DNA of 64,000 bases from Diprion similis (taxonomy: Eukaryota; Arthropoda; Insecta; Hymenoptera; Diprionidae), in NCBI RefSeq assembly GCF_021155765.1, contig NC_060112.1, forward strand, positions 15,190,001 to 15,254,000, given 5' to 3'. Positions 1 to 64,000 of this stretch are shown here, in pieces (within the stretch, counting starts at the first letter, position 1; the number at the start of each line of letters is the position of its first letter). The notes below the pieces were generated by a model. That model saw only the letters and a program-made list of their open reading frames with translations, was not told the origin of the DNA and ran no database searches. A program made the position numbers and the translations under genes.

Positions 1-3000
1 GATTAATCGCAGTCCCGATACGCTGCGAGCAACACCTGCAAAGTTACAGCCGAAAAACTGCAGATTTTCATCGTCATTTCTCTGCTGCTGGTCCTAGGCT
101 ATTTTTCATGTGTTTTCTGAGTTCCTGGGGGTCGAATTAGTCTAAAAAGCGTCATACGGATCGATTCCCAGACAAAAGATTTTTCGGCCAAAAAAAATCC
201 AAGGCTAACCCCTTTGCATTTTTGGCGAAAATTTCGACAACTTTGGAAAGTGCTGCAATTAATTTTTTAGGGTACTATTCCGACGTGATTTTGCGAGAGG
301 AATCGATTAATCGCAGTCCCGATACGCTGCGAGCAACACCTGCAAAGTTACAGCCGAAAAACTGCAGATTTTCATCGTCATTTCTCTGCTGCTGGTCCTA
401 GGCTATTTTTCATGTGTTTTCTGAGTTCCTGGGGGTCGAATTAGTCTAAAAAGCGTCATACGGATCGATTCCCAGACAAAAGATTTTTCGGCCAAAAAAA
501 ATCCAAGGTAACCCCTTTGCATTTTTGGCGAAAATTTCGACAACTTTGGAAAGTGCTGCAATTAATTCTTCAGGGTACTATTCCGACGTGATTTTGCGAG
601 AGGAATCGATTAATCGCAGTCCCGATACGCTGCGAGCAACACCTGCAAAGTTACAGCCGAAAAACTGCAGATTTTCATCGTCATTTCTCTGCTGCTGGTC
701 CTAGGCTATTTTTCATGTGTTTTCTGAGTTCCTGGGGGTCGAATTAGTCTAAGAAGCGTCATACGGATCGATTCCCAGACAAAAGATTTTTCGGCCAAAA
801 AAAATCCAAGGCTAACCCCTTTGCATTTTTGGCGAAAATTTCGACAACTTTGGAAAGTGCTGCAATTAATTCTTTAGGGTACTATTCCGACGTGATTTTG
901 CGAGAGGAATCGATTAATCGCAGTCCCGATACGCTGCGAGCAACACCTGCAAAGTTACAGCCGAAAAACTGCAGATTTTCATCGTCATTTCTCTGCTGCT
1001 GGTCCTAGGCTATTTTTCATGTGTTTTCTGAGTTCCTGGGGGTCGAATTAGTCTAAAAAGCGTCATACGGATCGATTCCCAGACAAAAGATTTTTCGGCC
1101 AAAAAAAATCCAAGGCTAACCCCTTTGCATTTTTGGCGAAAATTTCGACAACTTTGGAAAGTGCTGCAATTAATTCTTTAGGGTACTATTCCGACGTGAT
1201 TTTGCGAGAGGAATCGATTAATCGCAGTCCCGATACGCTGCGAGCAACACCTGCAAAGTTACAGCCGAAAAACTGCAGATTTTCATCGTCATTTCTCTGC
1301 TGCTGGTCCTAGGCTATTTTTCATGTGTTTTCTGAGTTCCTGGGGGTCGAATTAGTCTAAAAAGCGTCATACGGATCGATTCCCAGACAAAAGATTTTTC
1401 GGCCAAAAAAAATCCAAGGCTAACCCCTTTGCATTTTTGGCGAAAATTTCGACAACTTTGGAAAGTGCTGCAATTAATTTTTTAGGGTACTATTCCGACG
1501 TGATTTTGCGAGAGGAATCGATTAATCGCAGTCCCGATACGCTGCGAGCAACACCTGCAAAGTTACAGCCGAAAAACTGCAGATTTTCATCGTCATTTCT
1601 CTGCTGCTGGTCCTAGGCTATTTTTCATGTGTTTTCTGAGTTCCTGGGGGTCGAATTAGTCTAAAAAGCGTCATACGGATCGATTCCCAGACAAAAGATT
1701 TTTCGGCCAAAAAAAATCCAAGGCTAACCCCTTTGCATTTTTGGCGAAAATTTCGACGACTTCGAAAAGTGCTGCAATTAATTCTTTAGGGTACTATTCC
1801 GACGTGATTTTGCGAGAGGAATCGATTAATCGCAGTCCCGATACACTGCGAGCAACACCTGCAAAGTTACAGCCGAAAAACTGCAGATTTTCATCGTCAT
1901 TTCTCTGCTGCTGGTCCTAGGCTATTTTTCATGTGTTTTCTGAGTTCCTGGGGGTCGAATTAGTCCAAAAAGCGTCATACGGATCGATTCCCAGACAAAA
2001 GATTTTTCGGCCAAAAAAAATCCAAGGCTAACCCCTTTGCATTTTTGGCGAAAATTTCGACAACTTTGGAAAGTGCTGCAATTAATTCTTTAGGGTACTA
2101 TTCCGACGTGATTTTGCGAGAGGAATCGATTAATCGCAGTCCCGATACGCTGCGAGCAACACCTGCAAAGTTACAGCCGAAAAACTGCAGATTTTCATCG
2201 TCATTTCTCTGCTGCTGGTCCTAGGCTATTTTTCATGTGTTTTCTGAGTTCCTGGGGGTCGAATTAGTCTAAAAAGCGTCATACGGATCGATTCCCAGAC
2301 AAAAGATTTTTCGGCCAAAAAAAATCCAAGGCTAACCCCTTTGCATTTTTGGCGAAAATTTCGACAACTTTGGAAAGTGCTGCAATTAATTCTTTAGGGT
2401 ACTATTCCGACGTGATTTTGCGAGAGGAATCGATTAATCGCAGTCCCGATACGCTGCGAGCAACACCTGCAAAGTTACAGCCGAAAAACTGCAGATTTTC
2501 ATCGTCATTTCTCTGCTGCTGGTCCTAGGCTATTTTTCATGTGTTTTCTGAGTTCCTGGGGGTCGAATTAGTCTAAAAAGCGTCATACGGATCGATTCCC
2601 AGACAAAAGATTTTTCGGCCAAAAAAAATCCAAGGCTAACCCCTTTGCATTTTTGGCGAAAATTTCGACGACTTTGAAAAGTGCTGCAATTGTTTCTTTA
2701 GGGTACTATTCCGACGTGATTTTGCGAGAGGAATCGATTAATCGCAGTCCCGATACGCTGCGAGCAACACCTGCAAAGTTACAGCCGAAAAACTGCAGAT
2801 TTTCATCGTCATTTCTCTGCTGCTGGTCCTAGGCTATTTTTCATGTGTTTTCTGAGTTCCTGGGGGTCGAATTAGTCTGAAAAGCGTCATACGGATCGAT
2901 TCCCAGACAAAAGATTTTTCGGCCAAAAAAAATCCAAGGCTAACCCCTTTGCATTTTTGGCGAAAATTTCGACAACTTTGGAAAGTGCTGCAATTAATTC

Positions 3001-3855
3001 TTTAGGGTACTATTCCGACGTGATTTTGCGAGAGGAATCGATTAATCGCAGTCCCGATACGCTGCGAGCAACACCTGCAAAGTTACAGCCGAAAAACTGC
3101 AGATTTTCATCGTCATTTCTCTGCTGCTGGTCCTAGGCTATTTTTCATGTGTTTTCTGAGTTCCTGGGGGTCGAATTAGTCTAAAAAGCGTCATACGGAT
3201 CGATTCCCAGACAAAAGATTTTTCGGCCAAAAAAAATCCAAGGCTAACCCCTTTGCATTTTTGGCGAAAATTTCGACGACTTCGAAAAGTGCTGCAAATA
3301 ATTCTTTAGGGTACTATTCCGACGTGATTTTGCGAGAGGAATCGATTAATCGCAGTCCCGATACGCTGCGAGCAACACCTGCAAAGTTACAGCCGAAAAA
3401 CTGCAGATTTTCATCGTCATTTCTCTGCTGCTGGTCCTAGGCTATTTTTCATGTGTTTTCTGAGTTCCTGGGGGTCGAATTAGTCCAAAAAGCGTCATAC
3501 GGATCGATTCCCAGACAAAAGATTTTTCGGCCAAAAAAAATCCAAGGCTAACCCCTTTGCATTTTTGGCGAAAATTTCGACAACTTTGGAAAGTGCTGCA
3601 ATTAATTCTTTAGGGTACTATTCCGACGTGATTTTGCGAGAGGAATCGATTAATCGCAGTCCCGATACGCTGCGAGCAACACCTGCAAAGTTACAGCCGA
3701 AAAACTGCAGATTTTCATCGTCATTTCTCTGCTGCTGGTCCTAGGCTATTTTTCATGTGTTTTCTGAGTTCCTGGGGGTCGAATTAGTCTAAAAAGCGTC
3801 ATACGGATCGATTCCCAGACAAAAGATTTTTCGGCCAAAAAAAATCCAAGGCTAA
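1..3855. repeat. 304-bp satellite array, block 1 (about 12.7 copies)
   Basis: Tandem monomers of 304 bp. The landmark gattaatcgcagtcccgata recurs at 1, 305, 608, 912, 1216, 1520, 1824, 2128, 2432, 2736, 3040, 3344 and 3648; the single 303-bp step (305 to 608) is one lost c in 'ggctaacc'. Copies are nearly identical and differ at a few diagnostic sites: ttctttag/ttttttag, acaactttgg/acgacttcga, tagtct/tagtcc. The array enters from the left edge and is interrupted at 3855 by a retrotransposon. No gene is visible in it; the stop-free stretches inside monomers are short and are broken in most copies. Such high identity suggests recent homogenisation, as in pericentromeric or subtelomeric satellites, but the location cannot be read from the sequence. 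Confidence 0.98.
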
Positions 3856-3856
3856 T

Positions 3857-6643
3857 AAAGGCATAATAATTTTTACAGAAACATGGATCAACTCTAAACA
3901 AGATCTATGGAAATACAAAGACTACACAGCTTTTTGGGCCAACAGTAAGATATCTGATAAAGACGGAATTGTTGTACTGGTTCACAAAAATTTAGAAGCT
4001 TATGACGCACAACTGAACATCGAAGGAGCCAATGGAATCAAATTGATTTTGAAGACCACTCAAGAGACCATTGAAATTTACGCGATCTACAGATCCCCAT
4101 CCGGAAATCTGAAGAAATTTATCGAAAGCTTGGACCAGGAATTGGGAGAAGGCACAACAAAAACGGCAATCATGGCAGGGGATATAAACATAGATATCAA
4201 GCCCGGCAGTAATGCCATCGATGGAGAAGAATACCTCAACGTTCTCAGCATGCATGGATACGTAGCAGCTATTACAACACCGACGAGGGAAACAGATAAC
4301 ACAAGTACGTGCATTGATCATATATTTATAAAACAAAAAAATGTAGAAAACGTACGTGCAGCTGTACTAAAAACGACAATTACTGACCATTATACAACTA
4401 TACTACAAATAGGAAAAACAAGTAAGGATAGGACAAGGACAATACATGTGAACAAAGTCGACTACAACAAAGTAACAGAAATAATTGAAAAAGAAAAATG
4501 GGAAAATGTGCTGAATGAACAAGACCTAGAAAAAGCTACCAAAAACCTAATTACCACTCTACAGAAAGCGGTCGAGGAAGCTACCAAAAAAATAACAATA
4601 ACGAACAATAATAGAACGACAAAGCTGAAGCCGTGGGTAACAAATGGTCTCGTCAGAGCAATAAGACAAAGAAACAAGCTCGCCAAAAAAGCAAGAAGAG
4701 AGCCTTTCAATTCGGATCTACAAATAGAATACAAAATGTACCGCAAAACGCTAGTAAAGTTAATAGACAAAACAAAAAATGAATATTACAGGAAGCAAAT
4801 AACGGCAGCCGGAAACGATCAAAAACGAATATGGAAAGTAATTAGAGAAAACAAAATTCAAGAAAAAAAAAAGGAGGAAGCAAGCAAAATAAGGTTGAAA
4901 CTCGAAGGCCAACAAGAAATTGAAACAAATGAGGAACGAATAGCAAACACCTTCAATGACTACTTCCTCTCTGTTGGAAAGCATTTAACAAATGAAATAC
5001 CAACCCATCTGATTGGAAAGGACGAGAAAGTAAAGGGGGAAGCACAGAAATCGATATATCTATCACCTATAACGGAATCAGAAATAAGAAGACATATAAC
5101 GCAGATGAAGTCACAGACAGCACCGGGAGAAGATGGAATAAAGGCGAAATTACTAAAATCAACGATCGAATACGTTGTAAAACCACTAGAATGCATATTC
5201 AATCGAAGCATATCAATTGGAACCTTCCCAGAGCAATTGAAAAAAAGCATAGTAATACCAGTATATAAAGCCGGTGAAAAAACAGATGCAACAAACTACA
5301 GACCTATCTCGCTCATAAGCAGCATAAGTAAGATTCTAGAAAAATGCATAAAAAACAGGCTAATAGAGTTCTTTGAAAAAAACAACATCCTCTCAAACAC
5401 CCAGTACGGATTCAGAATGAATAAGAGTACACAGGATGCGATATACAAACTCACGAATCGTATTACGAGCAACCTCGATCAAGGAACCAAAACCATTGCC
5501 ACATACCTGGATCTATCAAAAGCCTTCGATACAGTACAACATCACATCTTGCTCCGAAAACTAGAGAAAATGGGCATCAGAGGAATAGCCAATAAATGGT
5601 TTGGAAGCTACCTCGGGAACAGACAACAAAAAACAAGGATCGGGGACAGAAATAGCAGAGCAGGCGTAATAACAACGGGCGTCCCACAAGGGTCTGTACT
5701 TGGAGCAATATTGTATATTGTGTACACCAACGATCTGTGCAAAATGAAAATAGAATCAGAAATGATAGCCTATGCAGATGACACGGTAATAATAACGACA
5801 GGAAATGACTGGAAGGAGGTTTATAGAAAAGCGAACACGGATATGGCAAAAATAAAGAGGTGGCTAGACAATCACAAACTAACCCTGAATGGGAACAAAA
5901 CTAAGTACATGCGGTATAAAATTAATAAAATCAAAGATCCTGAAGACAGTGAATTCTTAATTCTGAAAATACACACTTGCGGGAAATACGAACCAGGATG
6001 CGGCTGTGAAGAAATAGAAATGAAAGAATGCATTAAATACCTGGGTGTCACGATCGATGAAAGAATGAAGTGGACTGAACACATAAAACGAACAGCAGCC
6101 AGACTACGACAAACAATTCACACGCTGCTCAATATCAGATCAATTGTAACACAGGACACGATGAGGAAAATCTACTATGCTCTAGTACACTCTATTATTG
6201 AATATGGGATAATAGCATGGGGAAATGCATACCAGAAAAATTTGAGACCACTGGAAATAATACAAAAAATGATACTACGAATAGCCTTTTGGAAACCTCG
6301 GTATTACCCAAGTGATATGCTCTTTGCCATAACAAAAATACCGGACATACGCCAGGCTTACATGAAGAACGCACTAGTGCGTCTTAAACGAAATCCGGAA
6401 GAAATAGAACAAAGAAAGCTCACCCACGAACATGACACCAGAGCCAGGACACGAGGAAACCTCATACTTCCGAAAACTAAAACAACAATTGGGCACAGAC
6501 AGGAAAGAGTCATTATAAACAAGCTGTATAATGAAATTCCATTAGAAATAAAGCAAAAATGTATACAGGGTTTCAAAAAAAGTATTAGTACTTGGATTTT
6601 ACAGCAGGGAAGAATGTACAATGATAAACTGACTAACACCTAG
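3857..6643 (+). CDS. Non-LTR retrotransposon ORF2, endonuclease (partial) and reverse transcriptase
   Basis: Open, stop-free frame of 928 codons beginning right at the element's truncated 5' edge (no true start codon is present; the reading starts KGIIIFTETW). It nicks target DNA and copies the element RNA. Visible parts in order: endonuclease remnant with FTETW, GDINID, CIDHIF and the TDH catalytic motif (nucleotides 3872-4394); a linker rich in K and E; RT with YRPISLIS, the NKSTQDAIY region, YLDLSKAFDTV, GVPQGSVLG and the catalytic YADD at 5771-5782; then KYLGVTID and a C-terminal tail. A cysteine cluster (C, then CGC, then C) follows the RT core near 5979-6032. It ends at the TAG at 6641-6643. 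The RT core is intact, so the insertion is recent. Without its start it is unlikely to act on its own. Confidence 0.93.
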   Translation, partial: KGIIIFTETWINSKQDLWKYKDYTAFWANSKISDKDGIVVLVHKNLEAYDAQLNIEGANGIKLILKTTQETIEIYAIYRSPSGNLKKFIESLDQELGEGTTKTAIMAGDINIDIKPGSNAIDGEEYLNVLSMHGYVAAITTPTRETDNTSTCIDHIFIKQKNVENVRAAVLKTTITDHYTTILQIGKTSKDRTRTIHVNKVDYNKVTEIIEKEKWENVLNEQDLEKATKNLITTLQKAVEEATKKITITNNNRTTKLKPWVTNGLVRAIRQRNKLAKKARREPFNSDLQIEYKMYRKTLVKLIDKTKNEYYRKQITAAGNDQKRIWKVIRENKIQEKKKEEASKIRLKLEGQQEIETNEERIANTFNDYFLSVGKHLTNEIPTHLIGKDEKVKGEAQKSIYLSPITESEIRRHITQMKSQTAPGEDGIKAKLLKSTIEYVVKPLECIFNRSISIGTFPEQLKKSIVIPVYKAGEKTDATNYRPISLISSISKILEKCIKNRLIEFFEKNNILSNTQYGFRMNKSTQDAIYKLTNRITSNLDQGTKTIATYLDLSKAFDTVQHHILLRKLEKMGIRGIANKWFGSYLGNRQQKTRIGDRNSRAGVITTGVPQGSVLGAILYIVYTNDLCKMKIESEMIAYADDTVIITTGNDWKEVYRKANTDMAKIKRWLDNHKLTLNGNKTKYMRYKINKIKDPEDSEFLILKIHTCGKYEPGCGCEEIEMKECIKYLGVTIDERMKWTEHIKRTAARLRQTIHTLLNIRSIVTQDTMRKIYYALVHSIIEYGIIAWGNAYQKNLRPLEIIQKMILRIAFWKPRYYPSDMLFAITKIPDIRQAYMKNALVRLKRNPEEIEQRKLTHEHDTRARTRGNLILPKTKTTIGHRQERVIINKLYNEIPLEIKQKCIQGFKKSISTWILQQGRMYNDKLTNT

Positions 6644-7035
6644 AAAATAAGTGAATACCAAGACTCAATTAGGAATATAGGAGTTGTCTGAAGGTTTTGT
6701 CTGAATGTTTTCTTGTTACAAATGTAAGCAAATAAAAAAAAGTATCACCAACTTATTAGGTATAGATTAGGAAATAAGTACAACGTGTAGATTTAAATAA
6801 CAACTCGGAATGATTGATCTGCGTAATATAGTGAACTATCAGGTGCGGGTGAGAATATCTCAAATGCAAGCACACAATCACGCAAAAAAAAAAAAAAAAA
6901 AAAATTGTAATTTAGGAAATTAAGTGACAACTTGTCACTAAGTAGAAAAAAGCAACTCCAGCCACACAAGCATAATTAGATGCTCAGGCATGGAGAACTG
7001 AGAATTATATGTAAACACGAAAAATATGTTTGTCA

Positions 7036-7068
7036 ATAAATCTAAATCTAAATCTAATCTAAATCTAA
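7036..7068 (+). repeat. 3' tail of element 1, TAAATC-type short tandem repeat
   Basis: The element ends in about five units of TAAATC, one lacking an A, starting at an AATAAA-like string (7036) and running directly into the satellite at cccctttgc. The last unit supplies TAA, which is also the target sequence, so the exact edge is ambiguous by up to four bases (CTAA). Short tandem 3' tails instead of poly(A) are known from CR1, L2 and I-like elements. Confidence 0.85.
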
Positions 7069-10000
7069 CCCCTTTGCATTTTTGGCGAAAATTTCGACAA
7101 CTTTGGAAAGTGCTGCAATTAATTTTTTAGGGTACTATTCCGACGTGATTTTGCGAGAGGAATCGATTAATCGCAGTCCCGATACGCTGCGAGCAACACC
7201 TGCAAAGTTACAGCCGAAAAACTGCAGATTTTCATCGTCATTTCTCTGCTGCTGGTCCTAGGCTATTTTTCATGTGTTTTCTGAGTTCCTGGGGGTCGAA
7301 TTAGTCTAAAAAGCGTCATACGGATCGATTCCCAGACAAAAGATTTTTCGGCCAAAAAAAATCCAAGGCTAACCCCTTTGCATTTTTGGCGAAAATTTCG
7401 ACAACTTTGGAAAGTGCTGCAATTAATTCTTTAGGGTACTATTCCGACGTGATTTTGCGAGAGGAATCGATTAATCGCAGTCCCGATACGCTGCGAGCAA
7501 CACCTGCAAAGTTACAGCCGAAAAACTGCAGATTTTCATCGTCATTTCTCTGCTGCTGGTCCTAGGCTATTTTTCATGTGTTTTCTGAGTTCCTGGGGGT
7601 CGAATTAGTCTAAAAAGCGTCATAGGGATCGATTCCCAGACAAAAGATTTTTCGGCCAAAAAAAATCCAAGGCTAACCCCTTTGCATTTGTGGCGAAAAT
7701 TTCGACAACTTTGGAAAGTGCTGCAATTAATTTTTTAGGGTACTATTCCGACGTGATTTTGCGAGAGGAATCGATTAATCGCAGTCCCGATACGCTGCGA
7801 GCAACACCTGCAAAGTTACAGCCGAAAAACTGCAGATTTTCATCGTCATTTCTCTGCTGCTGGTCCTAGGCTATTTTTCATGTGTTTTCTGAGTTCCTGG
7901 GGGTCGAATTAGTCTAAGAAGCGTCATACGGATCGATTCCCAGACAAAAGATTTTTCGGCCAAAAAAAATCCAAGGCTAACCCCTTTGCATTTTTGGCGA
8001 AAATTTCGACAACTTTGGAAAGTGCTGCAATTAATTCTTTAGGGTACTATTCCGACGTGATTTTGCGAGAGGAATCGATTAATCGCAGTCCCGATACGCT
8101 GCGAGCAACACCTGCAAAGTTACAGCCGAAAAACTGCAGATTTTCATCGTCATTTCTCTGCTGCTGGTCCTAGGCTATTTTTCATGTGTTTTCTGAGTTC
8201 CTGGGGGTCGAATTAGTCTAAAAAGCGTCATACGGATCGATTCCCAGACAAAAGATTTTTCGGCCAAAAAAAATCCAAGGCTAACCCCTTTGCATTTTTG
8301 GCGAAAATTTCGACGACTTTAAAAAGTGCTGCAATTGTTTCTTTAGGGTACTATTCCGACGTGATTTTGCGAGAGGAATCGATTAATCGCAGTCCCGATA
8401 CGCTGCGAGCAACACCTGCAAAGTTACAGCCGAAAAACTGCAGATTTTCATCGTCATTTCTCTGCTGCTGGTCCTAGGCTATTTTTCATGTGTTTTCTGA
8501 GTTCCTGGGGGTCGAATTAGTCTAAAAAGCGTCATACGGATCGATTCCCAGACAAAAGATTTTTCGGCCAAAAAAAATCCAAGGCTAACCCCTTTGCATT
8601 TTTGGCGAAAATTTCGACAACTTTGGAAAGTGCTGCAATTAATTCTTTAGGGTACTATTCCGACGTGATTTTGCGAGAGGAATCGATTAATCGCAGTCCC
8701 GATACGCTGCGAGCAACACCTGCAAAGTTACAGCCGAAAAACTGCAGATTTTCATCGTCATTTCTCTGCTGCTGGTCCTAGGCTATTTTTCATGTGTTTT
8801 CTGAGTTCCTGGGGGTCGAATTAGTCTAAAAAGCGTCATACGGATCGATTCCCAGACAAAAGATTTTTCGGCCAAAAAAAATCCAAGGCTAACCCCTTTG
8901 CATTTTTGGCGAAAATTTCGACAACTTTGGAAAGTGCTGCAATTAATTCTTTAGGGTACTATTCCGACGTGATTTTGCGAGAGGAATCGATTAATCGCAG
9001 TCCCGATACGCTGCGAGCAACACCTGCAAAGTTACAGCCGAAAAACTGCAGATTTTCATCGTCATTTCTCTGCTGCTGGTCCTAGGCTATTTTTCATGTG
9101 TTTTCTGAGTTCCTGGGGGTCGAATTAGTCTAAAAAGCGTCATACGGATCGATTCCCAGACAAAAGATTTTTCGGCCAAAAAAAATCCAAGGCTAACCCC
9201 TTTGCATTTTTGGCGAAAATTTCGACAACTTTGGAAAGTGCTGCAATTAATTCTTTAGGGTACTATTCCGACGTGATTTTGCGAGAGGAATCGATTAATC
9301 GCAGTCCCGATACGCTGCGAGCAACACCTGCAAAGTTACAGCCGAAAAACTGCAGATTTTCATCGTCATTTCTCTGCTGCTGGTCCTAGGCTATTTTTCA
9401 TGTGTTTTCTGAGTTCCTGGGGGTCGAATTAGTCTAAAAAGCGTCATACGGATCGATTCCCAGACAAAAGATTTTTCGGCCAAAAAAAATCCAAGGCTAA
9501 CCCCTTTGCATTTTTGGCGAAAATTTCGACAACTTTGGAAAGTGCTGCAATTAATTCTTTAGGGTACTATTCCGACGTGATTTTGCGAGAGGAATCGATT
9601 AATCGCAGTCCCGATACGCTGCGAGCAACACCTGCAAAGTTACAGCCGAAAAACTGCAGATTTTCATCGTCATTTCTCTGCTGCTGGTCCTAGGCTATTT
9701 TTCATGTGTTTTCTGAGTTCCTGGGGGTCGAATTAGTCTAAAAAGCGTCATACGGATCGATTTCCAGACAAAAGATTTTTCGGCCAAAAAAAATCCAAGG
9801 CTAACCCCTTTGCATTTTTGGCGAAAATTTCGACAACTTTGGAAAGTGCTGCAATTAATTTTTTAGGGTACTATTCCGACGTGATTTTGCGAGAGGAATC
9901 GATTAATCGCAGTCCCGATACGCTGCGAGCAACACCTGCAAAGTTACAGCCGAAAAACTGCAGATTTTCATCGTCATTTCTCTGCTGCTGGTCCTAGGCT

Positions 10001-13000
10001 ATTTTTCATGTGTTTTCTGAGTTCCTGGGGGTCGAATTAGTCTAAAAAGCGTCATACGGATCGATTCCCAGACAAAAGATTTTTCGGCCAAAAAAAATCC
10101 AAGGCTAACCCCTTTGCATTTTTGGCGAAAATTTCGACAACTTTGGAAAGTGCTGCAATTAATTCTTTAGGGTACTATTCCGACGTGATTTTGCGAGAGG
10201 AATCGATTAATCGCAGTCCCGATACGCTGCGAGCAACACCTGCAAAGTTACAGCCGAAAAACTGCAGATTTTCATCGTCATTTCTCTGCTGCTGGTCCTA
10301 GGCTATTTTTCATGTGTTTTCTGAGTTCCTGGGGGTCGAATTAGTCTAAAAAGCGTCATACGGATCGATTTCCAGACAAAAGATTTTTCGGCCAAAAAAA
10401 ATCCAAGGCTAACCCCTTTGCATTTTTGGCGAAAATTTCGACAACTTTGGAAAGTGCTGCAATTAATTCTTTAGGGTACTATTCCGACGTGATTTTGCGA
10501 GAGGAATCGATTAATCGCAGTCCCGATACGCTGCGAGCAACACCTGCAAAGTTACAGCCGAAAAACTGCAGATTTTCATCGTCATTTCTCTGCTGCTGGT
10601 CCGAGGCTATTTTTCATGTGTTTTCTGAGTTCCTGGGGGTCGAATTAGTCTAAAAAGCGTCATACGGATCGATTCCCAGACAAAAGATTTTTCGGCCAAA
10701 AAAAATCCAAGGCTAACCCCTTTGCATTTTTGGCGAAAATTTCGACGACTTTGAAAAGTGCTGCAATTGTTTCTTTAGGGTACTATTCCGACGTGATTTT
10801 GCGAGAGGAATCGATTAATCGCAGTCCCGATACGCTGCGAGCAACACCTGCAAAGTTACAGCCGAAAAACTGCAGATTTTCATCGTCATTTCTCTGCTGC
10901 TGGTCCTAGGCTATTTTTCATGTGTTTTCTGAGTTCCTGGGGGTCGAATTAGTCTAAAAAGCGTCATACGGATCGATTCCCAGACAAAAGATTTTTCGGC
11001 CAAAAAAAATCCAAGGCTAACCCCTTTGCATTTTTGGCGAAAATTTCGACGACTTTAAAAAGTGCTGCAATTGTTTCTTTAGGGTACTATTCCGACGTGA
11101 TTTTGCGAGAGGAATCGATTAATCGCAGTCCCGATACGCTGCGAGCAACACCTGCAAAGTTACAGCCGAAAAACTGCAGATTTTCATCGTCATTTCTCTG
11201 CTGCTGGTCCTAGGCTATTTTTCATGTGTTTTCTGAGTTCCTGGGGGTCGAATTAGTCTAAAAAGCGTCATACGGATCGATTCCCAGACAAAAGATTTTT
11301 CGGCCAAAAAAAATCCAAGGCTAACCCCTTTGCATTTTTGGCGAAAATTTCGACAACTTTGGAAAGTGCTGCAATTAATTCTTTAGGGTACTATTCCGAC
11401 GTGATTTTGCGAGAGGAATCGATTAATCGCAGTCCCGATACGCTGCGAGCAACACCTGCAAAGTTACAGCCGAAAAACTGCAGATTTTCATCGTCATTTC
11501 TCTGCTGCTGGTCCTAGGCTATTTTTCATGTGTTTTCTGAGTTCCTGGGGGTCGAATTAGTCTAAAAAGCGTCATACGGATCGATTCCCAGACAAAAGAT
11601 TTTTCGGCCAAAAAAAATCCAAGGCTAACCCCTTTGCATTTTTGGCGAAAATTTCGACAACTTTGGAAAGTGCTGCAATTAATTCTTTAGGGTACTATTC
11701 CGACGTGATTTTGCGAGAGGAATCGATTAATCGCAGTCCCGATACGCTGCGAGCAACACCTGCAAAGTTACAGCCGAAAAACTGCAGATTTTCATCGTCA
11801 TTTCTCTGCTGCTGGTCCTAGGCTATTTTTCATGTGTTTTCTGAGTTCCTGGGGGTCGAATTAGTCTAAAAAGCGTCATACGGATCGATTCCCAGACAAA
11901 AGATTTTTCGGCCAAAAAAAATCCAAGGCTAACCCCTTTGCATTTTTGGCGAAAATTTCGAAAACTTTGGAAAGTGCTGCAATTAATTCTTTAGGGTACT
12001 ATTCCGACGTGATTTTGCGAGAGGAATCGATTAATCGCAGTCCCGATACGCTGCGAGCAACACCTGCAAAGTTACAGCCGAAAAACTGCAGATTTTAGTC
12101 GTCATTTCTCTGCTGCTGGTCCTAGGCTATTTTTCATGTGTTTTCTGAGTTCCTGGGGGTCGAATTAGTCTAAAAAGCGTCATACGGATCGATTCCCAGA
12201 CAAAAGATTTTTCGGCCAAAAAAAATCCAAGGCTAACCCCTTTGCATTTTTGGCGAAAATTTCGACAACTTTGGAAAGTGCTGCAATTAATTCTTTAGGG
12301 TACTATTCCGACGTGATTTTGCGAGAGGAATCGATTAATCGCAGTCCCGATACGCTGCGAGCAACACCTGCAAAGTTACAGCCGAAAAACTGCAGATTTT
12401 CATCGTCATTTCTCTGCTGCTGGTCCTAGGCTATTTTTCATGTGTTTTCTGAGTTCCTGGGGGTCGAATTAGTCTAAAAAGCGTCATACGGATCGATTCC
12501 CAGACAAAAGATTTTTCGGCCAAAAAAAATCCAAGGCTAACCCCTTTGCATTTTTGGCGAAAATTTCGACGACTTTAAAAAGTGCTGCAATTGTTTCTTT
12601 AGGGTACTATTCCGACGTGATTTTGCGAGAGGAATCGATTAATCGCAGTCCCGATACGCTGCGAGCAACACCTGCAAAGTTACAGCCGAAAAACTGCAGA
12701 TTTTCATCGTCATTTCTCTGCTGCTGGTCCTAGGCTATTTTTCATGTGTTTTCTGAGTTCCTGGGGGTCGAATTAGTCTAAAAAGCGTCATACGGATCGA
12801 TTCCCAGACAAAAGATTTTTCGGCCAAAAAAAATCCAAGGCTAACCCCTTTGCATTTTTGGCGAAAATTTCGACAACTTTGGAAAGTGCTGCAATTAATT
12901 CTTTAGGGTACTATTCCGACGTGATTTTGCGAGAGGAATCGATTAATCGCAGTCCCGATACGCTGCGAGCAACACCTGCAAAGTTACAGCCGAAAAACTG

Positions 13001-15279
13001 CAGATTTTCATCGTCATTTCTCTGCTGCTGGTCCTAGGCTATTTTTCATGTGTTTTCTGAGTTCCTGGGGGTCGAATTAGTCTAAAAAGCGTCATACGGA
13101 TCGATTTCCAGACAAAAGATTTTTCGGCCAAAAAAAATCCAAGGCTAACCCCTTTGCATTTTTGGCGAAAATTTCGACAACTTTGGAAAGTGCTGCAATT
13201 AATTTTTTAGGGTACTATTCCGACGTGATTTTGCGAGAGGAATCGATTAATCGCAGTCCCGATACGCTGCGAGCAACACCTGCAAAGTTACAGCCGAAAA
13301 ACTGCAGATTTTCATCGTCATTTCTCTGCTGCTGGTCCTAGGCTATTTTTCATGTGTTTTCTGAGTTCCTGGGGGTCGAATTAGTCTAAAAAGCGTCATA
13401 CGGATCGATTTCCAGACAAAAGATTTTTCGGCCAAAAAAAATCCAAGGCTAACCCCTTTGCATTTTTGGCGAAAATTTCGACAACTTTGGAAAGTGCTGC
13501 AATTAATTTTTTAGGGTACTATTCCGACGTGATTTTGCGAGAGGAATCGATTAATCGCAGTCCCGATACGCTGCGAGCAACACCTGCAAAGTTACAGCCG
13601 AAAAACTGCAGATTTTCATCGTCATTTCTCTGCTGCTGGTCCTAGGCTATTTTTCATGTGTTTTCTGAGTTCCTGGGGGTCGAATTAGTCTAAAAAGCGT
13701 CATACGGATCGATTTCCAGACAAAAGATTTTTCGGCCAAAAAAAATCCAAGGCTAACCCCTTTGCATTTTTGGCGAAAATTTCGACAACTTTGGAAAGTG
13801 CTGCAATTAATTTTTTAGGGTACTATTCCGACGTGATTTTGCGAGAGGAATCGATTAATCGCAGTCCCGATACGCTGCGAGCAACACCTGCAAAGTTACA
13901 GCCGAAAAACTGCAGATTTTCATCGTCATTTCTCTGCTGCTGGTCCTAGGCTATTTTTCATGTGTTTTCTGAGTTCCTGGGGGTCGAATTAGTCTAAAAA
14001 GCGTCATACGGATCGATTTCCAGACAAAAGATTTTTCGGCCAAAAAAAATCCAAGGCTAACCCCTTTGCATTTTTGGCGAAAATTTCGACAACTTTGGAA
14101 AGTGCTGCAATTAATTTTTTAGGGTACTATTCCGACGTGATTTTGCGAGAGGAATCGATTAATCGCAGTCCCGATACGCTGCGAGCAACACCTGCAAAGT
14201 TACAGCCGAAAAACTGCAGATTTTCATCGTCATTTCTCTGCTGCTGGTCCTAGGCTATTTTTCATGTGTTTTCTGAGTTCCTGGGGGTCGAATTAGTCTA
14301 AAAAGCGTCATACGGATCGATTTCCAGACAAAAGATTTTTCGGCCAAAAAAAATCCAAGGCTAACCCCTTTGCATTTTTGGCGAAAATTTCGACAACTTT
14401 GGAAAGTGCTGCAATTAATTTTTTAGGGTACTATTCCGACGTGATTTTGCGAGAGGAATCGATTAATCGCAGTCCCGATACGCTGCGAGCAACACCTGCA
14501 AAGTTACAGCCGAAAAACTGCAGATTTTCATCGTCATTTCTCTGCTGCTGGTCCTAGGCTATTTTTCATGTGTTTTCCGAGTTCCTGGGGGTCGAATTAG
14601 TCTAAAAAGCGTCATACGGATCGATTCCCAGACAAAAGATTTTTCGGCCAAAAAAAATCCAAGGCTAACCCCTTTGCATTTTTGGCGAAAATTTCGACAA
14701 CTTTGGAAAGTGCTGCAATTAATTCTTTAGGGTACTATTCCGACGTGATTTTGCGAGAGGAATCGATTAATCGCAGTCCCGATACGCTGCGAGCAACACC
14801 TGCAAAGTTACAGCCGAAAAACTGCAGATTTTCATCGTCATTTCTCTGCTGCTGGTCCTAGGCTATTTTTCATGTGTTTTCTGAGTTCCTGGGGGTCGAA
14901 TTAGTCTAAAAAGCGTCATACGGATCGATTCCCAGACAAAAGATTTTTCGGCCAAAAAAAATCCAAGGCTAACCCCTTTGCATTTTTGGCGAAAATTTCG
15001 ACAACTTTGGAAAGTGCTGCAATTAATTCTTTAGGGTACTATTCCGACGTGATTTTGCGAGAGGAATCGATTAATCGCAGTCCCGATACGCTGCGAGCAA
15101 CACCTGCAAAGTTACAGCCGAAAAACTGCAGATTTTCATCGTCATTTCTCTGCTGCTGGTCCTAGGCTATTTTTCATGTGTTTTCTGAGTTCCTGGGGGT
15201 CGAATTAGTCTAAAAAGCGTCATACGGATCGATTTCCAGACAAAAGATTTTTCGGCCAAAAAAAATCCAAGGCTAACCC
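7069..15279. repeat. 304-bp satellite array, block 2 (27 copies)
   Basis: The same monomer continues after element 1. The landmark gattaatcg falls at 7165 and then every 304 bp without exception to 15069. Copies starting at 12941, 13245, 13549, 13853 and 14157 all carry the pair 'gatttcca' plus 'ttttttag', a run of one subtype. Copies starting at 8077, 10509, 10813 and 12333 carry acgacttt(a/g)aaaag followed by ttgtttc. The block is ended at 15279 by element 2 after 'ggctaaccc'. One copy (10509) has ctaggc changed to cgaggc, which removes a stop and creates a 75-codon open frame by chance. Confidence 0.98.
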
Positions 15280-15281
15280 TA

Positions 15282-17717
15282 GATCGGATCAGATCCAAGG
15301 AAAAAGAGAACTACTTGAACATAATGTACAACCACGAATTTATATCCTGCATAAATGTTCCAACTCGGGTTACAGACAACAACAGCACATGTATCGACCA
15401 CATCTTCGTTAAACAAAAACATGCCAAAAACGTCAAAGCAAGTGTCATCCAAACTAACATAACAGATCACTTCTCGACGATGATACAAATGAAGACCGTC
15501 AAAGCAGTGCAACCGGATATAATTGAAATAAAAAAAATCGACTACAACAAAACCAGGGAATCTCTGGGGAGAGAAGAATGGCAAGAAGTGACAACACAAA
15601 CTGATGTCAATAAAGCTACGGAAGCCCTGATTAAAATAATAAAATGGACAATCAATGAAGCAACAAATACCAAGACCATAATAACAAACACAAAATGGAA
15701 AAAAATAAAACCATGGATCACACAAGGCATAATCACATCTATTAGAAAGAGGGACGAGATGGCGAGAAAGCTTCGGAGAAACAAAAACGACACCGTACAA
15801 AAAGAAGAATACAGGATATACAGGAACAGTCTCACAAGACTTATAAAAGCAACAAAAAACTCTTATTACAGTAAGCAAATAGAAAAAGCAGGCAATGACC
15901 AGAAGAGGATCTGGCAAGTAATCAACGAAAATCGATATGAAAAAGTGGATAGAAACAAGGAACGTGTATATACAATAAAAATAGGAGAAACGAAAATAAC
16001 CGACCCTAAACAAATTGCCAACAGCTTTAACGAGTTTTACATCAGTATGGGTAAGAATCTCGCCAAAAAAATCCCAAAAACCAAGATGAGAAACACAAAA
16101 AACGAAATAAACATAAAGGACTCAATATTCCTGACACCAATATACGAAGCAGAAATAAAAAAACACATAATGGAGCAGAAAAACAGTGCATCCACGGGAC
16201 ATGACAACATTAAAGCCGAATTTCTCAAACACAATGTAGAATACCTTACAAAACCCCTAGAATACATATTCAATCTTAGTATAGAAAAAGGAATATTTCC
16301 GATACACTTTAAGACAAACACCATAACGACTATATATAAGACAGGGGATAAAATGGACATGGCCAACTATAGGCCCATAGCTATCACCAGTGCGATAGGA
16401 AAGCTCCTTGAGAAATGTATGAAAACTAGGCTGATAAAACACATGGACAAGCACAACATCATTTCAGTAAATCAATATGGATTCAGACAAAATTGCAGCA
16501 CACAGGATGCGATCTACTCACTAACAAAGTACATATACGGGAAGATAGACAAAAAGAAGAAAATAGTAGGAGTGTATCTAGACCTAGCGAAAGCTTTCGA
16601 CACGGTGCCACATCAAAGACTGTTGGAGAAAATGGAAGCAATAGGGATCAGGGGCATCTCTCTGCGATGGTTCGGAAGCTACCTGACAGAAAGAACGCAA
16701 CAAGTAAAACTAGGAACATCATACAGTGAACGAAAAATTACGGAATGCGGAATACCCCAAGGGACTGTCCTATCGGCAATCTTGTTTAACGTATATGTTA
16801 ATGATATATGCAACATGAAAATGTCATCGAAAATATTAGCATACGCCGACGACACTGTCATATTGACTGCAAAGGATACGTGGAAAGAAGCCTTTGAAAC
16901 AGCAAACCAAGACCTGAATGCAGTATATGAATATCTTAACGAACACCTACTATCCCTGAATGAGAAAAAAACCAAATATATGACATACGCATCCAGCAAA
17001 ATAGGAGAAGAAACAAGAGGACCGGAATTTTCAATTAAACTACATAGATGCGATACAACAAACAAGAAATGTACGTATGAAGAAATTGAAAAGACAGAAG
17101 AAATGAAGTACCTAGGAATAATCATTGACCAAAAACTAACATGGAAGACACATATACTTCAAACATCGGCAAGAATCCGAAAACTGATACACACCTTCAT
17201 CAATTTACAAAATATGGTAGACAAAACAACAATGAAAAGAGTATACTATAGTCTCGTGAACTCCGTACTAGAATACGGTATAATAGGCTGGGGTGGAACA
17301 TACAGCAAACATCTGAAACCACTGGAAATAACTCAGAAGCTAATCCTAAGAATAGCGTACAAGAAGGATAGAAAATACTCTACCGAGAAATTATATGAAG
17401 AAACGGGACTACTGGACATTAGACAAACTTACATGAAGGCTGCAGCAATAAAGATTCATAAATCGAACTTAACGGACGAAGAATACCAGATCGTACACGC
17501 GCATGATACAAGGGCAAGAGTCAACAAAGAGGTAACAAACCTGAAAACATACACAACGAAAGGACAACACCAAGCTGACTACATAGGCCGAAAAATATAT
17601 AACGAACTCGATAACGAAATGAGGAAACAACCAACACTCAGATTCAAAAAAAACATGAAACAATGGATTTTCAGCAGAGGAAGAGAATACTTCAACAAAA
17701 TTACAAGCCAGGAATGA
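15282..17717 (+). CDS. Non-LTR retrotransposon ORF2, endonuclease remnant and reverse transcriptase
   Basis: Stop-free frame of 812 codons from the truncated 5' edge (begins DRIRSKEKENY; no genuine start, the first in-frame ATG is at 15324) to the TGA at 17715-17717. Role as for element 1: target nicking and reverse transcription. Visible parts: the end of the endonuclease (FISCINVPTR, TCIDHIF, TDHF), RT motifs YRPIAITSAIGK, YLDLAKAFDTV, GIPQGTVLS and catalytic YADD at 16842-16853, then KYLGIIID and a tail that aligns with element 1 (HLKPLEITQKLILRIAY against NLRPLEIIQKMILRIAF). Only part of the post-RT cysteine cluster of element 1 is kept (two cysteines here). No frameshift or stop is seen, so it is recent, but it cannot be autonomous without its 5' half. 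Confidence 0.93.
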   Translation, partial: DRIRSKEKENYLNIMYNHEFISCINVPTRVTDNNSTCIDHIFVKQKHAKNVKASVIQTNITDHFSTMIQMKTVKAVQPDIIEIKKIDYNKTRESLGREEWQEVTTQTDVNKATEALIKIIKWTINEATNTKTIITNTKWKKIKPWITQGIITSIRKRDEMARKLRRNKNDTVQKEEYRIYRNSLTRLIKATKNSYYSKQIEKAGNDQKRIWQVINENRYEKVDRNKERVYTIKIGETKITDPKQIANSFNEFYISMGKNLAKKIPKTKMRNTKNEINIKDSIFLTPIYEAEIKKHIMEQKNSASTGHDNIKAEFLKHNVEYLTKPLEYIFNLSIEKGIFPIHFKTNTITTIYKTGDKMDMANYRPIAITSAIGKLLEKCMKTRLIKHMDKHNIISVNQYGFRQNCSTQDAIYSLTKYIYGKIDKKKKIVGVYLDLAKAFDTVPHQRLLEKMEAIGIRGISLRWFGSYLTERTQQVKLGTSYSERKITECGIPQGTVLSAILFNVYVNDICNMKMSSKILAYADDTVILTAKDTWKEAFETANQDLNAVYEYLNEHLLSLNEKKTKYMTYASSKIGEETRGPEFSIKLHRCDTTNKKCTYEEIEKTEEMKYLGIIIDQKLTWKTHILQTSARIRKLIHTFINLQNMVDKTTMKRVYYSLVNSVLEYGIIGWGGTYSKHLKPLEITQKLILRIAYKKDRKYSTEKLYEETGLLDIRQTYMKAAAIKIHKSNLTDEEYQIVHAHDTRARVNKEVTNLKTYTTKGQHQADYIGRKIYNELDNEMRKQPTLRFKKNMKQWIFSRGREYFNKITSQE

Positions 17718-17995
17718 AACAGATAAGACCTACAAATCAGAACACAGGACGGACAACACAAACAAAATAAGGAAAATAAGTAAGCCGAACCCTTGACACC
17801 CTACGCACAAGTTTCCGAACTTATGTGGGGAAGGGCGACGCACTCTACATGGAGGTACACATCGTAGAATATAAGTTAATTTTCACGCAGACAGAAATGA
17901 AAAAAAAAAAAAAAAAACATTATATAAAATTACAAGTATAACTATGTAGCGTATTTTTTGAAAAATGTATTGTGTTCACCGAAATGGGAGATATC

Positions 17996-17997
<2 letters not shown>

Positions 17998-18026
<29 letters not shown>
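17998..18026 (+). repeat. 3' tail of element 2, CTAAA short tandem repeat
   Basis: Five CTAAA units follow an AATAAA-like string at 17998-18003 and end ...aaactaa before ccccttt of the satellite. The unit differs from element 1 (CTAAA against CTAAAT), but both contain CTAA, the sequence at the insertion point. Confidence 0.87.
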
Positions 18027-19165
18027 CCCCTTTGCATTTTTGGCGAAAATTTCGACAACTTTGGAAAGTGCTGCAATTAATTCTTTAGGGTACTATTCCG
18101 ACGTGATTTTGCGAGAGGAATCGATTAATCGCAGTCCCGATACGCTGCGAGCAACACCTGCAAAGTTACAGCCGAAAAACTGCAGATTTTCATCGTCATT
18201 TCTCTGCTGCTGGTCCTAGGCTATTTTTCATGTGTTTTCTGAGTTCCTGGGGGTCGAATTAGTCTAAAAAGCGTCATACGGATCGATTCCCAGACAAAAG
18301 ATTTTTCGGCCAAAAAAAATCCAAGGCTAACCCCTTTGCATTTTTGGCGAAAATTTCGACGACTTTGAAAAGTGCTGCAATTGTTTCTTTAGGGTACTAT
18401 TCCGACGTGATTTTGCGAGAGGAATCGATTAATCGCAGTCCCGATACGCTGCGAGCAACACCTGCAAAGTTACAGCCGAAAAACTGCAGATTTTCATCGT
18501 CATTTCTCTGCTGCTGGTCCTAGGCTATTTTTCATGTGTTTTCTGAGTTCCTGGGGGTCGAATTAGTCTAAAAAGCGTCATACGGATCGATTCCCAGACA
18601 AAAGATTTTTCGGCCAAAAAAAATCCAAGGCTAACCCCTTTGCATTTTTGGCGAAAATTTCGACGACTTTGAAAAGTGCTGCAATTGTTTCTTTAGGGTA
18701 CTATTCCGACGTGATTTTGCGAGAGGAATCGATTAATCGCAGTCCCGATACGCTGCGAGCAACACCTGCAAAGTTACAGCCGAAAAACTGCAGATTTTCA
18801 TCGTCATTTCTCTGCTGCTGGTCCTAGGCTATTTTTCATGTGTTTTCTGAGTTCCTGGGGGTCGAATTAGTCTAAAAAGCGTCATACGGATCGATTCCCA
18901 GACAAAAGATTTTTCGGCCAAAAAAAATCCAAGGCTAACCCCTTTGCATTTTTGGCGAAAATTTCGACGACTTTGAAAAGTGCTGCAATTGTTTCTTTAG
19001 GGTACTATTCCGACGTGATTTTGCGAGAGGAATCGATTAATCGCAGTCCCGATACGCTGCGAGCAACACCTGCAAAGTTACAGCCGAAAAACTGCAGATT
19101 TTCATCGTCATTTCTCTGCTGCTGGTCCTAGGCTATTTTTCATGTGTTTTCTGAGTTCCTGGGGG
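18027..19165. repeat. 304-bp satellite array, block 3 (about 3.7 copies)
   Basis: The array resumes at ccccttt and has landmarks at 18123, 18427, 18731 and 19035. The three monomers 18123, 18427 and 18731 all have the acgactttgaaaag plus ttgtttc variant, another run of one subtype. Canonical sequence stops at about 19165, within 'ctgggggt'. Confidence 0.97.
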
Positions 19166-19400
19166 TGCAATTACTCCAGCTATGGTCGTACAAATCGATT
19201 CCGGAACAAAAAATTTTCGACTCCGAAAATGACGAAAAAAGTAAGGCTAACCCCTATGGATTTTTGGCGAAAATTTCGACGATTCCGAGAAATGCTGCAA
19301 TCGATTCTCTGAGGTACTATTCCGACGTAATTTTCCGAGAGGAATCGATTGAGCGCAGGCCGAATACGCTGCGAGCAACGGATGAAGAGCGACGGCTGAA
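19166..19400. repeat. Diverged terminal satellite monomer
   Basis: From 19166 the sequence still aligns with the monomer but with many changes: atcgattccggaacaaaa for atcgattcccagacaaaa, ggctaacccctatggattt for ggctaacccctttgcattt, and similar changes through cgctgcgagcaac at 19370. It then loses similarity near 19390-19400. This is the edge of the array, where unequal exchange homogenises less and old variants survive. An open frame runs through it but gives no recognisable protein. Confidence 0.88.
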
Positions 19401-21573
19401 TTTAATTCAATGTTCACCAACATCTCAGCCAGAAGGGGAAGGTCAATGACATACTTATATTTTTAAAGTTGCAGCTCTAGTTTATTCAACGTACCTTAAA
19501 TGTAGTACATGTCATACGTGTAATTGTATGGTACTGCAGCAAGTCGCCAAATAGTATGAGCGTGGAAGACACAAAGAAGTGCAGAAGAATGTTTGAATAT
19601 TACTACAGAAAAATGCATTCTATATGAGGAAGAACAGGTGCAACGTACATAACCTTAGACATAATCTGAAATCCGTTGTATACGATACTCATCATTGCAG
19701 TTTGTCAGTGCAGATTCCAAACTTCGGCCGGTGCAATGGCTCTCTGCAGAAAAGAACACGTACAATATTGTATTTCTACTATTAGATCTAATCTGTATTG
19801 AAATAAATCAATAAATGAATTGACTGATTCGTATTTACGGTGATGTCGGTCTTATAATCTCCAAAATTCCTCAATTTTCGACTTGGCTCAGGCTTCAATT
19901 AACCTGAAAAGGGTTATTTCTCTTCTTCGCAGCACGGAGGGTTTAAATAGTTCAGACAGGGTCTACCAAATACATTCTGGCACTGCAAATTTCGATTTCC
20001 GAAAATCCATTGCGATGAAAGCTGGGGAAGTTGTTTTGCGCACGCTTGGAAAGATTTTCGTATCATGAAAATTAATTTTTTGCTTCTTGTTTGTCCCGTA
20101 AAAAATGAATGTTTGTTTTTCACGTTATGCGTTTCTCACGCCCGAAAAGGTTTCTGAATTGGTACAACCATTTTACAATAGTTGATGCGCTAAGCTGTAT
20201 ATGAGTGGAGTCACAAACTCATGCGATCGCTGTCTAAACTATTTTAGATAGAGTTTTGTTTAGTTCGGTTATAAGCTAGGTCAGATATTAGAAGCCGCCG
20301 GCGAAGCCGCGACGGGCAGCTGGTAATTTATAAATGTCACCTCTTCAACACTGAAGCGCTTGGTGAACTTATAACTTTCGTTTTTAATGACGATGTCTAT
20401 ACGGCGATACATGAAAATTTCCATCGACAGTCATTACATACTTATAATAATATCCGACATTGCATAATCCATCTGGGTACACGTGATGTTAACATTCGTT
20501 CTTATCATTATTACGTACCGACTGTTTACCGACTTGGATTGTGCGACGCAGAGCACCGCTTGACGATGAATTTATCTACTCCATTTTCGGTTACGGAAAG
20601 CCCCATTCGGCTTTCGTTTCGACGCTATCGTTGACTGAAGATTGCTAATGATAGTCTAAAAAGCCACGACGGACAAGGGGGTAACGGCAGTACCTTACAT
20701 TTATCGACTTACTTGTGGGGATTACAACATTTAATGTGTCGGTGTGATAGGAAATTTCTATACCGCAGTTCCCCACCCGTTCCTTACATATCGACATTTG
20801 CCGAATTTTAAATGCCCCGTTTAACTGGTTGCTTCTGCTGGGTAGCACACAAATGTGGTTCACTATATCGTTGTATATGCATGTGTGATGCCGAGCGCGG
20901 CCAAGCATATTGCCTGAAATCTAGTGTTCACTAGATTCCATGCATTTTGATTAGTTACCGATCCGTGCTGACGCGCCAATGTGAACTGCTCTTTAGCAAT
21001 CTCCAGTCAACGGTATTACGGCCAAGTGACCAGGTGCAACAATCATGTAAAATAAATTATTGACCGATTCATCTTTTGGAATATTAACGCAACTACCGAA
21101 ACGAGATAAGCTTTTCGATTGAAATAAACTTTATTCATGCCTGTTACGGCGATGCGCGCTAAATTAGTTCATTCGAAACAATGTACGAAACAATTTGTCT
21201 AGGAATATTTGTAGCTGTAGCGTGGCTATGGTTGACTTCACTTCATTCTCGTACACAAGTTACAAAGTTACCCTGCACCGAGGTTCACCTACAATTTTTG
21301 GCTGATTCTTTTAGTGTAATCTGGGAAGAAATAATTTTATTCAGAATTACGTCGGCTAACTTGTATTGATAAAATTAATGTAAATTTGCATTACCGAACA
21401 GCCTGAGTTTGTTTTTCAAAAATCAGAGCCCGCTTTCCAAATTAACAGATACGTTACTGCATTGATAGATTGGAACGGGAATCCTGGGAGCGGAAGTAAG
21501 GCGTCTGCTGCAGTGGTCAATTACTCGGTTTCTGCGTTTCTGTCGCGACAAGCAGACAAGAATACGTGTAAAA
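19401..21573. other. Intergenic, no gene recognised
   Basis: AT-rich sequence between the satellite and the next gene. I saw only short open frames with no family features, a small GC-rich patch at 20290-20320, and no clear repeat. The last 100-200 bp before 21574 probably hold the promoter and 5' UTR of the next gene, but no TATA or initiator could be assigned with confidence. Confidence 0.5.
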
Positions 21574-22424
21574 ATGTTGGGCCAAATCCTGCGACCAGTA
21601 GGAAGAAACGTTCTTCGCAGCGGTAAGTTTATTCTCAATTGAGACCTTGATGTAGTGCAATTATGATCGGCTTAAGTCAAAATGGTAGTTCAACGTACTT
21701 CATTGTGCTACCCTCGATTTACACTATATCCTTCGATCATACCTATGGCATTACGTAATATTCTTATCTTAAATACAATCGGAAGCCTAACTCAAAACCC
21801 AGAAGTTTATTTTCCTACTCTAACATTGGCCCTCGATGAATTCAAGTTAAGCGTTATAATTTTACACATTTTATACGTGCTGCTACGCAAATGCAACCTA
21901 ACCTAATCTAGCTCAAATTAAATCAAACCAATGTCATCTTATATTTTACTTGATCCTTATGTCTTATGTTTACTGCCAGGATCTCGTTCTTACCATCCGC
22001 CAGCTGAATTCAAGCAAACAACGCTTAATGACTTGCCGGTACCTCAAGGCTCGTGGCAGACCCAATACGACGCTAATCAGAGAAAATATAACTTGCATCT
22101 TATATTTGGTGTTGGTTTCACGATTGGAAGCATTGCATTTGTAAGTACTCCATTGCGGAATGTCAAAGTCTCTTATAAACATAATTTTCACAAATTAATG
22201 AGACATTGTGACATTATTCTGTTATAACTCATGTTAATTCTAATGTGTACATTTCGTTTAGATTTTAATTTAACAAGGATGAATACGGAAGATTGATTAC
22301 ACTAAGCAACTTACATTAAATGATTTGAATGCTCAACATTTATTCCTAATCGGTTTTTTATTTTCAGGCCAAATATTCCGGTCTTATCTACCTGAATGCC
22401 TATCCCCCAACCCCCAAAGAGTGA
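21574..22424 (+). CDS. Small mitochondrial-type single-pass membrane protein, Deltameth_res/prag01-like
   Basis: Three exons join in frame: 21574-21622, 21980-22140 and 22368-22424, giving 88 residues. Introns are GT-AG with gtaagt donors at both. The protein starts MLGQILRPVGRNVLRSGSR, an Arg-rich amphipathic N terminus like a mitochondrial targeting peptide. Residues about 35-52 (LPVPQGSW, then YDANQRKYN) precede one membrane segment (LIFGVGFTIGSIAF, about 56-70), and the end is AYPPTPKE. The LPVPxGxWxxxYxxxQxKYN pattern recalls the family named for deltamethrin resistance protein prag01, a small mitochondrial protein resembling respiratory-chain accessory subunits; this match is from memory. 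It is tail to tail with the exocyst gene. Exon joins are firm; the family name is moderate. Confidence 0.8.
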
Positions 22425-22532
22425 AACAAATGTGTTGGCTGTAATTAGTAGACTGTGAACTGTTAAGTAATGTATTACCTCGAATATACTGTTGTAAACT
22501 TGCGGGAATTTCTGTAACATTCTGTATTCTCG

Positions 22533-22538
22533 AATAAA
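22533..22538 (+). terminator. Probable polyadenylation signal AATAAA
   Basis: AATAAA about 110 bp after the stop of the small mitochondrial-type protein gene, in the right place for its 3' UTR end. Confidence 0.6.
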
Positions 22539-23081
22539 AGGAAAATTTGAAATAGGTATTTGTCTCGAATATTCGGATTTTTTTCACTGCCCACTTTTCA
22601 TACAGTTTGTTAATAGATATGATCAGCTCTCAATGGAAGACTGAAGACTGGTATCTGTACCTATATGCATATAGAAAAAGCCGACTTTCAGCTAAGGCTA
22701 GAAAATTACTGAGTAATTTCAAACTCCTCAAGAATTGGCTTTGGAATTGGTACGTTCAAAGTTAGGTAATAGTAGAAAAAATTCGAAACTCATTATGTAA
22801 AGAAATTTCATAAATGTGAAGCAGAATCGTAAACTGTGGCTCTTTTCTCTGGCTACTACACATATTTAATGAAATAATTGATATATTTAAATACGTTAGT
22901 TTATAATCTTATCTGGATAGTTTTAAATATCTACAAAATGTATACATAATTATTTACATTATTCTGCAACTCTAAGTGAAAAATTTATATAGTACTCATA
23001 ATTTTCGTATCATAATTATTATGTATCAGCTTGTTCCACAATTTTCCACGTGTCCATAACATAACTTGACAATGCAAGCTT
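22539..23081. other. Tail-to-tail intergenic stretch
   Basis: AT-rich sequence between two convergent genes; it should hold the 3' UTR of the exocyst gene on the minus strand. I found no clear AATAAA for that gene within it and no other feature. Confidence 0.5.
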
Positions 23082-26000
23082 TCAGTGAGACCTTGCTATC
23101 TCTGAAAAGAATTCTAATATTTCTTGAATACTGAATTCCAGGGTGACCATGCTATCGGGGTAACATCGTTGGATCAACTCTTCGATATTTTTGTACTGTG
23201 CAATAAATTCACGTTGCATTTCGCTCCAAACGACCTACATAAGTGGTTTTTTTATTTCACATATTATTTTGCAAACAGTTAATGAATCTTCGTGAATGCA
23301 ATGAGATGGGTTTTTTACCTGGAGCAAATTCTCGGTTTCACAAAGATGCTTTTCAACCTTTCGATATAGATTTTCCAATCCTTTCTTCACTTCTCTAGCA
23401 GGGTACTCTTTAACAACTCTGCGCAGTTCCTGTTTGCTGAATGCCATTTGGTAGCTGATTTCGGATTCTTTTACACCTGACCCCACCTTCGCTTGTACAC
23501 CCTCAAAAAAGAGCTGTGAAGCATAAAAGGAACAAAATCAATAACAATGTCCACGGACTTGCAGGATGTAGAATATGATAAAAGTCTAGGTGAAGCGTGG
23601 ACCTTACATTCAATTTCTCAAGTGGACGCCCAAAGTACTGAATCACATAGGCTCGGAGAGCATCATGGTATTTTTGCTTAGCTTCTTTTCTCTCATGATC
23701 TAATACGGAAATTTTCAACTGGGACAAAAGATCGTAGAGATGATGGAAATTTTCTGCAAAAATGATTAACTCTCTGTCGGGTGCAGGAACATATACATAA
23801 CATATCGATCGATTGAAACAATAATAGGCAATAACCGGGTAATGAAAATAAATCCTTATATAACTTCAAACTCACCCATTTTTATGACCTCCGGTGGTGT
23901 TTTATGATGTTCACCACTGTGTATTACAATTGCTTCGAACATTGCCTCAATGAGTTTGGTGTACCACTTCTCTAAGTCAACTTTTCTATCAGAATTTTTG
24001 AATATCCGTTCTGCAGTCCGGGCAAAGGGCTGAAGGTTTTCAACGTAAGGTAATATTCCACATTTGGCTCGACGGTTGACTTTGGTGTCACGCAAGATGG
24101 ACTGTAGTTGTGCCTGCATAAATTTATCAAACGATCTCTTCACCTGTACAAGTGCTGATGCAAAAGTCATTGAAAGAAAGGATCCCGTATCCTGTGCTGA
24201 CATTACGTGCTGTGAGAGCCTCACTAGTACATATAAGCACCAACTGGAAAAAGAATATTTCGCTTGCGATTATTGGTATTAAAGTTGTTGGACAGTAATA
24301 TTTTTCGTACTACAAACGTGGACGATAATGAATTGTTAGGTAAGTTTTAATTATTTGACCAAAATTTTAATGTTCTAATGATAACGAAAATCTAGTAACT
24401 CACAAGCTGTCTATTTTATCCAAATATGATATAAAATTGTTCAATTCAGGCTCAAGGGACGGAAATATTGCAGCCATTGTAGCTCTAACTTCTTCATTTA
24501 CTTGTCTTTCCAACTTTTTACTGGCAGTAGAAGTTGCTGATCCGGGACTCGTTGCTCCGTTGCTAATACTATCAGTCTCATCCGTTTCATTTCCCTTTTA
24601 ACAATTGATCACATCATGCATTATATACTCCTCGATTGCAATATTATAATCAATAGAAGCAACTAGCGATGATTAAAATTTTTATACTTATTCAAGTTGA
24701 TTCATTTTACTATTCATGTACCTGTGATTCAAAGAAATGTAAGTGAAGAAACGTTACGTACCTTTACTGGGGAAAGAACCGAGTCAAGCTGGAAAAACGA
24801 AACGCAAAAAGCTTGTTCAGCGAGACAGACAGGCTGCAATTGCGAAAGAGCTCGATCTAGAACAGTGTCCAAGAGCGCTCCCTCTCCTTGAGGAGTCCAA
24901 ACCTCCCCGCCCAAGAGACAAAGAGGCGCCGGACTAATCAAGTCATCTCCTTTTTGTCCACTGGATTTTGATGTATTGGCTGAAAATGTATGTAAGATGT
25001 TTAACAAAATGTTTACTTTTGCATATATACTATGGCTGAATTTACATGAGGTTATATGTATCCACCATTAAGTTTTTTGCTAGTAACGCGAGTCTTTGCT
25101 TCTTCGAAAAATAGCTTTAGATCTCTCTGGTATAATTTGCTCATGGTGCCAGTATACACTTTCGTTAATTGAGTGAATGCTTTGTTGTCCAGAGCTCTGA
25201 GTAACCTCATTAATTCGGTATATGGTTCTAATTCACGATGTACTGCTTGATGAGTAGGCAGTGTAAGATCTGTTGTCAAGGTCGAAGTTTCACCTATGTC
25301 ATTGCCCTGAAAATCAAGTCAAGTAAGACAAAGCTGATGGTTACAGACTATTAAGTCTATACAGACATAAAGCAATAGATGGCAAGAAAGAGAAAAAATG
25401 GACAAACCAAGTGTATGAATAGATTATTCAGATGCCTGGCTACAATCAAAGAGAATTTAGCCCTAAGTTTATCGAGACGTCTACGTTGTTCCGAAGCAGC
25501 TCCTAATTTATCAAGACCAGGAGGTAAAGGAACAGATATAGCTTTCAATAAAGCTGCTCCTGCTCGTCCAAGCTCTTCTCTCCCTCCTGGAAGTTCTGCT
25601 TCGCTTAATGTGCGTTGGTGTTCTGCTGGTATATCCAGCTGTGTCTAGTTGAGTGAAAGTTTTAAGGATGAGTGGAAAAGTCTGTAGACATAGAATACTC
25701 AGGCAGAATCCTTGTAGTTATACACTTACAATTACGGCGTCAAGCTGTTCGAGAAGAAGCCTAGCGTTATGATTAGCAGTATGGATAGCTTGGTTTTTTT
25801 GACCAACTCTAGCCATTGCATCTCGGATTCTCCCAAGTGCCTCATCATAGACAGCAAGACGTGATTCTACTAAAGATGCTTCGGTAATAGCAGCCTCGAT
25901 GCCATTCATTAATTGAATTACTTGAGGCTCAGAGACTAGGACCGATTGTACATTTTGCTATTAAAGTAAGAAATATGGACATTTGTTAATACGTATTGTC

Positions 26001-26723
26001 TTTACTGGTTAATCGGAAGCTCAAGAGTTGCCGATATCTTACCCCATCTAGTATCGATAGATCTTTAGAAAGTGTTTCCATAAAACGTTCTGCATCTGAG
26101 ACCGCATAGTCACAACTTGCCATTAACGATGCTAGATACGTAGCCTCCTTGTCAGTAATTGGTTGATAATCTGCAGATACAGGTTGAGACAACAAATCTG
26201 AAAAAATTCAATATACATAATAGTACATGTATCTTTCGGATACAAAAGTATCAAGGTTGTTTGGCAGTTATTTACCCGGCGTGAAAATAATACTGTCGCT
26301 TTCTTTGAGAGATGCAGGATCTATCATCCAGTCACTGGGTATATTTTTGAACTCAGGTCTTTGCGGCATGCTACAAGAATACGTATACAAATTCCGTATG
26401 AACGTTGTTCTTTCTTGAGCATAAGTGGCCGTCCATTTATAGACCTTATCTATGTATATTTCCAGGTCTAATGAATCAATACCGACACCATCAACCATTT
26501 GTATATCCGTCAGGGGCCACGATTGTTTTTTCTTGTAGACATTCTTGTCATTTTTTTTAACTTGGCAAAGCAATAGTGATCCTGGAGTGTCTGTTGTTCT
26601 AACGATACACAAGAAACTAGTCTTTTTTTTTTTAAAAGCCTTACAAACGTGACAGAGACTAAGCAATTGTTGATCGGCTGGTGCGAACAGTTCTCGTTTT
26701 AGCGCATGTTTTATCACAGCCAT
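23082..26723 (-). CDS. Sec3/EXOC1: Exocyst complex component 1 (Sec3)
   Basis: Sec3 is a subunit of the octameric exocyst, which tethers secretory vesicles to the plasma membrane. Eleven exons on the minus strand join in frame to 859 residues: 26723-26276, 26197-26043, 25957-25730, 25644-25408, 25306-25066, 24979-24762, 24594-24404, 24243-23876, 23753-23608, 23513-23319, 23234-23082. The known human protein is close to 890 residues. The N terminus ([21 protein letters not shown], with [12 protein letters not shown] near residue 100) is the Sec3 PH-like, PIP2- and Rho-binding region. A coiled-coil segment follows (exon 3, [20 protein letters not shown]), then the Sec3 C-terminal helical rods: [34 protein letters not shown]-like [18 protein letters not shown] and [14 protein letters not shown]. 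It ends EIARSH, as animal Sec3 proteins do. Two donors are weak (exon 4 GTTTGT, exon 5 GTGGAT), but phase and alignment force them. Confidence 0.96.
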
Positions 26724-28256
26724 TGCGTCGACAAATTTTATTCAATTATTCAGGTTTTCCTTATTATTCGAGCATCAATAATGACTGGCTTGTATGGTCA
26801 GTCTAGCAGCTCCACAGTCTGAAATGTGAGGAATAATTTAATATAACCAATCACCGACAAGGTTAGTGTGCTCTAAATTAAATTGCTTATTGTGGCCCAT
26901 GTTCATACGGAAAAGAAACTATGACTTTGTGTGAGTGATTTTTTAAAGTTTGGTTAGAATCACCAGGTTCACAGACTTGTAGGCCAAAGAATTTATCACA
27001 AGCAATGTGCTATTATTGAGTCTTATGCAACACTGTGCACTACTTGGAGTTGGATAAGAAACCTTGGGGAAATAGTGATTGTCGATCTGAAAAGAGTGAC
27101 AGTGATTCCATTGATGAAACTCGTTTTTCGGATATGCGTAAGTACTCAGTGCATTTTCTGAAAATCATCATTCCAACCTCGAAATTAGATTTTTATTACC
27201 TAAGAATTAAAATAGGGTTACCGCACTCCTGAAACACTGCGAGTTATTTCGCAACGCTTCGTATACAATCACACAATTGACTGAAGCGACTGAAGCCAAT
27301 TTTTTTGTGTTCTTTGGGATTGCAACTGTCGTTTGACAGCTCACATCGAGACTTTGAGGGCGTAAACACGAATCTAGATATATTGTGAGGCGCAGGCGTG
27401 AGTTTGGGATTTTTTCTCTACCAAGCACGTAGCTTTACATTTGTCAGATGCATTATGTGTTGCAGCTATCAGGCGCGAGGTCATTGTGTCGCCTAATTAA
27501 AAATGAAACAGAAAAATACCCGATATTATGTACCAAGTTATCAATGCCATCTGCATAGCTTGAAAATGCAATTGCATTTGTCATGGTTGCAGTTTTATAA
27601 TCGAAATAACATATTATTTACTAAATGTCTTATCGGTTCTAGAAAAGAGTTATATACTCAACAGTTCAATGCACTATATTCACAGAATTCCAAATTCACA
27701 AATTAAATCTTACTTCGAATTTAAGCCCGACAAGGCGCCGGTAGAGATGCAACTCAATGTTCTTTTGTGTAGGAGGTTGCAGTCCTACAGGCGCACTGGG
27801 ATTTTTGGTATTGGTATTTAATAGATAAAGCTAGATGTTCCCATGCCGCACTTCCACGAAATAATCTGTTATATGTATAGTAGTGATTGCATCATGACAA
27901 ACACTACGTATTCCTAACTGAGTTCAGAGTGATTACGGTATCACGTCGATTAGGGCTGTTCCATGATAAGGTCGAATGAGTTACAGTAGACTTGTTTGAA
28001 GAAACGCTTTTACCGTATATCTGTCGCATTCCATTATTTGAAGTGCATTCGAGTAGTGGATATGGTTTATAGTTCTATAAATCGGTAGACTTGTAATTCG
28101 TACGCTACTACATCTATTTCACATCTACTTCGAGTCTATCGGCTCTGAATACACAATTTCACCAAGATAATGAATTCAATTTGTTTTAGGCGTATCGTAG
28201 ACTCTATTCCCGACGCGTAAAACAAGCGATTCTTTCGAGAATTTTTCGTAGTTAAA
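26724..28256. other. Intergenic, one possible exon end at 27137
   Basis: It lies between the start of Sec3 (-) and the first transporter (+), so it should contain both promoters. On the plus strand an open stretch from about 27017 to 27137 reads acidic and serine-rich (KPWGNSD, SEKSDSDSID, ETRFSDM) and ends at an excellent donor, c|gtaagt at 27138. No start codon in that frame and no partner exon was found, so it is not called a gene. The rest shows nothing. Confidence 0.4.
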
Positions 28257-31094
28257 ATGAAGGACTCTAAGTATAGTCTTGGTTCTCAAGATGAAAATGA
28301 GGATGAAGCATCAGATGAATTTCCGGAAGTCGATCATATTGGTCTTTACACGTTGGGAATGTATTTTATTTTGAGCACGCCACTGATACTATCTGCTGCC
28401 CGAGGATTAGGCTACGTTTTTACAACCGCACCAGTCAGTTACAGGTTCCCACTTACACTTTTTTACTTTTTAACACGACTTTATGGCTCATTAAATTGTA
28501 CCATTAATATAAATGATATGCGTTATACACATAGAATTCTATATACTCTAATAACTGTCGATCCAACAACGAAATACATTTCTTTCGTAGGTGTTTAGTG
28601 AAAGAGTGTGAAAATCCTGGGGACACTTCTTTGCATCCGTTATGGTTACCAAACGCAGTTCCTTACACCGATGGCAAACCGGCTACATGTTCCCGGTTCA
28701 CTGTACAGAAGGTTACGGACTCGTGCTCAACGACTGTTTTCACCAACGAAACTGAACGATGTGATGCCTGGGTTTATGACCCTGAAGAGATAACTATTCT
28801 CAATGAAGTAAGTGCATGTGTTGTACAGACTAACTGACGTGACTATAAGACGCAACGATCAACATTTTGAATACATGTTTATTCTCATATTTGTTAGAGA
28901 AGATATCGACTAATTTTGATTTTTCATTTGCAGTGGGATCTAACTTGTGATAATAACCTGTGGAAGTTGACGTTGCCAGGAACGGTAAATAATTTTGGCC
29001 AGTTTCTTGGTCTGACACTTTCCGGTCATCTTTCGGATAAGTAAGCTGTTTACTACATGTATTGGAGATGCTTAATTCGAAATGCTAACACAAACTTTCA
29101 TCGCAGACACGGCAGGCGGAACCTGTTGGTAGTCGCTACACTAATGAGCTCAATTCTCGGATTGATACGGTCCTTTTCGGTCAACTACTGGATGTTTATC
29201 ACTTTCGAGTTCCTAGATGCATTCTCGGGCTCGGCCGTGTACAGTGCTGCATTTGTGCTAGGTCATTGAGTAACTACAATTGTACCATGACTATCTTTTC
29301 AGGCAAACGCTTATTCAAAAATGTCTGAAACATTGGCTACTGGATACAATTTATACCACATTCAAATTTCTTTGTTTTTTTGTAGGGATGGAGCTTGTTG
29401 GACCAAAAAAAAGAGCACTGGCAAGCATTCTGACTTGCACCATGTATACCGTGTTTGTCGTTTTCTTGGGGTTGTTCGCCATGTGGTTTCGATCTTGGCG
29501 GATTCTACTCCGGATTTTTTACACAGCAGGATTCTTCGCACTGTTCTTACCTTTCATAGTTCCCGATTCTGTAAGGTATAAGAGTAAGAAATTCTTTCTA
29601 ACGTCTTTGTCACGTAGGTCTTGTATAGTACTGTTGTACCTTCGGATGTAAGGTCATTGATTAATCTATCTTTTGAATTTGTGTCTCAAAGATGGCTGCT
29701 GAACAAAGGAAGAATTGATGATGCTGAAGCTGTTTTGCGGAAAATCGCAGCTGGAAATAAAATAGAAATCTCTCAAAAGTCAATTCTATTGATAAGGAAT
29801 TGGAAGAACAAAAATCAAGACAAGGTAAATTTGTTACGAATGCACAAAAACTTCGTACACCACCTCGATCGACGTACTTGATAGAAGTTCATGCTTAACA
29901 ATATCAATTGCAGGTCGATATAACTAACCCGCCAGGCATTTCTGCGGTGCGACAAGTTATTGGAAACAGGACCGTTTTGATTCGATTGATCATTTGCGCT
30001 TACTGCTGGGTAGCTAACGTATTCGTTTACTACGGATTGTCGTTGGGTTCGATCTATGTGCCCGGAAACAAGTACATAAACTTTATTCTAGTGAGTCTGG
30101 TTGAAATTCCGGCTCTATTTGCTGCCTGGATCCTCGCAGATTGCCTTGGACGCAAACCGACGCTTAGTCTAACTTTTCTTTTGAGCGGAATATTCTGTAT
30201 CATCACAATCTTCATTCCTGCAGGTTGGCTTAATTGACAGAGAACCAATTTCGTAACCTAATTTAACGCAACAACATGCAAACAAATTCAGAAGCTCAAC
30301 TATTTTGAAGTTGAAATATTACTAAACATGAGTTTTGAAGTTCAGTTTATCGATTTAAACTCTATTAATTGATTGGTTAAATCAATATTTCTAGTTCTAT
30401 CCCGTAACAATAACTTTACCGCTCTTTGACTCCAAGAGAAATATCATCTTTGAGATTACAGACTATAAGATTGCGAACGACGTATGTAAGGTAATTATTG
30501 AAATATTTTTCAGATTGGGGGCATCTCCCACTAATTGTTTTTTTGTGCGGTAAGTTCTGCATCACGACTGCTTATCACTTGATATACATGTACACAACGG
30601 AGATGTTTCCTACATCACTTCGTCACTCTCTTCTTGGCATGTGCAGTATGGTTGGACGTATCGGGTCTATGTCAGCTCCGCAAACGCCATTGCTAGTAAG
30701 TATTGGTAGTGTCGGCTATAATAATCCTCTGAATTTATTACTTTCAAGCCTATGATTAGCTGACAAGTAAGTCGAAGTTTCAATATTATGGTTGTGATTA
30801 TACAAGTGCTGCCAGTTTTTTGGAAAATTCTTTCCCGTATAATTATTGTCTGTGCATTCTTTCGGCTCACATTCGTTTCAATACGGAATTTAGTCCGATT
30901 GTTCGTTTTGTTTACAGGCGTACTATATGCCGTCGCTACCTTTATTATTATACGGAGTGATGGGCATTTCAGCAAGTTTTTTGTCACTGAGCTTTCCAGA
31001 AACATTGGGGATAAAGCTTCCAGACACTGTTTCTGAAGCTGGGAAAATCGGCGGAGCAAGGAACAAAGAGAGATCAGACAGCCGCGTTATCTGA
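28257..31094 (+). CDS. SLC22-type organic cation transporter-like protein, paralogue A
   Basis: A predicted 12-helix plasma-membrane carrier of the major facilitator superfamily; the substrate is unknown. Nine exons join in frame to 552 residues: 28257-28444, 28591-28807, 28934-29040, 29107-29261, 29386-29575, 29692-29824, 29914-30223, 30514-30695, 30918-31094. Features: an acidic cytosolic N terminus, TM1 (about 34-53), the long Cys-rich extracellular loop typical of SLC22 (about 63-150, with glycosylation site NET), the TM2-3 loop motif DKHGRR (170-175), PDSVRWLL after TM6 (282-289; family consensus PESPRWL) and TEMFPTSLRHS (462-472) before TM11. The end is PETLGIKLPDTVSEAGKI. Every exon boundary matches paralogue B. 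Donors of exons 1, 4 and 7 (GTTCCC, GTCATT, GTTGGC) are weak, so splicing efficiency is doubtful, but no stop or frameshift is seen. An AATAAA lies at 31622. Confidence 0.93.
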
Positions 31095-34000
31095 GAAAAT
31101 GATACCTACGAAACGTGGTATCTTTACTCTATCTGATCTTACACAAAATATAGATTAGCTGTTAGTCCTAGTCAAATTGGAGATAATATAATTAATGCTG
31201 CCTTAAATCGTATTGCTGGCCAACAAATTAGGGAAATCATTATACAGTAATTTTTGACTATGTTACCACGCTGTACAAATCTTTTTTTCATTAATGAACA
31301 GATGTCCAAATAGATATGTAATGTAACATACATTGCATAGTGAACGTTTTCTAAAGAGTTAGTTTGCTCAGACGACTGAGCAAATAAGTTATTATAACGG
31401 TTGATGAAACATTCAATAGTTTTTATAGACAAAGTATATCAGCCACTTAAGATTATGTTATCAACGTAATAACTTGTCATATAGACTGTTTTTAGATAAT
31501 TAGAACTTGAAATTATTTAATCTCACAGTTGGAACTGACATTATATAAAAGAAAACCCATTTAGCATGGGAAACAAGATCTGATCATATTTAATGTATCC
31601 AAGAAATTTTGAGAAGTTGAGAATAAACTTATGGTTATCGTATTTGATTGGTCATTACTTGCTGCCATTATTTCTTACTCACTCGTATTAGGATCCTTGC
31701 ATTGGTGATTTCATGATGGCAGGGGGGGGGGGGGTGAAGGTTCTGTAGTATTTGCATCACGTATACGGGCCAAGAGTAAAATTCAGTGATCAGCTATCTC
31801 TCGATCTATACAGCTGGCATTTACCCGTGACACGTTTGAATGAATTCGCCGTTCTCTTTAGTTGACGACTAGCGGTTACAGGGATTATTAAAAGTTACTT
31901 GATTTACGTCTCCTCCCTAGAGGTTTAGTGTTGAGTTTATCTGACGTTTTTTGCCCAAATATTTCAAGAAAGTACTACACTGCGTGCTTGCTTCCCAGTG
32001 AGTGTAGAAAATATGTTTTGAGTTGATTGTCCCAGGCGTAAAAACATCGCGAATAAACCGGTTACCATTGAAGAAACAGGTATTTTAATTTACTCAATCT
32101 GCAAAACTTGAAATCAGTTACTGTTTCTGAAGTTCTATAACTGTACCTATAACTATAAACTGTCGTGCATTTATTGAAAGGTACAATATAATTGATTGGA
32201 AATCATTACTCATTCACATATTTACCAATAGAATAAGAGAGTGTAAATCAATAGGAGAAGACTGATCCATCATATATAACCGAATAGATTTTTTCATGGT
32301 CATGGAGTTGAAAATGTTACATCATTTCTTCGATGAATTGAAGAACTGTTCAACACGTCCTTTGAACACGTGTACTAATGTTGTAAAACTGCGTAATCCC
32401 TAACACGTTGTTATACATGTATCATTCGCTTTCAAATCAGATTGTTATCTACTAACGATATTTATACTGATCCACTATATAACCTAGGTGCTATGTATGG
32501 GTACAGGCACTTGTGTCGGCACAAGTACTACTCGTCGTTCTTTAAAGCATTACACTACATTATTGTCTCACTTTTTATCAGTGAAAAACATTCACCACCC
32601 TGACGCAGTGCAGCTGTTTTCGAGCCTTTTCAGTTTCGTCCTGATCGACATGTTTATTCATAGTTTGCCGGCTATTAGGAAGCCGTCTATGCGAATGTAC
32701 TATTTTAAATAGCTGGCTGAATAATAAAATTTCAATGAGCTGTTTTAAAGTCTGTTTTTCAAACGTCAAACTATCGTAAACATTGAATGCCAAAACGGGT
32801 CTTTTTGCTTTGTAAAGAACGCACATTGTTTCATCTACCTTTTCACTTTACGATCTTTGGTAGGATGTATTTCTTATCTTAGCTATTATTGTCAGTCTGC
32901 AGTTACGTACGTTATGTTAATTTTTATAATCTACAACGAGATATCGATGGCTTGGGCAACTGGATATCGGAGAGTCGCATATTCGCGTTCATTCCTGAGT
33001 ATGATCCCACAAGTGAATAATTTGAAATTTTTCTCCTGAAAGCCTACGTTGCAAAATTAGAATTAATGTAATCTGAGAGACAGATATTACATTCTTCATT
33101 TTACGGTTGCAAGACCTGATAACCAGTGATAATAGTGCCCGGCATTCACCAATCAACTCTTCTGCTAACTCCTCGCAGTTGGATACCACCATTAGTCTAT
33201 TCTACTCGCCCTGACCGGTAAGAAAATTCGGGATCTCCATTAAATTCAAACAACCAGACATAGTACAGAATTTCAAAAGAGGCCAAAAAGGTGCCCGTAT
33301 AAAATGCTTAGATTTATATCTAGCTAGATTATTAATTGTTTTTCTGCATTCTTGTAAAGTGAGTGAAGTGGTTCTTCTACATGACACACGAGAAAGTTAT
33401 GTTACTGACAGACCATATACCATTGTTATATTAGGTGATTATGATTCGTTATTTTCATTAGTCAATAGGTTATTTAAGAAAGAATAGTAAAGCGATTAAA
33501 CAATTATACTGGAATGATATAACATGCGATTTAGTGGGACTAGCAGATAAGATTAAAAAAAAGAATTTCAGAATTGTCTTATATAAGATGAGATCGTTTC
33601 TTTCAAAGATGATTGTATTTAGTTAATTCATTTGAACCAGTTTAATTTTGTTTTCTTCAGATTTAGTGCTTACGTCGATATTATCGGTATCATGCAACTG
33701 TTCTGCTGCCGTCAGTATACATCCGAGTCCAATGGAATATCGTCATCGACACCGAAAGAACCGGAGCAAAATAATTATGACGGTACCCTACGGACGGTTT
33801 GATCGAATATTTGCATATATAAACTCATTTGAAGGGTGGCATGGCAAAACGATGTGGAATAAAATTTCGGAATAGTTTTTTGCTCTCCTCAAAACTCATG
33901 ATGATGGCACTCACACCGTTCTGCTACAAAAAAAAAAACACACACATTTTCGGTATTGTGGAACTTACATCGTTCTTCCGTGCCACCCTTCATTTATTTA

Positions 34001-34164
34001 TCAACAATCCATGTCTAATTCACTAGTAATAAGTACATAAAAGCTTTTGATACATGCTGCATCGCAAAAAATGCTTGTAACTGCTGAATATACTTTAATG
34101 TTTCAGTTAGTTTGTTGCACGATAATTTTGCACTTGGATTTGAGATGTGGTTCTGTTTTCACAG
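31095..34164. other. Intergenic between transporter paralogues A and B
   Basis: The 3' UTR of A (AATAAA at 31622-31627) and the 5' region of B. There is a G-homopolymer of 13 at 31722-31734. I looked for remnants of another transporter copy and found none. The first coding exon of paralogue B may be hidden here, because B's recognisable coding starts after an acceptor at 34164. Confidence 0.5.
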
Positions 34165-37100
34165 GCGACTATGGGGATGATGAGATTAAAAATGATTTTC
34201 CGGAGATTGACCACATTAGTCTGTACACCTTGCGCATATATGTTATTATTGGAATTCCAATGCTACTATCCGCTGGTTTCACAATGAGTTACGTTTTCAC
34301 CGCTGGGACTGTCAGTTACAGGTTAGTGTTTGTAGTTCATACCATTTATTCGCAATTTATGCCTGTATCAGAAGTCTACTGATATTATAATCGAGGTTGT
34401 AATAAGCATATAGAATAAACGTGGTTTTATCAAGCGTTTGTAAATCAGGTCAGTATTATTTCCAACAAGGTGATGACCTGCATTGATATTGATTACAGTT
34501 TGATAACAGGAGAAGATAAATTTGTACGAATTGCTGTGCATTTTTTTCGCCAGGTGTCTGCTAACAGAATGCGAAGATCCCATAAACACAACACTGTATC
34601 CGACCTGGTTGACGACAGCAGTTCCCTACACCGACGGTGTACCGACGACTTGTACGCGATATACTGTACAAAATGTCACAGACTCGTGTTCAACAACCGT
34701 GTTTACAACAGAAACCGAAAGCTGTGATGCCTGGATCTATGAAACCGATAAGCTCACCATTCTCAACGAAGTAAATTCCAAGAATGGTCTTGTATTAAAG
34801 ACATTACTTTCTACGGAGTTAACTATTTTTCAAAATTAATTTCAATAATTAACGCTTCCCTGCAACAGATCAAAGTTATATCTATAAATATGTAAAGTAA
34901 GGAAAAAATTGTATCATCCTGGTGTTGCAATGAATTTTTTAATCACAGTGGGATCTCACCTGCGACGGAAATCTGTGGAAGTTATCGTTGCCAGGAACGA
35001 TTAACAATGTTGGACAATTTTCCGGATTGATATATTCCGGCTATGTATCAGACAGGTAAAATATTCGCCTGATTTTAAAGTGGGTTCTCGTTCATAGTTA
35101 TTCATACGAGTCTCGATGACTGCAGGTATGGCAGACGCAACCTCTTGGTACTTTCCACTACGATGGCCACGGTACTGGGATTGATTCGGTCCTTTTCCGT
35201 CAATTACGAGATGTTCGTCATCTTTGAGTTTCTTGACGCGATGGCTGGAGCAGGCTTGTACAGCGCTGCGTTCGTTTTAGGTAATTGAATAAGTATTGTA
35301 TTGAGTATAGAATTGTAATGACTATTATCTGCTCATTGTCAGGCTTCTAAAACGACCGGCTATGCTGGATTTAAGTGTTTATTGTACGGAAATATGGCGA
35401 TATCTCTTGGAAATAACTGCTTAACACGTTGAAAAACTAGTACAGCACAAAAATATTAATATTGTAAAGCATGCATGGAGCCACGGTGCTAGGCTAACTT
35501 GTGGCACCAAAATTCAGGAGCTCGAATTAAATTTAACGTACGTTTAATCAGCTAATATTCTTTGCAGGGATGGAGTTTGTTGGGCCGAAGAAAAGAGTTT
35601 TCATCAGTATTGTCATGTGCTGTATGTACTCGGTCGGAGAAGCCGTCATGGCTTTGTGTGCCATGTGGATTCGATCTTGGCGTCATCTCATTTTGGCACT
35701 TTATGTACCGGGATTGATCGCAGTATTCATACCATTTCTAGTTCCAGAGTCCGTGAGGTACGAATCGCGTATCGAGTATGACGTACTTTTCGAGTCTAGC
35801 TTATAAAGTTGATTAAAAAATAACCAGATTCCAGCATCTTATGTTTTATAACACCGAATTATAAAACAACTTTTATTATTTCGCTCAGACAAGTGCAATA
35901 CATCGATATTTCCATTCCTCAGATGGCTACTGAGCAAGGGTAGAGGAGATGAAGCGGAGAGCGTGTTACGAAAAATTGCAGTTAAGAACGGCGTTGAAGT
36001 TACACAAGAATCAATCGATTTCATCAAGAGTACGGCGAAAAAGCATAAGATAAAAGTACGTCGATCACGTTTATATGTGAAGAGAGAGGATGAGTAGTAT
36101 GCAACCAACATGTTACCGAGAACTTTATCTTACAGAAGAAAGGAGCAGGATCAAAACCGTCAGGCATTTCGGCGCTGAGACAAGTCCTTCGCGAAAGGGT
36201 ATTGATGTTTCGTTTAATGGCTTGTACTTTCTGCTGGATTACCAACACCTTGGTGTATTACGGTCTCTCGCTACAGTCGGTAACGGTAGGAGGTGACCAA
36301 TACGTGAACTTCATTTTGGTAGCCTTGGTAGAGATTCCTGCCAACTTTGCTTGTTGGGTTCTGGTGGACTACATGGGGCGAAAGCCAATCCTCAGCGGTT
36401 CGTTTTTCCTCAGCGGTGTCTTCTGCATATTGACAATTTTCATTCCTGAAGGTTGGTGCAACGCTATGGTGGCTGATTCTCAAAAAGGTTGAATTGAGTC
36501 CCACGCGTCGTTTCGAATTGATGAATGTTTTTCGTTTTCTAGACTGGCGGTACCTGACCTTAATTGTCTTCCTGGGAGGCAAGTGCAGCATCACGATAGC
36601 CTTCAGTACAATTTACGTTTATACCACAGAGATGTTCCCCACACCGCTCCGACACTCGCTCCTTGGATTTTGCAGCATGATCGCTCGTATTGGATCAATG
36701 ATAGCACCGCAAATGCCTTTGCTGGTAAGTACAAGTAGTTTAATTAACGTAAATCGAAGAATGTTCATTTTCCAAGTAGCCGAATGTGTCTCAAAGATAA
36801 TCCTGAAACTTTGATTGGTAAAGTTTTAAAACGATTGTCTCTCAGGCCGAATAATTATATGCGCTACAGAGCCGGCAATTTAATTCTTAAAAATAGCTCC
36901 TGTCTCAGTTACTGTTACAGGCTGTGACATTGCGAAGGAAATTCAGTCGACTCTATCTTTAATTATAATTTGCCTGGTGTTCTAATCGATATTACGTTTA
37001 CAGGCAACTTATATGGCGTCGCTACCGATGCTGGTTTTGGGAGCCGTCGCCTTGGTAGCCAGCATTTTGTCTTTGATATTTCCGGAAACCACTGGGCACA

Positions 37101-37174
37101 AGCTTCCGGACACAATACAAGAGGCAGTAGCTATCGGCCAGCTAAAAAAGAAACCTGAATCAATCACTCCTTAA
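34165..37174 (+). CDS. SLC22-type organic cation transporter-like protein, paralogue B (5' end uncertain)
   Basis: Same family and topology as A. Exons seen: 34165-34321, 34554-34770, 34949-35055, 35126-35280, 35568-35757, 35923-36055, 36136-36451, 36543-36724, 37004-37174. All eight internal introns have the same position and phase as in A, so the two are tandem duplicates. Motifs: extracellular loop CEDP...DSCSTTVFTTETESCDAW, SDRYGRR after TM2, PESVRWLL after TM6, TEMFPTPLRHS before TM11, and PETTGHKLPDTIQEA at the end. The exon at 34165 follows a good acceptor (gttttcacag) and begins with two bases of a split codon, then DYGDDEIKNDFPEIDH, aligned to residue about 16 of A. So either a short upstream exon exists, or translation starts at the in-frame ATG at 34071 (which would give 573 residues with an odd hydrophobic lead). 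Donors here are mostly strong. Confidence 0.92.
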
Positions 37175-40100
37175 ATTTGGTACGCTTGTACAATGTAGAC
37201 TTGTAAACATTTATTGCATTATCAAGTTAATCGATTTTAGTTATCATGGAAAAAAGAATTCAAGTACCACTTTCTTGGTACTGATTGGAGTATCGTTAGT
37301 TCGAAGAAAAATGCTTGTTAATACCTCGTCGATATCCAACAACACTGACGGTACCTATAAAAGATTCAGTGTTATCTACCAGAGATATCTATTAATCATA
37401 TAGATGTATTATTCACATTTTGCGACAGATTTCAGTGTTTAATTAACAGTCTGTTCGTCGTATCATTGTATAATTTATGATTTATTTAATCAGGATTATA
37501 GAGAAGTGAGATTAAATTCAGTGCTTAAATCCCACATATTCCGCGATTCCACATATCAGTGGCTCAAATCTAGTAGCAGTATTTTATCTTGAAGCAATTC
37601 AGTATTATTTGATTCAACGTAATACGTAGTGGATTACCGAGGCTCAAATAGGTTAAAGTATAGCTTGCGACGTTATTCAGCCATTTTACGTCACGGGTCG
37701 TCGTCTTCCGTCGTTAAACTCCAATCACTCTTTACTAACTGGAGTGTGATACAAAGTTGAATAATATATCTAACCCGCCGGTGTTAAACGCAGAATGAAA
37801 ATCTATATTTATCGTCACGTTGCCAGAGAACTGTCTTAGAGCAATGTACCCGACATCTTTTTATAGTTTCAGTATGTTTACTGCGTCGATGACCTGCACG
37901 ACTTCGGTGATCACTCGTGATGCACGAGAGTCACTTTCAGAAAATTGTCTTTTCAATAACTTATCAGAATATCAGAATCGTGAAAATTGTTTGATAAATT
38001 CGTGTGTACAAGGTGTGTAATCAGCTTTGTCCAACGAGTCGTGGTCATGGTGCACATGGAGGTAAGAAGCAGGCATGTAAGTACGAAATTGGCTTATTGT
38101 TAAAGGCACTTGAAAGGTCCGGTGACGTGACGAGGGATTGAAATTCATGTTCGCGTTTTTATGCGTTTTACTGATCGGCAGAATTTCATTTTGCAAAAAT
38201 AACTCCGCTCGAATGTGAGTGGGTAGATTTGTTGGTACTAACGGTGGATTTTACAGGCATCGATTTGAGTGTGCAGCTCGTTTTTCGAAGGTGAAGTAAC
38301 GAGTTACTGGGCGCGGCAAATAAGCCGGAGGGTATTTATGCAAATAAGGAAAATGCAGAGCTGAAAGGAAGGCTGGTAGCGACACTGTTTCCGTTTAATC
38401 AGATCCTCTCGAACCTGCAGGAAACCCACTGTCTGAACTAGGATTCGGTAACGTAATCATTCCCACAAAAGCGTGGCCTTGATTAACATGACAAAGACGT
38501 ACCTATGTACCCTTCCTACGTGGTTTTCACCAAGGACTCCCTGTCTTGGCTTTCTCTGTTCTGGGTGAAAACTACGTCGCTTCTACTTACTCCCTGACAC
38601 TCATTGTTCCCGATCGTTTCCCGTGTGGTGGGACACGTGTTCGCCGATAGTTCCATTTCTCTTTTCAATGGCGGATTGAAATTTAGCGTTAAGTGATAAG
38701 ACGTAAAGGCAAGGTTTTATTTGCATAGCGTATTTTTTAAAACTCACCACCTGGAAAATATTTCAATAGCAGAATTTTAACATAGCAGATACTATATGAT
38801 AACTTTGCGATATTAAAATACTATGACTTAGAGTACGAATCCTCAAGTGTTCCGGTGGTGCGGATCAAAAAACAGACCAGGCAATACGAATTTTCGGATT
38901 GTTTTCAATTGCCATTATCATAAAATCTTTTTATTGAGCTGCGAGTTTTACTTTGAATATAAATAACTGTGACGATTGAAAGTGACGCTGGTGATGACTC
39001 ACAACTCTTAAATCTTAGCTGATTGAATAGCGCTTCATTAAAGAATTTCGTGGATACATATACCGGTATTTCTGAAATACATTTGTGATGTAATGAAGAA
39101 GGCAGCACACAGTGAATGAACTTTCCGAATGAGCATTAATTCAACGGTTATGCGATACGACATATCGCTAGCTGTGGTAACTGGATCAAACGTACGCTGT
39201 AATTTCAAGTAATGAATAATTCGAGTTAACTACGGTACAACGTACCGCATAGTTAGTAGATAATTACAACTAATGATGTTGATAATTATTCTGCGAAACC
39301 ATATGGTTATTGCTTGTTCCCGTGTTCGAGATATTTATTGTTCATGGTCATAGATGCGTAATAAACGCGAAAATTACAAAGGAATTCCGATTCATTGTTA
39401 GGAAATTAATTAGCATTTATAAATTTACGTCAAATAAAATTTGCATGGAATATTTTCAAGCAATCTGAATTAATTTTGTTGGATTCATCGACGAACTTCT
39501 CAGATTACGCGTGGTTTATATTCCTACAGTCAACGCTGCATAGTTTTTTTAGTATAATAGCATTCAGAAAAATTTTTCGCAGGTGACATACGATCCGCTA
39601 TTTCACATTAACCACCGTCATAATTGTAACGGGCCGAATTCTAAACCGACCAGGCAAACTGTACGATCTATGCGGCTTAGAAACGGCTCAGTGACTGTAA
39701 CCTGAACAGTTACTGCAGAACAGTTTGAACGTTACTGCTCTCAGTTTCAATGCAAACGGTCAAAACTTCGGTGTGTTCCCTCTCAGTGTTAGTCACATAT
39801 GCATGTGTCAAGTATTCATGTGACTGATGTAGCCTCTGGTGAAATAGGAACCCGGCAGAGGCGAAATCGCAGACGCATCAGAAATCCGCGAGTTGTACCA
39901 GCTGCTGGATGGAGATTGAAAAATAGAAATGGGAAGGTACAGTTTTATTTATAATTTGTCGTGGTTAACGGACTTGTCTTTCTAAAAAAAATCTTCGTAC
40001 AATGTATACGTACACGACTTTGTAAATCCTGTTACATACACTTTGGCTATTTTCCACTTTTATTTTGTGTTGATCTCGACGTGTCAAGAACGTTTGTGGA

Positions 40101-40536
40101 CACACGGTTGATATAACTTCAACTTAACACGCTTACTGACCGTCATTATCAGATCTTACAATCTAGCAAATAGAGTTATCATTTCTACAACGTTCCGACA
40201 ATTCGGAGTAAAATTTTTCATTCTTCGTTCACTTTGCGTCGACATTGAATGGTCAAGTAACAATCTTCATCTTGCAAAGTGTGCTACCTGAGCGAGTTAC
40301 ATTATTGTGAACGTGACATTCAGATATATTGATTATAAAGTAGGTATACTTCAGATTCAATGAGTAGGTACGCGGTGCCGCAGTGACCCGGGTGTCGGCA
40401 GTCTCTACAGGAAATTCTTCTCCGAGAGATTCTAGCATAAAACCCCTCCTTCGATTGACTACGTCACGTTGTGTAGTCACGTGGTACTCGACCCGGCAGC
40501 TCACAGCGGCTACAATCAGTTTCAAGACTTCTAACA
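37175..40536. other. Intergenic between transporter paralogues B and C
   Basis: The 3' UTR of B and the upstream region of C. Only short open frames without family features were seen. The stretch 40380-40536 immediately before the C start is somewhat GC-rich and is likely its 5' UTR. Confidence 0.5.
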
Positions 40537-43500
40537 ATGGACTTCGACGAGGTTTTGGAAGAGCTCGGCGAGCTGGGAAAGTTTCAGTTAATCAATTACT
40601 TTTTGATTTGCTTGCCGGTGTTTTTCAGTGCTGCTAACAGTTTATCTTACGTATTTGTTGCTGGAGTACCAGAGTACAGGTGAGTTGATGATTGTGTTGT
40701 TTGATTAAGCGTTCTCTTACGTTCTCACTTCGCCGGTGCCAAGGTGGTGAAATAAGATGTAGAAATTCTCAAATTCTTTGACGGTCTGGCACTTGTTGTT
40801 GTATAACAACCGGTGAGTACAAAGGTTATCGCTACTACATTTTGGCAACGATTTAAACAATTTTCGTATGCCATTGACGAGTCTGGCTTGTGAATCAATC
40901 CTCCATGCAACACTGAAGTGTATCTAGAAATGTATAATTCTAATTAATTTTGAATAACTTTGAAAGTAGCATCACACCTTTAACTGATTTTGCGGATCCA
41001 TTTACTTAATCAATATCTGCGGTAATTGAGACTCTCAATTTTTGAAGTTATTATCGAAGTAATTTGATGTAATATTTATAGGTCATTAGAAGCTATATAT
41101 GGTAGAAGTTAATCTTTATCGTTCGAAATAAAGATTAGTATGTTCAGTATACAATTATACATATGATCCAGCATTTTATGTGTAACGAAAGAATATCACG
41201 AGATTTGAGATTTATTTCATACACCTGAGCATACTGTGAGAATATAATGTACGGCAATCCACCACGCACGGCAGTATGAATTCAAAACTTATGATGCTAA
41301 CCTTTATGGTCTTCAGGTGCTACATAGAAGGGTGCGATGACCGGAGTTCACCAAACTATTTAGCATCCTGGGTCAACCAGACTATTCCTGATCTCGAATA
41401 TGAGACGCAGACAGCCAATGACGTTTACGTTCCCAGCCAATGTAGCATGTACCTTAAGTTAAATTCCACGGTCAGTCAATTTGTTGGCAACGAAACGTGT
41501 CCGTTCAACTTTTCGACGAACACGATCATTCAGTGCAGTGAGTGGATCTTTGATCCGAAAGATTGGACCATCGTCAGCGAGGTTTGAACCCATTTTTTTT
41601 TAAGTTGTATTAAGATTGCAGAATTCAATAATGAAAGGAAAACTAGTTTCTGAAACGTTGTAAGATCGAAGGTTCATATATTTTTCGTTATCGTGATTCT
41701 CTTCGAAGAACTTGTTCCTTTCCTGTGGTAGGTTTTCTTCAATGTTACATGTGCAGTTAGGCTTGACACCATAGCTCTGCAGGGTACACTTATTACAGTT
41801 TGGACCTAACAAGTGAATCCGCGGTTGGAATCCGAATAAGACTTGGCTTCCGGGATGGAGCCACGTTGGGGAACGGTTTGTTGCAGACGTTTCGCGAACA
41901 TTGGGGATCACTTCATCAGAGCGAGTGGTACCCTGATATTGACTCCACTGTATCAGGTTGCCCCTCGCCCTGAGGAAGTGAACTGTAATGTTAGCTAAAC
42001 ATCTGCAATAAACCGTTCCCCAACGCGGCTCCGTACCGGAAGCCAAGTCTTATTCAATATCTCGCCTAATAATGCATGGCCATGGTAAGTTGGAACAGAG
42101 ATTTATCACGACCAATTAAAGTAGGTGTGTGCCATACGGGTCTTTTTGAGTACACAACGATTTAGACCAAACCATGGACTATTTGCAACCAGGTCAACAA
42201 GTACACGCCGAATATACAACTGCTCAAACACTGTAGCATTCATTATTATTAAATAAGTTCAGAGCGTAATGGTTAATTACTGTTTCAGGATTGACAAGTT
42301 ACAATTACGTGTTTTAGTGGAATCTCACCTGCCAATCGAACCTATGGAAACTTTCTCTGATCGGCACTGTCCACTTTGCTGGAATATTTTGTGGTTCAAG
42401 TCTATTCGGAATGCTCGCTGACAGGTATGGACATTCGATCGTTCATCACGAAATTTATATCGTACAAGCATTAGTTAGCAAATTGCTTCAAGAAATATAT
42501 TTATGAACAGTCAAATGCCAGAGTATACCGGAGTTGGTTAAGAAAAATCTCTCAAAAGACGGAAACCTTGTAGATATTTTCATAACAAGTGCCGACTATC
42601 GTTACGTGATATTCTAATTTGAATTTAATGGTGTACTTTAATGTCTTTACGGGCACATTTCATGTTTGTTCGTTTCCTTATGCTGTAAAAAGTGATCACC
42701 TTTGGCATCGACAAACAACGATTCAATTGACGGGAAACACAATCCATGATTATAGAGCAAACCGGTTTTCTTTGGTAATACCTTGAGAGCTAGTTCGAAA
42801 AATCACAATCTGCTGTGGATACTATACAGAATATGTAATGCGATGACGAGTTTGTTGTATCTCTTAAAATTCCAAATTTATCATACGCTTCATTCTTCCA
42901 ACGGTGTCTACCAAAAATATTATATTTGTTAAAACATATTTTGCATGCTGCTCGTGAAGAAACTTTTAACAAATCCCATTAATACTAGAAAAATTATTTC
43001 ATAAATAGGCAGTTGCAAAGCCTACAACACGTTGAGAAATAATGAGTTCTGGTTAACAAAAAACGTGATATTTGTCCACAGATTCGGTAGAAAGCTAATG
43101 TTCATTACGAGCATCATGCTGATGACTATTACTGGCATTGGACAAGTATTGTCCGGTTCTTACAACGTCTTTAATGTATTCGTCTTTTTAAACGCTGTCG
43201 GAACTGCCGGAATATATCCCCTCGCTTTTATACTGGGTAAATATAAATTAGCTCAACATGAAAGCAAAAGACATTTTCCTAATTTTCTCTTCATCTTCCT
43301 GTACCGTCTATCCACTTGAATAATTTGAGTCAAATTTTTGTACAGTGATTAAGTTTTTTTCTTTCTTTCATCTTTGCAAGAAATTTTTCAATGAACTGTG
43401 TTGCATATATACCTTGTTGAGAATGAGTCTGGTGGTTTCTTAGGCGTTGAATTGGTGGGAAAGAAGAAACGAGAGCTTTGTGGAATCTTCCTGAATTACT

Positions 43501-44827
43501 TCTATGCACTGGGCGAGGCAGCTGTCGCCCTTTTTGCCTGGTGGTTTGGTTCCTGGCGTTTCTTACAGTTGGCAGTGTCGGCACCAGCGGTTATTTTTTT
43601 GTGCTACTACTGGCTCGTACCAGAATCAGTGCGCTGGCTACTAGCGAGAAATGAAAACGTCAAAGCCAAGTCCATAGTTTCGACAGCTGCCAAGACCAAC
43701 AAGGTTGTTCTTTCTTCGCGCATCCTGGAGTCCATGGAGGTGAGACAGAGTTTAAAATGACCAAGTTTTTTGCTCGATATCTGACCCACTCTGACTTCTC
43801 ATCAACATGATACTGTCCCAGAAGATTTCGAGCGACGCTAAGACTCCGTCGAAGGATCCTCAGCTGCTGAAGATGCTGGGCTTGGCTTTTCACTCAAGAT
43901 TACTCGTCACACGCATTTCAGTAATGTTTTATGTTTGGGCCGCGACTGCCTTTGTCTACTACGGTTTATCGGTAAACAGCACTAGTCTTTCCGGGGACAA
44001 ATACCTGAACTTTGCTCTGGTCTGCCTCGTTGAAATTCCTGGTTACACACTCGCCCTGTATGCCTTGCCATTATTGGGTCGACGATGGGCTCTTATAATA
44101 AGTTTGCTGATCTGCACCGTGACCTGTGGAGCGGCGGCGTGGTGAGATGAGAATTTTTTATCGGTTCAATCATTGCATGCGGGGAAATATTTTAATCGGA
44201 ATCTTCTTTTGAGCAAAAAAATACCGAAGACAGAGAGTGAAAAATAGTAAGTTTAGGATTTTCAGGACATCTACTTCCCTGTATTGGGTTGCAATAGTAC
44301 TGTTCCTGATCGGAAAATTTGCAATCACAGCAGCGTTTGGCATTCTCTACGTTTATACTGCGGAACTGTTCCCCACTGCGGTGAGGTGAGTTTTCGATTT
44401 GTGTTTGGAAAAGACCCCGTATTTTTTTACTCTTCATTCAAGGTCGAATTATCCTCAACAAATTCAAGTTGAACTATATATATACCATACATCATCGACG
44501 AAGGGTATCCTAGTACAGTACACTTTGTTCTTGACCCAAAAATTCGCCGTTGAAATTTACCGCTTAGTCTAATTTACTCTAGAATTACGGTAGTTGAAAA
44601 TATTTTCTCTTCTTAGGAGTTGTGCGGTTGGCCTTAGCTCGACGATGGCTAGGATTGGCGCCATGATTGCTCCCTTCGCTCCGATGCTCTCTACAGTGAC
44701 ACCAGGACTGCCATTGATGTGTTTCGCGGCTGCCCCTTTGCTCGCAGCCATCCTGACTGCCCTTTTACTTCCCGAAACCAGAGGACGTCGCCTCCCCAAC
44801 ACCGTTCGCGAGGCTGAGGCGATATAA
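40537..44827 (+). CDS. SLC22-type organic cation transporter-like protein, paralogue C
   Basis: Eight exons join in frame to 538 residues: 40537-40679, 41317-41581, 42318-42424, 43082-43236, 43444-43739, 43822-44141, 44266-44385, 44617-44827. The start [17 protein letters not shown] is a typical SLC22 N terminus, followed by TM1 ([20 protein letters not shown]). The extracellular loop is longer than in A and B (glycosylation sites NST, NET, NFS). Motifs: ADRFGRK after TM2 (170-176), PESVRWLL (283-290), [10 protein letters not shown] (461-470), and [16 protein letters not shown] at the end. The first four introns match A and B in phase; the intron at VRW is absent and new ones split W428/T and AVR/S. 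It is more distant from A and B than they are from each other and may move a different substrate. Confidence 0.94.
41834..42056. repeat. Long foldback (inverted repeat) in intron 2 of paralogue C
   Basis: Arms 41834-41938 and 41951-42056 are reverse complements with scattered mismatches, around a 12-base loop (ttgactccactg). The outer ends are gaataagacttggcttccgg and its complement ccggaagccaagtcttattc. It could be a small foldback transposon (MITE) or a hairpin RNA precursor. I see no obvious target-site duplication at the edges (aatcc before, aatat after), and no protein is encoded. It lies on the sense strand of a spliced intron, so it would be transcribed and could fold. Confidence 0.88.
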
Positions 44828-44952
44828 AGTTAATTTTTCTACTTCTTCAAAGCGTAATGTTTTATTTATACGTACCTACCTACGGGGCAATTGTTCTTCG
44901 AACGATTATTATATTTTATCGTTTCGTACACAAACTAGACTGTACAATGGAC

Positions 44953-44958
44953 AATAAA
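44953..44958 (+). terminator. Probable polyadenylation signal AATAAA for paralogue C
   Basis: AATAAA about 125 bp after the stop codon of the third transporter gene. Confidence 0.55.
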
Positions 44959-47621
44959 AAAATTTTCTACATTATTCACGTCACTGGTCAAGTATATTTA
45001 TTAATGTTGCCGATTGTTGTTGATATTATTCGAGGAATAATTTACAGCAAAATACTTTGATTGAGAAGTTTCCTATGAAAATTTACAACGCGAAAGAAAT
45101 ATTCTTTGAATAATGTCTCGAATGATCCTGTAGCATTTGCAGTCGATTTTTAGTAGTATTTATATTTACTGTCAGTCATCACAATGATTGAACTAGTCAG
45201 TGAAGAATTTAAAAAAAAGTACGTTTTGTAAGTAGGACTCATACACACACTTCATGATCTTGGGATTTCCAACTCGAGAAACTACGTGCACTTCAGATTC
45301 TTTCCACATCAAGGTAGCAATCATGAAGTTTTTCATCTGCACCATCACTAATTATCTAATTATCACTTCATCGCTAATTATCTGCACTTAGTAATTATTT
45401 GAAAGGTACAAAAGTTTCGATTGACAAGTGATAGCTTATGGGTGGGGTAAGTCATTATATAATACACTAATTCCGAATGACACATAAACTGTGTACTGTA
45501 CAATTAATATTATTCATGACGTGTGAAGTTGTGGCAGATACTTGTAAGCCATTGGTGTATTAATGGTCGAAATGACTTAGCTATTCCAAACCACTGCAAT
45601 GTACAATTAGTAATGCCAACAATACGTATAATACACCATTGTCAAGTGTTTGTGTAATTATATCGAAAGTCATCTGCAAGTTAATGACAGCTGAAGACGA
45701 TGAAGCGTTTTCACGACGATCAAGTAACTGAGTCCATTCTGTAGGAATGTCATGGAGGAAAATGTTGCGAATCCGATAACGAAAAATTTCGTGTTATTTT
45801 TTGCAAAGTAACAAGTAGTTAGTGAAGAATTGAAAAATGATATTTTGCAAAGATATTTATCATTAATAGCATTAATTAGCATTGCATCAGAGGAATGAGA
45901 TGCAAGCGGGATTTTGAGAAAAGATGGTATAAAATTATACTGCGGTAGAGAATTTGCAAATGCGTGGCATTTCACTGCATTATAAATTCGCTTCGGTTCA
46001 ATACTGGAATTCTTCTTTATCTCCTCTTTTGTCAAGCGGAAAGACTGGACTCGTGCGCAGTCTGGAAATTCTCGTTTGATCAGATGTCGACCGGAAAATG
46101 AGGAACGTGCGTAAGAAATGTAAGATCTTGGCATTCGCCAAAGCCAGTTGGCTATGTCAGCCTCGGGCGCTTCCTCGCTAACAGGCAACTTTAAAGTAGG
46201 TATGTCTTCGAGGGAATTTCAATTAAAGCCGTACAAATTATGTTCGATTCTTGGCATCGTAAAACATCTTTGTCCATCCCCCTTTAGCCGTAAGAGCTAA
46301 CAGAAATCTTGGAAAACAATGACCGTATAAATTCGAATACTGTGCAATAAATGCACCCCCCCCTCCACCATCTCTCTGCCCTCGTATGATGCATGATGAA
46401 ATTCCTATCACTTGGGAATTGAGGTCGCGAAAATGCCGAGGCAAGACTTATTGACGTCCTAGCTGGGGTTAGGAGAGTTTAGGCAGGCCACTGGGTAAAA
46501 CGACATTAAATATGAAGACGGCACTTCGGGGAATTTCCTATTATACGTATAACAAGGGGCGCAGGAACAAGGTTCAGAGCCGTGGAAGCTCGGAAGGAAG
46601 CAGGCATCCTTCGTTCTTCGTTGCTCCATCGTTTTAGCTGCGGCCATCGAAACTCTTCTGAGGTCGATGACGAGGACGCGGGAGGGTCATCAGCGGACGG
46701 AAGAGGCACTTGGATAATTAGAGAAAGGCAACAGCCGGTGAAACGTTCCGTTTGAGAATTCTTAATTTTCGCTATCTTTGTCGGAGAACAAATACGAGCC
46801 AGCCGGTGAAAGTGAGATCTTCACCCGGAGGGTATTCTTCGGATTTTAAAATCATATGTATTTCGACCGAGAAAGGAGAAGAAAAATAAGAGAAATGAAA
46901 AAGTTATAAATTATTCGAAAGAATTAACGGTCGACTATTTTTCCCGTTACAGAGTTTTTATCCTGATAAAAATCTCCCGAATATCGGATTCCGAAGCGGA
47001 GGTTTAAAGCAGGGATTTGGACTCACGCTGATTGCATCCGTTTCCTGGATTTCAAACCACGCATGTGGTGGAAATGCATTGCATGTTTGCAGATGACAGA
47101 AGTTCAAGCCCCGTAACGGAAACATAAGCTGACCAGCACAATGGGACTATGGAAAATCCTAAATTTTGCGAGAATTTTTCACCGTTTTCGCTCGTTTATC
47201 CTCGTCATTCATGCTTATTCCTTCGTGTATCTATTCCTGCATGCCTCAGTTCCAAATCACACTATTTAGGTCTCTCGAATAAATGGGGGCGATTCGATTC
47301 GCCCATGCGTTTCCCTCTCGGATCGCTTTTCCCTGTATCCACTGCCTAACAGCTCGAGTCATCAACAATACGCATTAATGTCTTATGATCCGTAAAAGCT
47401 ACAATACACAAGCACCATCCGCCATTATGGGGTAGATCAGTCCAATGCATGGTTATTAATCCGTATATGGTCGTGTGTTGCCATCGTTCATTTAATGGGA
47501 GTAAACGGTACCTCAAAATACGCCAATTAATACGCCAGAACGATGAATTCGGAAGGGTTGTCCTTTATTTTCAAAAGCGTTAATATTCACTCGAAAGTTT
47601 CGGTGCTGCTGTGACTGATAC

Positions 47622-47650
<29 letters not shown>
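47622..47650. repeat. Homopolymer run of 29 A
   Basis: An uninterrupted A-run. It could be the scar of a SINE or processed transcript, but I see no matching body upstream and no target-site duplication. The run length may also be affected by sequencing. Confidence 0.8.
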
Positions 47651-47652
<2 letters not shown>

Positions 47653-48734
47653 GTTTTTCCAGTCACGTGCAATTATTTGTTCTCCCCATTCAGACAACGT
47701 CTCTTATTGCTTCGTTTTGTCAGTGTGACTGATGAGTTTGCTGCGATATAGAGAAGTTTTAGCCCCCCCAATTCGTTAGAATTTTTAATTACAAACTGAG
47801 CCTTGATGTGCCTGTAATAGGTGTCATCGAGTTAGCAAGCAGATCGCTTTGCCGTTTATTCTATTATTTTCCCCAGCTGTCTGGGAGCGCTGTCGTAAGG
47901 TTAGGATCGGCTGCGCCTAATTGCTCGCACGAATTCAATTAGCTCAAATCGGAATATCGAGTGAAACGTGATGGATGGTTCTCCCCGACCCCACCACACG
48001 TTTCAAATATCCACGAAAGGAAATATTGCAGAAGCGTTATAGACGCGGGGATAATATTGCCCCGAATTCTTGTCCAAACTAAATCCATCAACAGGTCTTG
48101 TTCAGCGCTGTAGTTTCATTTGTATCAATCACCTGGATGACAGCTCCAATTGATTAACTTCAATAAAATTCCTACGATCAGTATTCTCGATACGAGTATC
48201 AATTAGTCTCATAATTAAATCCCATGTCTTTCGCAACATCAGAGTGCTGCATACACGCAGGTTGCATGGTGGGATTACCGACGTGTTTCATAATAGCAGG
48301 TGTTTATTTTGGCAGTGTGGTAAAAACGAAGCGATCGATCCACAGCTACACTGGCACTTGTACACACACATATATATGTATATAAACTGTCAAAGCCACC
48401 GATTGCAACTAATGCTTTAAGTCCTCCCGTTGGAAAATCGATAATTTATAATGGTATGTCGATTAGTCCCGCAAAGAGGGTGAATTGCTTGTGTTTGACA
48501 ATGGGGTATAGGGTTCCTCTATGAGAGTCTGAGGGAGAGAAAGAAAAAACGAATAAAAAAAAAGAGAAGAAAATATAGCCCACCCTCAGAAACGTGATTC
48601 ATTTTTGGATTTTAGCTTTAACGTAGGGACATACAGGGGGCTTTCCCGCGGGACAATAACGGCCACGGCTCATCGCCTGTCCCGCACATTTATGCACTTA
48701 CAGACTGAGTAACCGTGCAGTGATTGAGCACCGA

Positions 48735-48784
48735 GTATATATAGGTATATATACATACATATGTATATATATACATATATATAC
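48735..48784. repeat. TA/TATAC microsatellite
   Basis: A low-complexity run of TATA, CATA and TGTA units; a smaller CA/TA run lies at 48362-48384. No coding. Confidence 0.85.
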
Positions 48785-51128
48785 AATTTGCCAGGAGTAA
48801 TCTGACCGTCTGGGAAGCGAGATGAGCAAGCTGACGGTGTTGGTGAAATTTGAGGTATATACGGTTGAGAATTGCTTCGTCTTCACGGTGGAAATCGATC
48901 GCACTGGGGTGCAGGGCGAGACACGGATGAAGGGTTCAGAACTTCCAAAGGCATTAGAGGGTTAGCGTATAAACTGTCTGGAGTTGGCGCATCAACATGA
49001 TCTTGCAATCTAAAAGTTTCTTACTCCCTCCGGGATATTGCCGCGCTTTATTTTCACTCTGGATTGCATCGGAGTTTGACCATTGAGACGAGCTAAAATT
49101 TAAGGGAGGCATATATTTTGTAGAAATTTTACCGAGATGCTTCATCTGCATCACCCAAAAGTCTTCTGGCGATTTCGGACGAGTTTATTTTCAGGCGAAA
49201 ATCTTATTTCATAATTGAAACCATCGCTTTAGAGGGGTACAACCGGAACTACACTCAATTACTACTTCAGCTGAACTGGACTTTTTACATCACAGCTTCA
49301 AAGAATAAAATGTTTTGTCACTCGAATTCTGTCCCGCAGTTGTAACAGTTTCGTTATTCTCACTATCCGGTTAGTAGTATTATTGAATCTTCATTAATTC
49401 GAAACAATTGTGAGCACGTTTCAGTTGGATATATGTCTTCATCTAGTACTTAACTAACAAATCTAAATGCGATGCATTTTGCTTCTTTTTTTTTAATCAT
49501 GATGTAACCCTCGAAAAATATTACCTCGATGCATCTTTGTATCGTTAATGACAAGATTGATAAAAAACGTATTGGGTTTGTGGAATTTCTGTTTTGTCAG
49601 TAATTGAAAAACATTTTTTGCGATTGTTTTGATAAAATTCTTGGTAACGAAAGTAAATGCAGTAGAATTTTTTTATCGAATTGAGAAAATTTCACCCAAG
49701 TAACGGCTGATTCCAAGTGTATACGAAAAAGTTTAATGCTATGTAAAGAAAAAAAAACAAGATAAGGTTTTTTTGATTGCTTACGAAGTCAATTGCACAA
49801 ATCCTTATTTTCTCAAAACAGATCTCGAAGCAACGTTTTATCGTTTGATGAAGAAATGGAAGAAATATTTGTATGAACTCAGGGGTGACACAGAATCAAG
49901 TAAGGGGGTTCCCAGGTTCCTCTGCAGCCACGCGCCCAATGCGTTCCCGGTGCGAGCTGGATGTCGAAAAGAGCCAGGGACTGAGCTGAACACGACACGT
50001 CACCCGACGGCAGCTACTTAGTGGAATGGAATTTATCAGCGCCGAGGCCCGTCAAATAAGATTCAAATAAGACGAGGGTCACCCATCCCCGGCTCGCGAG
50101 TCGCTCGGCCTGCAGGTTAAGGCACTTTAATGTGTTTGCATTGGAAATGGCGGCCCTGCTATAATCCTATAAACCCGCGTGTTATTAGAATACAAATGAG
50201 CGAGAGTCCGGGTGGTCGGAGGATTTTTATTAATCTACATACTCTGACGTCGCGGGGTCGTAAGTATCGCGTGGCTGGGATCAGAACTTTAGCGGGACTT
50301 TCAGCGGGCCCGCAAGAATTCTCCTCCTTAATCTTCAAGTTCATTTCGTAAACAATATATTAAAACGGATCCTAAAAACGGGATCCCGCGAGATCGATCG
50401 TCGAACGCTTTTTCGTCATCTTCGCATCAGCTGTACACATGTGTGTGTATTCCTTTCCGCATGACGCGACGTGCAGATTGGCTTTACCCACCCTTTGACC
50501 CGAGTGCTCACGTTACTTCGGCTGATTTGTAATCAACTGATTAAAGTCGCGGAATTATATCTTCCTACCTGTGGTGGTAAAGCAACCACGGTACGAACGA
50601 CCATCCTGTGCAGCCCATACGCACTGATCCACGTGAAGTTTAGTTACGGTATGATATATCAAGCGCTGCGCCGTACGTTAACCCCTTCATTAGCAGTGCT
50701 TTGAGCCACGACCCTGCCTTCCAGACAGAGCTGGCCAGCCGCTGCCACCCCCAACCGCTTACAGCTCACCCGACCCTCCCATCCCTCAACGGCTCTCTAT
50801 TTAATCCCAATTAACGTCCAGCCATCGCTCGCTCTGCGATGCTACAGAACAAAAAGTCTCCAATGACAAAGAGTTGCACGTGGAGAAAATATTGCACAGC
50901 TGATGCTTCTGCAGTGTAATACTCATTGCCTTTTTTTTTGTCTATTCTCGATAGTGATTCGATACGGAAATAGAATCTTTACGAAGTGTCCGGATTAGGA
51001 AAGCCTTTCACTCCGTCTTGGATTACACGACTTATAACGAGACTGTAGCTAGTTTCGTACGTAGGGAAAAAAGTCTTGAAACCTCGCTCAGTAACGAAAA
51101 TTAACGAATTTATTATTTATAGAGGTTT

Positions 51129-52955
51129 TTAATAGTTTAGCATAATTTTGTGAATCCATGGAACGTAGGCCGACACTCGAGTGTAGACCGAAGGCGCGTT
51201 TCGACCTCCGCAAGGAAAGAGTCCCCAAGATACGACGCCCACAATCTCCGCTTGGCCAAAAGCGTTGACCACCACCAAAGGACCCCCTGAGTCTCCCTGG
51301 AAGAAAGGACGATCACCAGATTGAAAATTTGCTTCGTCGCTCGTTTAATCTGCCGTGAAAGCACGTGAAAAGCCTTTGTTTCAACCAGGCCATGCGTGCT
51401 GACACAGATTCATTCTGAGCGTGTGTATTGGTGAAATGCTAACCTTACAAGCGGACTTTGTACCGTCGAGAGGACCGGTGCAGATGTTTGTGGGATGTAA
51501 AGGGTTTCGACCCTCGTGACGCAGGGCCTTGTCCAGGGCACGTTTGCAAATCTCGTAGTTTAGAATGGGGAGAACAGCCTCCTGCAAAGTCGTCGGTTTG
51601 TTTAGGTCTCTGCCACGACCGATGCTGCCCCATCCAGTCAGCATCGCGTTACCCCGCGGAATGGACTCCGGATAAGGAAGGCTCACCGTAGCGACGAAGG
51701 GGTTCAGCTCGAAGGGTTTTTCCAGTTTCATCAGGGCGATGTCGTACGGCGCCACTGTGCTGAAACCGAACAACAAGTGACTCTCTTCTTAAGTTCTCAC
51801 CTCGGAAGTAGGGAGGGATTTTTTCAACGCGTATGGCTCTCGTCACATCTTTTTACCCCGAGTAACCTGGATAAATGAAACTCCTCGTGACGAGGCAGCT
51901 CTGCTCCGTTTCCTCGGTTGTTCCTAGCTTATACTTTCCGGCGAGGACAAGAAACCGTCCCGGGGGATGCCGAGGGGATAGGGTCTTGCAATGCGCGGCT
52001 GTGAGCACCCATCCCGCCGTCAAAAGGCTGCCTCCGCACACGTGGCGCTGCTCCAACCCCCGAGTCGGGTCGCCCCAGTGGATGGAGACCTGCCACGGGT
52101 GAAGACCCTTCTTCGCGTCCATCCCGCCGACTATCCTTGTCGGCCTTTCCGCCAGCAGTGAGAGCTCGAAGACCATCGTCGACTCTGCCTTGCGAGAAAG
52201 AAGAAACGGTAACAAAAAAAAAATGTTGATTAGAATTACAGATACAAACGTTATCAATTTTAACGATACTTTGGATGAAGTTAATGGTCGCAACTTGGAT
52301 TACTTGAATGTTATAGTTGAGATGTAATGACTATGTTATTTTGAATTCTGAACGATTGAAGAATTCATTCAAATCGATTAAGTCTCTGCGAGCAAGACCA
52401 GAAACGAAACGTTTAAACATTAAAATCAGCACGGGGTTACCTGTGATTTCAATTTTTAATAAGGTCCTCAATGACATGGGATTCGAGCGATAAAAAGTCA
52501 ATTTGTTAAATTGCTGGGCGCGCTTTCACCCGGCGGTCCGGAGACCACATTTTCCAGAGCTTTACAATCCTGTAAATCTTTGACCTCCGTACAACCATAA
52601 AATTCCAACAGTGCTTTTATTACCTATCTCGGTCTTATAGTTTCGCGAATATAATTACAATTGTACGGGTTTTATGGCACAGAGATCACTTGACACGAGT
52701 AACAAATTGCACAGATTATTTAACACACCGCAATATTTGTGAGTGAAGTATTGCCGAAGAAATGATCAAGTCAAACGTGATGAACCTACAGCGTGCATCT
52801 CATGAGACATAATGAACTTCCGAATCACTGTTTAATACTGTTTATGCGCCGAAAATATCAATCAAGATTTAATAAAAAATGCTCCTACCGTTTTCTTCGG
52901 CGCACAATCCACGAAAAATCGTAAACACAAGTATGAAAATTCTGTGAGAAAACAT
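51129..52955 (-). CDS. Secreted chymotrypsin-like serine protease (S1 family)
   Basis: A secreted endopeptidase made as a zymogen. Four exons on the minus strand join in frame to 292 residues: 52955-52889, 52184-51857, 51759-51444, 51296-51129. Exon 1 encodes a signal peptide ([21 protein letters not shown]). A short propeptide without a clip domain ends at LAERPTR, cut before IVGG. The catalytic triad is visible: His in LTAAHC, Asp in YDIALMKL, Ser in GDSGGP. The residue six before the catalytic Ser is Ser (KSACKGDS), and SWG precedes CGG, which is the pocket of chymotrypsin-like rather than trypsin-like enzymes. The end is [15 protein letters not shown]. The exon 2 acceptor was set at ggcag|ag, which preserves the phase with exon 1; the upstream Met in exon 2's open frame (52293) is therefore intronic. 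Digestive or defence roles are both possible. Confidence 0.94.
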
Positions 52956-55900
52956 GGCGAAGTATTAAGAAGTACGACGTGCTACACGTCACAAACTTGG
53001 CGAAAAGGCTGTGAATGAGTTGCGTTCGCTCAACCGCGATCCTGGAGGAGAACGCGCTGCTTCGTTTCTATAGGGAGTATCAAGAAATGCGGATGCGGAA
53101 GTGATCCGCAGACCCGTTTGTCGCTCTCTTATCTATAGTCAATACGGTATAGTTTACCCTATCCTAGACCAGATCCAGATCCAGATCCGTCGTTTTAAAC
53201 TGGTTTCAACGCGATTTTATACCTTTATGTTAGGAAAGTAGTCTCGCAGGGGTTCCTTTCCTTTCAGTACGTTTCCGAGTGCAGAATTCGAAGTTACCAA
53301 TGTCGTCTATTTGAAAGTATCTCCTTCCGGTCGAACGACTTATATATTTTCCCGATTTTTACCGAGCTTGCCAAATGAGCTAGGATTATATTCTCATCTT
53401 ATATTAGCCATTTACTTGTCTGTTACGAATCGCTAATTTCCACAAGTTTGAATGAATTTATCGCGGCCGATTAGAATTCAATGGATTGATCTATTATAAC
53501 CAGGTGATTATGATCAGGGATCGTGAAAATGAAACACTTTCGTTCTTTTGTCAATTACATTGGATTTTCTGTGTAACATTATTTTGATGTATAAGATGTG
53601 ATAACTGGAATTCTCGGTACTCAACGTACGGCGAAATGTTTTCCTGATCTACTTAAAGCGAGACTACTTCGTTGCAGAATTACAGGATGGACTGTCAAGT
53701 ACCGTTATAACTTCCCTTATCGACAGTAATGTTATTTAATTACACAGGAGAGCCTCCAGCGTTAATGGATGTTTTGGATTGAACGTGAACCTGACAGAAA
53801 CGTTATTTGCAGCCGTTTACGCTCGCGAATTGATTTCTTTTCGAGTCAGCGGTTATATCGTTTAAGCGGAGTACACACGTGCAGAGTTGATTTGTAGGAA
53901 CGTCGGACAAATCCGAATCTCCGATTGCTTACGCAAATTGTTTTCCGATTGACATGAGGGTAAAGCAGGTAGATATGCTGTAATGGCTGTTACTTGTAGG
54001 TTTTTTCCGAATTGTAGAAACGATGGAAAAAAAGAGTGTAAATCAATCAATCAACCGTCATGTCATGGTTCAAATTTGAGAAAGTAGAATAATTAACGAA
54101 CAATTGACACAAACCGAATATTTCGGTACTTGTTACAATATTCGATTTGCAAAAATATTCTACAGACAAATGATCAATTATTGATTCTACGAATAAATAC
54201 CAAATAAACGCGGCTGCAATTAAAGATTAATTGAACAGTGTACGAAAATTATATAGAATTTACACTGTATATAAAGCGTTCGAATCTGTTGATGACACCA
54301 CATTTCAACACGCACGTATGATTCCAATCCAGCCAGCAGGTGAAATTCGCGATTAAAAAGTTAGCGGACGCCGAAAAAATACCGAACTGAAATTCGCAAA
54401 TGTAATAATTGTACAAATTATTTTGCCTCGGTATACATTTCCTGCAAGTTGAGCTGCTCACGAACCGAAAATTGAATACAATCCGTTGAAACACGGTACG
54501 TTATGACACGCCAAGGTGTGGTGCTTTCAACTATTTCATGAAACGCCGCTTGTTGTTGTTACTGGCAAAGCGGGGGAGGTTATTTCTCATGTTGTTCATG
54601 GCGCCGCACGTGGCAGGTTGCAATTCCGCCTCGTGGTGAAACGTTAATTAATTTTCAACGGGGTGAGAGTGTTCGCTGTTCTCCAAGTCGTTCACTGTCG
54701 CGACATTGAATGCGGAATCGCATTCGTCCGTACCTGAATGCCCGTATTCGTCAAAGCGCGGAAAAAACGCGGGACACTTTCTTCGAGCAAAGTGGATTGA
54801 CCACTGAGCGAAAATCAGTTCACGATTACTTTTTTACCGGGATTAACGATCTTCGTAGCTAAGCAAACATTCCCTGAGTATTGCCTGATATTTGTTTAAA
54901 TATTTATGGACTCTTGCTGAAACCGCAGAGAGTCTTTTTCGAATTAAGTTTACGATTTGAATGCGTATTTTTACTTTGCCGTCAAAGGATCATGGAATTT
55001 CGTTGAGAGCCTAGCCTCATAGCCTTAACGACGTTCGCGATATTGTGCGGATTTAGTGGACTTTCGCGGTTCTTGAAGATCCATTGAACGGATGCTTTTG
55101 ATCCTTTTGCCGATACAGGTCGTGGACGTGAAAATCTTTGTCAATTATGAATAAGACTGCCGGAGGTCAAACTGATGAGACCCATTACGATATACTTTAG
55201 ATCTTATTCACTGTCGAGGTGCACGGCTGACAGCGGATTTCGTCGACGTTCTTTAAATGGCTCAGAGTTTTTAAACTTTTAGTATACCACTCACCTGACG
55301 GGATGGCAGGCGAAGAGCTGCTCGAGTATCCGCAGGACAACGTCGGCGTCTTCACGTACGCCAAAGCCATAAAAACGGGCTAGAGACGAGAGAGTGCATC
55401 TAGTACTCTGTTAAATATGCATCCACGAAGCAAATGCTATTTCGTATGAATGCGAATTTGCTCCTTTTTGCCTCTGCCGGTTATCCTCCCTGCTCCCCTC
55501 CCTCCAGTAGGATATTAAACAGCTACGTTTACTAGGTTCACCTGTATGCTTTGATATTAGATTGAAAGCAGAAATTTGAAATGTTTTTAAACATAAAATC
55601 CATCTGAGTTGTATAATAAATCTCCTGCAGATGTACTCGCGATTTTAACCAGCTTTTGGTAACAACTCTAGGATTTTTTACGCAAGGGAAAGCGGTGAAA
55701 GAGACCATGAATTTTCTTTATTGGTTAAGAAATAATTTATTTTCACGAAAGAAATATTAAAGAGAATTTAACAATTATATAACGTGTTGTGAAATCCAAT
55801 CGCTAACTAGGCATTCGTAATTTGGATTGCAAATCGATTCAGAGTGATGAAACACCAGAGAGATATAGATTTTTATCGTTATTTTACTTTTTTTATTCTT

Positions 55901-58900
55901 ATTTCCTCGCACTGTACGCGGATGAGTTTCCATTGGGTTTCTGTTATTGTAAAAACGTACTTATTACTGATAATGGTTAACAATCTTATGGACGTTCTAG
56001 ACGAGAATTGCCTTCAGAGAATTTTGTCTGGAGGGGCGGTTCGGTCTGCGCTGATTTACAAAATCCGTGTAATCAATTAGATTAGGGTGGGTTTAGAACG
56101 GATAAGTTTATCAGATTCAGCAATCCCCTGTATTAACGTATTTCCACGAAAATGTCTATAAACTCAACGTAAAAAATGGTTAATGAAAGGCGTGGAGCTT
56201 TTATTGCGTCGCAAAAACTAAGACGATGCTCGAGATAGTCAATATTTGACGGGTGGGCAAGGCTGCTGAAATATTTCATGGTAATTTTACCGAAAGTAAG
56301 GAGTATCCCAGCCCGTCTAGGTCTTCAGACGATTCTAAGATCGAAATTCTAGTCTGTCAATACGAGCATTAGCTCGTAATACGGATTTGAAATCATCTAA
56401 ATGAGCTTTCGAAAATTACGTTCAATTTCGATTGCCACGGAATGACATGTGATTGCAAAAACTGGCGTACGATTTATATCAGGTGAATTCTACTGCCTAC
56501 TTTTTCCACTGTTCCTACTTTAAATGATCCATTTTATCAACACGTATGTTTATTGCACACTTACTTTAGCCCAGATTCGTAAACTTCGATTTTAGAATTT
56601 ACGTCATCGTCGTACTGCTCATACAGCAAAGCTTTGCATAATAAAATAATAAATTTTCGTACAGCTCTTTGCTTCATCACGCGACGTGTTAACCAGCATG
56701 CATCGCGTGTCTTCGTCTATCCCGCGGGATTCTAATGCAATATCGCAAAAGTTTCAGCAAACGACCGCGCCAATAATACCCTGAATTTTGTTACGCGTAT
56801 ACAAATTCGCGCTCATTGGAAGGGTGCATTTTTTCATTAAAACTGGTGGCCTGCCCTAGTTCCGCAGAACTGCAGTCTTCCACCCGGTCTAACGCGAACA
56901 AATTACAACACGCCCCTGCATCCCGGCACGCGATGGTTGTGTGCATTTTTCCTTTTTCCTCCACCCCTTTCTCACCCTTCGAGCTCAGCACCGTCCACCA
57001 ATTTCATGACAAGCCACGAGAGGGTGGATGAGAAAGAGGGTAAGGTGTATTTTCAGACAATTGGCCTAGCTTCGAATAGTTAACTCTTGAAAGTGAAAAA
57101 ACACGATGGGACGAATTTGCGGCATAGACGATGTCTCAAGGTAGACGTAAGAGGTTGTGTCTTTCAATCACTTGTTCGTTATTTGTACAAAAATTCTCAT
57201 AACATCTGAGAAGGGTAGAATTATTAATTTTTGTTTCATTTCGTCGTAAAAACGGTATTATGTATGATTTTTGGAACCTAAGCGTTCTCTTCGCTTTTTG
57301 TTCGCAGAAATTGAAAGCTTATGAGTTGTCTTTGCTCGAAGAATATAGAAAAAGAGTCAATCTGACAAACTGTTATTTATGGCTTGGTGGGATGAGAGTC
57401 AGTGCAGTGGATTACGACCCAGGATATATTCCGTGTACGGACGATTTATATTAGGCGGCTAAATTTCATGGTGAATGAAAATAGTGCGGGTTTGTCGAGG
57501 GGATGACCTGCAGAGCCCGTGCAACTGCAGCTGTAGTGGAACGAAACAATATCAAATATAACCCCGCCATTTGTCATTCTGAAGAAACGGTACCACGTTG
57601 GCAATGCCGCACGTACGTCGCTTCGCCGCGTTTAAATAAAATCTCATAAAGGCACCCCTCGGCAAGAGTCTGGCCATCGCTTAATGGCATACTTTTTAAG
57701 ATTGCCTCCAGGGTGATTCCCGCTTCGTGTAGATCATATAAGTCGATGCAGGGGTGCTTTAAGGGTTTGGCGACATGCGTGCGTTATATCGAGTGGAATT
57801 CGATCGCATAAGTCACTGGAGGGGGATTTTCACGCACGTCGCTCACCGTCTGGGAGTTTTTGGGTACGGCTATGTGCCCCTCGTACGGTTCCTTTCCCTT
57901 TTTTTGACTTCCTCTATTTTTTCACCAGTGGGGTGAGACCGGTAAGTTGAACGGTATTTTAAATCTAATGGTGCGCGCTACTAGTCTTGCAAATTTCTCA
58001 GTCGGTGCGGTATTACTGCCGGAGAATTCTACGTCACGCATTACTGAACGGCGATTTAATATTATCAGAGGCATTGAAAAGCTAATATTTCAAAATTTTC
58101 CGTAAACATGACCGTTACTGAACTGTACTTGTTATTTGAGATAGCAATACACCCGTCGACGATAATGTTACCCATTGCGAGGAAGTTTTCATACATTTGA
58201 AAAGGAGACGCGTGTATATTTATCATCTCAACGATGTATTTCGTACTTCCTTTACGATTTGTTGTACCACCCAAATATCTACCATTAAGAGAACGATTTG
58301 GCAGATAGTTGAAGGAGAAACTGTTCGATCCCCTAGAATATGCAGGATTAATAGTTGCAGCACCAATTGTTGGAGTGTCAATAACGATGCGGTTGATGCA
58401 GGGCAACGATTAGCGTGTTCTTTATAAAACCTCTTGGTGACGTTGGTTGTGTTCAAATGAGCTGCAAATCCCTGAGTTGCAATTTTTCTGTTGCAGCATT
58501 GTTCCAGGTGTCAACATCCTGACGGATTAATTTCGTAACGTAGATTTAAAGATGCTGTTTATCAACCAACAAGTAATAGCTAAAGTACTTTAGTAGTGGA
58601 CTGTAGGAAACAGGAACGTGTTAAGCGTTACAAGACGAATATGATACAACTGCGATGTTTCATTTCAATTGTTCATGGAAATGAAAAACGAAAACAGCGG
58701 TACATTACTTCCAAACAAGTAGATTCTTTTCGTTCCAACGGTACAATAAACGGAGCAATTGAGCTTGCTTCACTGACCCTGTGGAAATCGGTGTCCGGTC
58801 ATCCCGGTCCCAAAGTCCTGGATAAAAGGGAGATTCCCTTCAGATGACGGAATCCCATTAGCACCCTCATTGTTTAGCGGGCGGGAGAAGTAACTAAGGC

Positions 58901-59617
58901 TTAAGGTACCGGCCTGGCTTAGATTTGCGTTAATCTCCAACGAGCCTCCGCAGGGTAAGCTCACTTCCTGTAAAGGGCCGATCGATGTTGTAGTTTCGAC
59001 GTTGCGATTCGATGCAGCCAATTGGCCACTGTCCTAAAACCCTCGTAAGACTGATTTATTTGGGGTGAAAAAAATTGAGGTCAGTTTTCTCTGATTTTTC
59101 CTGCAATGGATTAATTAAGATTATGACCCGGCAAAATCCTTGCACTTTAGCAGATTGCATGCTTACGGATTACAAAATAACATTACTTCAATCGTATGAT
59201 CTGTAACCAAAGAGTCGCAGCTACAATTCTCACCGAAACATTTATTCTGTAAAGCGATACATTAACTCGATTCATCTACATAAATCACACACAATTAGCT
59301 AAAGTTACTTCGCCACGTGAATGTACACACGGGGTTAAAGCGGAGGGTAGGAAGCAAGGAGCGTTGATGGAAAATCTGCAAATCGAGGAGAAAATTGGAA
59401 AAGTTCAGCAATTTAGTGTATGCTACATTGGTCTCGTGAGACCCACTCATTTTTTCAGCAAGACGGCTTAGTTTTATTTTTACGTTATCTAACGCAGGGG
59501 ATATCGCGTACTTATGACGTGGAGATACTGCCGTACAGACGAATCCGAGTAGATACGAAAACTTGAAAACACACTCAGTTACATATATGTTGAATTGCTT
59601 GATGAGAATGAATTCGA
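52956..59617. other. Long intergenic region with one possible first exon
   Basis: Between the protease (-) and the ionotropic receptor (-). A short GATCCA repeat lies at 53170-53186. Apart from the possible exon at 55295-55370 I could not support a gene. Open frames near 57260, 58065 and 58770 lack recognisable features. AATAAA on the minus strand at 59474-59479 may be the polyadenylation signal of the receptor gene. Confidence 0.45.
55295..55370 (-). other. Possible first coding exon of an unknown gene
   Basis: On the minus strand an ATG at 55370 opens 25 codons and one base (MALAYVKTPTLSCGYSSSS then PAIPS), ending at a consensus donor g|gtgagt at 55294. The stretch is clearly GC-richer than its surroundings. 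No downstream exon was found. The plus strand of the same stretch is also open (MAGEELLEYPQDNVGVF), so the direction is not certain. Weak call. Confidence 0.25.
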
Positions 59618-61432
59618 TTATTTGTAAACACGATGTACGACCAGTTCAATAAAGAAAGTAAAAGTTGACAAACAGCAACCACAGATAAAAATTAACATCG
59701 TTCGTTGCAGGCCGTTCCGAGATAAAACCGACTGGTCAGTTTCATCGGTATCTTTCGACCGCCCTGAGGTTTTTGTTTGTAGAATGTCTTGACTCTTGAT
59801 CAACTTGGTTGTAATTCCAGCTTCGTACATTCGTGATAGAAGTTTGTTGATGGATGGCAAATATGGCGAGCCGCGCAGAACGGTGAACGCTCTGTACTGC
59901 TTGAACATGTATTCGTCAGTGATAGCGAACGTGGGTTTGCCACCCTGCATTGTTTTTTCTATAAACATTTGGGCGGCGACTTCCTCCATAAAGCAAGTTA
60001 TGTTCTTTTTTGCCGGCTCGAGCATAAGTGTCAAGCAGTTATCCTGAATCACGCTTCGCCTTACTATTCGTTTAATTCTATCGTCATCTCCAGCACCGGC
60101 AGCGATCAGGAACGCGTATTCGTTCGCTTCAACCACAGGTATACGACCGCTTTTATCCAGTTCAGCAAAGGTGCGAATCCTGGTGGGTTTCAATCCGATC
60201 GTCAGCTCGTCGATGAGGCGGCTCTGAAGCATGATGGAAACGAATACAGCCAAAATCATCCAAAATGTCAAAAGCACTCGTGGTGGCCATCGGGTTGGGT
60301 AGCGTGACGAACCTCCACCAACGATAATTAAGTAGAGCTGAAGCAGCGTAGGCATTTCGGATTGGAAACGAAGTACTAGTGAGGCTAGATAGACAATTCC
60401 GACGAGCGATCCGCCGATCGCCAGCGATGAGAGTGAACCATGGAATTGATTAATTAATAAATCGTATTCTATCGGTACCAAGGCAAATATACGGCCAACT
60501 GTATGGAATACACTATACTCTGCGTAAGTACTCAGATCCTTGTAAAGTACGATGAACATAGAGTTTGCTAGAATGTCAGTTCTTCTTTTCATAAAATCCA
60601 AGGCTAGTCCATCGACGTTGCTGGTGTTGAACGGACCCCACCGTTCGTTAAAACGCGGAATCACTTGCTGAGTAGCATTCAATTTCGATGTAAGTAATTT
60701 CATTACGTCAAAGTCATATCCTTTCATCACTATTGGATTTCCGGTCGCGTTATCGCGAAGAACAACAGATCTAGGCGGACGACTGACTGCGGATTGACGC
60801 AATGGAAATCCATGCATGTCTTCAACACGGTCGACGAAAGTCCTTGCGAAGCTGGGGTCTCGTATCTTTTCGCAAAGGCCAGTGAATGGATTGCACGCAT
60901 GGAGTATCAAGCTGCATTTTTCTCTGACATCGAAAGTTATGATTGTAATTCTGAAAATTAGATTGTCCCAAAATTGTTGATTGATAAATTTCACATCTCT
61001 GCAAGCGACCGTTGTTCCTATCAAGTATATCAGGTGGACACGTTGAAACCACCAACACTGTTTTTGCAATTTTTTCAGTGTGGTTTTGGTTTCATTCATA
61101 GTTGGACATTTTTCTGTTGTACGAATGTACAGCACAAACATTTTCACTGACAGTCTCTTTGCAGGGGGTATAGCACAATCATCCAGACGATCGAATGTCG
61201 TTGATTCAATCGGACCCTTTGAAGCCAGGTCGTGATACAATTCAAAGTTGCTCTCTCTGTCCATAGAATCGTGCAAAATGATCGTTGTAATCTTTGGTTC
61301 TAAGGTTTTCCAAATCCGTGTGATATTTTCTGACAGGCATTTTTTATTATCTGGTGACAGTGAGATCCTTTTGCAATTTACAAGATATATTCCGTTAGTA
61401 ATGACACCGAGCAGCAACAGCAATTTAAACAT
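59618..61432 (-). CDS. Divergent ionotropic receptor (IR family), intronless
   Basis: A ligand-gated cation channel subunit related to ionotropic glutamate receptors, used for smell or taste in insects. A single exon of 604 residues if started at 61432 (MFKLLLLLGVITNGIYLVNC, a good signal peptide); an in-frame Met 16 codons upstream is less likely because it precedes a charged stretch. The ligand-binding S1 lobe includes KGYDFDVMKLLTSKLN (about 237-252). Membrane segments follow: M1 about 335-354 (SSLAIGGSLVGIVYLASLVL), a pore region, M2 about 386-404 (VLLTFWMILAVFVSIMLQS), and M3 about 579-594 (MLIFICGCCLSTFTFF). The S2 lobe lies between M2 and M3. Canonical glutamate-binding Arg, Thr and Asp/Glu are not evident, as in most divergent IRs. 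Glycosylation motifs NIT, NAT and NTS are present. Intronless structure is typical of the divergent, often gustatory, IRs. Confidence 0.9.
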   Translation of the reverse strand: MFKLLLLLGVITNGIYLVNCKRISLSPDNKKCLSENITRIWKTLEPKITTIILHDSMDRESNFELYHDLASKGPIESTTFDRLDDCAIPPAKRLSVKMFVLYIRTTEKCPTMNETKTTLKKLQKQCWWFQRVHLIYLIGTTVACRDVKFINQQFWDNLIFRITIITFDVREKCSLILHACNPFTGLCEKIRDPSFARTFVDRVEDMHGFPLRQSAVSRPPRSVVLRDNATGNPIVMKGYDFDVMKLLTSKLNATQQVIPRFNERWGPFNTSNVDGLALDFMKRRTDILANSMFIVLYKDLSTYAEYSVFHTVGRIFALVPIEYDLLINQFHGSLSSLAIGGSLVGIVYLASLVLRFQSEMPTLLQLYLIIVGGGSSRYPTRWPPRVLLTFWMILAVFVSIMLQSRLIDELTIGLKPTRIRTFAELDKSGRIPVVEANEYAFLIAAGAGDDDRIKRIVRRSVIQDNCLTLMLEPAKKNITCFMEEVAAQMFIEKTMQGGKPTFAITDEYMFKQYRAFTVLRGSPYLPSINKLLSRMYEAGITTKLIKSQDILQTKTSGRSKDTDETDQSVLSRNGLQRTMLIFICGCCLSTFTFFIELVVHRVYK

Positions 61433-64000
61433 TCTGACCTTTCGTTGGATTTCAATTTTTTTATATACGCAGAATATCATTCAAGTGGTTGAAAAATAAA
61501 TGCTGAATTATTTCTCGGTTTGAATTTATAGCCAAGTGACTAAGATGTCCTTGCGTACTCAACGCTGAATACCTGACTGGAACCTGCCTGCCCGATGAAC
61601 TGACGAGATAGAGAAAGTAGGGTGTGTATCTTTTCAGGAACTCCATTTTCCGATCCATTTGTACATCGAAATACAAATTTTCTGTCACCAGGCTGGTGGA
61701 GGTACACTTTCGTGAGAAAGTTTGGAGCGGATAAGCTCTACAGGTTTTAATAATTCACTTTTCTCTGTAGAGGGAAAAAATCTAGTCTCGTAAAGAATTG
61801 AGTATCCTATCCTAAATATCATACCACTGAAGCAGGTTGGATGGATTTGGTATCATTTGTTTTGAATTCTGATTGCCTGGCGTAACAAAGTTAGACAAGA
61901 GCTGATATAGTCATCCAGGCCAATCTGGATTACTTCGGTTGGGTTGACTGAAACAAAATTGCATGCCACGTGGCTTTGTGGATCTGCGAGCAGTAAACTA
62001 GATACGCTGTTCTGACACCGTCATAAAATAGGAGCATACCGATCAGCTCAATTACACTGCGACATGCACAAATTCGTAATTTATAGTACCTAGTATTTCC
62101 CCATACATCAACCATAGAACTTTTTGCAACGGGTGTACTGATCGCAAAGCATCGCGTTGATAGAACGGCGATATGAGAAGTCTTTTTTGTCAGGTAATAA
62201 AATCCATTAGCTTCGAATCGACGTTATGCAAGAAAGCATTATGACTCCACATCCCCGTCACTAGATTAACTTTATCTATTCGCTGATAGCGTCCTGCAAG
62301 TATCACATTGAACACCGACCTGTATAAGCTGAACGTGCAGCATGGTCACGTGGCCGCAGGTCAGACGGTAACGCGATCATCCCTATCACGTGTACTGGAT
62401 CGTGCGGAGTGTTAACAGTCACCCTGGTATCATTAGTGGCCAATACTGTTTGTCAATCGCCTCCAATTATTTCTCTGATATCAATTACTTTAATTGCAAT
62501 TAAAGGTATGCTCACGTAACGTCCCCGTTATTTCCACGAGGGGCCATCAGCCAGGTGTAGAAAATACCAGTGCAGTTTATTATACTAAACGTGACCAAGA
62601 TGTAATGATGGTTAAATATTATATTTATACGAAACGTGTGAAACATAGACGATCAATTATGTTTCAGGTTGAAAATAGTGATGCGAAGATTGTTGGGTTG
62701 TCTGCAATGGCTCGCTTCATCAAGCAATATCCGATTCATAGAGTTGAGATTCGATGCGGGACTATGTGAGTCGAATTTCAGGAGATTTCTCAAGGCAAAA
62801 CATCCGAAGTCAGTCTTGGCATTCAATTAGTTTCCTCAGTGTGAAATATGTTGATGACTTCTCGCACCGCCTGTAAAGTAGGCACTTAAATATCCCGTGA
62901 AGTTATAGCTTGTTATTTATAACTATATAGAAACGGATACCGCGGAAAAGACTTTAAATCATCTTGCAGCTTCAATTTTCACACCGGTTTATTTGTGTGA
63001 AAAGCCTGCGTTTATGACCGAGTCGCTGCCTTGCTTAATCGCTTGAGCTAAGCCAAGGCCTCATTTACGGTGGACGAGTGCTAACGATAAGCCATCTTCG
63101 TGAGTGTATTACCGAGCTTAAAAATTCCAGGCCCCAAGGGTTTTCGTGAGGGAGTGACAAACGACCTCCCAATCTTCAAGCAAAGTTACTTCGCATGCTT
63201 GTTAATTAAAATTCAGTCATTCATTTCTCCTGATTGAAATAATTTATCAACCTGCCCACGGATTATGTGTCGAACACAACATCGGGAATCCGTCTCTGCA
63301 AGTTGAGAGACAATATATTGTTGGGAAATTTTGGTCCTCTGCCTTACGCCAGAGCATTGAAATGCGTGGATATTAATGCCTCATTGACGGACACTGGAAT
63401 CCGCATTTCACTAGCGGACTAATCTCGTTGCCCCAAGTACTGGCCAGTTGGATGCTGATTAAAAAAACTGTCGTCAGTTTAGAGTTCACAAGTTCTCACT
63501 ATTTTCTTACCACTGGCGCCCATGTAACGCTGTTCTTCCCCCAATCGATATCGTGCATGGATAATTCCACGTTCTCTGACAAGTTTGGGATACGGGCTGG
63601 TGGTAATTGAAGTCTGTTCTGGCGTCACCTGGACCCGACGATAAATTAATCACCCCAGGGACAATATGCAGCATTAATTAACTACAATCCACGAATTCTA
63701 AACATTGGACGTGGAGGTTTGATTGTGCTAGATCATGAACATCGTGCTTCATTTTGCTCGACTCTCGACGACAGGATTGCTATTTCAGTCTGGACAGATA
63801 TCACGTATCTGCGGAGCAGAAGTGACTTCGAGGCATCCACGTTTAAATCTACCTGCCAGCAAGTAGCACTTGCATTTGTAAATACCTGAAAACACGATGT
63901 CCAGATTTCTCCAAATTGAAAACGTGTAATTGTTTCGTGTTTGCTCTGGAAATTCTTATGCGAAATTCATGAGTCGACTGACATTACCCTGGATGAGTGA
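61433..64000. other. Upstream of the ionotropic receptor to window end, no gene recognised
   Basis: The receptor's promoter should lie in the first few hundred bases. Open frames at 61461-61688 (-), 62494-62769 (+) and 63428-63610 (+) have no family features and no splice context I trust. Nothing else was seen. Confidence 0.45.

Follow-up and report, generated by a model that had tools for sequence, protein, structure and literature searches.

A satellite-preferring LINE lineage is already known from a plant, the L1-CS elements of Cuscuta europaea, which target the satellite CUS-TR24 and of which 91% are associated with it; as described in the available text, their target is similar to TTTTAA, the general site of L1 elements, and their 5' and 3' positions are shifted by 13-16 bp (PMC8091179). 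R1, TRAS and SART combine an AP-type endonuclease with precise targeting of tandem repeats (rDNA, telomere) and possible annealing of the RNA 3' end with the target (available parts of PMC7265360 and PMC4640811), and Keno and Utopia are distinct families that share exactly one base of the U2 snRNA gene, a target acquired in parallel (PMC4640811). In Anopheles, according to the text available, distinct families occupy identical rDNA positions, the targets again being RNA genes. Within the accessible portions of PMC4640811 and PMC5035012, site-specific families fall mostly into three groups (early-branching lineages, Tx1 and R1) and the targets given are rRNA, tRNA and snRNA genes, spliced leaders, transposons, microsatellites and telomeres. 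A satellite specialist of the kind described below is absent from the target and clade lists in the available text of PMC4640811, where YURE is mentioned as occasionally entering a U2-derived satellite. A search of the open literature, with most subscription journals and all preprints outside its scope, found no published account of the sawfly elements analyzed here.

The window, i.e., the whole 64-kb stretch of DNA analyzed, comes from Diprion similis, the introduced pine sawfly, and is part of contig C8 of the assembly. It contains a satellite whose period according to TRF is 304 bp, the monomer length given in an earlier sequence-only reading, and two LINE copies in + orientation, E1 and E2, break up the array. 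The features are as follows.

1..3855, + strand: 304-bp satellite array left of E1 (TRF, 12.7 copies, 98% matches)
3852..3855, + strand: left copy of the E1 target duplication, CTAA (from the sequence; the right CTAA could be tail instead)
~3856..7064, + strand: E1, 5'-truncated LINE (open frame 3854-6640)
5279..6055, + strand: E1 reverse transcriptase (RVT_1; residues 476-734, frame from 3854)
7065..7072, + strand: satellite target CTAACCCC resumes at the E1 3' end (from the sequence)
7065..15279, + strand: 304-bp satellite array between E1 and E2 (TRF, 27.0 copies, 99% matches)
15273..15279, + strand: left copy of the E2 target duplication, CTAACCC (from the sequence)
~15280..18022, + strand: E2, 5'-truncated LINE (ORF 15315-17717, 800 aa)
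16350..17126, + strand: E2 reverse transcriptase (RVT_1; residues 358-616, frame from 15279)
18023..18029, + strand: right copy of the E2 duplication, CTAACCC (from the sequence)
18023..18030, + strand: satellite target CTAACCCC resumes at the E2 3' end (from the sequence)
18023..19379, + strand: satellite array right of E2, edge decaying (TRF row of 4.4 copies)

The last monomer left of E1 ends with AAGGCTAA at the insertion site. The left target end reads GGCTAA (to 3855) for E1 and GGCTAACCC (to 15279) for E2, and after the tandem tail units of the two elements the satellite continues with CTAACCCCTTTGC at 7065 and 18023, respectively. Both junctions are as the sequence-only reading had them: cccctttgc starts at 7069 and 18027, each time after CTAA, the next landmark gattaatcgc lies 96 bases downstream (counted by eye), and the two elements have the same orientation. 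E1 comprises the C-terminal part of an AP-type endonuclease, the reverse transcriptase, a 3' UTR and TAAATC-like tail units, and its frame gave Pfam matches to PF00078 (2.6e-40) and PF03372 (2.5e-7) and contains the motifs TETW, GDINID, STCIDH, TDHY and YADD. E2 comprises the last part of the endonuclease, the reverse transcriptase, a 3' UTR and TAAAC tail units, with a match to PF00078 (8.7e-40) and the motifs STCIDH, TDHF and YADD. Rfam at the gathering threshold gave no match within the 64-kb window. An ORF of 620 aa at 59618-61480 (- strand) of the window is 86% identical to an uncharacterized protein of Neodiprion pinetum and may be an ionotropic receptor.

The whole genome was searched with the 3' UTRs of both elements, yielding 32 matches for E1 and 31 for E2, and 3' flanks were read for 29 and 30 of them, respectively, the four skipped rows being fragments of 30-100 bases. 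Flanks were found at GG^CTAACCCC and on the same strand in 25 of the 29 E1 copies and 23 of the 30 E2 copies, a total of 48 of 59 that includes copy L079 with the target variant CTTACCCC. Most copies of both families are thus at the base to which the sequence-only reading had pointed; the contrary outcome considered there, most copies lying in unrelated DNA, did not occur, and its case proved to be understated. A random insertion would meet site and strand with p = 8.0e-5, corresponding to 0.005 expected among 59 vs 48 observed, and a chance coincidence of two insertions is ruled out by this census. The 11 off-site flanks belong to the E1 copies L078, L080 and L084, which lie outside the satellite, to L087, which lies in the satellite with a decayed edge, and to the E2 copies L049, L057, L062, L063 and L066-L068, all outside the satellite and the last three with one common flank. 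BLAST detected no satellite in the ten non-satellite loci, and among the copies read there was no clean satellite joint at another base or in the opposite orientation. Among the most-alike rows, all 20 read E1 rows with at least 96% identity and 9 of the 10 read E2 rows with at least 95% identity are at the site; the copies outside the satellite are mostly older. A relaxed junction pattern, blind to joints in which one upstream position is G, gave 108 matches; the 100 listed consist of E1 and E2 tails, monomer variants, the 4-bp duplication of one array and the insert of L117 (see below), and no further unrelated family at the same site was seen by eye among them. The junction pattern GGCTAA followed by non-C was too unspecific for use.

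A loose endonuclease preference for TAA-like sites, with the satellite acting merely as a large gene-free sink in which insertions survive, would be in keeping with the 42,924 boxes present at up to three mismatches and with the TAA-like overlap that some off-target joints also have. However, a monomer offers about 608 combinations of base and strand, of which all 48 satellite insertions with a clean junction use a single one, nearly all the young copies occupy the site, and a comparison LINE of the same genome (29.8% identical to E1) had four different flanks in its four read copies, none of them satellite, so that we consider such a sink very improbable. Telomere-targeting elements straying into a telomere-like box are ruled out, as none of the 59 flanks, read by eye, was telomeric.

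After duplicates were collapsed, 22 E1 events and 20 E2 events remained at the site, so that the site copies represent about 42 separate insertions; for E2, grouping by flank and tail gave 19, which became 20 since the copies of the pair L040/L050 differ at the 5' end. The insertions are regarded as separate because their 5' truncation points, flanking monomers and contigs differ. On the mapping reference, E1 copies start at positions 1 (full length), 1062, 2528, 2534, 2687, 3040 (two copies, one of them placed separately), 3148, 3774, 4387 and others, and the 100-base 3' flanks of site insertions comprise 20 different sequences for E1 and 18 for E2. Thirty left junctions at the site (27 scored by script; L059, L088 and L132 by eye) retain the target from GGCT to GGCTAACCC and then pass into element or filler. 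The left junction of L048 matches to GGCTAACCCC, the last (fourth) C of which is also the element's own base, and in L061 and L134 the 5' junction lies elsewhere in the monomer.

That each family landed only once or twice and was then spread by array amplification or exchange, with the junction base fixed, seems hardly credible to us. The satellite is homogenized and some copies are clearly duplicates (five groups, L014/L015, L024/L025/L026, L051/L052, L053/L054 and L059/L060), but 5' truncations, left junction lengths, fillers, tails and flanking monomers differ on many contigs, and differing 5' ends with an identical 3' base are hard to obtain from one event. Spread by array amplification alone is ruled out by the distinct 5' truncations despite the five duplicate groups, in agreement with the earlier argument that E1 and E2 are not one insertion copied by amplification, and census and independence together support the satellite-targeting lineage that had been proposed from the window.

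The target box was found with up to three mismatches at 42,924 sites when both strands of the 269,008,206-base assembly (60 contigs) were searched, which would roughly correspond to 5% of the assembly if each box stands for one monomer. Full monomers in the fetched loci are 82 to 99% identical to the window monomer (5th-95th percentile). Among 57 distinct diverged monomers, from loci that were not picked by the box but all lie near insertions and so keep a residual bias, AAGGCTAACCCCTT was the top-conserved 14-mer (0.990 vs a mean of 0.846). When each locus contributes a single monomer (n=17), the box shares the top rank with one other stretch, and among monomers at least 97% identical it ranks 18 of 291 and is not outstanding. 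Few parts of the monomer are conserved as well as the stretch that holds the insertion target. At the array end (19167-19379 of the window) the monomers are strongly diverged and the box still reads AAGGCTAACCCC. The telomere repeat, read at two of six contig ends, is (TTAGG)n, and CTAACC is common to it and the satellite box, which in this way resembles the telomeric CCTAA of D. similis (compare the targets of TRAS and SART). In the region of C1:2056396, monomer L117 is lengthened by 10 bases, CTAACCTAAC, precisely at the target base; the insert is telomere-like and looks as though a nick had been repaired with telomere repeat or slippage had occurred. At C13:1391144-1399065, CTAA is duplicated (4 bp) at the target base of amplified monomers (L028-L034), resembling a target duplication that lacks its element. 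In Diprion pini, satellite transcripts from both strands have been reported (available text of PMC2220036), and by analogy, as a speculation, such two-strand transcription would supply a source of readthrough RNA in D. similis.

A full-length E1 of about 4.5 kb is present on contig C5 (1808495-1813006). Its ORF1 codes for a PHD finger (PF00628, 1.4e-6), Baculo_FP domains and weak coiled-coil matches; ORF1 of E2 has Baculo_FP domains and an N-terminal finger similar by pattern to that of E1, and both ORF1 proteins have a C4HC3-like start (scored by pattern). ORF2 of both elements encodes an AP-type endonuclease and a reverse transcriptase. Eleven E1 or E2 ORF2 frames of 914-1038 aa have no stop, which makes recent activity plausible. 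Around the ORF1 start, the 5' ends of five E1 copies (L093-L097, L093 repeating the query copy L091) read CTAACC-AAGATGG (L093, L094), CTAACC-AAGGTGG (L095), CTAACC-ACGATGG (L096) and, in the diverged L097, TTAACC-AAGATAG. L096 lies outside the satellite, where its flanks suggest a TAAGG duplication, and because it keeps CTAACC there, E1 seems to carry this motif itself. E2 starts with AGAAAAGATGG in L113-L116, preceded by filler in the three satellite copies. The leaders before ORF1 are only about 7-9 bases long in full-length E1 (L091) and E2 (L113-L116), and the start codon context in these copies, AAGATGGC, is similar to the TISU/YY1 element, a resemblance only; TISU is an initiation element found in mRNAs whose leaders are very short (PMC2518114, available text). 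At ~21797339-21801848 of contig C4, ORF1 of an E1 copy is entered in public databases as uncharacterized protein LOC124405931; the E1 ORF1 protein is 100% identical to it over 89% of the length, and LOC124405931 is a transposon protein within the gene set.

The finger in ORF1 bears on whether chromatin or a DNA-bound host protein, rather than the element's own endonuclease, directs the insertions, a protein on the satellite box recruiting the PHD-bearing ORF1 protein and tail pairing setting the cut. We know of no protein that binds this box. Both the location of the target, among the most strongly conserved parts of the monomer, and the PHD-type finger on both ORF1 proteins would fit such recruitment, and Metcalfe and Casane have suggested that the PHD finger may help targeting (PMC4120745, available text); base-level precision, however, is more usual for an endonuclease, and we judge recruitment by a host protein unlikely.

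The relationship between the elements was examined with a tree of 59 rows, mostly unnamed database proteins, obtained by a short search with no bootstrap and with one E3 row only 24% filled. E1, an E1-like copy, E2 and E3 form one clade (SH-aLRT 100), in which E3 adjoins E1 (SH-aLRT 96) with the topology (E2,(E1,E3)). E3 is a third, decayed and older family, for which the site base was found in one of five flanks (L147, in an old monomer) and the other four are elsewhere. ORF2 identity among the three families is 45-52% over aligned parts and 45% between E1 and E2, so that the earlier description of E1 and E2 as two different families stands, with the addition that they are related and belong, with E3, to one clade. 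A shared ancestry of targeting in E1 and E2 is more likely than two separate origins, given the single clade with SH-aLRT 100. From the E3 copy at the same base and the grouping in the tree, the targeting habit probably predates the split of E1, E2 and E3 and was later lost, or decayed, in E3.

As for the wider affinity, a PHD finger in ORF1 is a feature of the CR1 and L2 lineages of the Jockey superfamily, which like E1 and E2 have an AP-type endonuclease and a reverse transcriptase in ORF2, and not of the Jockey lineage (available text of PMC4120745). The PHD-type ORF1 is what suggests a CR1/L2 kinship of E1 and E2, and the CR1/L2-like label of the sequence-only reading holds as far as the type of ORF1 goes. 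To our knowledge, CR1/L2 lineages are not noted for strict site choice. No CCHC pattern was found in ORF1 of E1 or E2, so that the RRM plus CCHC knuckles of the Jockey lineage proper are not the arrangement here. A CCHC knuckle after the reverse transcriptase in ORF2 characterizes the R1 clade (R1, TRAS, SART), and no such pattern was detected in ORF2 of E1 or E2. Pfam reported no RNase H domain in ORF2 of either element, and an NCBIfam search gave nothing informative. In a PDB search the reverse transcriptase resembled LINE-1 and R2 and the endonuclease weakly LINE-1 or TRAS1, similarities without clade information.

With L1-CS, as described in the available text of PMC8091179, the sawfly elements share a LINE lineage with heterogeneous members, one abundant satellite and common insertion sites in the monomer. 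L1-CS differs in being a plant L1 lineage with two preferred adjacent regions vs the one base found here, and the sawfly elements, which belong to an insect, have a PHD-type ORF1, duplicate no more than about 7 bp and carry a tail repeat matching the target; they are a stricter variant of satellite preference. They are like R1, TRAS and SART in their AP-type endonuclease and precise choice within a tandem repeat, and unlike them in lacking insertions into (TTAGG)n among the 59 flanks read, in having short tandem-unit tails vs poly(A), and in a PHD-type ORF1 without CCHC. As in Keno and Utopia, distinct families share exactly one target base, but the target of those two is an RNA gene acquired in parallel and E1 and E2 are sister lineages.

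Very probably, E1, E2 and the older E3 form one site-specific LINE lineage that inserts by target-primed reverse transcription into the box AAGGCTAACCCCTTTG of the 304/312-bp satellite. In this process the bottom strand, once nicked, serves as primer for synthesis along the RNA tail. The AP-type endonuclease of the element would nick the bottom strand at, or up to four bases from, GG^CTAACCCC, the freed primer ending in ...GGGGTTAG would pair with a CTAA of the RNA tail, whose repeat units are CTAAAT or CTAAA, and the other strand would be cut a few bases downstream, leaving duplications of about CTA to CTAACCC. An endonuclease nick with pairing of tail and primer is favored because the tail units contain CTAA, the first four target bases, in E1, in E2 and in two of five E3 copies (L146, L147). 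In L013 and L053 the tail register has slipped and the CTAACCCC joint is still exact, which fits tail pairing. Because CTAA is common to tail and target, the position of the nick is ambiguous by four bases, and the target duplication may measure only 0-3 bp. What is observed is a single base and strand hit by many independent insertions, together with intact reading frames and catalytic motifs; judging from the sequences, the endonuclease would supply the choice of sequence and tail pairing would fix the register.

Several other LINEs of the same genome with AATC-like end units adjoin (TC)n, a second overlap of tail and target. In five of five copies read at this end (L103-L107; C13:11599100-11600200 and C2:148540-236700), four of which cluster at C2:132-236 kb, the 3' end joins a (TC)n microsatellite, and these elements possibly target (TC)n. 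The ORF2 products of L123-L126 from the same (TC)n LINEs are 26-28% identical to E1 (four aligned), and in the 59-row tree they do not form one clade. Kibi, a (TC)n-targeting element, offers a comparison.

More tentatively, and with rather less confidence than even chances would give, the site-specific lineage may be an old one of CR1/L2 type that became an obligate tenant of the satellite before E1, E2 and E3 split. It might aim at a conserved, possibly protein-binding box and have the target sequence at both of its ends, as CTAACC where E1 begins and as CTAA in the tail units; the target would then be reproduced by the RNA start, by tail pairing and by the duplication alike.

Targeting of the satellite apparently allows the sawfly LINEs to persist safely away from genes. 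A specialist for one satellite base with a PHD-type ORF1 would extend the known lists of targets and clades, would provide a natural endonuclease directed at a satellite, and would offer a test of co-evolution between tail repeat and target. With several copies retaining an open ORF2, autonomous elements can find a long-term home in satellite arrays.
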